Part shown: positions 1 through 44,977 of the stretch, one piece after another
Numbering within the stretch: position 1 is the first letter of the stretch
Layout: every line of letters starts with the position of its first letter
Assembly (NCBI GenBank): GCA_020532085.1
Contig: JAJBAV010000024.1
Span: 1 to 44,977 of the forward strand
Direction: 5' to 3'
DNA from: Candidatus Cloacimonadota bacterium
GTDB lineage: Bacteria > Cloacimonadota > Cloacimonadia > Cloacimonadales > Cloacimonadaceae
DNA length: 44,977 bases
Notes under the pieces: generated by a model
Database searches by the model: none
What the model saw: only the letters and a program-made list of their open reading frames with translations
What the model was told of the DNA's origin: nothing
Made by a program: the position numbers and the translations under genes

Positions 1-206
1 AAGACAACCGCCCAAAATGGCAATCAGCCGCAAACCCATATCAATCAAGGATGTAGCTTTCCGGACGAGCTTCGGACTTGGTCCGGAGAAAACAGAGAAT
101 CAGGGGCCAAACAGAGAAAGAAAGGCGGGAGAATGGGGAGAATCGATGGTGCTAAGAGGTGCTTTGGAAAGATGTGAAACGGGCGCAAACCCTTTAGAAA
201 CAAGGG

Positions 207-258
207 GAAAAAGAAAACCCGTCACCCCGGAGAATGACCCCAGAGAGACGGGTTTGTC
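207..258 (-). terminator. Rho-independent terminator of tmRNA gene
   Basis: On the minus strand a 9-bp stem (AAACCCGTC pairing with GACGGGTTT, arms 247-255 and 215-223) is followed by a run TTTTCTTTTT. It lies 10 bases past the 3' end of ssrA, so it most likely ends tmRNA transcription. Nothing recognisable is seen between 1 and 206. Confidence 0.8.
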
Positions 259-267
259 TTTTCTAAA

Positions 268-624
268 TGGTGGAGGCGCCGGGAGTTGAACCCGGGTCCG
301 GAAATTCTCCCCTTAAGTCTCTACATGCATAGTTCCGGGATTAGATCTCGCATCCGCTTCTCTCCCGAAACAGAGATGTTCGGATGCCAGCCTGAAGATC
401 TCGTTGGCCGTGCCCAGGCACTCACGGACAACCAGCCTGTGTAGTCGACGCTCCGAATCCGGTTCTACAGGCGAAAACCGGTGGAACGGCACAGCAGATT
501 AAGCTGCCAGTGCGTAGTTATAATCGTCTGCGATTATATTTACTTCCGTCAGTTTAACGAGTTGACAGAAAACTCGGCATGCAACATTAAGCTTCAACAT
601 CCCCGTCGAATCCGTTTCGCCCCC
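268..624 (-). ncRNA. ssrA: Transfer-messenger RNA (tmRNA)
   Basis: tmRNA rescues stalled ribosomes together with SmpB and adds a degradation tag to the nascent protein. On the minus strand the 5' end reads GGGGGCGAAACGGATTCGAC, the hallmark start, and the 3' end reads GTTCAACTCCCGGCGCCTCC followed by an encoded ACCA, giving the tRNA-like acceptor and T arm. The tag reading frame (502-531) encodes ADDYNYALAA and is followed by TAA at 499-501; the terminal ALAA is the protease-recognition end expected of tmRNA tags. The transcript is about 357 nt, one-piece rather than permuted. smpB, its protein partner, lies immediately upstream in the same direction, so the two may be transcribed together. 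Confidence 0.97.
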
Positions 625-666
625 ATAGTAGGTGTTGGTTGTAGCTCTGCTGCCCAATCAAGGTGA

Positions 667-1122
667 TCAGTCACTGTGGCGCATGGACCGTTTCATCTCA
701 AGGTTTGATTCCCTCTCTTTCAGGGCAGCCCGTTTATCGTAGAGTTTTTTTCCTTTGGCCAGTGCCATTTCTACCTTGGCCTTACCGTTGCCGATAAAGT
801 AAATCTTCAATGGAATCAGCGCAATGCCTTTTTCGTGCAGTTTACCGATCAATTTACGGATCTCGTGACGATGCAGCAGCAGCTTCCGGGTCCGCAGCGG
901 GTCCTGCTCAACATGGGTGGCATAGGAGTAAGGCGAGATATGCACGTTGTACAAAAAGACCTCACCTCCCTTGAGCTGGGCATACCCGTCACGAAGGTTA
1001 ACCCTGCCGGCCCGGAGCGACTTCACCTCCGGACCGCTGAGTACAATGCCGGCTTCAAAGGTCTGCTCAATGGCGTAGTCGTGAAAGGCTTTTTTATTTT
1101 TACTGACAATCTTCTGTCCCAT
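667..1122 (-). CDS. smpB: SsrA-binding protein SmpB
   Basis: SmpB binds the tRNA-like domain of tmRNA and brings it to the empty A site of stalled ribosomes. The 151-residue product has the usual family length. It begins [18 protein letters not shown], carries the conserved [13 protein letters not shown] and NLRDGYAQ segments of the OB-type core, then [13 protein letters not shown] and a basic C-terminal tail that in this family folds as a helix in the mRNA channel. It lies 43 bp upstream of ssrA on the same strand, a close functional pairing. The start is the first ATG. Identification is secure. Confidence 0.97.
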
Positions 1123-1193
1123 ACTCTCTGCACTGTTTCTGGTTACTGATCAACAATACTATAGGTCGAATCCAGGGAAGTGCCAGTGAAAAA

Positions 1194-3026
1194 TCAAATG
1201 GTCTCGGTTTCTCCGGTCACGCGCAGCGCCTCTTCCACGGTGGTCAGCCCGGCCTGCACCTTGCGCCAGGCATCCTCGCGTAAAGTGGTCATCCCTTCAC
1301 GAACAGCTATCTGCCGCAGTTCGGAACCGTTGGCCTTGGCCGCGATCAGCTTTTTGAGCTGTTCAGACATGGGAAAGACCTCAAAGATACCCATGCGGCC
1401 CAGGTAGCCGGTGTTCCGGCACTGGAGACAGCCTTTACCCCGTTTCAGCACAATGGAATCGTGGCTGGCAGCGAGCGGAAAGCCCAGTTTGCGCAGGTCG
1501 GCGCTGTCCATTGTGTACGGTTCCAGACAGTATGGGCAGTTGCGCCGTACCAGCCGTTGTGCCAGGGCCCCCAGCATGGTGGAGGCAATGAGGAAGGGTT
1601 CGAGCCCCAGATCTTCTAGACGGATGATGGTGGAAACCGCATCGTTGGTGTGCAGGGTGGAGAAGACCAGATGACCGGTCAGAGCGGCCTGGACAGCGTA
1701 TGTGGCGGTTTCCAGGTCCCGGATCTCGCCGATCATGATGATGTCCGGATCCTGCCGGAGGATGTTGCGCAGAATTGAGGAAAAGGTGACGTCGATCTGC
1801 TGCTGTACCGCGATCTGGTTGAACTCCTCGTACACCATTTCCACAGGATCTTCGATGGTGACGATATTGATCTCCGGGGTGGCGATCTGTTTGAGTGTCG
1901 AGTACAGGGTTGTCGATTTACCGCTGCCGGTGGGGCCGGTCACCAGGACAATTCCGTGGGCGGCGTTCATGAAGCTGTTGTAGACCAGTCGGTCGCGCCG
2001 GGAAAAGCCAAGGTTGTCCAGCTGCTGAAAAATAACCTCAGGGTTGAGAATGCGCATGACCGTCTTCTCGCCAAAGGCCACCGGTACTGTGGAGACCCGG
2101 ATCTCAGCCTCCTGGCTTTCTTCCTGACGACCGATCTTGATACGGCCGTCCTGGGGACGGCGTTTTTCCGCGATATCCAGTCGGGCCAGTCCCTTGATTC
2201 GGGAGGTGATGGCCGAGTGGACAGCCTTGGGCAGCTTGTAAATGGTGTGGAGGATACCGTCAATGCGAAAACGGACCAGGCAGGTGTCCCGTTTGGGCTC
2301 AATATGGATGTCACTGGCGCGCTGCTCCAGGGCGTAGCTGAACAGATGGTTGACCGCGGCTTTGATGTGCTGGTCAGTGGAACTCAGCTCCTTGGTGGAG
2401 GCCAGGCGCACATACTGTTCAAGGTTGCCGATATCCACGGCTGCGGAAACGCTGGTCGTCCCGAATTGGGATTCTGCAGCAGTGATGGAACGCTGAAAGC
2501 CGAAAAATTCGGCCAGAATTTTTTTGATGTCACTGCGTGTCGACAGATACGGTCGGATTTTCACCTGGTTGGCCCGTTCAATATCCTCGAACACTGACTG
2601 GATATCCGGGTGATAGCTGACCACTTCAAGGACGCCGTTTTGTAGTGTCAGCGGCAGGATCAGGTGACTGACCGCAAACGATCTGGGAATGGTTTTCGTC
2701 ACCGTGTCCATGTCCAGTTCAAGCGGATCGAGCTTTTTAAACGGGATCTTCAGGCCCCTGGAAACGGCCCGCATAATGGTCTCTTCAGTGAGCGGTCCCT
2801 GTTGCACATCAGGGTTCTCCAACCCGAGGTCGATAATAATATCAACAAGGTCTGGAAAACCTTTCAGTTGCCTGTTGCGATCCTCCTGGCGACGGCCGCC
2901 GAACTGTTTTAATAGTTTCTGGCGCTGTTTCCCCTGTTGCAGGAGAACGAACCGGCGCTGTTCGTGGGAGAGCAGCTGCTGTTTGACAAGCAGGTCGAGC
3001 AGGGCTTCGCTGTTGAGAAATGACAT
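1194..3026 (-). CDS. GspE/PilB-type secretion or pilus assembly ATPase
   Basis: A hexameric cytoplasmic ATPase that powers type II secretion or type IV pilus extension. The 610-residue protein has an N-terminal MshEN-like region (about 1-190) followed by the T2SSE core. The Walker A motif GPTGSGKST sits near residue 365, an Asp box/Walker B region reads DPDIIMIGEIRD, and the His box region reads GHLVFSTLHTNDA. A zinc-type four-cysteine element is present (CPYC near residue 498 and CLQC near 532), typical of GspE/PilB and absent from retraction ATPases such as PilT. No other pilus or secretion genes are nearby, so the choice between PilB and GspE is open. The start ATG at 3026 matches the short N-terminal helix bundle of the family. 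Confidence 0.9.
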   Translation of the reverse strand: MSFLNSEALLDLLVKQQLLSHEQRRFVLLQQGKQRQKLLKQFGGRRQEDRNRQLKGFPDLVDIIIDLGLENPDVQQGPLTEETIMRAVSRGLKIPFKKLDPLELDMDTVTKTIPRSFAVSHLILPLTLQNGVLEVVSYHPDIQSVFEDIERANQVKIRPYLSTRSDIKKILAEFFGFQRSITAAESQFGTTSVSAAVDIGNLEQYVRLASTKELSSTDQHIKAAVNHLFSYALEQRASDIHIEPKRDTCLVRFRIDGILHTIYKLPKAVHSAITSRIKGLARLDIAEKRRPQDGRIKIGRQEESQEAEIRVSTVPVAFGEKTVMRILNPEVIFQQLDNLGFSRRDRLVYNSFMNAAHGIVLVTGPTGSGKSTTLYSTLKQIATPEINIVTIEDPVEMVYEEFNQIAVQQQIDVTFSSILRNILRQDPDIIMIGEIRDLETATYAVQAALTGHLVFSTLHTNDAVSTIIRLEDLGLEPFLIASTMLGALAQRLVRRNCPYCLEPYTMDSADLRKLGFPLAASHDSIVLKRGKGCLQCRNTGYLGRMGIFEVFPMSEQLKKLIAAKANGSELRQIAVREGMTTLREDAWRKVQAGLTTVEEALRVTGETETI

Positions 3027-3177
3027 GATCTTTATCGGGTGACAGGTGGAGAGGAGGTGAACGGATTACTCTGGTATTTTCTCCCGTCGCCGCAACGAAT
3101 GCAAGGTTTTTCCCGACAGCCGGAGAGGGAAGGCTGTTCAGGCCGGTTCCGACTGCCGTATTATGGGGAGGGCGTTA

Positions 3178-3831
3178 TCAGTTGGGCCAGGCGTGGGCCC
3201 CTATGAGATCCACAAAGCGAACATGCTCAATGGTTGTTATCTTGATATCACCGTCACGTTTATCCGCCACCTGTAACTCCTGCACCTCCTGGCCGCCGAC
3301 CGGCATGATCAGACGTCCGGGATCTGCCAGCTGATCGATGAGGGGTGCGGGTATGCGGGGCCCGCCGGCTGTCACGATGATCCGGTCAAAGGGGGCTTCC
3401 GAAGGCCAGCCCTCGGTGCCGTCGTCAATACGCGAGACGATGTTGTGATAGCGAAGCCGGTCAAAGATCTTGCGGGCACGACTGACCAGGGCGTCCAGGC
3501 GCTCCACGGTATAGACCTTCTGGCAGAGCCGGGAGAGGATGGCGGCATGGTAACCGGAGCCGGTACCGATTTCGAGAATCTTCTCAGACCCGGTAAGCTG
3601 CAGGGCCATGGTCATCAGGGCAACGATATACGGCTGGGAGATGGTCTGACCGCTGCCGATGGGTAGGGGAAAGTCGCTGTACGCCTGTGACTGAATGGCA
3701 TCTTCAACAAAAAGATGCCGGGGGACTGTACGCATGGCGTCAAGGACACGCTGATCGGTTATGCCCCGGCGAACCAGTTGCTCCTCGATCATCCGCTCTC
3801 TGTTGATGTCAAAGATGGTGAGCGGGTTCAC
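3178..3831 (-). CDS. pcm: Protein-L-isoaspartate O-methyltransferase
   Basis: This enzyme uses S-adenosylmethionine to methylate isoaspartyl residues in aged proteins, starting their repair. The chosen GTG start at 3831 gives 217 residues, the usual size for bacterial Pcm. It shares four bases (GTGA) with the stop of the upstream lipoprotein gene, indicating translational coupling. A longer frame from 3867 would read back inside that gene and is unlikely. Visible motifs are the substrate-site loop PIGSGQTISQPYIVALM and the SAM-binding motif ILEIGTGSGYHAAIL, then DDGTEGWP and RIIVTAGGPRIP. It is likely co-transcribed with the lipoprotein gene. Confidence 0.95.
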   Translation of the reverse strand: MNPLTIFDINRERMIEEQLVRRGITDQRVLDAMRTVPRHLFVEDAIQSQAYSDFPLPIGSGQTISQPYIVALMTMALQLTGSEKILEIGTGSGYHAAILSRLCQKVYTVERLDALVSRARKIFDRLRYHNIVSRIDDGTEGWPSEAPFDRIIVTAGGPRIPAPLIDQLADPGRLIMPVGGQEVQELQVADKRDGDIKITTIEHVRFVDLIGAHAWPN

Positions 3832-4208
3832 TGGAGTTCCTGATCCCAGGTGTAGTCTTCCAGCCACTTGCGATCTGTCTCGTTGTGGTTGCGGAAATCA
3901 CAGCTGGTGACAACGTCGTTGGTGATGGTCAGAACGATCATCTCATACCCTTTGGAACTGCTGAACGAGCCGATCAGCGGCATGGTGCCGAACATCCCGG
4001 GCCGGTCCTCATAGTAGAGAAATTCGCTGACCCCGGGAGCTACCTCGCGTCGGGCATTGGGTTCTCCCAGATACTGCTGCACCTCTTTCACCGTGGTCTG
4101 TCCCGGTTTGATCAGAGCGGCATCAGAGGCAAGGTGGCGAATCTGTTTTGTATGGCAGCCGCCAAGAAGCAGAAGCGCCATGAAAAGCATGAAAAGGGAT
4201 GAACGCAT
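3828..4208 (-). CDS. Putative lipoprotein with BamE/SmpA-like domain
   Basis: A 126-residue protein starting MRSSLFMLFMALLLLGGC, a classic lipoprotein signal peptide with lipobox LLGGC, so it should be lipid-anchored at the cell envelope. After it, LIKPGQTTVKEVQQYLGEP resembles the short alpha-beta repeat found in BamE/SmpA/OmlA small outer-membrane lipoproteins, in which a G-x-(T/S)-x-x-E-V motif precedes LG-x-P. The ATG at 4208 is preferred over upstream ATGs (4235, 4271) because GGAG lies about 10 bases ahead and the signal peptide then starts correctly. It overlaps pcm by GTGA. The exact function is unknown; a role in outer-membrane assembly is only suggested by the fold. Confidence 0.75.
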   Translation of the reverse strand: MRSSLFMLFMALLLLGGCHTKQIRHLASDAALIKPGQTTVKEVQQYLGEPNARREVAPGVSEFLYYEDRPGMFGTMPLIGSFSSSKGYEMIVLTITNDVVTSCDFRNHNETDRKWLEDYTWDQELQ

Positions 4209-4240
4209 CACACAGTTTCTCCAGAAGCGATTCATAGAAC

Positions 4241-4281
4241 GAAAAAGGTTGTGTTCATATATCGTGAACACAACCTTTTTT
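4241..4281 (-). terminator. Strong hairpin terminator downstream of htpG
   Basis: A near-perfect inverted repeat (AAAAAGGTTGTGTTCA, 7-base loop, TGAACACAACCTTTTTT) has T runs on both strands, so it could act in either direction. By position it ends htpG transcription and separates it from the lipoprotein-pcm pair. Between it and htpG lies another imperfect inverted repeat (CCCTGGA at about 4329 with TCCAGGG at about 4374) of unclear role. Confidence 0.75.
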
Positions 4282-4389
4282 CAAGATATGATACCGGTTT
4301 ATCGCAGAGATGCAAAAAAAAACCGGTGCCCTGGATGTTCGTGTTCCTGATACTGCGGTGCACACACGATGCGTCCAGGGCAGAGAGGG

Positions 4390-6285
4390 TTAGTTCGTTG
4401 GTGAAGAGGCGTCGGCGGCACGTTCCAGGATACGGTAGTTGCGGCGCACCATCACCATGGGGTCAACCAGCAGACCAGCCTGGATCATAGCGTTGTCATA
4501 CAGCTGTTCGACCAGATCCCGGGCAAAGTCAGCATCGCTTTCACGCAGTGCAGCCAGTCGTTTGATCAGATTGCTGCTGGTGTTGACCTCCATATCTTTT
4601 TTCGATCCGATACCAAAGGCCTCGGTCTGTCCGGACGCTTTGAGAATTCGCTCCATGGAGGAGGTCATAAAGCCATCGACATTCACGATCATGGCCGGGC
4701 TGTCCACCAGACGATCCGAGGCCTTCACCTCCTGAATGCGCTCGCCGAGCACTTCTTTCATCCAGCGGCAGAGCGAGGTTGCCACTGCATCAGACAGCGG
4801 CTCAACCTGCTGCTCATCGGTTGCCGTGTCGGCGGAAGGTTCTGTGCTCTCGGGCAGGGTGAGGTCGGCCCGATCTGCGGAAACCAGTTTTTTACCGTTG
4901 TATTCGCCCAGATGATTGAGGACAAAGTCGTCAATCGGGTCCAGGGTGTAGAAGATCTCAATGCCGCGTTTTTTAAACATCTCAACATAGGGCCCATACT
5001 CAACAGCAGCCCGGCTGGGACCGTTGATAAAGTAGATCTTGTCCTGGCCCTCCTTCATCCGGTCAACATACTCATCAAGCGAGATCATGACCCCGGGTTC
5101 ACTGGCTGAAGATTCAAAACGGAGCAGTTTGGCCAGATCAGCGCGATGTTCAAAATCGCTGGTCATCCCCTCTTTAATGAAGATACCGAAGATCTTCCAG
5201 AAGTCACGGTACTTGTCGGCGTCCCGTTCAGCCTCTTCGGCAAAGAACTTGATCACCCGTTTGGTCAGGACTTTGCGCAGTTTGATGACGAGAGCGTTGT
5301 CCTGCAGCGATTGCCGCGAGATGTTCAGCGGCAGGTCTTCAGAGTCCACCGCACCTTTCAGAAAACGGAGCCATTCCGGAAGGATATTTTCACTGTGCTG
5401 GTCGATCAGCACCTTCTGGCAGTAGAGGTTGACACCCGGCTGCATCCGGCCCATGCCCAGCACCTCAAAGTTCTCTTTGGGCACATAGAGAAGGGCGTTG
5501 ATCGAAAGCGGTGCATCGGCTGAGAAGTGAAAACGGTACAACGGTTCATCAACCGCATTGCCGATGAACTTATAAAATTCGTTGTACTCCTCCTCAGTGA
5601 TTTCAGATTTGGATCGAGACCAGATCGCCTGCACAGTGTTGACCTTTTTCCCTTCAACGATGACCGGAAAGGGGACAAAGGTGGAGTACTGCTGAATGAT
5701 CCGTTCAATCGTGAACTTGGAGGCATAGGTGTGGGCATCGTCTTTCAGTTCGATGATGATTCGGGTGCCGCGATGCAGGCCGGGGCAGGGGCCGATGGTG
5801 TAGGAACCGCCGCCGTCGGAGCTCCACTCCCATCCTTCGGAGCCGTCCCAGGAGCGGGTTTGAACGCGTACGTTCCTGGCAGCCATGAACACCGAATAAA
5901 AGCCGACACCGAACTGACCGATCAGGTTGACGTCTTTTTTTGCAGCCTCAGCAAGCTGTTCAAAGAAGTGCTGGGAGCCGGAGTGGGCAATGGTCCCCAG
6001 GTTGGTTTCAAGCTCCTCCCGGGTCATGCCGATACCGGTGTCGCTGATGGTGAGGGTGTGGTTTTTATCGTCACCGTTGATGGTGATCTCAAGGGGGACG
6101 TGACTGTCGAATTCGATCTTTTCTATCAAGCTCTGATGACGGAATTTTTCCAGGGCATCGGCGGCGTTGGAGACCAGCTCGCGGACAAAGATGTCACGCT
6201 CGGTATACAGCGAGTTGATGACGATATCGAGAACCTTTCTGGTCTCTGCCTGAAACTGCTTGGTTTCAACCTGTGTTGCTGTCAT
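4390..6285 (-). CDS. htpG: Molecular chaperone HtpG (Hsp90)
   Basis: Bacterial Hsp90, an ATP-driven homodimeric chaperone in the cytoplasm. The 631-residue length fits the family. The N-terminal GHKL ATPase domain shows ELVSNAADALEKFRHQ (catalytic Glu and Mg-binding Asn), DTGIGM, and the lid/glycine motif GQFGVGFYSVF. The middle domain contains the substrate/arginine region around LPLNISRQSLQ, and the C-terminal dimerisation region holds MERILKASGQ. The start ATG at 6285 gives the standard beginning TKQFQAETRKVLDIVINSLY. It has its own terminator and faces hemG across about 190 bp, where its promoter must lie; I could not pick a convincing heat-shock promoter. Confidence 0.97.
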   Translation of the reverse strand: MTATQVETKQFQAETRKVLDIVINSLYTERDIFVRELVSNAADALEKFRHQSLIEKIEFDSHVPLEITINGDDKNHTLTISDTGIGMTREELETNLGTIAHSGSQHFFEQLAEAAKKDVNLIGQFGVGFYSVFMAARNVRVQTRSWDGSEGWEWSSDGGGSYTIGPCPGLHRGTRIIIELKDDAHTYASKFTIERIIQQYSTFVPFPVIVEGKKVNTVQAIWSRSKSEITEEEYNEFYKFIGNAVDEPLYRFHFSADAPLSINALLYVPKENFEVLGMGRMQPGVNLYCQKVLIDQHSENILPEWLRFLKGAVDSEDLPLNISRQSLQDNALVIKLRKVLTKRVIKFFAEEAERDADKYRDFWKIFGIFIKEGMTSDFEHRADLAKLLRFESSASEPGVMISLDEYVDRMKEGQDKIYFINGPSRAAVEYGPYVEMFKKRGIEIFYTLDPIDDFVLNHLGEYNGKKLVSADRADLTLPESTEPSADTATDEQQVEPLSDAVATSLCRWMKEVLGERIQEVKASDRLVDSPAMIVNVDGFMTSSMERILKASGQTEAFGIGSKKDMEVNTSSNLIKRLAALRESDADFARDLVEQLYDNAMIQAGLLVDPMVMVRRNYRILERAADASSPTN

Positions 6286-6430
6286 GGGTGATGTTCCTCA
6301 AAGTACATGAAAAAATAAGTGTGTTTACGGCCGGCCGGCACACGTTTTTGTGATAATACCAGGCAGATAAAGGGGCTTTCTTTTATCCGGGCAACATGGT
6401 AAGCACGAATGATTCTCTGTCAAGACAGGG

Positions 6431-6450
6431 CCCATGCCCATGCCCATGCC
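6431..6450. repeat. Three tandem copies of CCCATG
   Basis: A 6-bp unit is repeated three times just ahead of the hemG start, with a further degenerate copy (CCAATG). It is short; slippage could alter htpG/hemG promoter spacing, but no function is shown. Confidence 0.5.
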
Positions 6451-6476
6451 AATGCGTCTGTTAACTTCTGTGGTGT

Positions 6477-7871
6477 ATGAAATCAATTCCGTATGACCTC
6501 TGTATTGTCGGCGCCGGTGTCTCCGGTCTGAGTGCGGCGACCTTTGCCCGGGCGTTGTGCCCGGATCTGAATGTACTTGTTATGGAACAGGCAGATGGGC
6601 CGGGTGGTGCCATCGCCTCCTATAGTGACAGTGGGTATCTTGCCGAATGGGGGCCGCACGGTTTTCTTGATAACTGTGCGGAGAGCCGGGAACTGATCCG
6701 TTTGGCCGGACTGGAAAAAGAGGTTGTTACCGCGTCTCTGGCAAAGTTTGTCCGCTACCTGTGCCTGAACGGCCGGCTGCAGTGCATCCCGCAAAAACCA
6801 TGGACGATCGTCCGCCAGCCGCTGATCCCCTGGAGCGCCAAGCTGCGGGTGCTGGCAGATGTGTGGAAGAGGCCGCTTAAGGGGGAACCTTCAGTGGCAG
6901 ACTGGGTGGCTCACCGGTTCGGGGCAGCACTGGTACCTTTTGCTGATGCCGTTTTTACCGGGACCTATGCCGGTGATATTGAACGGTTGCGGATCGATGC
7001 GGTCATGCCCGGTGTCCGGGAGATGGAGCAGCGGCATGGCTCGGTTATCCGGGGCATGCTGGCAAAGATGCGGGCAGCGGGAAAGGAAAAGCGAACAAAA
7101 AGGGGCCTGCCGTCCATGATCAGCTTCAACAACGGTATGGCTGCCCTACCCCGACGTCTGGCTGCAAATCTGGCAGACATAATCGAGTACGGTACAACTG
7201 TCCAGGGGCTGACCAGGCAACCTGACGGCTGGTTGGTTCACAGCAACCGGGGCGAGGTGCGCTGTCGTAAACTCCTGCTTGCACTCCCGATCAATACATC
7301 CTTACAGATACTGGGCGCGGCGTTGCCTGTTATGCCGCCTCCTGTCTCCGCTATTCCGGAAGCAAGGATTTTCTCCGTACTGCTCGGCTTTGATTCCAGG
7401 GCGCAGATCCCTCATGGTTTTGGGTACCTGGCTCCGGAACAGGAGCAGCGTTTCACCCTGGGTGCCCTGTTTTCCTCACACATGTTTCCCGGTCGGGCCC
7501 CGGCCGGCCGGCAACTGGTGGAAGCGCTGGTGGGTGGTCGTCGCCACCCGGAACGGCTGCGTTTAAGTGATGCCGACCTTGTTGATGCGGTGTATCACGA
7601 CCTCAGGCAACTCATGGAGTTGTCACCCCCGGTGTACAGCGCGGTGCTGCGGCCGTCGTCGGGTATCCCGCAATTGGAGCATGGCTACATGGGCCTTTTG
7701 CATTGGCGGCAGACCGTGCACACAACGCATGCGGATATGCGCTGCTGCGGGTTCGGGTGGCGGGGTGTCGGGATCAACGACATGGTCAGGGAGGCCCGCC
7801 AGGCCGTAGCGGCACTTGTGGAACAGAGCGGGGAAGAGCAGTCTGTTGAGGTGAAAAAGATCTACTTCTGA
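6477..7871 (+). CDS. hemG: Protoporphyrinogen oxidase (FAD-dependent)
   Basis: This flavoprotein oxidises (copro)protoporphyrinogen to the porphyrin in heme synthesis. The 464-residue protein belongs to the HemY-type flavin amine oxidase family (named hemG or hemY depending on organism; it is not the short flavodoxin-like HemG of E. coli). The dinucleotide-binding motif CIVGAGVSGLSAATFAR is at residues 9-25, followed by the ADGPGGAIASY glycine-rich region and EWGPHGFLDN, the family's substrate-side signature. The C-terminal FAD contact region includes GFGWRGVGINDMV. No clear Shine-Dalgarno precedes the ATG. The gene stands alone between divergent htpG and convergent dnaA, with other heme genes absent from the window. 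Confidence 0.9.
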   Translation: MKSIPYDLCIVGAGVSGLSAATFARALCPDLNVLVMEQADGPGGAIASYSDSGYLAEWGPHGFLDNCAESRELIRLAGLEKEVVTASLAKFVRYLCLNGRLQCIPQKPWTIVRQPLIPWSAKLRVLADVWKRPLKGEPSVADWVAHRFGAALVPFADAVFTGTYAGDIERLRIDAVMPGVREMEQRHGSVIRGMLAKMRAAGKEKRTKRGLPSMISFNNGMAALPRRLAANLADIIEYGTTVQGLTRQPDGWLVHSNRGEVRCRKLLLALPINTSLQILGAALPVMPPPVSAIPEARIFSVLLGFDSRAQIPHGFGYLAPEQEQRFTLGALFSSHMFPGRAPAGRQLVEALVGGRRHPERLRLSDADLVDAVYHDLRQLMELSPPVYSAVLRPSSGIPQLEHGYMGLLHWRQTVHTTHADMRCCGFGWRGVGINDMVREARQAVAALVEQSGEEQSVEVKKIYF

Positions 7872-7884
7872 TGCGGCCACGTGC

Positions 7885-7901
7885 TGCCGGTCATGCCGGC
7901 A
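7885..7901. terminator. Possible weak bidirectional hairpin between hemG and dnaA
   Basis: TGCCGG and CCGGCA pair around a 5-base TCATG loop in the 38-bp space between the convergent ends of hemG and dnaA. No T run follows on either strand, so classification as an intrinsic terminator is tentative. Confidence 0.3.
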
Positions 7902-7909
7902 ACAGCGGT

Positions 7910-9226
7910 TTATCGTTTCAGTTGGGCGGTCAGTATCTCGATCTGTTGCCGAACCGCTGACTGCTGACTCATCTCTCTGGTGATGATTTTAACGGCATGC
8001 AGAACCGTTGAATGGTCACGATTGTACAGACTGCCGATATCAGCAAGAGACTGGTTGGTGAATTTGCGTGTCAGATACATGGCCATCTGCCGGGGGAAGG
8101 TGACGGTTCGTTTTCGGGAACGCGAACACAGCTCATCGATACTGACCCGGAACTGGCGGCCGATGAGATCACGGATACTTTCAGCTGTTACCTCCGCCGC
8201 ACCGTCGGTTAATCCAAAGACCACGTCGCGGATCATTGCCAGGTCAGGTGTTGTCTCATGCAGGCAGCACTGGGCCTTGATACCGATGATGGCGTTTTCA
8301 ATGCGACGCACGTCTCCTCTGAGGTATTCTGCCATAAATCCAACCTGATCGTCCGTGATGGGCAGGCCGTGTTGGCCCATCTTATGACGAATAATCCGTG
8401 CCCGTGTTTCAAAATCCGGTGACATGATGCCGGTCACCAGACCTGAGGCTATACGACTGCGGAAATCCTCGTCAAAGTCTGTCAGTTTATTAGGCGGGAC
8501 AGCAGAGGTCAGGATCACCCGACGGCCTGATTTGATGAGATAATCGAGAATGGTGTTGAGTTCTTCCTGCGTCTTTGCCTTGCCGGTCAACGTGTGGATG
8601 TCTTCCACCAGCAGCATGTCGCAGTTGTTGACATATTTTTTGGAAAACAGCTCCATGGACTTGGCCCGGATGTTTTTGACCATGTCTGCAGTAAATTGCT
8701 GAGCCGTCAGATAGTGCAGGCGGGTGGAGGGGGCGGTCTGCAGCACCTGGTGGACCACAGCCTGGGTGAGGTGGCTTTTGCCCAAACCGGTGCTGCTGTT
8801 CATGAAAAGACAGTTGCCAAAGGTTTTCTCACCACCAGCCAGCGCTTTACAGGCAGATCCGGCCAGCATATTTGATTCGCCCATCATGAACTGGGCAAAG
8901 GTGAAGGCTGGATGGAGAGAGCGCAGCTTTGGGGTGGCGGCAGTCCCCGGCAACAGCAGCTGGCCTCTTTTATTGTTCTCAAAATGCTGGGTTTGCGGGT
9001 CGGCAACAAGGAGACGGACATCACTGAACTGACCGACCTCCCGGGCGACACGGCGGATTTGCTCCAGATACCGATCTTCGACCCAGGCGCAGAAAAAACG
9101 ATCCGGTCCGGTGAGGGTAAGGATATCTCCTTCCTGAGGTTGACATTGAATCGGGCTGATCCATAAGTTCAACTCACTCTCCGATAAAAGACCGTGCAGG
9201 GATTTTTTGATCGTATTCCACATCAT
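7910..9226 (-). CDS. dnaA: Chromosomal replication initiator protein DnaA
   Basis: DnaA binds 9-bp boxes at the origin and opens the duplex. From the ATG at 9226 the product is 438 residues; AGGAAGAG lies 7 bases ahead of this ATG, which is why it is preferred over the longer frame from 9319. The N-terminal oligomerisation domain begins MMWNTIKKSLHGLLSESELN. The AAA+ domain has a Walker A region SSTGLGKSHL and Walker B DMLLVEDIHTL. The C-terminal DNA-binding helix-turn-helix carries the DnaA signature region SLADIGSLYNRDHSTVLHAV. The P-loop is unusual: the first glycine of the GGxGLGKT pattern is serine. It is not next to dnaN or recF, so gene order differs from the classical origin cluster. 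Confidence 0.95.
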   Translation of the reverse strand: MMWNTIKKSLHGLLSESELNLWISPIQCQPQEGDILTLTGPDRFFCAWVEDRYLEQIRRVAREVGQFSDVRLLVADPQTQHFENNKRGQLLLPGTAATPKLRSLHPAFTFAQFMMGESNMLAGSACKALAGGEKTFGNCLFMNSSTGLGKSHLTQAVVHQVLQTAPSTRLHYLTAQQFTADMVKNIRAKSMELFSKKYVNNCDMLLVEDIHTLTGKAKTQEELNTILDYLIKSGRRVILTSAVPPNKLTDFDEDFRSRIASGLVTGIMSPDFETRARIIRHKMGQHGLPITDDQVGFMAEYLRGDVRRIENAIIGIKAQCCLHETTPDLAMIRDVVFGLTDGAAEVTAESIRDLIGRQFRVSIDELCSRSRKRTVTFPRQMAMYLTRKFTNQSLADIGSLYNRDHSTVLHAVKIITREMSQQSAVRQQIEILTAQLKR

Positions 9227-9930
9227 AGAAAGCTCTTCCTTTTGAGATAAGATACCTTGCCAGACATTTCCAATTTCTTGAATGGTCTCTGATCTACTGA
9301 AAAACCGATTGCCGGTCAAAAGCGATTTGTCCCGATTTTATCTTCAAAATGAGTCGGTTCTGTTGATATGAAAAGATCTGGCCGGGATCAGACTTTCCAA
9401 GACCTGCGATGCATAACCTGCACTGGCAGCGTTAAAATTAGAAAATATTTACTTATACACAGTTAAATCAAGTGGTTGTGATGTTAACCAGCAGTTTGTT
9501 AACAATTTGTCAACAAATCATGATCCCGGCAGAGCTCCATTTTCCTCGTTTTAGCTCAATAATACTCTATTTTTAGTTTAGCAGACACCGGCTGTCTTTA
9601 ACTCCTTTTCATTCCATGCTTTCAGAAGGGAGGGAAGATGAAGAAAAAAAATGGTGGTTTTCGTTTTGTCGTTTTTTTAATAAAAACAGGATATAAGGAA
9701 ACACAGCCGGTGAATGTGCCGGAAAAATGGAGTGTATTGCCCGGTTGTTTAATTGCAAAACGCAGGCAGCAGGGAAAGAGGCGTGACCGTCTGGGGGGTC
9801 TGTTTGCTTTGGAACTGTCTGGCACCTCTTCTTTATCGTGACAGGTGTGTACCGGGGCATGAAAAGCTGTTGACTGAAGAGTTACGATTTTTTATGAGAC
9901 CACCTGGAAAGACAATGGGAGTAAAGAGAA
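9227..9930. other. AT-rich intergenic region upstream of dnaA; possible oriC
   Basis: About 700 bp without a convincing gene. The part from about 9425 to 9600 is AT-rich and contains a perfect DnaA box (9453-9461) and several GTTAAC/TTGTCAACAA-like stretches that loosely resemble degenerate boxes. This could be the replication origin or simply autoregulatory DNA for dnaA. The half nearer cobO (9600-9930) has A/T runs and a small CCGG-loop-CCGG hairpin near 9706-9723 but no feature I can name with confidence. Confidence 0.35.
9453..9461 (+). promoter_or_regulatory. DnaA box TTATACACA
   Basis: An exact match to the consensus TTATNCACA, 227 bp upstream of the dnaA start in AT-rich DNA. Other candidates nearby have two or more mismatches. 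Confidence 0.6.
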
Positions 9931-10446
9931 ATGCAGGGCTATGTGCAGATTTATACAGGTGACGGCAAAGGTAAAACCACCGCTGCCCTCGGTCTGGCGT
10001 TACGGGCCGCGGGGGCCGGACTGCGTGTGTATATCGGACAGTTTATCAAGAACGCTGCGTACAGCGAACTGAACATCCTGACCTGTCTTGCTGATCTCAT
10101 CACTGTTGAACAGTTTGGCAGGGGATGCATGCTGGTCACGACGCCGGAGAAAGCCGATGTCGAGGCTGCCCGTGCCGGTCTTGCAACGCTGAAGGCAGTG
10201 CTGCACTCAAAAAAGTACGACCTGGTTGTTGCCGATGAGATCAATGTGGCCTGTGCCCTGGGGCTTCTTGGTGAGCAGGATCTGCTTGATCTCATTGCCG
10301 AGCGACCGGAGTCGGTGGAGCTGGTTCTCACCGGCCGCGGTGCACCGGAGGCGGTGATGGCGCAGGCTGATCTTGTGACAGACATGCGTGCGGTCAAACA
10401 CTACTATGACCAGGGTGTGCAGGTTCGCAAAGGTATTGAAGTGTAA
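9931..10446 (+). CDS. cobO: Corrinoid adenosyltransferase (CobO/BtuR/CobA type)
   Basis: Transfers the adenosyl group of ATP to cob(I)yrinic or cob(I)alamin corrinoids, making the Co-C bond of coenzyme B12. The 171-residue length fits the CobO/BtuR family. The unusual P-loop GDGKGKTTAALGLALRAAG (residues 10-28) is diagnostic of this family, and VVADEINVA resembles its Asp/Glu metal motif. The C-terminus has VLTGRGAPEAVMAQADLVTDM, also typical. It heads a plus-strand run with cobQ, cobD and cbiB, gaps 70-100 bp and then 7 bp. No clear SD directly precedes the ATG beyond AAAGAGAA. Confidence 0.95.
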   Translation: MQGYVQIYTGDGKGKTTAALGLALRAAGAGLRVYIGQFIKNAAYSELNILTCLADLITVEQFGRGCMLVTTPEKADVEAARAGLATLKAVLHSKKYDLVVADEINVACALGLLGEQDLLDLIAERPESVELVLTGRGAPEAVMAQADLVTDMRAVKHYYDQGVQVRKGIEV

Positions 10447-10518
10447 CCAGGAGCAGCGGGCGTCTTGGTGAGGCTTCATGCACTGCCTCCACTTTAACGG
10501 GCACCCGGGAGAGGAACT

Positions 10519-12045
10519 ATGAAAAAGCAAGCAGCCTGCCTGGCAGTGCTGGGAACCGGATCAGATGTGGGGAAATCGATTGTCACCACCGCCCTGTGCC
10601 GGATTCTGGTCAATCGGGGTCTTCGCGTGGCGCCGTTCAAGGCGCAGAATATGTCAAACAACTCCGGAGTCACCGCCGAAGGTGCAGAGATGGGGCGGGC
10701 CCAGATTGTGCAGGCTGAGGCCGCACGGGTTGCCCCACACTGTGATATGAACCCGGTTCTGCTCAAGCCGGTGAGCGATGTCGGTGCCCAGGTGGTGCTC
10801 AACGGTGCAGCCTGGATCGATGCCTCTGCCAGATCCTACACCGGTAAAAAAGAGTTTCTCTTTGCCGAGAGCCGGGCCGCCCTTGACCGGTTGCGGCAGC
10901 GGTATGATCTCATTCTGCTCGAAGGAGCCGGTTCCTGCGCCGAGGTCAATCTGATGGCGCATGATATTGTCAACCTGCGGATGGCTGCCTATGCCCGGGC
11001 GCCGGTCGTTCTGGTGGCTGATATCGACCGGGGCGGCGTGTTTGCCCAGATCGTTGGTACGCTTGCCTGTCTGTCGCCGGAGGAACAGGACCGGATCAGC
11101 GGCTTTGTCATCAACCGTTTCCGCGGCGACCTCACGTTGTTTCAACCGGGTATCGACTGGATTGAACAGCGGACCGGCAAACCGGTTTTTGGTGTCCTGC
11201 CCTGGTTTAAGCATTTTCATATCGAGGCAGAGGATGCAGTGGTCATCGAAGGCCCCAAGCTTGCCCGGCACAACTCTTTGGACGCTGATCGACCGACCAT
11301 TGGTGTCATTCGACTTCCCCATATCTCCAACTTCACGGACTTTGATCCCCTGGCGCAACTGCCCGACTGCCGGCTGGTCTATCTTGAACAGCCGCAGTCG
11401 CTTGCTCAGTTGCAGGCGGTTATTCTGCCGGGTTCAAAGGCCACCAGTACAGATTTGCAATGGCTTGACCAGACGGGCTGGCAGGAGCGTCTTCGGCGGT
11501 ATGTCGATGACGGTGGGCATCTGCTGGGTATTTGCGGCGGTTATCAGATGCTCGGCACCTGGGTACACGACCCGGACGGCATCGAAGGCCCGCCCGGCAG
11601 CACCAGGGGATTGGGGCTGCTGCCGGTGGAGACTGTGCTGAAGGCCCCGAAAACCACCACACGCACTGCTTTTACCTGGGGGGGTATTGCCGGGTACGGT
11701 TATGAGATTCACATGGGGCAGAGCAGGTGTCCCGACGGGCAGAGCCTGCTGTGTGTACAGGACCGCAACGGCACGTCCTGCAACGATGCTGATGGGTGCA
11801 TCAGTGCTGATCAGCGGGTGATGGGCACCTATATGCACGGCTTTTTCGATACGCCGGCAATCACCCGCCGCTGGCTGAGTGGTATCGGCCTCAGTCATGT
11901 GGCTGTTGATCAGCTGCACGGCCCGGCTGCCCGTGATCGGGCCTATGACCAGTTGGCCGAGCATGCTGCAGCCTATCTTGACATCGAGGCGATCATCGCT
12001 TTGCTGCCGCGGGATCTGCAGGAACGGCTAAGTCACCGATCGTGA
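10519..12045 (+). CDS. cobQ: Cobyric acid synthase (glutamine-hydrolysing)
   Basis: Amidates positions b, d, e and g of adenosylcobyrinic acid a,c-diamide with glutamine and ATP. It has 508 residues, normal for CobQ/CbiP. The N-terminal dethiobiotin-synthetase-like ATPase domain opens with VLGTGSDVGKSIVTTALCR and shows FKAQNMSNNS, a CobQ signature. The C-terminal class-I-like glutamine amidotransferase domain carries the nucleophile motif GICGGYQMLG (near residue 338) and the histidine region MGTYMHGFFD. GAGAGGAACT just ahead of the ATG serves as ribosome binding site. It follows cobO in the corrinoid run. Confidence 0.97.
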   Translation: MKKQAACLAVLGTGSDVGKSIVTTALCRILVNRGLRVAPFKAQNMSNNSGVTAEGAEMGRAQIVQAEAARVAPHCDMNPVLLKPVSDVGAQVVLNGAAWIDASARSYTGKKEFLFAESRAALDRLRQRYDLILLEGAGSCAEVNLMAHDIVNLRMAAYARAPVVLVADIDRGGVFAQIVGTLACLSPEEQDRISGFVINRFRGDLTLFQPGIDWIEQRTGKPVFGVLPWFKHFHIEAEDAVVIEGPKLARHNSLDADRPTIGVIRLPHISNFTDFDPLAQLPDCRLVYLEQPQSLAQLQAVILPGSKATSTDLQWLDQTGWQERLRRYVDDGGHLLGICGGYQMLGTWVHDPDGIEGPPGSTRGLGLLPVETVLKAPKTTTRTAFTWGGIAGYGYEIHMGQSRCPDGQSLLCVQDRNGTSCNDADGCISADQRVMGTYMHGFFDTPAITRRWLSGIGLSHVAVDQLHGPAARDRAYDQLAEHAAAYLDIEAIIALLPRDLQERLSHRS

Positions 12046-12139
12046 CAACGCTGTCTCTGCTGCCGACCGGTTGTACTGCACCACGGTGTACACACCTGCT
12101 GACCTCTGATCCGTTTTTTCGTACCTGCATGGAGCCATT

Positions 12140-13216
12140 ATGATACAAGGACATGGCGGCAATGTTGTCGAGCTGGCCGAAGAGCTGGGCTGCCGGCCGG
12201 AAGATATCACCGATATGAGCAGCAACATCAATCCTCTTGGTGCGTTACCCGGGCTGATCGAGTACCTCCAGGAGCGAATGGACCGGATCACGTCACTGCC
12301 CGAGGTCGATGCGCAGGGCGCTGTTCGTGCTGTTGCGGCCCTGCTTGGTGTGAGCGAGCAGCGGGTTCTGGCCGGTAACGGCACCACCCAGTTCATCTAC
12401 ACGGCCTGTGCTGTTCTGAAAAGCAGGCGGGTGCTGATCGTTGGCCCGACCTATGCCGATTACGCCGACGGTGCCCGCCTCCACGGGATCATGCCTGAAT
12501 TTTTTCTCACCTCGCCAAACCTTGATTTTGCCGTGGATGTGGTGCGGCTCAGTGCGCGACTGACCGGGATTGACACTGTTTTCCTCTGCAATCCCAACAA
12601 TCCAACGGGGCGGCTGATTCCCCATGCACAGTTAATGGAGTTGTGTACACAGCACCGCGAGGTCCGTTTTATCATTGATGAATCGTATCTGTCCTTTGCC
12701 CGGGAAGATCAGGGTATGTGCCAATGTGCACTGGACAACGTCATTGTTCTCTGGTCAGCCTCCAAAATCTTCGGCATACCGGGGTTGCGCGTTGGATTTT
12801 TAGTGGCTGATCCGTCTGTTATCGAACCCTTTCATCGCTACATGCAGCCCTGGTGCGTCAACAGTCTGGCCCAGGAGGCAGTACGGTATATCGGCGCCCA
12901 TCCGGATACGGTTAACGCCTTCATCGATCAGACCCGCGCTCACCTGGACGCTGAAAGTGCACTGTTTCGGCAGCGGCTCGCCGCTGCACCCCTTATTGTC
13001 TATCCGAGCACCACCTCGTACCTGCTCATCGGTCTGCCGGAGGGACAAACCGCAGGCACTGTTTGCCGGGCCCTGGCTGAACAGCGTTTTCTCATCCGTA
13101 ACTGCGCCAACTTTTACGGGCTTGATGAGGGATACATCCGCATCGCTTTGAAAGATGCGGCAGCAAACACTGCGGTGGCCCGGCATCTGGTCGCTCTTGT
13201 TCATTCACAACGATAA
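12140..13216 (+). CDS. cobD: L-threonine-O-3-phosphate decarboxylase (PLP-dependent)
   Basis: Makes (R)-1-aminopropan-2-ol phosphate, which becomes the linker between corrin ring and lower ligand. The 358-residue protein is a fold-type I PLP enzyme related to histidinol-phosphate aminotransferase. It begins IQGHGGNVVELAEELG, the CobD-type start, then SSNINPLG, NPNNPTG (PLP-binding Asn), FIIDESYLSF (Asp) and SASKIFGIPGLRVGFL with the Schiff-base lysine near residue 211. Placement directly before cbiB, whose enzyme uses the product, supports CobD rather than HisC. Confidence 0.93.
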   Translation: MIQGHGGNVVELAEELGCRPEDITDMSSNINPLGALPGLIEYLQERMDRITSLPEVDAQGAVRAVAALLGVSEQRVLAGNGTTQFIYTACAVLKSRRVLIVGPTYADYADGARLHGIMPEFFLTSPNLDFAVDVVRLSARLTGIDTVFLCNPNNPTGRLIPHAQLMELCTQHREVRFIIDESYLSFAREDQGMCQCALDNVIVLWSASKIFGIPGLRVGFLVADPSVIEPFHRYMQPWCVNSLAQEAVRYIGAHPDTVNAFIDQTRAHLDAESALFRQRLAAAPLIVYPSTTSYLLIGLPEGQTAGTVCRALAEQRFLIRNCANFYGLDEGYIRIALKDAAANTAVARHLVALVHSQR

Positions 13217-13223
13217 GTCTGTT

Positions 13224-14189
13224 ATGGATCTTGCCGGTTATCTGGTCTGGTTGACCATTCCCGCCGCCTTCTGTCTGGACGCCTTGATCGGCGATCCCCG
13301 CTGGTTGCCGCATCCGATCCGCTGGATGGGGTGGGCCATCACCAAAACCGAGCCGCTGTGGCGGCGGTGGCTTGCCGGCGAACAGCTTGCCGGTTGGGCC
13401 TTTGCCGTGAGCCTGATCCTTGGGTGCTGGGGTGTGGCTGCTGCGGTTGTGTCCCTGGCCTGGCAGGTGCATGCGGTGGTCGGCTTTATGGTGGAGAGTG
13501 TGCTGCTCTTTTTTTGTCTGTCGGCCCGTTCTCTGCGGCAGGCAGCCATGGAAATTCATGCCTCGCTGGCCATCGGTGAGGTTGACCGGGCCCGTTCCCA
13601 GGTGAACATGATTGTGGGCCGGGATGTTGATCAGTATCAGGCCGATGATATAGCCCGGGCAACGGTGGAGACCGTGGCGGAGAACGCGGTCGACGGTGTG
13701 CTGTCACCGCTCTTTTTCGCTGCTATCGGTGGCGCACCCCTGGCCCTGGCCTACAAGATGGTCAATACCCTTGATTCAATGGTCGGCTATAAGAATGAGC
13801 GCTACCTGCTGTTTGGTCGGGCTGCGGCCCGCATAGATGATGTGGCGAATTTCCTGCCGGCCCGGCTTTCACCACTGTTGATTGCCCTGGCCGCCGGCCT
13901 GACCCCAGGTCTTACCGGTCTGCGTGCATTGAACGTTGCCCGGCAGGAGGGGAGGCATCATGCCAGCCCCAACGCCGGTTATCCGGAGGCAGCCTTTGCC
14001 GGTGCCCTGGGCGTGCGCCTTAACGGACCGAACTACTACCACGGGGTTCTGGTGGACAAACCGTATATCGGTGTAGGACTTGCTGCTGTAACACCGCAAC
14101 ACATTGCTGCCGCCTGCCGGCTTATGACCCGCACGGCCCTGATCGGTGCACTTGTTGCCTGGCTGGCGGTGAGCCGGTCTTTTTTGTGA
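13224..14189 (+). CDS. cbiB: Adenosylcobinamide-phosphate synthase CbiB
   Basis: Integral membrane enzyme that joins adenosylcobyric acid to aminopropanol phosphate. From the ATG at 13224 it has 321 residues, the usual size. The N-terminus shows DALIGDPRWLPHPIRWMG, a conserved CbiB signature, and later ARATVETVAENAVDGVLSPLFFA and YKMVNTLDSMVGYKN. Several hydrophobic segments span the protein. A longer frame from 13155 overlaps cobD by more than 60 bp and adds unrelated residues, so it was not used. It is 7 bp after cobD and ends 25 bp before the convergent atpG. Confidence 0.95.
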   Translation: MDLAGYLVWLTIPAAFCLDALIGDPRWLPHPIRWMGWAITKTEPLWRRWLAGEQLAGWAFAVSLILGCWGVAAAVVSLAWQVHAVVGFMVESVLLFFCLSARSLRQAAMEIHASLAIGEVDRARSQVNMIVGRDVDQYQADDIARATVETVAENAVDGVLSPLFFAAIGGAPLALAYKMVNTLDSMVGYKNERYLLFGRAAARIDDVANFLPARLSPLLIALAAGLTPGLTGLRALNVARQEGRHHASPNAGYPEAAFAGALGVRLNGPNYYHGVLVDKPYIGVGLAAVTPQHIAAACRLMTRTALIGALVAWLAVSRSFL

Positions 14190-14214
14190 TCGTGTCTTTT
14201 GGGTTTGCTGCTCT

Positions 14215-15120
14215 TTACAAACCGGGCGGTCTCTCCTCCTCTTCAGTCAGGGTTTCAAAGCTGGCCACGATGTCCAGCAGCTCCGCCTGGATCGACTCCT
14301 GCCGTCCCTGGTGATAGTCGAGCTGAAGCTGCCTGAGGTGGCCCTCGATGTTGCGCTCGGCAGCCTGCATTGACGCCAGGCGGCTGGCGTTTTCGCTGGC
14401 CAGCGACTCGGCAAACGCGCGGTACAGGGCAACGAACAGGTGTTGCCGGATCAGCGATGAGAACAGCTCGCGCCACTGTATGCTGAAGGTCGGCAGCGAG
14501 CGTGAATTCCAGTCCCTGTTGGCCAGATGGTCCAGCCAGGCACGGTCGACGGGCAGCAGTTGCAGCGCCTGCAATCGTGAGTCAGTGAAGGCACCCGGCC
14601 TGTGATGGATGACCAGTAACCGGTCGATGTTGTCACTGAAACGCAACGCCTCGACCGCAAGCAACAGGTTGTGGACCGCTGGGCTGACGCCGGCAATCGA
14701 GCTCGGCATCGACAGCCGTTGTACCAGGGTGCAGCCCGCGTCTTCCAGCCTGCCCGCTGCTCGTGCGCCAACAACCAGCACTGCGGTGTCTCCGCGCTCG
14801 TTGCCGAGGGTGTCGAGCTGCTTCAGCGCGAAAGCCGTGACCTGCTCGTTGAAAGCGCCGCACATGCCCTGGTCGGAGCCGAACACGACCACCATCGTAC
14901 GCATGCCGACCGCGACCTCGGGCGCGATGAATTCGGGGCGGTGGCGCAGGGCGATCTGCAGGCCGGCCTCGATGGTGCGATTGTACTCGGCCAGCGATTC
15001 CACAGCAGCCTCGTACTGGCGCACGCTGGAGGCGGCCATGGCCTTCATCACCCGGACCACGCCGTACAGGTCTTCGGCGGTGCTGATCCGGCGGCGCATT
15101 GATTCCAGGTTCCGGCTCAT
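14215..15120 (-). CDS. atpG: N-ATPase gamma subunit
   Basis: Central rotor shaft of the ATPase. The 301-residue protein has the gamma-type N-terminal coiled coil ([29 protein letters not shown]), a Rossmann-like middle with [15 protein letters not shown], and the C-terminal coiled coil ending near [21 protein letters not shown]. This C-terminal part is more diverged than in standard F1 gamma subunits, as is usual for N-ATPases. It is the last gene of the operon; its start overlaps the atpA stop by ATGA. The sequence is high in GC compared with the adjoining corrinoid genes. Confidence 0.9.
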
Positions 15121-16682
15121 GGTGCAGCTTTCTTGGCAACAGTCAGCACCGTACCGATCACGCGCAGCAGCTCGGCGCGATCTTCGTCGACGAGCGGTTC
15201 GCCGGACTCCATGCGTTGACAGATTTTCGGTAACTGTCTGGTGACAGCGGTGCGGATCGCCTGTTCGCCCCTTGCAACCTGTTCCACCGGCACGGCGTTC
15301 AACAGTCCCTCACCGGCGGTCATCAGCACTGCAACCTGTTCGGCGACCGGCATCGGCCGGTACTGTTGCTGGCGGAGCACCTCGCGTACCCGACGGCCGC
15401 GTTCGAGCGTGGCAACCGAGGCCTCATCCAGCCGTGTGCCAAAGCGGGCAAAGACCTCCAGCTCCTCGAACTGGGTGTACGACAGCCGCAGTTCCCCGGC
15501 CACGGCGCGGTAGCAGGGTAGCTGCGCCTTGCCCCCCACCCGCGACACCGAACGGCCTACATCCACGGCCGGCAGGATGCCCTTGCGGAACTGCGTCGGC
15601 GACAGGACGATCTGACCGTCGGTGATGGAGATCAGGTTGGTGGGGATATAGGCGGAGATGTTCTGCGATTGGGTCTCGGCGATCGGCAGCGCGGTCAACG
15701 AGCCGCCGCCGCGCTCAGCACGCAGTTGGGTGGCGCGTTCGAGCAGTCGCGAATGCACGTAAAAGATGTCGCCCGGGTAGGCCTCGCGGCCGGGGGGTCG
15801 GCGCATCAGCAGCGACAGCTCGCGATAGGCGCGGGCGTGGCGGGTGAGGTCATCGTAGACGATCAGCACGTCGCGGCCCTGTTCCATGAAGTATTCGGCA
15901 ATGGTTGTTGCCGCGTACGGGGCGATGTACTGGACGCCCGGCGGCTCGTCGCCCGAGGCGGTCACGATGATGCTGTAGCCCAGCGCATCGTGGCGGCGCA
16001 GGTGGGTGAGGAGCTCGGCCACCTCTGAAGTGCGCTGGCCGATGCTGCAGTACACGCACACCACGTTCCGGCCGCGCTGGTTGAGGATGGTGTCCAGGGC
16101 AATGGCGGTCTTGCCGGTCTGGCGGTCACCGAGGATCAGCTCGCGCTGGCCGCGGCCGATGGGCAGCAGCGAATCGATAACCTTCAGCCCGGTCTGCAAC
16201 GGCCGGGTGACCGGTGCCCGGTGCAGGATCGGTGGCGCCGGTCGCTCGACCGGCCGCCGCTCGCGCGTACGCACCGGCCCGAGCTCGTCCAGTGGATTAC
16301 CCAGCGCACCGACCACGCGGCCGAGCAGTGCACCGCCGACCGGCACATCAAGGATGCGACCTGTGCGGTGGGCAAAGCTGCCCGCCACCAGCGCGTTACC
16401 CGCACCCAGCAGCACCACGCCGACCTCGTCGGGATCGAGGTTGTAGGCCATCCCGAGCAGACCGCCATGCAGGCCCACCAGCTCCTCGGCCTGAACCCTG
16501 GCCAGGCCGCGCACCCGCGCCACTCCCGGGCCGACCGAAATTACTCTGCCGACCTCATGGGTCACCAGCTCCGCGCGCGTGCCCGCCAGCACCTGTGCGA
16601 CGATGTCCAGTGTCAGCCTGACGGACGCGTGCAGCGACTCCTTCATTGCGCCGGCTGTCGTTGGCTTAGCGGTCGGCGGCAT
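15117..16682 (-). CDS. atpA: N-ATPase alpha subunit
   Basis: Non-catalytic nucleotide-binding subunit of the F1 head. It has 521 residues, with P-loop [15 protein letters not shown] and conserved [53 protein letters not shown] and the alpha signature [17 protein letters not shown]. An N-terminal stretch of about 15 residues precedes the usual alpha start, and the ATG overlaps atpF by 17 bp; an alternative in-frame ATG 11 codons further ([11 protein letters not shown]) is possible. It lies eighth in the DCQRBEFAG order. Confidence 0.95.
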
Positions 16683-17448
16683 GATCCCGGGCGCTCTCGT
16701 CCAGGGCCTCGAAGACCCGTGCTTCCAGTCCTTCCAGCCAGGAGCCCAGGCTCCAGGCCAGGCGGTGTGAGCGGGCGCGCAGTTCGATGCCGCAGATCAG
16801 TTTCGGGTCGGTGCCGAAGTGCACCTGGATATCCTTGCCCAGATGCTCGCGCAGGGTTGCTGTCAGCGTGTCCCGGCCCTGCTGGTTGAGCGTGAAGGAG
16901 GTGTTGACTTCGACTTCGCCGCTGGAGTCGCGGATCGTTGCGATGATCGCCTCGCGCTGCTCCGGATCGAGGTCCTGGATCCGCTGCGCAAACACTTTCA
17001 GCATCTGCGCTTCCAGATCCGCGTCAGCCAGCTCCTTCAGGCCCTGACCGGCCAGGGTGAACACTCCCTGGCCAACGCGTTCGCGAAAGTCCTGCAGCAG
17101 GTCCTCACGCTCACGTTCCAACTTCCCGAGCCACTGCTGTTGGACCTTGGCGGCCTGCCGGCGTGCGTCCTCCAGCAGCACCTGGCGCCGCGCTTCGGCC
17201 TCATCAGCAGCGCGTGCGAGCATCTGTTCACGTTGCTGCTCAAACTCCCGGTTGCCGGCGCGGTACTTCTCGGCTTCCTTTGCAGCAACCTCGCGCTCAC
17301 GTGCGGCCTCCTCCAGACGGTCGGCGATGCCTGCTTCCCGCTGGTCCATGGCACCGATGATCCGGTCGTAAAACAGGCGTTTAAGCAGCCATACCAGGAC
17401 CAGAAAGTTGATAGCCTGGGCTACCAGCGTGAACCAGTCGACCGCCAT
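16666..17448 (-). CDS. atpF: N-ATPase b-delta fusion subunit AtpF
   Basis: Peripheral stalk protein. The 260-residue product has one N-terminal membrane helix ([21 protein letters not shown]), a long charged coiled coil to about residue 130, and then a C-terminal part with delta-like features ([21 protein letters not shown] and [15 protein letters not shown]). Ordinary b subunits are about 160 residues. The extra domain replaces the missing atpH delta gene, as is known for N-ATPases. It is separated from atpE by 2 bp. Confidence 0.9.
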
Positions 17449-17450
17449 GC

Positions 17451-17729
17451 TCAGCCTCCCGCAAGGCTCAGAAAGTGGTTCCAGAACGGGTTGGCGAAGA
17501 TCAGGATCATTGACACGACAAAACAGTAGATCGCCGACGACTCGGTCATTGCCAGGCCGATGAACAGCGTGCGCGAAATCACCGGTGCGGCATCGGGTTG
17601 CTGGGCCAGCGCGCCCATCGCACGTGAGACCGCCCAGCCCTCGCCGATAGCGGTGATCGGGGCACCGATGCCGACAGTGGCTCCCGCCATGATGATTGAG
17701 ATCATGCCGATCAGCTCAAGGCTCTCCAC
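17451..17729 (-). CDS. atpE: N-ATPase subunit c (rotor ring)
   Basis: Two-helix membrane subunit forming the rotor. The GTG at 17729 is chosen because AGGAGGAA lies 6 bases before it and the protein then starts VESLELIGMISIIMAG like other c subunits; it has 92 residues. Helix 1 has GIGAPITAIGEGWA with a glutamate where Na-type rings have an ion-contacting residue. The loop RAMGALAQQPDAA resembles the RQP loop. Helix 2 has LAMTESSAIYCFVV, where E-S-S/T-x-x-Y is a known sodium-ligand pattern. The ion (Na or H) cannot be settled by sequence alone. It overlaps atpB by 14 bp. Confidence 0.92.
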   Translation of the reverse strand: MESLELIGMISIIMAGATVGIGAPITAIGEGWAVSRAMGALAQQPDAAPVISRTLFIGLAMTESSAIYCFVVSMILIFANPFWNHFLSLAGG

Positions 17730-18441
17730 GGGTACTTCCTCCTTTGTTGTCGTTGTGTGGCCCGCCGAGTTGCTCCTCGTGGGCACGGGTGGCCGAGACG
17801 ATGTAGACCAGCGCCAGGACCGAAAAGATGTAGGCCTGGATCACGCCGATCAGCAGGCCGAGAACACTCATGATGACCGGAAAGAACAGCGGCGCGATCG
17901 CCAGCGCCACCGCTGCGATCATGGTACCGCTCATCATGTTGCCGAACAGGCGGATCGACAGCGAGATCGTCCGCGTCAGTTCTGAGAGGATGTTGAACGG
18001 CAGCATGAGCCAGGTTGGCTGCAGGTACGTCTTCAGGTAGCCGCGCAGGCCCTGGGACATAGTGCCGAAGACAGGCACCGCCACGAACACGCACAGCGCC
18101 AGCGCCGTGGTGGTCGAGAGCGAGCCGGTGGGTGCCTGGAACCCTGGTACTACGACCAGGACATTGGACGTCACGATGAACAGGAACAGCGTGCCGATAA
18201 AGGGCAGGTAGCGGTCTGCGTCGACGTCGACCACGCCGCGGATCTGCCCGCGGATGCCATCGAGCACGATCTCCAGCAGCAGCTGTCCGCGCGACACCGA
18301 AGTCCCGCCCGTCAGTCTGCACGTAATCAGCCACGAGCCACCGGCCAAAAGCGCCATCACCACCCAGGTGAACACTAAAGTGGCGCTGATTGCAAATGGA
18401 CCGAACTGCCAGTAGACGATGGCATCAGGCGTGATGGTCAT
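17716..18441 (-). CDS. atpB: N-ATPase subunit a
   Basis: Membrane stator subunit that carries the ion half-channels. From the ATG at 18441 it has 241 residues beginning MTITPDAIVYWQFGPFAIS. The essential arginine lies in the fourth-helix motif SLSIRLFGNMMSG, and the last helix includes GLLIGVIQAYIFSVLALVYI. Upstream frame continuation to 18669 runs through atpR and is rejected. Its start overlaps atpR by ATGA. Confidence 0.94.
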   Translation of the reverse strand: MTITPDAIVYWQFGPFAISATLVFTWVVMALLAGGSWLITCRLTGGTSVSRGQLLLEIVLDGIRGQIRGVVDVDADRYLPFIGTLFLFIVTSNVLVVVPGFQAPTGSLSTTTALALCVFVAVPVFGTMSQGLRGYLKTYLQPTWLMLPFNILSELTRTISLSIRLFGNMMSGTMIAAVALAIAPLFFPVIMSVLGLLIGVIQAYIFSVLALVYIVSATRAHEEQLGGPHNDNKGGSTRGEP

Positions 18442-18743
18442 GGTTCCACTCCTTTGCACGGCGCCTGCGGGAAGCAGTCGGGCCGCAGTCGCGACAGCAT
18501 CACCTGGCGCACGATAATGAAGCCGGCCAGGCATACCAGCAGGCGCTGCCAGCTGCCGTCCATCACCAGGTACATGCCCGTCACCACCAGCGCCGTGCGT
18601 AGCACGAAGCTCAGTGCAAACAGCAGCGTCGGGTTGCGTGTGCGTGCCAGCCGCTGTACAGTCAACCACAGGCCGCCGAAATAGAGCAGGCCCAGGCCGA
18701 GCCCGGCCACCAGTGCCAACAGCAGGAGAAGCGCGGTGTTCAT
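18438..18743 (-). CDS. atpR: N-ATPase accessory membrane protein AtpR
   Basis: Small integral membrane protein found only in N-ATPase operons. The 101-residue product has three hydrophobic helices (about 3-27, 40-60, 66-84). An arginine is buried in the second (LFALSFVLRTALVVTGMYLV), the conserved feature from which an interaction with the rotor-ring carboxylates has been proposed. The ATG at 18743 overlaps the atpQ stop by ATGA. Position between atpQ and atpB is exactly as in known N-ATPase operons. Confidence 0.88.
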   Translation of the reverse strand: MNTALLLLLALVAGLGLGLLYFGGLWLTVQRLARTRNPTLLFALSFVLRTALVVTGMYLVMDGSWQRLLVCLAGFIIVRQVMLSRLRPDCFPQAPCKGVEP

Positions 18744-19076
18744 TGGTCGGCCTCCTGTTCTGCTTCGTCCTTCTCGATCATCCTTGACTCCTGATTGACC
18801 CAATACCACGCATTGAGGCAACCCAGTGCGACCCCGCCCAGCAGCAGTGCCAGGGTCCACGAGAGATCGCCCGGCCAGCGGCGGTCGATCCACAGTCCCA
18901 AAAACGTCCCGGCCACGGTCGGCACGGTCACAGACCAGCCAACGATGCCGGCCGCCCCCAGGCCGTGCCAGAGGGTGCGGTCGCGGCGGCTGCGCATCCG
19001 GACCTTGCGCGCTTCCCTGGCGCCGATCTCCTCGTCCAGTCCACGCGGCGGCTCATTCGACGGTATGGGATCGCGT

Positions 19077-19084
<8 letters not shown>
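18740..19084 (-). CDS. atpQ: N-ATPase accessory membrane protein AtpQ (AtpI-like)
   Basis: A 114-residue membrane protein related to AtpI. A charged N-terminus (about 1-37, rich in Arg/Glu) precedes two helices, TLWHGLGAAGIVGWSVTVP/TVAGTFLGLWIDRRWP and LSWTLALLLGGVALGCLNAWYWV. The GxxxGxWxDRR pattern is shared with AtpI/AtpQ proteins thought to help assemble the c ring. The start ATG at 19084 overlaps atpC by 8 bp. The acidic tail EKDEAEQEAD is unusual but not informative. Confidence 0.87.
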
Positions 19085-21061
<1,977 letters not shown>

Positions 21062-21142
21062 TCAATGATTTTGCCGGTCACCGACCTGGACGGCGATACC
21101 CCGGCTTGCAACCCTGCGAAGAGAGCCATCGTGGGTGCATCG

Positions 21143-21686
21143 GATGGACGAAGGCAAGTTGATTTTCGCTGTGGTCATGGAGCATCCGCCGCTCCACACC
21201 TTCAGAAGGATCGTCGTCCGTTGTTCGGGCGAGCGGAAGGTCACGTCGTTCTCTGACCTGGACCTGTGCATGATGTTGCACAGCTGACCTTTTACGAGAG
21301 TCTTCGGGATACAGGCCCTTTCGATTGGGGTAATTGCCGGCAAAGGGGGCACTGCCGACCAGATCCGTTTCGCCTGGTTTATTCAGGATCCTGAAACCGG
21401 CAAGGAACTCTCGTTTGTCACCAACGCAGGCCATCTGGATGCACAGACCATTTCCGAGCTGTACAAAGAGCGTTGGCGGATCGAATTCTTTTTCAAAGGG
21501 ATAAGGGGCACCCTCAAAATTAAAACTTTTCCTGGAATAGTATACAATGCGGTGATGACTCAAACCTGGATCGCCCTGAGTGTTTACTTACTCTTTGCTT
21601 TTTTGAAATTCAAGACCAAACTGGGCGCATTACTGCAGCAGATGCTGCGTTTGCTCCAACTTAATCAGCCCTTTCAAAGCGCCTGA
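21143..21686 (+). pseudogene. Degenerate IS4-family transposase (internal deletion and frameshift)
   Basis: Remains of a DDE transposase. An N-terminal piece starts MDEGKLIFAVVMEHPPLHTF and continues RRIVVRCSGERKVTSFSDLDLCMM, like the start of IS4-group transposases. It hits a stop at 21285-21287, while another frame continues QLTFYESLRDTG, the next conserved block, so a frameshift lies near 21280. The frame from about 21330 then jumps to the C-terminal half: FAWFIQDPETGKELSFVTN, the catalytic-glutamate region ISELYKERWRIEFFFKGIRG, and KIKTFPGIVYNAVMTQTWIA, ending at 21686. The middle (catalytic Asp region) is missing. It marks a mobile-element scar between the N-ATPase operon and the defence island. 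Confidence 0.8.
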
Positions 21687-21812
21687 TCAGAATCTGTCAT
21701 TTACTTCTATGCAGTTTTTGTTATTGCAAAATCTATGAGCCAGCAGTGGTTTCACATACAAAAAATTACAGGTAAACATACAGGTAAACAGTTAGTAACT
21801 ATTCAGCATCTT

Positions 21813-22016
21813 CGAGGTATCGGATTTGAGTTGACACCAAAGGAGACGTGAACAACGGGCAATAAGGGAATGAAAAACCGGGGAAGCTGGAGAGCAGGCG
21901 GACGGGTAGAAGTCGGCCTGGCAGGCTGAAAACAACAAGACCCCGATGGAATCACTCACAGGGTCTTACGTTCAGGAAGAACCGCTTATGTTCAGCGGCG
22001 TATTTTTGGCTTCCCG
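21813..22016. repeat. Left direct repeat of the defence island
   Basis: Matches 44372-44573 over its whole length with scattered substitutions and small length differences. Shared landmarks are GATTTGAGTTGACACC, AGGAGACGTGAACAACGGGC, AGAGCAGGCGGACGGGTAGA, AGTCGGCCTGGC, and AAGAACCGCTTATG. Its right edge reads GGCTTCCCG where the other copy has the tRNA 3' end GGCTCCCCG. It lies just beyond the last island gene (stop at 22056). Confidence 0.9.
21938..21967 (-). terminator. Hairpin terminator in left repeat, after island operon
   Basis: On the minus strand AAGACCC and GGGGTCTT pair across a 15-17 base loop and are followed by GTTGTTTTC. The same position in the right repeat forms a stronger hairpin behind tRNA-Asn. 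Here it would end the minus-strand island operon about 90 bp after its last stop codon; the stem is weaker than in the right copy. Confidence 0.5.
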
Positions 22017-22055
22017 TTTGCAACCCTCTTCATAACCGTACTCGTTCTCCGGATG

Positions 22056-22307
22056 TTAACCGAAAAGATTCAATGTCAAAGGGTTATCAGAGATCAGGCC
22101 GTTCCCGGTGAGGCGGGGACGGTGTTGAATTATATTTTCCCATCTCCACAGGCTGCCACATCGACCCCTCTCGCCAGAGATATAACCAGCGGCAACGCCG
22201 AGTTTTTCAGCACGGAGTTTCGCTTGCTCGATGAACAACGGGCCCATGTCGCTGCTGATGACGCCGTGGTCACGCGGCCAAATGTACAGCATCTCCTTTT
22301 CGGGCAT
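22056..22307 (-). CDS. Small unknown protein at the distal end of the island operon
   Basis: An 83-residue frame starting 7 bp after vsr, same strand. It begins MPEKEMLYIWPRDHGVISSD and continues with a charged helix-like stretch (PLFIEQAKLRAEKLGVAAG). No motif, signal peptide or membrane segment is recognised. It could be a genuine small gene, or the remaining front end of a longer gene cut when the island edge formed, since the frame ends 40 bp from the left repeat. A weak AAGGAA lies about 14 bases before the ATG. Confidence 0.4.
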   Translation of the reverse strand: MPEKEMLYIWPRDHGVISSDMGPLFIEQAKLRAEKLGVAAGYISGERGRCGSLWRWENIIQHRPRLTGNGLISDNPLTLNLFG

Positions 22308-22314
22308 TTTCTAT

Positions 22315-22818
22315 TCAGTTCCTTAATGCCTGTTTTTTCGCCAGTTCCTTGGATCGATCCACAGCTTCCACTTTCGTATGGTGGTTATTGGATGCCCTTG
22401 ATGCTTCCTTTTTGCGTTCGCAGACCGCTGCGAGTATTCGATCAATACACGCATCAAAATCCTCTTCGATTTCATGCTGCCACAGGCGAATCACCGTCCA
22501 GCCCATCTGTCCTAATTTACGATGGTTTGCGGCGTCCCGTTCCCGGTTCTTGTTTATCTTCTTTTTCCAAAAATCAGAGACCTTTTCCTCCCAGGAAGAG
22601 AATCCGTATCCGTGCCAAAAATCACCGTCCACGAACACGGCGATTCGGGCCTTTCTGAAAACAACGTCCGGTTTGCCTGGTAAATCTTTGACGTGCTTGC
22701 GGAACCTCAATCCTCTTCTGTGCAGAGCGGAGCGTACCCGCATCTCAAGACCGGTATCCTTGCTTTTGATGCGGGACATGCAGTAGCTGCGTTGTTCGGG
22801 GGTCAGATTGTCCGGCAT
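22315..22818 (-). CDS. vsr: Very short patch repair endonuclease Vsr
   Basis: Nicks DNA at T:G mismatches that arise by deamination of 5-methylcytosine, protecting a Dcm-type methylation site. The 167-residue protein has LTPEQRSYCMSRIKSKDTGLEMRVRSALH at the front and the core LPGKPDVVF...VFVDGDFWHG. Counting from the ATG, the catalytic metal-binding aspartate falls at residue 51 and the histidine at 69, the same positions as in E. coli Vsr. After that comes NRERDAANHRKLGQMGWTVIRLWQHEIE, the family's C-terminal block. It follows dcm by one short gene, so it probably repairs that methyltransferase's sites. The last 25 residues are an unrelated charged tail. Confidence 0.95.
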   Translation of the reverse strand: MPDNLTPEQRSYCMSRIKSKDTGLEMRVRSALHRRGLRFRKHVKDLPGKPDVVFRKARIAVFVDGDFWHGYGFSSWEEKVSDFWKKKINKNRERDAANHRKLGQMGWTVIRLWQHEIEEDFDACIDRILAAVCERKKEASRASNNHHTKVEAVDRSKELAKKQALRN

Positions 22819-22823
22819 CAGTC

Positions 22824-23099
22824 TTACCCCTGATACAAACTGAAAACCCTGGCCATTTCCTTTCGTCCGGGCAAATGGAGCTTCGGCGGTACAGTCGTCA
22901 GAACGTTGAAATTTTGTGGCGTGCTCGGGCAGATCGTTTTAAAATCGCACTTTTTGCATTTTTCAGGATGCGGCCGCATTGGGAAATCCGAGCCGAGAAT
23001 GCCCGTGACCGCCCATTCGATGTTTGCGAGTGCTGCATCCATCGCCGCGTTGTATTGTTGCGGCGTCAACTCGTTTTTCAAGACCTGGTCGATATTCAT
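22824..23099 (-). CDS. Stand-alone C-terminal piece of a PD-(D/E)XK/Fe-S nuclease-like protein
   Basis: A 91-residue product. The segment DFPMRPHPEKCKKCDFKTICP (centre near residue 48) has the C-x2-C-x4-C pattern that closes the iron-sulfur cluster in Cas4/AddB-like PD-(D/E)XK domains, preceded by a helix (QYNAAMDAALANIEWAVTGILG) like the one just before that pattern in such proteins. The catalytic core and the distant first cysteine are absent. Yet it is not an obvious wreck: its ATG overlaps the dcm stop (ATGA) and vsr begins 5 bp after it, so it appears to be translated as a coupled small protein. Function is unknown; it could be a remnant or a small partner protein. Confidence 0.55.
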   Translation of the reverse strand: MNIDQVLKNELTPQQYNAAMDAALANIEWAVTGILGSDFPMRPHPEKCKKCDFKTICPSTPQNFNVLTTVPPKLHLPGRKEMARVFSLYQG

Positions 23100-24202
23100 A
23101 TGAATTCAGCTCCCCTTTTTGATGGCCAGGTCCCGGTGCTGTTCCGCAGTGCTCGTTTGATGCTTTTGCCGTGTGCCGCGATGAACGGCGGCGGCAGGGC
23201 GTTGCCGATCATCAAAGCCACGGCTGACTTGTTGTTAGTGGCCGGAAACTTGTATCGGCGGGGAAAACCCTGTAGAAGAGCCGCCTCGCGCATGGTGATG
23301 GCCCGATCCTCCTCCGGGTGTAGGAACCGCCCCTTTGAGGGATTGAAGCATCCACTGGTGATCGTCGGGGCCACATCCTTCCAAGCCATGCGCCCGTAGA
23401 CATCCTTGAACCCGTTGCATCGCTTGTGACACTCGAGCTGATACTCATCCGGAAGGTCTCTGCGGCTACCACCGTCCTTGGGAATGCGTTGGATGATTTC
23501 CATGATCTTAGGTGTCCTATTTTCCGGCATATCGTGTACTGCATCGCCACTTTCTCCTGCTCTTGGTAATCCGCCTATGGCGTCCTCCACCGTTTTCATT
23601 CTGCCGGCGTTTTCAACGAAAGGTATTTCCATGCCCACCCCAGCCAAATAGATCAATCTACGCCTTCGTTGCGGCACACCAAAGTCAGCTGCATTCAGGA
23701 CGCGGTGGTCGCCCAGATAGCCAAGTTTCTTTAGCTTTTTGCAAAACACCGCGAATCGCTCATCGTTGCGGAGCCCAGGCACGTTTTCCATCATAACGGT
23801 TCGGGGACGGAGCGCTTCCACATATCGCTGGAATTCCAGTAGGAGATCGTTGCGTGGGTCTTCCACACTGACCGCTCCGTTCAGGGTCCGCATTCTGGAG
23901 AAACCCTGACACGGCGGGCATCCCGCCAGGAGATCAAGGCCGCCTTTCTTCAACCCGAGCGTGTCGAGCAGTTCCTGCGGATCAAGTTCTCTGATGTCCC
24001 TTTCCCATAGTGTGACATCACGATGGTTCGCCTTGTAGGTCGTGACGGACAGCGGGTCGATATCCACCGCGCCTAAGACCCTGAACCCGGCTTTTTTTAG
24101 CCCTACCGTCAGGCCGCCGCAACCGCAGAACAGGTCAACGGCGGTGGGCTTTCCGCCATCGTTGAAAATAGGACAAAGATTCTGTTTCGTTTTGCCTCTC
24201 AT
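23096..24202 (-). CDS. dcm: DNA (cytosine-5-)-methyltransferase
   Basis: Transfers a methyl group from SAM to C5 of cytosine in a specific site. The 368-residue protein has motif I DLFCGCGGLTVGLKKAGF (residues 23-40), motif IV GCPPCQGFS with catalytic Cys98, motif VI MMENVPGL (137-144) and motif VIII near VPQRRRRLIYLAG, then a target-recognition part and motif X GNALPPPFIAAHG at the end. The site cannot be read from sequence. No restriction endonuclease of normal size is next to it. It starts 162 bp after brxL and overlaps the next gene, so it opens a dcm-stub-vsr unit that may be read from the BREX operon or separately. Confidence 0.95.
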   Translation of the reverse strand: MRGKTKQNLCPIFNDGGKPTAVDLFCGCGGLTVGLKKAGFRVLGAVDIDPLSVTTYKANHRDVTLWERDIRELDPQELLDTLGLKKGGLDLLAGCPPCQGFSRMRTLNGAVSVEDPRNDLLLEFQRYVEALRPRTVMMENVPGLRNDERFAVFCKKLKKLGYLGDHRVLNAADFGVPQRRRRLIYLAGVGMEIPFVENAGRMKTVEDAIGGLPRAGESGDAVHDMPENRTPKIMEIIQRIPKDGGSRRDLPDEYQLECHKRCNGFKDVYGRMAWKDVAPTITSGCFNPSKGRFLHPEEDRAITMREAALLQGFPRRYKFPATNNKSAVALMIGNALPPPFIAAHGKSIKRALRNSTGTWPSKRGAEFI

Positions 24203-24364
24203 CGGGAAAACCTTTTATTTCGGATGAGTGCTCTCCATGATCGTTTTCGGGGGGGTTACTTACCGACTGCCGACTTAACCGCCCGTGCCGATATAACGGG
24301 ACCTGCACGTTCCAGCAGGGACGCCTGTGATTCCCTTGATTTCCGCCGCTCCCCGCCTCATCGA

Positions 24365-26395
24365 TTACATCGCCAATGTCTTGAGCACCGCGCGGTCCAC
24401 GTCGCCGTAGAAGACCACGTCCAGACGTTCGATCACATCTTCCGGCAATCCGGCAAATTGCGTTTTGTTGGAAACGGGGACCAAGGCGCGGTAAGCGCCT
24501 GATTCCAGCGCAAGCTGCAAAGGTTCAGTAATCGAGGCCGGACCCTTGATATTTCCCTGAATGGTCAGGTCACCGAGAACCACCGTCCCGGCCTGCACGT
24601 GGCGGTTACGGACCACGGAAATGATGGCGGTGAAAAAGGCCACGCCGCAAGGACAATCGATGCGGCCGCCCGAGAGGTCCACCGCTTCGGCATAGATGTC
24701 CTTCTGCGCCAGCAACTGTGTCAGACCGAGTTTTTCCTTGACGTTCTGCAGATAACTGAACGCCCGGTTGAGGGATTCTTTCAGTGACTTCTCAAGGCCG
24801 GTCGGGGTCCGGAGCTTGCCTGTGCCCGCCGTCAAGGTGATCTCAAGCCGGAACAAAGCAACCTTGGCTTCAGCATCCACCGCGGCTGTGTAAACCGTGC
24901 CCGGAGGCAGTGGGTCCTGCGAAATGACTCCGGCCCCTCCTTGTTCGGCAACACCCACGGAGCGTTCAGTGTCGTCGGCGAGATCGATATAAGAAAAGCT
25001 GGTCTTGTAAAATTCAAAAGAGCCGCGTTTCTTGAGCTGCTCTTTCACCCGGCGGCGCCCCTCCAGGGCCAGCTCAACATACTCCGTGAGTTCCTCCTTC
25101 GTCCAGTCTCCACCCGGGTGGAGGATTTTGAGAAGGCCGCTCACCGTTTTTTTGGCTGCTGTGGCGTCTCTGCCTTCAACATGCGACCCGAAACGGAAAA
25201 TTCGCTCGGCCTCGTCGAAGCGGTTTTGTTTTCTGAGCACCCGAAACGCTTCGGCCAGATAATCGGTGACGAAGCCGTAACGGGTCGTGAGTATGTCCCG
25301 AGAGCTTTTGGGAACCTCCCAGCCGGGCAGATAAAAATGTATCCGGTCAAGCAGCGCCAAGTCAAATTCCCGGGGAAGCGGTTGGAAAAGGTCCATGGCG
25401 GAGTTTTGGACCAGGCTTTCCACCGGCTGATTGAGGTTGCCGATGAATACCAGGGAAGCATCAGCCAACACCTGTGTGATACCGCGGCTGAAACGACCGT
25501 TGGCCATGTAGTCCTTCATAATTTGGACCGCGTCAGGGTCGGTGATCTTCATACCGCCGACTTCGTCGAAGGCCACGACATCCCAATGCCCAACCAGCCC
25601 GACTTGACGTCGGGCGTTATTGTAAAACAGATTCGCCGTGCTTGCCTTGCCGCCCGAAAGCAGCATGCAGTACGGTGACATCTCGCTGAAAGCATAGGAT
25701 TTACCGGTACCGCGGGGACCGAGTTCGATGAAGTTATAGTTTTTTTCGACAAATGGGATAAGCCGGGTGAGCAACAGCATCTTCAATCTGTGCTCCATCC
25801 TCATCGGCTCAAGGCCCACACTCCTGAGGAGGAGGTCGATCCACTCGTCCCTTGTCATCCCGCCCCTGCCTTCCAGGTACTCTTCCAGATCAAAACGGGC
25901 GAGCTGGATTGGTTTCAGATCGACGATATGGAAGGGGCTGTCCTTTTTGCCCTCTTCAGTCAATCTGAACTCAACATCAATGACGGCCCAGATGCCGCCC
26001 TCAAGCAGTCGTTCGTATCGTCGGTAAAACTCCTCGGGGATGTGTATCTTGGCGTAGCCGAAATGGTCCATTGAGGCCCAGTACTTGTTTTCGCTTGGAA
26101 GGAAACGGACTTCAACGCGGTCGATGAACCGATGTCTGCCTTTCTGCTCAACCATGGACTGGGCCTTGTTCGCCTCGTCATGTCGGAAATAATTCGCGGT
26201 CAAGGTCTCTTTAACGGCATCGACACCGATGCGAATCTCCTCGTTGTTGTCCGAAGCGCAGTATTTGCCCAAGAGATACTCAAGCACATAGGATGGCACG
26301 TTTTCGCCGCCTTTAATCTGGTGCAAAAGGTCCTTGCGCACCACCTTCCCAGCGAAAATACGGCTCACTTTCTGATCTAGAAGGTCAATTTCCAT
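24365..26395 (-). CDS. brxL: BREX protein BrxL (AAA+ with Lon-like C-terminal domain)
   Basis: BrxL is the ring-forming DNA-binding ATPase of type I BREX, needed for phage restriction. The ATG at 26395 is chosen (AGGTGG 7 bases ahead) and gives 676 residues beginning MEIDLLDQKVSRIFAGKVVRKD. The family block VPSYVLEYLLGKYCAS follows. Walker A is GPRGTGKSYAF near residue 228 and Walker B is VVAFDEVGG. The Lon-type C-terminal domain is present (GVAFFTAIISVVRNRHVQAGTVVLGDLTIQG), but where Lon has PSAG this protein has PCG, and no lysine of the usual GG-K-E-K segment is seen, so proteolysis is doubtful. It closes the brx set, after an ATPase-DUF4276 cassette. Confidence 0.93.
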   Translation of the reverse strand: MEIDLLDQKVSRIFAGKVVRKDLLHQIKGGENVPSYVLEYLLGKYCASDNNEEIRIGVDAVKETLTANYFRHDEANKAQSMVEQKGRHRFIDRVEVRFLPSENKYWASMDHFGYAKIHIPEEFYRRYERLLEGGIWAVIDVEFRLTEEGKKDSPFHIVDLKPIQLARFDLEEYLEGRGGMTRDEWIDLLLRSVGLEPMRMEHRLKMLLLTRLIPFVEKNYNFIELGPRGTGKSYAFSEMSPYCMLLSGGKASTANLFYNNARRQVGLVGHWDVVAFDEVGGMKITDPDAVQIMKDYMANGRFSRGITQVLADASLVFIGNLNQPVESLVQNSAMDLFQPLPREFDLALLDRIHFYLPGWEVPKSSRDILTTRYGFVTDYLAEAFRVLRKQNRFDEAERIFRFGSHVEGRDATAAKKTVSGLLKILHPGGDWTKEELTEYVELALEGRRRVKEQLKKRGSFEFYKTSFSYIDLADDTERSVGVAEQGGAGVISQDPLPPGTVYTAAVDAEAKVALFRLEITLTAGTGKLRTPTGLEKSLKESLNRAFSYLQNVKEKLGLTQLLAQKDIYAEAVDLSGGRIDCPCGVAFFTAIISVVRNRHVQAGTVVLGDLTIQGNIKGPASITEPLQLALESGAYRALVPVSNKTQFAGLPEDVIERLDVVFYGDVDRAVLKTLAM

Positions 26396-26485
26396 ATTCC
26401 ACCTGTAGAGCTGTTGCAGGATTAAAAGAGGCATCCTTAAGTTTGCGGTTCTTCAGGCTGTAGATACCTACCCACTATTGTTGCG

Positions 26486-27127
26486 CTACCGACGCGTCTC
26501 ACAAACAAGTCGGTCCAAATCCCTCATCAGCTTTGCGTAGGATGGAGAGCGACGCTGTACACCGGCAGCAAGTGACAACGCGCCGGTAAGCTGAAGCTGA
26601 TGAGTCGTTTCTTCATATGGACAAGATAAAAGATCCGCAATAAGTCTCTTGCATCCGGCATGCGCTTCAGGCTCCAACTCACCTGGAATCCTATTCCCAG
26701 CGGGCAAAAGCTGAGCCTGACGAATGGAAGTAAGACTCGCCAGGAACCAAGCTTCATACTCCCGATTGGCGACTACCACGGCTAGCGGAATATGCGAAGC
26801 GACGGCACGTGCTCGAGCCAAAAGTACAGGCCCTAATCCATTATCCCGCCCTCTTTTTAGACATTCATCATCAGCGTCGACAATAACTAGAATCGCGTCA
26901 GGACGGATCCTAACGGCGGCTTCAATATAATGCTCAATACCGATGTGGCGTTGACTGTCGTAGGCGGCCTTCAATTTCCCGCAACCTTTTGCATTAACGG
27001 CTAAATCCGTTACTTCAAAATATTTGTCAAACCTACGATGGTAAAGCCATCGCCTGATGAGACAGGGGACCGCCCTTTCTTCTCCAAATCCTTCGACAAC
27101 GGGTACGATCTTTTTTTTTCTTCTCAT
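26486..27127 (-). CDS. DUF4276-like TOPRIM-fold partner protein (cassette 2)
   Basis: A 213-residue protein with two motifs of a TOPRIM metal site: an N-terminal glutamate in VVEGFGEERAVP (residues 10-21) and LVIVDADDE (near 80), the D-x-D element. The middle has VVVANREYEAWFLASL, a stretch that recurs as YDFEAWLLPY in the other cassette. I relate it to DUF4276 from this pattern. TOPRIM proteins paired with ABC-type ATPases include the OLD nucleases, Gabija GajA and the AriA-AriB pair of PARIS, so a nuclease effector is a reasonable guess. The ATG overlaps the upstream ATPase stop by ATGA. The gene is AT-richer than brxC or pglZ. Confidence 0.65.
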   Translation of the reverse strand: MRRKKKIVPVVEGFGEERAVPCLIRRWLYHRRFDKYFEVTDLAVNAKGCGKLKAAYDSQRHIGIEHYIEAAVRIRPDAILVIVDADDECLKRGRDNGLGPVLLARARAVASHIPLAVVVANREYEAWFLASLTSIRQAQLLPAGNRIPGELEPEAHAGCKRLIADLLSCPYEETTHQLQLTGALSLAAGVQRRSPSYAKLMRDLDRLVCETRR

Positions 27128-28314
27128 TTTAATCCACCGTTCAGAGCGAACAGGTCCTCTTTAAAAATCTCCGGTTGCGGATCAGGCCAAAGGGTATTGG
27201 ATCTCAACATCCAACCTACTGTATCAATCGGATTCACTGAATCTTGGGTTTCTTTGCTGAGACGGTATATTCGGCTTTCACCGTCCCGCCATTCGATCAC
27301 CCGGACCCGTTCGCCGGTCACCGACGGATGGCTCAGGACTTCCGGGGAGTGGGATGTTAAAACCACCCGCATTCTGTTGGAACTCGCCAGCGCCGCATCC
27401 AACAACACCGCCAGTGCGCCCGGATGCACGGAATTCTCAATTTCGTCGATAAGAACAACAGTCGGAAACGGATTCTGTTTTAAGGATAACAGGACGCCCA
27501 AGCTTCTCAAGGTGCCTTGGGAAACCTGACTTGCATCGAACGTTATTTTTCCGTGCCCCTGTCTTTGAACAAACTGGACAACCCTCCGACCCAACAAAGC
27601 ATGAGCGTGGATATCGTCAATAGCATCAGTGATTATTCCTATCCGCTCATTGATCCATCGATGAGCATCTGAACCCTCCACTGCTTTCAGAACATCACCT
27701 GCATTAGCGCCATCGCGATCCAGAGTCGAACGCTCCCTGATCTCCTGCGCCGTAGCCATGTGAGCGGGGGAAAGTTCGTATGCACGCAAATTGCGGATGG
27801 TATTCAATACGAGTTCCCAAAGACTGTCCGCACGGGCGATCAACGGCAAAACAAGATTCCCGGCAGGGGGCGATACATCAGACTTCCGCAAGGAGGTAAA
27901 AGTTTGGTCTCTTCGTTCGAAAGAGGTTTCTTTTGATGAAATTAAACACTCTCGTATGTGTGAGGATGATGTATCCTTTATTCCTTGAACCTCAAAACCA
28001 TATACCACCTGCGCCTGCCGTCCGCCGGGAAACATGATACGGAAGACGACAGCAAGACCCATCGGCGATTTTCTTCCCTTGTCGGATTTAACCCGTTGGA
28101 CCTTATGCAATCCCCCTCTGCGGTCCAAGGCATTTTCCAGGCTGTCACTCACCGCTTCCCGAAGCAGGTCAACGGCGTCAAGAAGACTTGACTTGCCAGC
28201 CCCATTCCGCCCCACCAGGAAAGTCAGATCGGAAAGCGACAGACGAGCGTTTTCGAACGCCCTAAATCTCTTCAATCTAATCTCTTCAACGATAATTTGA
28301 AGCGAACCAGTCAT
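27124..28314 (-). CDS. AAA/ABC-type ATPase (AAA_21-like, OLD-related; cassette 2)
   Basis: A 396-residue ATPase of the RecF/SMC-like group. It begins IIVEEIRLKRFRAFENARLSL, followed by Walker A VGRNGAGKSSLLDAV (near residue 34). The signature-like region is ASQVSQGTLRSLGVLLSL, Walker B with the His-Pro motif is VVLIDEIENSVHPGAL, and the switch is LTSHSPEVL. This layout is that of ATPases that pair with TOPRIM or HNH nucleases in phage defence. It is coupled by ATGA to the DUF4276 gene that follows. An IS630 copy lies between it and pglZ upstream, so it may depend on its own promoter or on read-through from the IS. Confidence 0.8.
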   Translation of the reverse strand: MTGSLQIIVEEIRLKRFRAFENARLSLSDLTFLVGRNGAGKSSLLDAVDLLREAVSDSLENALDRRGGLHKVQRVKSDKGRKSPMGLAVVFRIMFPGGRQAQVVYGFEVQGIKDTSSSHIRECLISSKETSFERRDQTFTSLRKSDVSPPAGNLVLPLIARADSLWELVLNTIRNLRAYELSPAHMATAQEIRERSTLDRDGANAGDVLKAVEGSDAHRWINERIGIITDAIDDIHAHALLGRRVVQFVQRQGHGKITFDASQVSQGTLRSLGVLLSLKQNPFPTVVLIDEIENSVHPGALAVLLDAALASSNRMRVVLTSHSPEVLSHPSVTGERVRVIEWRDGESRIYRLSKETQDSVNPIDTVGWMLRSNTLWPDPQPEIFKEDLFALNGGLK

Positions 28315-28379
28315 CTTCTTCTCCAGTATCCTTAAGTTGGGCGGGGCATTGTTTTAGCAGCGCAAATGCGGAATACTTA

Positions 28380-29366
28380 TTAATCAGTACATAAATCACC
28401 GAACATTTCGGTGTATTTGATGATAGGATGGCGAAAGAATCCCTTTATCTTGTCCGTGAGCTGTTGGAGTGATTGCATGATGGTGATCACCCGTTCGTGG
28501 AATTCTTTTTTACCGCCATGCGACATGCGGCCCATGTTATGGTTTTTCAAATAATTCCAAACAAGTTCATCGGGGTTCAGCTCGGGGGAATAGGGCGGCA
28601 AGTGGAAGAGTCTCAATTTACCTTTTGTATTTCGAACAAACTCTCGAACTTTCTCCGATCGATGAACGGAATGATTGTCGACAATCAAAAAGACAGGAGC
28701 CGTGGCATTGGCAATCAGTCGGCCGAGAAATTCACAAAACACTTCGGAGTTCACCGTGTTCTCCGTGGCCATAAACCGCAACTCCCCTTTGGGGCTGATC
28801 GCGGAGAGCACATTCACCTTGAAACGGGCGCCCGTCGTGGCAACCACCGGTGTCTTCCCCTTAGGAGCCCAGGTGGTTCCGGAATGATAGTCGGACCGAA
28901 CAGAGGCCTCGTCTCCAAAATAGATAGCAGCACCTTCCTGCTTGGCCAGTTTTTTGATCGCAGGAAAATCCTTGGCCATCCAGTCGACGACAAGCGTCTG
29001 ATCCTGTTGGTAGGCACGGTGAACAGGACGTTGCGGGCTCAAGCCAAGTTTGTGCAGCAATCGGCCAACAGACACATCGCTCAATCGAACACTGAACTCC
29101 CGACTGATCAGTTCCCGAACCATGCCCCGTGTCCAAAGCGCAAAGGGAAATTTCAATTGTCGAGGGTCTCTGCCGACAACCAAGCGATAGATTTTCTGCA
29201 AATCCTTGCCCGCAAGCTTCGAAGGACGGCCGGTGGCCTTGCTGCTCCTCAGCGCCTCGACTCCTCCTTCTCGATACTTGGCAATCCATTCGTAGATGCG
29301 AGGCCGAGTAAGACCCAACGCCTTGATGACAACTTCGGGACTTTCCCCTGCCTCGACTCGCTTCAC
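28380..29366 (-). CDS. IS630-family transposase
   Basis: DDE transposase that cuts and pastes the element at TA sites. N-terminal helix-turn-helix region: VIKALGLTRPRIYEWIAKYREGG. Catalytic core: GDEASVRSDY (first Asp region), FLIVDNHSVHRSEKV (second), LPPYSPELNPDELVWNYLK (third, with Glu). From the GTG at 29366 there are 328 residues. Family-like sequence (GRKINRKALEEIRIRA) continues upstream in the same frame without an ATG, GTG or TTG, so the true start is unusual or has been lost. The stop TAA is completed by the TA target copy plus one flanking base. All three catalytic residues appear intact. Confidence 0.88.
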   Translation of the reverse strand: MKRVEAGESPEVVIKALGLTRPRIYEWIAKYREGGVEALRSSKATGRPSKLAGKDLQKIYRLVVGRDPRQLKFPFALWTRGMVRELISREFSVRLSDVSVGRLLHKLGLSPQRPVHRAYQQDQTLVVDWMAKDFPAIKKLAKQEGAAIYFGDEASVRSDYHSGTTWAPKGKTPVVATTGARFKVNVLSAISPKGELRFMATENTVNSEVFCEFLGRLIANATAPVFLIVDNHSVHRSEKVREFVRNTKGKLRLFHLPPYSPELNPDELVWNYLKNHNMGRMSHGGKKEFHERVITIMQSLQQLTDKIKGFFRHPIIKYTEMFGDLCTD

Positions 29367-29469
29367 AGCACGTATACGGATCTCTTCAAGGGCCTTGCGA
29401 TTTATTTTACGTCCATCGAATTCGTTCGTGAGCAGAATATACCATGTGTCCGCTAATTTATGAACTTGT
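28383..29469 (-). mobile_element. IS630-family insertion sequence
   Basis: The transposase gene is bracketed by imperfect inverted ends: the left edge reads ATCAGTACATAAATCACCG and the right edge, on the other strand, ACAAGTTCATAAATTAGCGG. Each is preceded by TA (28381-28382 and 29470-29471), as expected for IS630, which inserts at and duplicates TA. About 1087 bp, a normal length for the family. It sits in the gap between pglZ and the second ATPase gene and interrupts no coding sequence. Confidence 0.8.
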
Positions 29470-29505
29470 TAATATGTTAATTCGGATCTTATTTTGCCAC
29501 ATAAT

Positions 29506-32046
29506 TTAATCCATCATAGCGCTTTTCAGCTTGCGTCTCGCCCACACGACGCGCGTCTGCGGATCGCTCACCCTGATTTCGATCTCCGCCCCATTGAAAT
29601 CAGGATCGATCAATACAGGAACGGGGGTTTCTTTGCCCGCCGGTAAACTCACCTCACGGGTCTTCTCGTCCCGTGCCTCACAGTCGGCCGCCTCACCCAC
29701 CACCTTGGATTTGATACTTGATCCGCCGTAAGCTTCAATTTTTACAGATATCGGCGGGTCTCCTGAGATACCCATTTGTTTGACCACATAGACTATCGTC
29801 AGGCCGATAACACGGCTGGTGAACTTATCCGACCGATAACGGACGTCGATCTCCGGCTTACCTGCAGTTGTTTGTTTCTCCCGTCCGGCCCGAAAAACAA
29901 TCACCGGCACAATCGCCTCCTGGAGGCTCAGCCCCCCATGGAAGTAGCCGTCACCGTCTGAAAAAACGCGGAACCCGACAGGCAGGCAGACCTCCTGCAC
30001 ATCTCCTTGAACCCCCACATGGCCCGCCTTCAGGGTGACGGTCCCGGCGGATCGGGCAAGGCCCGAACCCAGAAGGCACCGGCGCTTGGACGCTGGCCAG
30101 CCGCCCGGAGGGGTCTGAACCACATCGCCAGCCGGAATTTCCGGCAGCATCATGTGGCCGTGGTCGGCACTGATCACTACGCGGTCGATCCCCTGAGACA
30201 CCACCCACCGTACCGCGGCCGCGATATCTCCGATCACATCCGAGAGGCAGCGCCGGGCGCGCCAGGCTCCGAGGTTTTCAGCCACAGCATCCGGGTCCTG
30301 GGTGCGCACCACGAAGAGGTCAGCTTTCTTCAGATTCGCGGCGGCTTTCTTGGGTGAACCGAGCAGGTCGTCCAAAGTGGTTTCGAAAAACCGGTCTCCG
30401 TAGGTGTCGGCCAACAGTTTCATACGGTCCGCCGATGTCTTCAGCAGGCGGGTTCCGAGGGCCGGGACAAGGCCCCCGTCCTTTTCGACAAGTCGTAGCA
30501 TCCCGTCCGCACCCGGCATGAGCGCCGCCATGCCGCAGCCGGTCACCGTCGGGACCACCCCGGCGGCGTAGCTGATGTGGACTTCACCCGTTCCAGCCAA
30601 GACTTCACCTAAATCACGGCCCATTTCGTAGCGGAGGGAATCCACCATGAAAAACGCGGTTTTCTCGCGACGTTCCAGTAACGGGGCTACATGTTCGTCG
30701 AAAATGCGGGTCTGCCTCGGTGCTCCGTCCGGCGGCCAACCCTCCGCCTGAACCGCTGCAAGGAATGCATCCTGCAAAACCGTGACGGCTTCGCGATAGC
30801 GACAACGGCAGAGGTCGACGACCGGGGCGATGACATCATCGTCGGTACAGGCGGTGAGGGCCGTTTCAAACAGGCGCGACACCCGGTCGAGGTCCGACCA
30901 ACCGCCCTTAGTGTACGCGTTCATCAGAGCCGTGAGGTTCTTTTTCCCCGTCAAGTCCCCCGAAACCGCAGCGGCGGATTCAATCATGGCGGCCGCCCTT
31001 TCAAGGGCCGTCCAGGCTGGCGACCTCTGCGGGTCATTCCGCCAAATCGACCGTCTTCGGTTTTCGATCACCGTTCGAGCCACGGTCGAATCGCCGGTGA
31101 CGACACGCCCGACCGCGCGGCCGAGCAGACGCCGTTCCTCGAAAGGGAAAGTGTCGCGTTCGCCGGGGTCGAAATCTTTCGGCATCAAATCCGGCAGGCG
31201 GAGCCCGCTTTCGATCTCCTGCGCCAACTCGACATAGGTTTTGCGCAGATACGTGTCACTGCGCATCCTGTCACAGGCCGCAAAGACCACGGACTTCGCT
31301 TCGACGTCCGCGCGCGGCACGGCGCTCAAGGCTTCGGGAACGTTTTCCGGAAGATCAAACACGAACTCGCTGAACAAGATGTATTCGGCGGCTTTCGGCC
31401 TCAGCACATTCCAGTCGCGGTCGCTGCCGGTGGATTTGAACCCGACGACGGTAGCGAGCAACCGCAGCAGCTCGTCTACACAGCCCGGCTTAGCGGCGAC
31501 TTCCTTTGCTTTCGTTGTGTTGCACAGGAACGATGCGATAATTTCCGCCGGGGTTTCCGTCCGGAATACGTCGTTCAGCAGCGGCCAACGCTGCGTTTTT
31601 TCCAAGCCGTCCAGAAGGGCGATATCCGGCTTCCCTTCGCGGAAAAGCCTTGTGATCTCGTCGGCCTTGTCCGGCATGGCCTGGCGGGCGAGCGATTCAA
31701 GCTCCTGGTCCTCGGTGTCGCCGAAGGGTGCGCCCGCCATAGCGTAGACCTCGAAGGGATCCCGCATTTTCTCTTCCTCTCCCGCGCCCCGACGGCGCGG
31801 TATGTAGATGAGCAGGCAGCGGCCCCGTTCCGAGGGGTTTTCAGATTCGTTCATCAGCCGGTAAATCTCGTCGGCTCGGCGGCGCGTCTTAAGGACCGAG
31901 GCTTCGGTGGACAGCACCTCGCAGTTCGGCGCGTTGAACTCCGCAGCAAAGGATCTGAAATTTCCTTCGGCGTCGTACCAGACCACGATGCGACGGTCGC
32001 CCAAAAGATCGACAAGCTTTTTATGCAGAAACGAGGTGAACTTCAT
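29506..32046 (-). CDS. pglZ: BREX protein PglZ (alkaline-phosphatase superfamily)
   Basis: PglZ is the BREX core protein present in all types, a predicted metal-dependent phosphatase or nuclease. The 846-residue protein has an N-terminal region beginning MKFTSFLHKKLVDLLGDRRIVVWYD, a long helical middle, and the PglZ domain: FFMVDSLRYEMGRDLGEVL (near 465, metal Asp), VPTVTGCGMAALMPG (nucleophile-Thr region), and VVISADHGHMMLPE (near 625, metal Asp/His). C-terminal beta-rich part of about 150 residues. GGAGG lies ahead of the ATG. It is flanked by two ATPase-DUF4276 cassettes: one ends 40 bp upstream, and the other begins after the IS630 downstream. Confidence 0.93.
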   Translation of the reverse strand: MKFTSFLHKKLVDLLGDRRIVVWYDAEGNFRSFAAEFNAPNCEVLSTEASVLKTRRRADEIYRLMNESENPSERGRCLLIYIPRRRGAGEEEKMRDPFEVYAMAGAPFGDTEDQELESLARQAMPDKADEITRLFREGKPDIALLDGLEKTQRWPLLNDVFRTETPAEIIASFLCNTTKAKEVAAKPGCVDELLRLLATVVGFKSTGSDRDWNVLRPKAAEYILFSEFVFDLPENVPEALSAVPRADVEAKSVVFAACDRMRSDTYLRKTYVELAQEIESGLRLPDLMPKDFDPGERDTFPFEERRLLGRAVGRVVTGDSTVARTVIENRRRSIWRNDPQRSPAWTALERAAAMIESAAAVSGDLTGKKNLTALMNAYTKGGWSDLDRVSRLFETALTACTDDDVIAPVVDLCRCRYREAVTVLQDAFLAAVQAEGWPPDGAPRQTRIFDEHVAPLLERREKTAFFMVDSLRYEMGRDLGEVLAGTGEVHISYAAGVVPTVTGCGMAALMPGADGMLRLVEKDGGLVPALGTRLLKTSADRMKLLADTYGDRFFETTLDDLLGSPKKAAANLKKADLFVVRTQDPDAVAENLGAWRARRCLSDVIGDIAAAVRWVVSQGIDRVVISADHGHMMLPEIPAGDVVQTPPGGWPASKRRCLLGSGLARSAGTVTLKAGHVGVQGDVQEVCLPVGFRVFSDGDGYFHGGLSLQEAIVPVIVFRAGREKQTTAGKPEIDVRYRSDKFTSRVIGLTIVYVVKQMGISGDPPISVKIEAYGGSSIKSKVVGEAADCEARDEKTREVSLPAGKETPVPVLIDPDFNGAEIEIRVSDPQTRVVWARRKLKSAMMD

Positions 32047-32086
32047 CGGGCGGCCTCCTCATCTGCGGACGACATCTGAGAATTTT

Positions 32087-32701
32087 TCATGGGATCACCG
32101 GTTCACCGCACGCCGAAAGAATCGTATTGATGAATGCCTTAAGTTCCTGACATTGGTTGATCGCGATTGACAAATCGTTCTCTCTGAGAATCCGCCCGGC
32201 GTCACGAGGTTTTATGTAGCTGTCCCGGCATTTGCCGATCTCAAAGATTTCCTTGATTCGGTATGCAGGTGGGTTTTGATGGTTCACGGTTTCCGGATTG
32301 CCGCTGGGGGCACCTCTGTTATGCTTCGCCAATTTTTGGATCGTCGTCCAGTAAGGCAGCAGCCAAGCCTCAAAATCATATTGGGCGGCATGGGGATGAA
32401 ACCTCGGCTCTTTTCCCACCCATTGCCTCATTTTATTCTTGGCGTCTTGCGCATCGATGAAATCGGGAGGATTTGTGCCGGTATACACATCGGTCAGTGC
32501 AATCACATGATCAGCGGGTTTACCCCCACCCAAAAGGTTTTCCACGACTCGTCTTAATTTGTCCTCTTTGGGGATGCGGCCGTCGTAAGGAAAAACATCC
32601 AGCTTGGGTGTCTTGGTGGCCAGACGATTTTTCAAAAAATCCTGTAGGTACGGAAGAAACGCCTTTTCGGTTTTGCCTTCGACGATGATGGATATTTTCA
32701 T
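32087..32701 (-). CDS. DUF4276-family TOPRIM-like partner protein (cassette 1)
   Basis: A 204-residue protein from the ATG at 32701, which overlaps the stop of the preceding ATPase gene (ATGA); a longer frame adds ten residues from inside that gene. It begins MKISIIVEGKTEKAFLPYL, the typical DUF4276 opening with the TOPRIM glutamate, then VIALTDVYTGTNPPDF, where the D-x-D element reads DVY, and HAAQYDFEAWLLPYW and YIKPRDAGRIL. Compared with the cassette 2 protein it keeps the fold landmarks but has a different acidic motif. Likely works with the ATPase encoded just ahead. AT-richer than pglX ends and pglZ. Confidence 0.8.
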   Translation of the reverse strand: MKISIIVEGKTEKAFLPYLQDFLKNRLATKTPKLDVFPYDGRIPKEDKLRRVVENLLGGGKPADHVIALTDVYTGTNPPDFIDAQDAKNKMRQWVGKEPRFHPHAAQYDFEAWLLPYWTTIQKLAKHNRGAPSGNPETVNHQNPPAYRIKEIFEIGKCRDSYIKPRDAGRILRENDLSIAINQCQELKAFINTILSACGEPVIP

Positions 32702-33846
32702 GACCGACCTCCCATCCGGCCCATCCGCCATACTTCGTCAAGGCTGTATTCAGCCAACCATCGGTCAATATCCAATGAGTCGGCCCATGTCGCCGATGCA
32801 CATCCGTTGTCGTCCAGATCCATCACCACCACTTCTTCCGGTTTTAAGAAGCGTATGAACCTATCCGAATGTGTGGCGACAACCAATTGCGTTCGTTGTG
32901 CGGCCTCGCGCATAAGATCCGCCAGCAGGCCCAGCAATTCCGGATGCAAACTGACCTCGGGTTCGTCGATCATGGTAATGGTTGAAAGATGAGGGCTTTG
33001 CAGTAATGCTGTGAGCCATAGAAATCGAAGAGTTCCTTCAGACAGTTCATTCATATAGATCGGCTTGCTGAACTTTTTGTCTTTCCAGGTCATGGCCAAC
33101 ATTCCGGCCGCCACCGGTGGAAAATTCAGCTCTTCGAAATCCGGAAAAGCCGTTTTCAAAGCGTCCAGAACAGCCTCATATCGATCACGATCTCCCTCAC
33201 GCAGGTAATATAAATACGGAATCAAGTCCGAACCATCATGTCCGGGCAAGGTGGCTGGTTTCATGGGTTGCGGCATTTTCACCGGGGCACGGGGGCCTAC
33301 ATCCAAGACGTGATACTGGGTGGCGGTTGCCAAGATGCGTCTTAGTTCCTCAGGTTGCCGAAACATTTTCGGCACCTGGGAGAGTGAAGTTTCCAAGGGG
33401 TCGTGTTCCCAATCGGGACGAACGAGGTGATTTGCCTCTGTTTCGTAGTACTTGATGTCGCCGTACGACGAATCGATGTGACGGAACGGGTCACTAAAAC
33501 CCGGCCGCTTCTGACACAACAATTCTCTGGAGATGGAATAGCCGGTTCCCTTTGGATCAAGCCGAAGATCATATTCAAGAGGCTCATGTCCAGGCACAGT
33601 CATATCAACGAGTAATGAAAGGTTTTCACTTTTACCGCGGGTCAAAAGATTTGCAATACCGCCGAATTTCGACAAAATGCTGTTCAAATTGCCTGATGCC
33701 GAAGCGGAGAGTATGGAAAAAGCATCTAGAAAAGAAGTCTTGCCGACGCCGTTTGCACCGATCAGAACCATAAAGGGCCGCACCTGTAGATCTATGTTGA
33801 GCAGCCGCCTGAAACCATTTATTTTGATCCGGTTGATCTTATTCAT
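32698..33846 (-). CDS. AAA/ABC-type ATPase (AAA_21-like; cassette 1)
   Basis: A 382-residue RecF-like ATPase: NRIKINGFRRLLNIDLQV, Walker A IGANGVGKTSFLDAF (near residue 33), signature-like MNELSEGTLRFLWLTALL, Walker B TMIDEPEVSLHPELLGLL, and VVATHSDRFIRFL. A strong AGGAGGAA stands 7 bases before the ATG, 15 bp after pglX, so it is well translated independently. Its stop overlaps the DUF4276 gene. With that partner it forms the first of two such cassettes in the island; the two ATPases share architecture but little obvious sequence beyond motifs. Confidence 0.82.
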   Translation of the reverse strand: MNKINRIKINGFRRLLNIDLQVRPFMVLIGANGVGKTSFLDAFSILSASASGNLNSILSKFGGIANLLTRGKSENLSLLVDMTVPGHEPLEYDLRLDPKGTGYSISRELLCQKRPGFSDPFRHIDSSYGDIKYYETEANHLVRPDWEHDPLETSLSQVPKMFRQPEELRRILATATQYHVLDVGPRAPVKMPQPMKPATLPGHDGSDLIPYLYYLREGDRDRYEAVLDALKTAFPDFEELNFPPVAAGMLAMTWKDKKFSKPIYMNELSEGTLRFLWLTALLQSPHLSTITMIDEPEVSLHPELLGLLADLMREAAQRTQLVVATHSDRFIRFLKPEEVVVMDLDDNGCASATWADSLDIDRWLAEYSLDEVWRMGRMGGRS

Positions 33847-33861
33847 TATATTCCTCCTGTA

Positions 33862-36800
33862 TCAGGAATTTCCCTTTTTCCGACGGGCGCGGCCGCCTTT
33901 GATCCTGGGTTTCGGGGCTTCAACCTCACAGAGATCCTCAAGTCCGTGGGCGATGGCGATGGAGCGGTCCTTTTTGCAGACTTCCCGGACGCGGTCGGGC
34001 CATATGGTGTACGCCAGGTGCGCCCAGTCGTAGTCGCCTTTCTCAAGCTTTTTCCAGCAAGCCTCCGTATCTTTGCTCCAGGAGCGCAGGCGGAAAAGGC
34101 TGTGGAACGGCGCGGCGTTGATGATCACGCCGTCGTTGAGGTCCGGCTTGTAAGGCAGTGCGGCGATGCGGAGCAATTCCTCGCGCAGGTCATGCAGTTC
34201 ACCGAGAAACGTGCGGGCTTCATTCAGTCGGTCGTTCAAACGGGTTGCCTCGCGGCCGGAGGAGGCTTTCAGGTTGTTTTCAATTTGGGTTGTCCCGCGT
34301 TCGACTTCCGAGATCTTGGGTTCGACGTACTTGTTGACCGCCCCGTAGAGCGTCTGGTCGTTCAGGCGGTGGTAGTAGAGCCAGATGGTGTACGATCCCG
34401 AGGCGGTGGAGAGCGGCCAATAGATCGGGGCCTTGCGCCGGCTCTTGGAATAGCGCTTCAGGTGGTTTTGGAAGAATCCCGCCGGTCTTCGGAAGTAATC
34501 ACGCAGGTCGGAGACGCCGAGGATGTCGCAGGCTTCCTGTTCGATCTCGTGGGATTTGTCCTTCCAGAGCAGGTCGAAGACCTCGCGCACACGGCGGACG
34601 ATGTCGTCCCGGTGCGGCCGGTCGCCGTTGAAACCGGGATCGTCCACCAGGACGCCCTCCCAGGAGATACGCAGTGGATACTCCGAATCAGGGATGTTCG
34701 GGTTCTTGACCGAGCCTTTCGGCGGCAGGGTGTTCGCGTCCGGTCGGGCGCGGAGCCATTCTTCGCTGACGATGCGGTTCGTTTTGGCGGGCAGGCCATC
34801 CGGCCCGACCAACATCCCCGGCGGACAGATCGGCAGTGGATCGAAGAGGTCGGGAGGCTTCGGGGCGAGCGAAGGGTCGATGGTTATACGGATGTCCCAG
34901 CGGCCGAAGATACATCCAAGAATGTAGCTGCATATAGAATGGTGATCATCATCACGTATTTGTTGTTCGTTTTCTATTCTTTCGTTATCATCAGCTTCTT
35001 GTGTATCTGAAACCCAAGCGGGGCTGTTCACACTATCCATCAAATCGCGTTCCAGAATTTCCATATCGGTACGATTGAAACCATAGATTTGCCCAATTTC
35101 AAGATCAAGATTGCTTCCGATCAAAGATGACCGATCTAGAAGATTTATTTTTGTAAAGGCAAGACTAATTGGGACATTCGTGAACTCTATGCATACTTCA
35201 TCTTCTTTATAGACGTCTTTATGCTTCAATATTATGCTTTTTAGCATCTTATAAATTGCATCAACTATGTTCGCTGGAGCCTCAATGTAAGGAATGGAAG
35301 CAACCATAGAATTCTGAAACTTTGGTTGCCCGAAGTTTTCGCCTCTGAATCTTGCAACTGCACTCGCAACATTTGAGGCAGTTAACGCTAGAACCCATTT
35401 CTCCTTTCCTTTGTGAGGGTAAATCTGCGAGCGACCTGCTGTAGGTATTACACCGGATGGAACAAGATAAGGCACCAAACGTGAAGACCTCAACATATAA
35501 CTGATACCTGAACGAAAATAGAATTCCGTGTTTTGAGGGCGTGACCTTACTTTCCCCTTATTATCCATGAAACTCTTGATCTCAAATCCGTCATTCTTCC
35601 ACTTAACCAATAAATGAATCGAAGCAGCAAACGGGGACGCTTCATCGATTTTAGAATACCAAGCCCATGTCTTGCCCTGGGTAGTAAGTTTTATGAGCGC
35701 TTTTTGATCATCCATACTTTTCAATGCCGGTGGAGTAAAAATTATGGATTTTGGGCTAATTTCATACCAAAGGCGAAGAAACCTATTATCTTCACCAGTT
35801 TGTAACCCAACTCTAATATCAGCGCCAACAGGCTCTAACGTTGAGCGCGCGGCAATCGAACTGATGATTTCTGGTTTGATCCAATAAACATAAGGGGATC
35901 CACTCAATTTCATGAAATTCGTAGAGTTGCCTAGAAACACATTCTTTGAAAACAGGGCGCTTCGTGTATGTTCTATGCAGTTCTCCAATTCGTTTTCTTT
36001 CTCATTACATGTAAGTAAGCGAAAGAATACAGAGTGGCTATTTGACTTCTCACTGCATTTGAAGATCGCAGCAGCAGTCTCTACCATCGCGTCCAAGACA
36101 CCTGAACCCAAGTCCACGAGAGTTTCAACATGTAAACGATTGGCAAGTATAGAAGTTCTAAATTTTTCGAGACTAGTAAGAAAAAAACAGGTTCGACTTA
36201 CAATCACGCCCGTCTTTGCATTTGAACTGCTCAATGTATCTGCTCTTTCCATGAAGTGAGCAAGTATGTTGCCTTTTGAATTTGGATAGTTGGTTTCAAT
36301 GTATACCTTTGAGGTGACAGATAGTTCTCCGAACGGCGGATTCATTAACACCGTGTCGTAGCGCTTTCTACACAGGTCTATTAAGGCGAACCCGCGGGCC
36401 GCATCCTCGGCGAAGAGCCGTCGGCGGACCGCCAGTCCGTTTTCCGCCTGTTCGGCATAGTCCTTCAGGGCATCCAGTATGCGGTCTTCCGCCTGATCCC
36501 AAAATCGCTCGTCGGTGATCTCTTTCACATCGAAGCGCAGTTCCATCTGGGCAGGCTTCACAGGGACCGATCCGCCGAAAAGTTCCAATTGAACGGGTTT
36601 TGGCTGCTCCCCCCATTGCTTCTTGGCCGCGGCCACGGCGTCCTTGATCTCCTCTTCGATTTTCAGGAGAGAGCCCGCCTCGCCCGCGAGTTTCATTTTC
36701 TCGAACACCTCGTCCACGATCTGCCCCAGCACCCGGGGCTTGAGGCCGGTGCTGAACTCTCGGCGCATCTCTTCTTCGCCGGGCATCGGCTCGGCGGTAA

Positions 36801-38085
36801 CGATGTTGGATCTGGAGATGCACGGCCGTTCGGGGGCCTTGAGGCCGAGGTTCTTCCAGCTCTTCTGCGCCCGCAGCCAGAGGGCGAGGGCCGCGATCTG
36901 CACCGCGCGCGGGTCGATGTCAATGCCGTGCAGGTTGTGCTCGATGATCAGTTTCGGGACCTCCCGGCGCAGATCGTCGAGGGTCTCGAAGTCCTGTTGA
37001 ATTGTCCGGCCGGTGGCTTCCAACTTCGGACTTTCAGGATCGTGCCAGGCTTCTTCGTACATCCGTTCCAGTAGGTCAAAGGCGTAAAGCAGAAAGTGAC
37101 CCGACCCACAGGCCGGGTCAAGGATGCGTAGATCGCGCGGGTCTTTTTGGGGTCGGTGCTCGATGTAAACCGGACGTTTGAGCAGTTCCTCCTGGGAAAG
37201 ATCGGTTTCGTCTTCCTTTTCAGCGGGGGCCTTTTCACCCGGACCGAGGAAGACCTCGTTCGGCCTCCGCACAAGATAGCAACATTCTTCCTTGAGCGCC
37301 GTCTCGCCTTTGCGCATCTCGTACCAGATACGCCCCAACGTGTTGTCAGTAAGAAACTCCACGACATACCGCGGGGTGAAGAACTGATTGCGAACAGCCA
37401 ATTCCCGGCTGTTTCGGGGGGACTGGGAGGCCTCCCGCATGGCTTTGCGTTCTTCAGGCGGGTTGAAATACTGGTAGACCCAGCCGATGGTCTCGTCCTC
37501 GGTCCAGAGGTGCGTAAGCTCGGGCTTGTTGAGCTCGGCGAGGAGGTCTTCCATGCAGCGCTCCGAGGGGAACACCGCCGACTGGGGCGTCATTCGGTCG
37601 AACAAGACGCCCAGGTCGAGGGCGAGCTCGTCGAAGAGGCACTCCAGAAACACACGGTAGGTGTCGTAACGTCCGCCAAGCGCGCCGCCGGAGATGCGCT
37701 CGAACATCTGAAAACCGGCCGAAGTCGTTCCTTTGCGGACGCATTCGACCACCAACCCCCGCTCCTCGCACAGACGCAGGGCCGCCAGCCGGTTGAGGGC
37801 GGTGAAAGAGATCTCCAGGACCATCCGCTCATAGGCGGCCTTGCGGCGCTCCGAATCCTTCCCCGCCGCGCCGGCGGTGTAGTGATCGAGAAGATGGCGC
37901 AGACGGCGGGCCGCCGCGTGCTGATCGGGCGAAAGGTGCGCCAGATTTTCAAGCGGCAGCACAACGCCGTCCGGGTGGAGACCGAACACGCCGCAAAGCT
38001 GGTCGGTGACGTCCTCGATCAGCCGACGCCGGCAGGCTGCAACGGTCCTGGCCAGCAGATTTCGTGTGCTTTTGTCGAAACTCAT
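33862..38085 (-). CDS. pglX: BREX adenine-specific DNA methyltransferase PglX
   Basis: Methylates adenine at the BREX site, marking host DNA as self. The ATG at 38085 overlaps the brxC stop (TGATG) and gives 1407 residues beginning MSFDKSTRNLLARTVAACRRR; the longer frame lies inside brxC. Gamma-class N6-adenine MTase features: RNQFFTPRYVVEFLTDNTLGR, SAM motif LDPACGSGHFLLYAFDLL (about 322-340) and catalytic NPPFGEL (near 580). Residues about 570-1050 (bases 34930-36370) are encoded by DNA visibly richer in A/T than both flanks, right where the specificity part should begin. The C-terminus is conserved and basic (RIKGGRARRKKGNS). It is longer than E. coli PglX (about 1200). Confidence 0.93.
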   Translation of the reverse strand: MSFDKSTRNLLARTVAACRRRLIEDVTDQLCGVFGLHPDGVVLPLENLAHLSPDQHAAARRLRHLLDHYTAGAAGKDSERRKAAYERMVLEISFTALNRLAALRLCEERGLVVECVRKGTTSAGFQMFERISGGALGGRYDTYRVFLECLFDELALDLGVLFDRMTPQSAVFPSERCMEDLLAELNKPELTHLWTEDETIGWVYQYFNPPEERKAMREASQSPRNSRELAVRNQFFTPRYVVEFLTDNTLGRIWYEMRKGETALKEECCYLVRRPNEVFLGPGEKAPAEKEDETDLSQEELLKRPVYIEHRPQKDPRDLRILDPACGSGHFLLYAFDLLERMYEEAWHDPESPKLEATGRTIQQDFETLDDLRREVPKLIIEHNLHGIDIDPRAVQIAALALWLRAQKSWKNLGLKAPERPCISRSNIVTAEPMPGEEEMRREFSTGLKPRVLGQIVDEVFEKMKLAGEAGSLLKIEEEIKDAVAAAKKQWGEQPKPVQLELFGGSVPVKPAQMELRFDVKEITDERFWDQAEDRILDALKDYAEQAENGLAVRRRLFAEDAARGFALIDLCRKRYDTVLMNPPFGELSVTSKVYIETNYPNSKGNILAHFMERADTLSSSNAKTGVIVSRTCFFLTSLEKFRTSILANRLHVETLVDLGSGVLDAMVETAAAIFKCSEKSNSHSVFFRLLTCNEKENELENCIEHTRSALFSKNVFLGNSTNFMKLSGSPYVYWIKPEIISSIAARSTLEPVGADIRVGLQTGEDNRFLRLWYEISPKSIIFTPPALKSMDDQKALIKLTTQGKTWAWYSKIDEASPFAASIHLLVKWKNDGFEIKSFMDNKGKVRSRPQNTEFYFRSGISYMLRSSRLVPYLVPSGVIPTAGRSQIYPHKGKEKWVLALTASNVASAVARFRGENFGQPKFQNSMVASIPYIEAPANIVDAIYKMLKSIILKHKDVYKEDEVCIEFTNVPISLAFTKINLLDRSSLIGSNLDLEIGQIYGFNRTDMEILERDLMDSVNSPAWVSDTQEADDNERIENEQQIRDDDHHSICSYILGCIFGRWDIRITIDPSLAPKPPDLFDPLPICPPGMLVGPDGLPAKTNRIVSEEWLRARPDANTLPPKGSVKNPNIPDSEYPLRISWEGVLVDDPGFNGDRPHRDDIVRRVREVFDLLWKDKSHEIEQEACDILGVSDLRDYFRRPAGFFQNHLKRYSKSRRKAPIYWPLSTASGSYTIWLYYHRLNDQTLYGAVNKYVEPKISEVERGTTQIENNLKASSGREATRLNDRLNEARTFLGELHDLREELLRIAALPYKPDLNDGVIINAAPFHSLFRLRSWSKDTEACWKKLEKGDYDWAHLAYTIWPDRVREVCKKDRSIAIAHGLEDLCEVEAPKPRIKGGRARRKKGNS

Positions 38086-41000
38086 CAGCGCCCCTTGATC
38101 CGTATCCGCTTGTTCGATTTCAACAGTCCGGCCAGCTTCTCCCGAATGCTGGCCAGCCAAGAATCCAAATCTGCCATGGAGTCGATTACCGCAGGCAGCG
38201 CTAGCGTGTCGGCTTCGATAATCTCCTCGACCGGCGGCTCGTCGTCCTTTTTGGGAACCGGTTCAGGTTCGGGCTCGGTCGGGCGTTTCCGTATGATTTC
38301 CGCTTTCAGCTCTTCGAGCAAGCCCGGCAGTATCCGCCGGCGGACCAACAGGGTCTGCAGCAGCCTGACGGGGTCGCTGTTCCCGACGGTCGGCGGCAGA
38401 TCACATGTAAGTCCGGCCGCGATCTCCTCGCGGTCCTCGTCCATCAGTTTCATCCAGTCCGGCTCTGTTTCGAGCCCGGTGAGGGCTTTTTTGAGGTCGT
38501 CTTCATACGCAGCGCGATCGACCGCATACCGCTTTTCCGTACGGTCCACGGCGGACCTGACTACGCTTTTCAGATCGGGTAGATGTTCGAAGAACCTTTC
38601 GCTCGACAGTACTTCTTCAGCCGTGGCTCTCTCTTCCACGCTCAAGAGATCGTTTACGGCTCCAGGGAAGAGTTGTTCGAGGTCGGCCAAGGAATCCAGC
38701 ATTGACCGGGCGTTTTGCACGTCGGCCTCCGCGCCGGATTCAAGGGCGTCGAAAACAGCCTTGGCCCAGGTGATCTCGTCCGGCAGCACACATTCAGTTC
38801 CACCGAGGACCGAAGCCGCTTCACCGGCATCGCCCTTCAGCAGATCGGCCGCATCGGCCAGCAGGCGCTGTGAACGCTCTTCACCGGGAAGGCTCAGGAG
38901 ACGCAGACGGTCGGGTAAAGCTCCGAGTTTTTCCAAAAGATCGGGTACGTGCAGCCGGACGGAGCGGCTGATGTGGTCTTCCAACGGCAGAACTTCGTCG
39001 CCAAAGAGGGTTTCCAGGCGTCGGGCGGCCTTGTCCAAGGCTTCGGGGGGCAGCTTGGCATCACGGGACGATACACCGATCCTGTTGAACGAGACCGTGC
39101 TTTTGACGGCTTCCACCGCCTGCGGTCCCGCAGTGCGCACAGGTCCTCCTGCGCCCGGGACGTGGAACTCGATCTCTCCGGCGCGAAGGAGAGCCGCAAA
39201 CAGACACCGTACGGTGTCTTTGGTCCACCCGTAAGGGGGCGAGGAGAACAGATCCTGGAGATAGGAACCCTGCAGCCTGCCGGAACCGGACTCGGCGGTC
39301 TTGGTCCGGAACACCCTGATAACCTCCGCGAGCACCGGGACCGCGGTGTCCACCCGAGGAGCACCCCTGCTCTTGACCACAAGACCGAGAGGATCGAGGT
39401 CCTTGGTGATGCGGTCCATACGTTCTACGCCGAGAAACTTGGCAGCCGCATCCGTGGAAGGCCGGATCGGGGCCAGGTGGAAATGGGGGAAGACCTCCTT
39501 GACGGCCCCGTCCAGGACCGAGCGCATAGCCGCGTCCAGGATCTCGCCGGCTTCACGGACAGGGGTCGGCTTGCCACGGAAGATGAAGACGCCTTCCAGC
39601 ATCGCCTTTTCCATAGCGGCGGCCGTCCGCTCACGGCAGCGCTCGGCCGCCCGGCGTTCGGCGCGCAGATACTGGGCCACCACGTGATCCGCCGTCCGTT
39701 CGTCAACATCGCCGAGGACTTTTTCCGAGCGCACGATTTCGGGAAGGAGGTCCTCCACGGTGTCGTCGTTTTTCACCAGGAGGACCACGGTGTTATTCAG
39801 CTCCACCTGTGCATTGGTGGAGACCAGAAATTCATTTCGTTTGTCGTCCCAGAGAGCAGGATCGACAAATTCCAGGCGCAGCTCGACATCTTCGGAACCG
39901 CCTACGACCGTTGTCCGGCCGAGTTTGACCGATGACCTGACATCCTTGATATTTTCCAGTCTCGCGGCGGGCTGCACACGAAATAATGAATGGTCGGCGG
40001 TACCCTGTTTGAGGATGTCAATCCTTGCCCTCATTGCTTCGCCGGACGTGGGCGCGTAGCTGTTGCGCTTGTCGCGGATCGGCTTGACGGCGTCGCTCAG
40101 GAAGACCCAGCCGCCCGCCTGCGGGTCCTCGATGAGGCCGCATTCTCTCTCAGACGCGATTTTTCGAAGAGCCTCCTGCACCTGGCCGAGCAGCCCGGGA
40201 GCCCCGATCTTTCCATAGAGCAGTGCGGCGAGATTCTCCGCCGTACGCGGAAAGGTCTCCACGGGCTGCAGGGCGGCAACCGCCTTGGCCGTGCGTGTTT
40301 CGAGGGAGTCTGTCCCGAAGATCTTAGCCGTTTTCTCCACGCCGCCGATGACATGAGGCAGGACCTTGGCGATGTCAGCGCGGAGGGTGTCGTAGAAATC
40401 GTCCACGCAGGCGAGCGCGCCGATCTCCCGGTCGGCGAGCTTGACGGCGTCGGCACCGAGGACACGGCTCTTGTCCACCAGCACGTCTTGGATGACGCGA
40501 ATCGCCGACCGCAGACCGATGCCGCCGGTGGAACGGGCAAGAGTCCTGATAAGTTCCAGCAGAAGGTCGAAGTGTTGCGGCAGGAACGGATAGAGGCGCG
40601 TGAACGTCGCCGGATCGGGGTCGCCCTTGAACAGGGTCGTACCGGACAGTCGGGTGTGAGTGACCGTGGATTGACCGTGCTCCTTGAACAGGGCTTCCAG
40701 TTTCTTCCGCCCCTCCTCTGATTTGTCGAGCAGACGCCGGTAGGTGATCTCACGGATGTCGCTCGCGTCGAGATGGATGGAAATCGGGAAACGGTCCCGC
40801 AGCTTGTTGAGCTCCGCGGAGTTATGCGCGGCCTTTTCGACGATTTCGCTCAAAGTCTGTTGGCCGGTGGCGGCGATCCAGACCTTGCCTTTGCCGAGTT
40901 CCTTGAGATTGCGGGCCAGGCCGTCGAGGTTAAGAATCAGCTCGCCGCGGGGGGCGACGTACTGACCGGCCTCGTCCACAAGGAGCAAAATGTTTTCGTG

Positions 41001-41771
41001 TCCGGTCTTGCGCCTGCAGATGTCGATGATCTCGCGCGCCAGATCCCGGACATCCCTGGCTTCCTCGAAACGTAGGCCGCGGAAGCTCTCCGGTGTGGGG
41101 AAATCATCCGACAGAACCTCCGGCACGATCTCCGCGGCGCGGGCCACACCGATCAACGGATCGTTGTGAATTTCCTCCCATTCCCCGTTGTAGCGCGCCC
41201 GGTATCCGGCCTTGAACTCATCGTATTTGCCGCGGCGGTCGAGTGTGAACTCAAGCTGTGCGGTCTTCTTCTCCTTGGAAAAGCCCGCCCATTGCAGAAC
41301 TTTCCAATAGAGCACGGTGGAGACCGGGGCGGCTGCGCTTTCGGCGAGCTGCTCGGCGCCGAGATCGAGCAGCACCACCGCTGTGGGATGTTTTTTGGAG
41401 ACGGTACGCAGTGCGGCCGGAATCTCGTTGCGGGCGAAGCGGTCGCAGAGCAGATCGAGGAAGGGTTTACCTACAACCGTGCGTGTCGGATCGAGGGATG
41501 CTCCGAGGTATTTGGTGAACGAGCTTTTGCCGCTGCCGTAAAAGCCGGACACCCAGATGCCGACCTCCGTCACCTGACCGCCCCTGACGCCTTCGCCGAA
41601 AATATCGAGAAACTTGCGGAAACAGGACTCGATATTGTCCGTAACCTCGTACTCGGCGACCTCACGGGCCAAGCGGTCCTCCTCTTGGGCGTAATAGTCG
41701 ATGACTTTCTCAATGGTCCGATCGATGGGTCGCCGGGGCGAAAATACCTGTCGAATCCTTTCGCTCATCAT
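38085..41771 (-). CDS. brxC: BREX P-loop protein BrxC
   Basis: Large ATPase of the BREX core, thought to bridge the methylation and restriction components. It has 1228 residues. It starts with MSERIRQVFSPRRPIDRTIEKVIDYYAQEED, with Walker A GFYGSGKSSF (76-85) and Walker B ILLLVDEAGQYVAPRG (261-276). The remainder is helical with few recognisable motifs; a Pro/Glu-rich linker lies near residues 1185-1200. Two adjacent ATGs (41771 and 41768) overlap the brxB stop; either could serve. Ends in the pglX start. Confidence 0.94.
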   Translation of the reverse strand: MMSERIRQVFSPRRPIDRTIEKVIDYYAQEEDRLAREVAEYEVTDNIESCFRKFLDIFGEGVRGGQVTEVGIWVSGFYGSGKSSFTKYLGASLDPTRTVVGKPFLDLLCDRFARNEIPAALRTVSKKHPTAVVLLDLGAEQLAESAAAPVSTVLYWKVLQWAGFSKEKKTAQLEFTLDRRGKYDEFKAGYRARYNGEWEEIHNDPLIGVARAAEIVPEVLSDDFPTPESFRGLRFEEARDVRDLAREIIDICRRKTGHENILLLVDEAGQYVAPRGELILNLDGLARNLKELGKGKVWIAATGQQTLSEIVEKAAHNSAELNKLRDRFPISIHLDASDIREITYRRLLDKSEEGRKKLEALFKEHGQSTVTHTRLSGTTLFKGDPDPATFTRLYPFLPQHFDLLLELIRTLARSTGGIGLRSAIRVIQDVLVDKSRVLGADAVKLADREIGALACVDDFYDTLRADIAKVLPHVIGGVEKTAKIFGTDSLETRTAKAVAALQPVETFPRTAENLAALLYGKIGAPGLLGQVQEALRKIASERECGLIEDPQAGGWVFLSDAVKPIRDKRNSYAPTSGEAMRARIDILKQGTADHSLFRVQPAARLENIKDVRSSVKLGRTTVVGGSEDVELRLEFVDPALWDDKRNEFLVSTNAQVELNNTVVLLVKNDDTVEDLLPEIVRSEKVLGDVDERTADHVVAQYLRAERRAAERCRERTAAAMEKAMLEGVFIFRGKPTPVREAGEILDAAMRSVLDGAVKEVFPHFHLAPIRPSTDAAAKFLGVERMDRITKDLDPLGLVVKSRGAPRVDTAVPVLAEVIRVFRTKTAESGSGRLQGSYLQDLFSSPPYGWTKDTVRCLFAALLRAGEIEFHVPGAGGPVRTAGPQAVEAVKSTVSFNRIGVSSRDAKLPPEALDKAARRLETLFGDEVLPLEDHISRSVRLHVPDLLEKLGALPDRLRLLSLPGEERSQRLLADAADLLKGDAGEAASVLGGTECVLPDEITWAKAVFDALESGAEADVQNARSMLDSLADLEQLFPGAVNDLLSVEERATAEEVLSSERFFEHLPDLKSVVRSAVDRTEKRYAVDRAAYEDDLKKALTGLETEPDWMKLMDEDREEIAAGLTCDLPPTVGNSDPVRLLQTLLVRRRILPGLLEELKAEIIRKRPTEPEPEPVPKKDDEPPVEEIIEADTLALPAVIDSMADLDSWLASIREKLAGLLKSNKRIRIKGR

Positions 41772-42334
41772 AGACCTCCAAGCAACGTCGACCGGTAGTT
41801 GCCGTCGACCGGGTAAAAGTCAAGAAAATGGAGACCGTACTGGCCGGATCTCCTGCCGGGATAGAAAATCACCGTCGGTGTTTTGACCTTGTCGTGCAAT
41901 TGGCTCTCGATGGTCCGCGTACGGAAATAGGGATGAAGCAGCTCCGCCTCGGTGAGCAGCACGACGGTGCCGGCGGGGGTCGACTCGATCACTTGAGCCA
42001 CCCGGTCCACCAGAGAGTTCCCCTGGCGGAGGACGTCACGGACCGCTTCATTAATCTGATCCGCCTCGGCGTCGGCTTCCAGTTCAAGCCAAATATCCCA
42101 TCTGCCGGACTTGTCGACCGTGTCCCAAAGGAGGTCCGCAAGAGAAACGCGGCGGACTTCGAAGCCCGTCTCCTTTATCCTGGATGTCCATCGCGGCAGA
42201 TATTTTTTAAGATCGAGCATCAATTCGGGTGGATAAGCGAAATAGAAAACCGGGTCGCTCCTGGCCGGATTGAGCGCATCAGTGTCTTGGATTTTGTCGA
42301 GCAGTTCGTTGAATGCATTATCGAGCGAGTACAT
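41768..42334 (-). CDS. brxB: BREX protein BrxB (DUF1788)
   Basis: Small conserved BREX protein of unknown molecular role. The 188-residue product has the DUF1788 layout: N-terminal AFNELLDKIQDTDALNP, then FYFAYPPELMLDLKKYLP, a middle region, and the C-terminal FYPGRRSGQYGLHFLDFYPVDGNYRSTLLGG, where FYPG and the F..YPVDGNYR ending are the family's best markers. Overlaps brxA by 17 bp and brxC by 4 bp, so it is tightly coupled. Confidence 0.92.
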   Translation of the reverse strand: MYSLDNAFNELLDKIQDTDALNPARSDPVFYFAYPPELMLDLKKYLPRWTSRIKETGFEVRRVSLADLLWDTVDKSGRWDIWLELEADAEADQINEAVRDVLRQGNSLVDRVAQVIESTPAGTVVLLTEAELLHPYFRTRTIESQLHDKVKTPTVIFYPGRRSGQYGLHFLDFYPVDGNYRSTLLGGL

Positions 42335-43118
42335 CGATCAACTCCTCAATGGATTTGATAACCCAGGTGAAATGCACGACCGAGCCGGCGCGCTGAACAA
42401 TCACCCCACGATGTTCACCGATCCCGTCCAGCCGCTCCACCACTTCGGACGGCGTCATTCCGAACAGTCCCCAGTCTGAATGGTTACAAAGGGAGGAATC
42501 CGTCACGCCCGCTTCATTGAGTTCCCGGGCCAAGATCGCAGCCCCTTCATCCGACATGCGGTAGTTGACGATCTCCCTGCGGCCCCGGACGACTTCATGA
42601 AGGAATCCGACATCTCGAAGGAGACCGAGAACAGAGCGGGCGATGCGCACCGACACCTTCTCCGACCATTGGTTGTCCAAGCGGCCGTCGTAATGTGCTT
42701 CCGACAGAAAGGAGAGCATCGGGTCCGTGTCCATGACGGGTCTTCCCCTGCGGGCGGCGGGCCAGTATTCACGTATCGTGAAGTCATAGACCAGGGGGTC
42801 CTGACGTGCCGTAAACACGAACAGGAGCTCGGTGAAAACACGCCCCGACAGACCTGATGCAAGCACCTTTTGAAGAATCCGTGCGGGCTTGTCACTCGGT
42901 CTCAAGAACCGCGGTATAAATACTCTTCTTACGATATCGCGCGTTCTGTAGGCGGTGGAGTTGCCGAGCAGCCCTTCAGTCTGGACCCTGCGCGTGAAAT
43001 CATCGAGCGGTTCATCCGGACGCCATTGTTCGAGGAGGCGCCGTGTCTCTTCGATCATCCCGGCGCCCTTGCTGATCGCGGTCGAGTATTTCCGTTGTGC
43101 TTCTTTATTCATGGTCAC
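42318..43118 (-). CDS. brxA: BREX protein BrxA (DUF1819)
   Basis: DNA-binding accessory protein of the BREX core. The 266-residue product begins with YSTAISKGAGMIEETRRLLEQW, the typical family opening, and continues with ILQKVLASGLSGRVFTELLFVFTARQDPLVYDFTIREYWPA and a winged-helix-like region LDNQWSEKVSVRIARSVLGLLRDVGFL. The start could be the GTG at 43118, overlapping the brxE stop as GTGA, or the ATG two codons later (43112). DUF1819 proteins are in several BREX types. Confidence 0.92.
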   Translation of the reverse strand: MTMNKEAQRKYSTAISKGAGMIEETRRLLEQWRPDEPLDDFTRRVQTEGLLGNSTAYRTRDIVRRVFIPRFLRPSDKPARILQKVLASGLSGRVFTELLFVFTARQDPLVYDFTIREYWPAARRGRPVMDTDPMLSFLSEAHYDGRLDNQWSEKVSVRIARSVLGLLRDVGFLHEVVRGRREIVNYRMSDEGAAILARELNEAGVTDSSLCNHSDWGLFGMTPSEVVERLDGIGEHRGVIVQRAGSVVHFTWVIKSIEELIDVLAR

Positions 43119-43669
43119 ACTCGGCTTCCGTCTATTTCGGTGGTGAAATAGGGGAAACAGGGTTCATTCCTCGTAAACGCCGTATGGTAAACAGCGGCGG
43201 TTTTTCTAACACCCGCCGTCGTCATAATGTCCTTGTCAGTGCCGATCTTTCTTGCACCCGGCGAGGCGTCCGTTTTTTTGCCGTCGTACATCGATGCGAG
43301 CAATTTCAGCAATTCCTCCGGCTGTCCCATGGCGGTGCGCAAGGTCGGGAAAAAATCCTCTGCCGGGTCCGGAGGCATTCGATGGAGTTCAGTTTCCAAA
43401 GCTTCGGGCAGCCTGAAGAGGTGGTACACACCAACACGTCCGACGGCACTGTCATGAGCGTCGCCTGCGGCTTTACCTGCGGCGTGGATTGCTGCGTGAA
43501 AGGTCGTCCTTGGATACAGACGCTTCAAATAACTCAGCCCCGTTTCATTCATGAATTCGGTTCTCCACCATGCAGGAGAGACCGACTCACCGAGGGAGAG
43601 AACAACCGCACGCAGACGGAGGACAAGAAAGGGCTGTAGCGGCTTCCGCATTTCGTTCTTAGTCATCAT
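43115..43669 (-). CDS. BrxE-like BREX protein
   Basis: A 184-residue protein with the pattern I associate with BrxE: LRLRAVVLSLGE, AWWRTEFMNETGLSYLKRLYPRT, an Ala-rich helix (FHAAIHAAGKAAGDAHD) and VYHLFRLPEALETEL. BrxE was described as the first gene of type 6 BREX, directly before brxA, exactly the position here. Its presence beside brxL, a type I gene, makes the system a mixture. The family call rests on remembered motif order and needs a profile search. ATG pair at 43669/43666 overlaps the regulator stop. Confidence 0.65.
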   Translation of the reverse strand: MMTKNEMRKPLQPFLVLRLRAVVLSLGESVSPAWWRTEFMNETGLSYLKRLYPRTTFHAAIHAAGKAAGDAHDSAVGRVGVYHLFRLPEALETELHRMPPDPAEDFFPTLRTAMGQPEELLKLLASMYDGKKTDASPGARKIGTDKDIMTTAGVRKTAAVYHTAFTRNEPCFPYFTTEIDGSRV

Positions 43670-43896
43670 CTCCTGTCACCTTCCGGAAGCGTCAACTTAC
43701 CCTGACCGACCATCTTCTTGCAAAAAATCTCCAGTTGAGCCTTGGCGAGCTTGGAAGGCTTGGACAGACCGTTTTCCCATCGGTTGACGGTCGCGTAACT
43801 GACGCCGATCTGCCGGGCCAGATCTTCCTGGCTCAGGGAAAGCTGACGTCGTATCTCTTTTACCAATGCTGAAAGACCCCGACCTTCTGTGTCCAT
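43666..43896 (-). CDS. XRE-family helix-turn-helix regulator of the BREX operon
   Basis: A 76-residue protein with one HTH_3 domain: LVKEIRRQLSLSQEDLARQIGVSYATVNRWENGLSKPSKLA. This is the Cro/C1 type, with the recognition helix at SYATVNRWEN. It is promoter-proximal, preceded by GGGAGGTG seven bases from the ATG, and its stop overlaps the brxE start, so it is translated with the whole operon. Autoregulation of BREX expression is the natural role. It differs from the WYL-domain BrxR repressors known from other BREX loci. Confidence 0.85.
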   Translation of the reverse strand: MDTEGRGLSALVKEIRRQLSLSQEDLARQIGVSYATVNRWENGLSKPSKLAKAQLEIFCKKMVGQGKLTLPEGDRR

Positions 43897-43943
43897 TCAC
43901 TGCACCTCCCGACTGAATAACAGACCACCGTCCCTATCCGAAT

Positions 43944-43971
43944 TTAATAGCGTATGTTATATCGTTCGCAA
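43944..43971 (-). promoter_or_regulatory. Candidate BREX operon promoter with overlapping operator
   Basis: On the minus strand a -35-like TTGCGA (43966-43971) and a -10-like TATTAA (43944-43949) are 16 bp apart, about 50 bp before the regulator ATG. The spacer forms an imperfect palindrome (43950-43969, 7 of 10 pairs, GCG...CGC ends), well placed for binding by the XRE protein. This is a motif-based guess. Confidence 0.4.
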
Positions 43972-44371
43972 AAGAAAAAAAAGGAAAATCCGTGACTTGA
44001 TCGAACCACATTTCAGAATCACCGGTTTCCCGTACGAATCGATCTAAGACCGCGATCTTCCTTTAAGTCATCAATATAGAACCAAGTCGCCGCGGGTTCG
44101 GCTCTATTTCGACGGACGGCGATCAAAACGCGGCGGTAGAGGCAGGGGTCGCCGGGAAGAAACTATTCAACTGTCTCGTGACGTTAACTACTACATGCAT
44201 GAAAGTTTCTATTTATCAAGCAATCAAGTCGGTTCTTTGTACGTGCCTTAGATGGGTTTGCGCCACATGACCTGCCATGCCGGGGCTGTATGGCAGCTGG
44301 CGGCGTTCTTCCCGATAGCGGGATAGTCTTCTCTCAAGATCGAGATGATCCTTGAAAAGGTTCTCTTAAGA
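43972..44371. other. Non-coding stretch upstream of the BREX promoter
   Basis: About 400 bp without a supportable gene. A minus-strand frame (ending at 44248, TAA) reads ISILREDYPAIGKNAAS and CHTAPAWQVMWRKPI; it looks protein-like and could be the tail of a lost gene, but it has no start of its own outside the repeat. Otherwise nothing is seen. Confidence 0.4.
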
Positions 44372-44564
44372 CGAGGTGTCGGATTTGAGTTGACACCAAA
44401 GGAGACGTGAACAACGGGCAATAGGGGAATGGACAATAGAGAAGCTGGAGAGCAGGCGGACGGGTAGAAGTCGGCCTGGCGGGCTGAAAACAACAAAACC
44501 CCGAGGGGATTACCCACGGGGTCTTGTATTTAAGAAGAACCGCTTATGTGCAGCGGGTTATTTC

Positions 44565-44573
<9 letters not shown>
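44372..44573. repeat. Right direct repeat of the defence island
   Basis: Partner of 21813-22016. It begins with a small inverted repeat (GGTGTC, 11-base loop, GACACC at about 44376-44398), runs through the tRNA-Asn terminator, and extends into the last 9 bases of the tRNA gene. This copy has the better terminator and tRNA match, so it is probably the resident sequence. Confidence 0.9.
44494..44526 (-). terminator. Terminator of tRNA-Asn
   Basis: On the minus strand GACCCCGTGGG and CCCCTCGGGGTT form a GC-rich stem followed by TTTTGTTGTTTTC, about 40 bases after the tRNA 3' end. It should keep tRNA transcription out of the island. Confidence 0.75.
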
Positions 44574-44640
<67 letters not shown>

Positions 44641-44698
44641 ATGAGGTGCGTACGGTGCAACGGATGGACGCTGTACGTGCACCCGTTTACAGATAGGG

Positions 44699-44727
44699 CT
44701 TTTAGCATAGAGACTTCAGTGCGTCAA
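44699..44727 (-). promoter_or_regulatory. Promoter of tRNA-Asn
   Basis: On the minus strand TTGACG and TAAAAG are 17 bp apart, with TG one base before the -10 hexamer, about 58 bp ahead of the tRNA. A good sigma-70-type match in a region with no gene (44641-44859). Confidence 0.6.
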
Positions 44728-44859
44728 GAAAAAGTTGTGGATGGATCTGTAGTGCTGTGCGGTGGTTAAACGGCAGACAGGTCAGGAAAAACCGGGGGTA
44801 CAGGGTAGACAGTATAAAGGGCGGGTTTGGGAGCGTACAGCTAATCATCATGTTTTGCC

Positions 44860-44976
44860 TCAGCTGGAAATGGAGAATCGCTTCTGTTGAGTTAGCGAGT
44901 TAAAAGTGTCCCCGGCTGCCGCAATCTGGTGGCGTGCGGAGCGGCGTTTTTCTTCCAGTCGTTTTTGCTTTCTGGC
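44860..44976 (-). CDS. C-terminal end of an unknown protein (partial)
   Basis: An open frame enters from the window edge and stops with TGA at 44860. It reads ARKQKRLEEKRRSARHQIAA then AGDTFNSLTQQKRFSISS, a basic, helix-like tail. Only 39 codons are visible; the identity is unknown and the frame could be chance. Confidence 0.3.
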   Translation of the reverse strand, partial: ARKQKRLEEKRRSARHQIAAAGDTFNSLTQQKRFSISS

Positions 44977-44977
44977 C

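What the first reader, a model, noticed from the sequence alone, without database searches (positions are those of the whole stretch)
22824..23099. Coupled 91-residue PD-(D/E)XK/Fe-S stub between dcm and vsr
Seen: a C-x2-C-x4-C segment resembling the end of Cas4/AddB-type nucleases, with no catalytic core, in a frame that overlaps dcm (ATGA) and is 5 bp from vsr. Inference: either the remains of a cognate nuclease or a deliberately small protein, for example a metal-binding partner of Dcm or Vsr. The neat spacing argues against a random fragment.
Basis: partly seen in the sequence, partly recalled or inferred. Interest (0 to 1): 0.55.

Follow-up and report, generated by a model that had tools for sequence, protein, structure and literature searches.

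The report
Deletion remnant of a BREX-linked helicase-nuclease
The small gene is what is left of a roughly 970-residue DNA helicase-nuclease after a single in-frame deletion removed its middle, so its tidy position between two neighbouring genes is inherited and does not show a purpose-built mini-protein.

Summary
The 91-codon frame is real: it overlaps dcm by ATGA and ends 5 bp before vsr. The cysteine motif is C-x2-C-x5-C, not x4. All 14 homologues found in genome contigs are C-terminal ends of long proteins, one of them cut by a contig edge. Eleven are complete 967-976-aa UvrD-type helicases with a C-terminal PD-(D/E)XK iron-staple nuclease and intact motifs, mostly in the order dcm - helicase-nuclease - vsr. 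The window ORF is their first ~20 residues fused in frame to their last ~71. In relatives L006 and L007 a 10-bp direct repeat sits at exactly these two points, 2637 bp (879 codons) apart. The deletion removes all helicase motifs, the nuclease core and the first of four staple cysteines. A second, 95-bp deletion fuses vsr to the downstream DUF2188 gene, so the operon tail is eroding. No stand-alone 91-aa homologue was found. One counter-hint: a clade of related bacteria keeps a catalytically dead version with all four cysteines next to vsr, so a non-catalytic role of this segment cannot be excluded.

The parts
22824..23099 (-). 91-codon remnant ORF of a UvrD/PD-(D/E)XK helicase-nuclease: N-terminal ~20 codons joined in frame to the C-terminal ~71 codons
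23040..23099 (-). N-terminal part (MNIDQVLKNELTPQQYNAAM), homologous to the first 20 residues of the full-length protein; the boundary is uncertain by a few bases because of the microhomology
23034..23049 (-). Deletion junction (codons 17-22, AAC GCG GCG ATG GAT GCA); the two corresponding places in L006 and L007 share the 10-bp repeat GGCGGTGGAT, 2637 bp apart
22827..23039 (-). C-terminal part with DFPMRPHPxKC and C-x2-C-x5-C: three of the four iron-staple cysteines; the first cysteine lay in the deleted part
23096..24202 (-). dcm, C5-cytosine methyltransferase (PF00145), intact upstream partner; its stop overlaps the remnant's ATG
22315..22818 (-). vsr (PF03852); its C-terminal ~35 codons are fused to the middle of the former downstream DUF2188 gene by a 95-bp deletion
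24365..26434 (-). brxL, BREX Lon-like protein, upstream of dcm here and in 6 of 14 relatives

Best explanation
The ORF is a deletion remnant (pseudogene) of a BREX-linked helicase-nuclease. The ancestral operon read brxL - dcm - helicase-nuclease (~970 aa; SF1/UvrD motor plus C-terminal PD-(D/E)XK iron-staple nuclease) - vsr - DUF2188. A recombination or slippage event between two short direct repeats, one at codon ~18 and one at codon ~897, removed 879 codons. Both repeats lie in the same reading frame, so the ends fused in frame and kept the dcm overlap and the vsr distance. Shown: the homology of both ends, the full-length gene at the same place in relatives, the repeats in L006 and L007, and the loss of every catalytic motif and one staple cysteine. 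Inferred: that the deletion happened between these repeats in this lineage, that the product is without enzyme activity and without an iron-staple fold, and that what remains matters at most for translational coupling of dcm to vsr. Function of the intact gene (inferred from its domains and neighbours): a motor-nuclease that degrades DNA lacking the Dcm mark, with Vsr repairing T:G mismatches that arise from 5-methylcytosine.
For: All 14 genome contigs homologues lie at the C-terminus of long frames: 11 complete 967-976-aa proteins, 1 cut by a contig edge (L015), 2 long but catalytically dead (L017, L018). Both ends of the window ORF align to these proteins and nothing lies between. Same neighbours: dcm upstream on the same strand in 12 of 14, vsr directly downstream in 10 of 14, brxL upstream in 6 of 14. 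Pfam on 4 of the full-length proteins: UvrD-helicase, UvrD_C, PDDEXK_1. The 10-bp repeat and 2637-bp spacing equal the size difference exactly (972 minus 2 extra C-terminal residues minus 91 = 879 codons). The missing middle is not elsewhere in the genome at high identity: only ordinary UvrD helicases at 33%. A second short-repeat deletion hits the next gene.
Against: The fused frame has no stop or frameshift, and its C-terminal 70 codons still show pN/pS 0.13-0.19 against relatives, as a functional sequence would; but this reflects mostly divergence before the deletion. Substitutions at otherwise invariant sites are not significantly raised (2 of 54). Six genomes of another family carry the gene, and at least 5 of them have lost catalysis but keep the cysteine segment, which hints at a non-catalytic role for it. 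Only one genome carries the deletion, so an assembly error or a strain mixture cannot be formally excluded; a 10-bp repeat is shorter than the k-mers that assemblers usually use, which makes a misjoin unlikely (recalled, not tested).
Confidence: 0.93

Rival explanations
1. The 91-aa protein is made and kept by selection as a small docking or metal-binding partner of Dcm or Vsr, derived from the helicase-nuclease by the deletion.
For: The frame is open, start overlap and spacing are intact, and all three C-terminal cysteines and DFPMRPHPEKC are unchanged. In a separate clade the C-terminal segment is the best conserved part of a catalytically dead homologue (55% in L017 against 12-20% in the nuclease core) and the gene stays next to vsr.
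Against: No other small version was found in 14 genome-contig loci or in scans of 147, 124 and 386 (overlapping) genomes. The first staple cysteine is lost; in Cas4 Sso0001 replacing any one of the four cysteines gave insoluble protein (PMC3466216, passages). The fold prediction is weak: mean pLDDT 72.8, about 60 around the cysteines. The dead homologues keep four cysteines and most of the helicase body, not just this tail.
Confidence: 0.05
2. The junction is an assembly artefact or a minority strain variant; the organism carries the full-length gene.
For: The genome is a 98-contig draft at 99.18% completeness and 2.02% contamination; the deletion is seen in one genome only.
Against: The deleted segment is nowhere else in the 2.81-Mb assembly. 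The join lies inside a 45-kb contig, and the shared repeat is only about 10 bp.
Confidence: 0.04
3. A free-standing Cas4- or AddB-type protein fragment unrelated to this operon landed here by chance.
For: Weak hits to Cas4 and AddB-like profiles.
Against: Both ends match one specific gene at the same syntenic place.
Confidence: 0.01

Closest known systems
UvrD/PD-(D/E)XK helicase-nuclease between dcm and vsr in BREX islands (L005-L009, L013)
   Same: Same place, same start and end sequence (77-85% identity over residues 19-91 for L005-L013), same neighbours
   Different: Full length, 972-976 aa, with SF1 motor, nuclease motifs and four cysteines; the window copy lacks 879 codons
Iron-staple nucleases (AddB, Cas4, DNA2, Bad)
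   Same: C-terminal three-cysteine element and PDDEXK_1 C-terminal end
   Different: No nuclease core, and the first of the four cysteines is missing; four cysteines across the domain are the defining feature (PMC3466216 and PMC7430649, passages)
Catalytically dead homologues next to vsr (L017, L018, L036-L038)
   Same: Same C-terminal segment, and vsr directly downstream
   Different: 1100-1700-residue frames that keep the helicase body and all four cysteines; motifs lost by substitution, not by one deletion

Membership tests
BREX-linked UvrD/PD-(D/E)XK helicase-nuclease (this operon's gene) | Homologous N- and C-terminus at the place between dcm and vsr | tested here: met
BREX-linked UvrD/PD-(D/E)XK helicase-nuclease (this operon's gene) | SF1 helicase motifs I-VI | tested here: not met
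   All absent in the window ORF; present in 11 of 11 complete non-degenerate homologues
Iron-staple PD-(D/E)XK nuclease | Nuclease core motifs (RQVEA, GSIDL, DFKT, QxxxY) | tested here: not met
Iron-staple PD-(D/E)XK nuclease | Four cysteines, one upstream of the core and three in C-x2-C-xn-C | tested here: not met
   Three of four present; YLxCP cysteine deleted
Iron-staple PD-(D/E)XK nuclease | Binds a 4Fe-4S cluster | not testable with these tools
   Needs purified protein
Stand-alone small protein family | Conserved homologues of similar length in other genomes | tested here: not met
   0 of 14 loci; none; none among viral contigs candidates
Pseudogene by internal deletion | Both ends of a longer gene, middle missing, short repeat at the breakpoints in intact relatives | tested here: met
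Pseudogene by internal deletion | Relaxed constraint after the deletion | tested here: inconclusive
   Longer tip branch for the C-terminal part (0.19-0.26 against 0.07 brxL, 0.15 dcm, 0.03 vsr) but counts at invariant sites not significant

The most novel reading that the evidence does not exclude
The C-terminal three-cysteine tail of this helicase-nuclease is a portable docking element for Dcm or Vsr that outlives the enzyme: in one clade the enzyme is dead but the tail and all cysteines are kept, and in this genome a deletion has pared the gene down to its two ends with the tail intact, still translated with dcm and vsr.
Probability: 0.05. Interest if true: 0.6.

Novelty: new member of a known kind. 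Interest (0 to 1): 0.2.

Why it matters
It removes a false lead: the small ORF should not be annotated as a Cas4-like or metal-binding partner of Dcm or Vsr. It also points to two things worth separate study: a recurrent dcm - iron-staple helicase-nuclease - vsr module attached to BREX operons across several phyla, and a clade in which that helicase-nuclease has lost all catalytic motifs yet is kept beside vsr.

Tried and rejected
Stand-alone homologues: sought in genome contigs, in 147 and 386 relatives and 124 genomes of the phylum (these sets overlap), in plasmids and phages (only weak hits, best E 0.4 and 0.5, to an ATP-dependent helicase and to phage Cas4-like exonucleases) and in viral contigs (3 candidate stretches, none a relative). 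No small version found. The G031 homologue (open frame 209 aa) looked like a possible second short form; it is cut by the contig edge and its nuclease motifs are intact, so it was rejected. Weak hits G132 and G141, G117 and G123 and G269 were not followed up.

Relaxed selection on the remnant: tested by pN/pS, branch lengths and unique substitutions. Branch lengths suggest some excess; the counts do not reach significance (p 0.05-0.62). Reported as inconclusive. pN/pS between the dead homologues L017 and L018 was 0.58 against 0.39 for the active pair L014/L016; with third-position G+C of 0.82-0.97 this is unreliable.

Literature: searches; passages read of PMC12458937, PMC7988955, PMC3466216, PMC10609329 and PMC7430649. 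None of the passages seen describes a BREX-linked dcm - helicase-nuclease - vsr module; this is a statement about those searches and passages only. One search (deletions between short repeats) gave listings only and no paper from it was read.

Not included in the motif table: L039 (G423), whose anchor motif was not found by the script; L015 for the helicase part (contig edge).

Full report
What is there. The frame at 22824-23099 (minus strand) is real, 91 aa, with an ATG that overlaps the dcm stop and a TAA 5 bp before the vsr ATG. The cysteine motif is C-x2-C-x5-C at residues 48, 51 and 57, not C-x2-C-x4-C. Profile searches reach only the last 43 positions of PDDEXK_1 (20.3 bits, cut-off 22) and the C-terminal ends of Cas4 models.

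What it is. A scan of genome contigs returned 14 loci that encode a relative of the ORF. In none is it a small protein. Eleven (L005-L014, L016) are complete frames of 967-976 aa. The four checked against Pfam (L007, L008, L013, L016) carry UvrD-helicase, UvrD_C and PDDEXK_1. L015 is cut by a contig edge. L017 and L018 are longer, degenerate homologues. The first ~20 residues of the window ORF match the N-terminus of these proteins and residues ~20-91 match the C-terminus; nothing in between is present.

How it arose. In L006 and L007 the ten bases GGCGGTGGAT occur at locus positions 3363 and 6000, 2637 bp apart, a multiple of three. These are exactly the places where the window sequence switches from the N-terminal to the C-terminal part (AAC GCG GCG ATG GAT GCA GCA). 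2637 bp is 879 codons, the size difference between L007 and the window ORF after allowing for two extra residues at the L007 C-terminus. In L005, L008, L009, L010 and L013 the longest shared string in the same two regions was a different one; in L009 the nine bases GCGGTGGAT are nevertheless present at both places. Deletion between short direct repeats is the simplest account; because both copies are in the same frame, the fusion is in frame without any selection for it.

Why the spacing is neat. In relatives the helicase-nuclease starts within or a few bases after the end of dcm and ends at or overlapping the vsr start. An internal deletion leaves both borders as they were. dcm lies upstream on the same strand in 12 of 14 loci (not L015, L016), vsr directly downstream in 10 of 14 (not L006, L014, L015, L016), and brxL upstream of dcm in 6 of 14 (L005-L009, L013). 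In those six genomes PglZ lies at coordinates just beyond the locus on the brxL side (that it is the same contig is certain only for the single-chromosome record L006 and inferred from coordinates for the others).

What is lost. All SF1 helicase motifs, the nuclease motifs and the YLxCP cysteine lie in the deleted part. Four cysteines that span the whole domain are what holds an iron-staple nuclease together; single replacements in Cas4 Sso0001 and in Bad gave insoluble or labile protein (PMC3466216 and PMC7430649, passages read). A structure prediction of the remnant gives mean pLDDT 72.8, with one helix running through the junction and about 60 around the cysteines. The missing part is not elsewhere in the genome: the full-length L007 protein finds only the remnant and ordinary UvrD-type genes at 33% identity.

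The neighbourhood is eroding too. Relative to L007-L009, a 95-bp deletion fuses the end of vsr to the middle of the next gene (DUF2188), whose own 3' end is also gone. An IS630-type transposase gene (DDE_3) sits between pglZ and an AAA/DUF4276 pair. The core BREX genes have long open frames: BrxC and PglX score above the NCBIfam cut-offs; PglZ matches BREX PglZ models only below their cut-offs; BrxE scores above.

Is the remnant still constrained? The 70 C-terminal codons have pN/pS of 0.13-0.19 against eight relatives, inside or slightly above the range among the relatives themselves (0.05-0.17). A longer protein branch for the window in this segment than in brxL, dcm and vsr would fit relaxed constraint, but counts at otherwise invariant positions (2 of 54) are not significant. 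The deletion looks recent, and no conclusion on selection can be drawn.

Evidence that could support a function of the tail. In a family that includes the genomes of L017 and L018, 6 of 37 genomes hold the gene. In the five read for motifs (L017, L018, L036-L038) Walker A has lost its lysine, DEYQD has become EGFQD or AGFQD, and the nuclease core is gone, yet the YLxCP cysteine and the C-terminal three-cysteine segment are present in all five, and vsr follows directly. In L017 the last 72 residues are the best conserved segment (55% identity to L007 against 12-20% in the nuclease core; L018 45% against 22-25%, though parts of the L018 helicase body are equally or better conserved). This suggests a non-catalytic role for the protein in that clade. 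It does not show that the tail alone works, since those proteins keep the helicase body and all four cysteines.

Verdict. An ordinary deletion remnant of an interesting gene.

Noticed in passing
L017 2272-6228, L018 2899-6195, L036 1935-5930; L037 and L038 (reverse complement): A clade of catalytically dead homologues of the helicase-nuclease (helicase motifs I and II and the nuclease core lost) that keep all four iron-staple cysteines and sit directly before vsr.
   Followed up: partly
L005-L009, L013: Recurrent module brxL - dcm - iron-staple UvrD helicase-nuclease - vsr (vsr absent in L006) behind BREX genes in distant phyla; not found in the papers searched.
   Followed up: partly
22315-22400: A 95-bp deletion fuses the vsr C-terminus to the middle of a DUF2188 gene; a near-repeat GAAGAGAA(A/G)GC flanks it in L008.
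   Followed up: yes
26486-28314 and 32087-33846: Two AAA-ATPase/DUF4276-type pairs in one BREX island: the first matches PADLOC HEC-01A/B; the second has a similar AAA ATPase (MAD3-like) next to a 214-aa protein without a NCBIfam hit, called similar by eye.
   Followed up: no
28380-29366: IS630-type transposase gene inside the BREX operon between pglZ and the HEC-01 pair.
   Followed up: no
43115-43669: BrxE family gene at the head of an operon whose PglX is of BREX-1 type and which has brxL, an unusual mix to my recollection.
   Followed up: no
21340-21690: Fragment that reads like the end of an IS4-type transposase between the ATP synthase genes and the island; recognised by eye, not searched.
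   Followed up: no

Follow-up and report, generated by a model that had tools for sequence, protein, structure and literature searches.

A mosaic pglX gene with an exchangeable central cassette in the type 1 BREX operon of a Candidatus Cloacimonadota bacterium, and a two-gene form in the same enzyme family

Enzymes of the type 1 BREX PglX (BrxX) kind are characterized by in vivo methylation of a non-palindromic site of six bases and by a role in phage defence. The pglX gene analyzed here has an AT-rich centre between GC-richer ends, which raises the question whether the centre was exchanged as a unit, where this unit begins and ends, and what it encodes. The initial annotation had proposed that the part determining specificity was replaced by recombination while the conserved ends were kept. 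We analyzed a stretch of 44,977 nucleotides (the window), which is contig C24 of a 2.8 Mb Candidatus Cloacimonadota genome in 98 contigs, rated 99% complete. The window pglX is very probably a mosaic of a conserved backbone (residues 1-587 and 1061-1407) and an exchangeable cassette (residues 588-1060) swapped between pglX genes, a judgement that covers the explanation given below as a whole.

The window carries a complete type 1 BREX operon, with brxA, brxB, brxC, pglZ and brxL all accompanying pglX on one strand and in order. The operon genes and all parts of pglX described below lie on the minus strand. The brxA (42318..43118) and brxB (41768..42334) genes were assigned by the Pfam BrxA and BrxB models, brxC (38085..41771) and pglZ (29506..32046) by PADLOC (BrxC 1726 bits, PglZ 1070 bits), and brxL (24365..26434) by Pfam BrxL_ATPase, BrxL_N and Lon_C. 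The minus-strand order is brxA, brxB, brxC, pglX, an AAA_21/DUF4276 pair, pglZ, an IS630-like transposase gene, a second AAA_21/DUF4276 pair and brxL, followed by a C5 methyltransferase and then a Vsr endonuclease. The presence of two AAA_21 ATPase and DUF4276 pairs (PADLOC HEC-01A/B) within one BREX operon, at 32087-33846 (between pglX and pglZ) and 26486-28314 (between the transposase gene and brxL), was observed in addition. The transposase gene (28380-29366, named from sequence) is on the operon's strand, between pglZ and the second HEC-01 pair, and the island ends at 22315-24202 with the C5-cytosine methyltransferase gene and the Vsr-like mismatch endonuclease gene, both also named from sequence.

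The PglX backbones closest to the window were found in the complete chromosome of the Synergistota strain L-13 (L036) and in three metagenome bins with uncertain species labels, L039 (Syntrophobacterales), L040 (Anaerolinea) and L074 (Ozemobacter). Between the window and the close loci brxA, brxC, pglZ and brxL are 80-94% identical, with the exception of a short brxL end in L039. A close PglX was absent from 60 genomes of the host's own genus, family or order. Since most of the operon is conserved in step, yet the sampled host order is without a close PglX, the BREX operon was probably acquired horizontally. The neighbourhood varies among these loci: L036 is without either AAA_21/DUF4276 pair, L039 is without the first, and the C5-cytosine methyltransferase is 83% identical in L036. 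The brxB gene (41768-42334) is more variable than its neighbours (94% identity to L040 and 63% to L036, as against 88-94% for brxA and brxC) and may have been exchanged as well.

The pglX (brxX) gene itself (33862..38085) is one open frame of 1407 aa, its ATG start at 38085 overlapping the brxC end. The protein matched the NCBIfam model NF033452 (BREX_1_MTaseX) with 822 bits (cut-off 500) and the PADLOC model PDLC02527 with 1728 bits, and both the SAM-binding motif DPACGSGHFLL and the catalytic motif NPPFGE are present. An AlphaFold model of residues 215-1407, built from 34 aligned homologues, had a mean pLDDT of 84 and a pTM of 0.75. Its best Foldseek matches in the PDB were Salmonella PglX 8c45 (E-value 5.5e-47) and E. 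coli BrxX 9ewz (1.3e-42), with a TM-score to solved PglX of about 0.6 across almost the entire chain, a value compatible with hinged domains, and with the target-recognition domain (TRD), the spacer and the C-terminal region included.

The conserved N-terminal backbone, residues 1-587 (36325..38085), comprises the helical domain and the first half of the methyltransferase fold up to NPPFGE, catalytic motif IV, which forms the left joint (residues 582-587 from the ATG at 38085, 36325..36342) according to the change points of both identity and third-position GC (GC3). The replaceable cassette, residues 588-1060 (34906..36324), has a GC content of 0.40. Our model and an alignment with the structures of PMC11341690 and PMC11842806 assign to it the hinge, the TRD, the helical spacer and, before these, the second half of the methyltransferase domain; the C-terminal region that follows the cassette belongs to the backbone. 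The second half of the methyltransferase fold takes up about residues 588-691 (36013..36324; AlphaFold secondary structure, model residues 374-477) and contains a beta-hairpin turn at residues 678-685 (36031..36054), between model strands 456-463 and 471-475, where homologues of a split family described below are divided and which is unbroken here. The TRD, placed by the model and by alignment to 8c45, in which it spans residues 662-849 (PMC11341690), lies approximately at 35299..36006, and the predicted spacer helices (34909..35274, helices at model residues 724-845) end directly before GRWD. The conserved C-terminal backbone, residues 1061-1407 (33862..34905), begins with GRWDIRI. In the model a strand and the catalytic motif immediately precede the cassette, which stops where the spacer helices end, so that both joints fall at domain limits, as judged by the model and the solved relatives (PMC11341690, PMC11842806). 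The expectation that the centre, at about residues 570-1050, is the target-recognition region was thus correct in that the TRD lies inside, and too narrow in that the block is larger, with about 100 residues of methyltransferase fold and the spacer helices in addition.

A three-segment maximum-likelihood fit to third-position GC divided the gene into parts with GC3 of 0.75, 0.37 and 0.78, the AT-rich part being 34912-36330, and gained 101 log-likelihood units, compared with at most 13 in 200 codon shuffles. The support intervals of the boundaries were 36351-36324 and 34932-34905, and the change points are at NPPFGE and just before GRWD (residue 1061). The AT-rich centre of the initial annotation, 34930-36370, is confirmed by this fit, with coordinates right to about 45 bp, as is its start directly after the catalytic motif, the segment beginning after NPPFGE and ending at GRWD. 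At 0.40 the total GC of this part is below that of every other 1419-bp stretch in the 45 kb; elsewhere the minimum is 0.47. Corrected for amino acids, GC3 in the window centre is 0.35 against 0.78 expected (z = -21.8). In all 35 unsplit homologues, from many phyla, centre GC3 was below the value expected from flank codon use and the amino acids of the centre, over all amino acids, and with the addition of 10 plasmid-borne PglX genes (E. coli and Acinetobacter included) the lower-GC3 centre was found in 44 of 45, in hosts of very different GC. With a deficit of 0.43 the window is one of the most extreme cases; no real deficit is seen in Paraburkholderia or in two Lactobacillaceae whose flanks are very AT-rich. 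The average GC dip across homologues reaches about 100 codons past each joint, as expected if recombination ends are scattered in the flanks. We rejected composition as proof of a recent import, as the low-GC centre is family-wide and is also found in relatives with different cassettes. The composition argument was accordingly right about the AT-rich centre and is weak when taken alone.

The identity to close relatives is lost and recovered in steps. In residues 1-587 (GC3 0.75-0.76) the window protein is about 90% identical to L036, L039 and L040 (88-90%), and most 30-codon blocks of the corresponding DNA are 84-97% identical in L036 and L039, with L074 similar except for a few variable stretches. 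Directly after NPPFGE the identity falls to background, about 25-45% for DNA and about 20-26% for the protein, in comparison with the cassettes of enzymes whose backbones are 90% identical. From GRWD on, DNA identity is back to about 90% where the 3' end is present, and the C-terminal backbone (GC3 0.78) has 84-87% protein identity to L036 and L039. For each of the three pairs formed by the window, L036 and L039, the change-point fit placed the left break at 0 codons from NPPFGE and the right break at 0 codons from GRWD. L036 and L039 are the two relatives in which the right joint could be fully tested, as L040 ends 43 residues past GRWD and L074 before it. L040 and L074 have an N-terminal backbone of the window's type with yet other cassettes, and the centre differs in each enzyme. 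The latest exchange may have taken place in the window gene or in one of its relatives. Relatives with the same composition and steady identity along the gene would have spoken against replacement; the composition is indeed shared, but the identity collapses at the joints, and this sharp drop at both boundaries supports the proposed replacement by recombination with conserved ends. Within the N-terminal part a linker (36556-36645, residues 481-510) is 57% identical to L036 and L039, which are 97% identical to each other there.

No donor of the cassette was found, the nearest cassette being that of Geomonas propionica Red259 (L035), with 41-42% identity. In residues 841-930 of the window PglX, a part of the TRD, the identity to this enzyme is 63-73%, with backbones about 50% identical, and the recognition sites of the two, as far as sequence can tell, are possibly related. 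In phage and plasmid records tblastn found as cassette donor only distant PglX with 21-32% identity, two scans of IMG/VR gave no match to the cassette, and no close backbone copies were found on plasmids.

We then cut 50 homologues, chosen by peptide patterns and thus not a random sample, at the NPPFGE and GRWD joints, and among their 1225 pairs the mean identity of the centre was 23-31% whatever the identity of the N end (20-95%). The N end and the C end are correlated (Spearman 0.79, and 0.86 among unsplit genes), compared with 0.17 between N end and centre and 0.22 between C end and centre. The ends correlate across the gap and the centre follows neither, which shows joint inheritance of the two ends and exchange of the centre. 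The backbone and cassette trees disagree, both being 'quick' trees without bootstraps and the cassette tree having long branches. In most of the other backbone clades tested (Geobacteraceae with a Desulfobacteraceae bin, one Synechococcus pair, a Paracoccaceae-Lysobacterales pair, and Steroidobacteraceae-Rubrivivax) the left break is at most 1 codon from NPPFGE, and the right break varies; two cyanobacterial pairs are exceptions with a left break about 100 codons upstream. These comparisons show the mosaic structure, its exact joints in the window gene and a recurrent exchange across the family.

In 15 of the 50 homologues pglX is present as two genes, and the first gene stops 92-97 codons after NPPFGE in all 15 (L062 and L102, with stops at other places, were left out of this group). 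The second gene overlaps the stop by 1-8 bases in ten of them (ATGA, GTGA, TAATG, TGATG), and these translationally coupled genes mostly have a GGAGG-like site formed by the final sense codons of the first gene. In our model the split falls in the turn between the neighbouring strands 456-463 and 471-475, where the methyltransferase fold is nearly complete. The last strand of the fold would thus be the first element of the second protein, which would also contain the TRD and the C-terminal domain. The window pglX is unsplit, with no stop or restart in this hairpin. The BREX operons with split genes contain brxC and, in most cases, brxB, pglZ and brxL as well, and split genes occur in isolates including Nonomuraea, Devosia, Roseococcus, Roseomonas, Actinoplanes and Lamprocystis; random sequencing errors are no explanation, as several isolates have split genes in BREX operons. 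The break at one beta-hairpin, the mostly overlapping start and stop codons with a ribosome-binding site and the occurrence in many phyla indicate two working genes. The half-length PADLOC models PDLC02526 and PDLC02532 match the two halves, and such proteins are thus already in databases. In the BREX literature covered, the original 2015 survey excepted, we found no description of a two-gene form. The pglX of a Vibrio parahaemolyticus plasmid (L119:323-3887), which is annotated as two genes, was rejected as a member, since its break lies inside the TRD at an A run and is frameshift-like, unlike the split family.

On the backbone tree the split character requires 10 changes, 9 of them forced by well-supported branches (shuffled mean 11.5), compared with 2 changes on the cassette tree, a value as low as which was obtained in 0 of 500 shuffles. 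The split cassettes form one well-supported group on unrelated backbones, and by these trees the split form is a property of the cassette and moves with it between backbones. L040 is of the split form, and its N-terminal backbone is 89-95% identical to those of L036, L039 and the window. When close backbones of the split family are compared, the left break is at +90 to +104, at the split, and the exchanged part can therefore be shorter. Exactly between the pglX halves of L040 and of the metagenome bin L085, also of uncertain species label, lies an OLD-family gene (AAA_15 and OLD-like TOPRIM; L040:10034-11722, L085:8781-10622), with the overlap kept on both sides in L040 (CTATGA, CCTATGA). Two one-piece enzymes, L060, whose cassette groups inside the split family, and L077, which has a similar first part, are possibly fusions of a formerly split enzyme. 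We moderately favour the wider reading that BREX specificity travels as a mobile cassette in one piece or two pieces: a two-piece PglX would be an M subunit plus a separate S-like subunit (last sheet strand, TRD and C-terminal domain), a cassette swap would convert one architecture into the other, and the junction would be a landing place for an OLD-family nuclease gene, the window pglX being a one-piece member of a backbone clade that includes the two-piece L040.

Could the centre have diverged in place, very fast under phage selection and without any exchange? Recognition domains do evolve fast, and ConSurf ranks the TRD as the most variable part of BrxX (PMC11842806), but DNA identity falls from about 90% to background within one codon, silent positions included, the correlation between the ends spans the gap and leaves out the centre, and the trees are discordant, with one well-supported group of split cassettes on unrelated backbones, so that divergence in place is highly improbable. 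A second source of variation would be local: silent cassettes elsewhere in the genome could be shuffled into pglX by a recombinase, and phase variation of pglX has been reported in other BREX systems (PMC11341690, PMC9122589). In the 99% complete host genome we found one cassette copy and no second or silent one, and the sole transposase seen nearby, the IS630-like gene, is beyond pglZ; there is very little chance that such shuffling produced the mosaic. Mis-assembly can mimic recombination joints, and the host genome is in 98 contigs, but an assembly chimera or sequencing artefact is extremely improbable for a frame that is open over 1407 codons with both joints in-frame at domain limits, a fold predicted with a pLDDT of 84 and an architecture repeated in independent assemblies.

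The AT-rich centre could also reflect an intrinsic constraint of codon use or expression, in which case composition would be silent on import. The lower corrected GC3 in 44 of 45 genes from such different hosts favours this explanation, which we nevertheless regard as unlikely: the deficit is not fixed, being about zero in Paraburkholderia and the two Lactobacillaceae and large in the window, which an AT-richer pool fits better, and a constraint leaves the loss of identity unexplained. A cassette pool that is AT-richer than the backbones seems to be a simpler account of the dip than a fixed constraint.

We return to exchange as the preferred explanation. Cassettes are traded among pglX genes, and the simplest route would be homologous recombination in the flanks, since the flanks can still be aligned and the cassettes cannot. 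The conserved ends retain the catalytic motif and presumably also contact the other BREX proteins. The cassette contributes the end of the methyltransferase fold together with the hinge, TRD and spacer helices, and would set the DNA site. From the sequences we infer a change of the methylation site and an import of the cassette from AT-richer sources. This gives a concrete account of how BREX could change the guarded sequence without rebuilding the complex, the ends being kept and one block traded, and with the joints known to the codon, chimeras can be designed by the family's own rules.

The window PglX resembles the type 1 enzymes of Salmonella (8c45) and E. coli HS (9ewz) in fold, motifs, operon and family models. 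The TRD has been described as the most variable part of PglX/BrxX and as the part that sets the site (PMC11341690, PMC11842806). In the PglX/BrxX papers covered, variation has been treated as TRD divergence or point changes, whereas the unit exchanged here is an entire cassette that extends from motif IV through the spacer and has codon-resolved joints. Type IIL enzymes (MmeI, DrdV) are likewise single-chain gamma-class methyltransferases with a C-terminal TRD, and MmeI (5hr4) was a fold match of the PglX model; they carry a nuclease, whereas PglX is without a nuclease and has extra N- and C-terminal domains.

In Antarctic Synechococcus two pglX part-genes that together make a whole were read as interruption or truncation (PMC9716671). 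There, too, two frames cover PglX, as in the split family; what sets the split family apart is a break located in one beta-hairpin in many phyla, in most cases with a ribosome-binding site and a start codon that overlaps the stop codon. According to a 2025 review, BREX methyltransferase proteins contain the recognition domain as an integral part (PMC12707154). The two-gene form does not agree with this statement and would make BREX specificity directly comparable with HsdM/HsdS.

For the recognition domains of HsdS, exchange between conserved flanks by recombination (domain movement, DOMO) was described by Furuta et al., with new specificities expected (PMC3077401). Both the step-like loss and recovery of identity between near-identical flanks and a cassette phylogeny independent of the flanks were found here, as for HsdS TRDs. 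HsdS is a subunit of its own that has repeats and two TRDs, whereas the unit exchanged in pglX is internal to the methyltransferase and takes in a portion of the catalytic fold. The mosaic pglX thus adds a new and well-resolved example to a class of events that is already known, with the two-gene form as an attached architectural variant and with an exchange unit larger than had been supposed.
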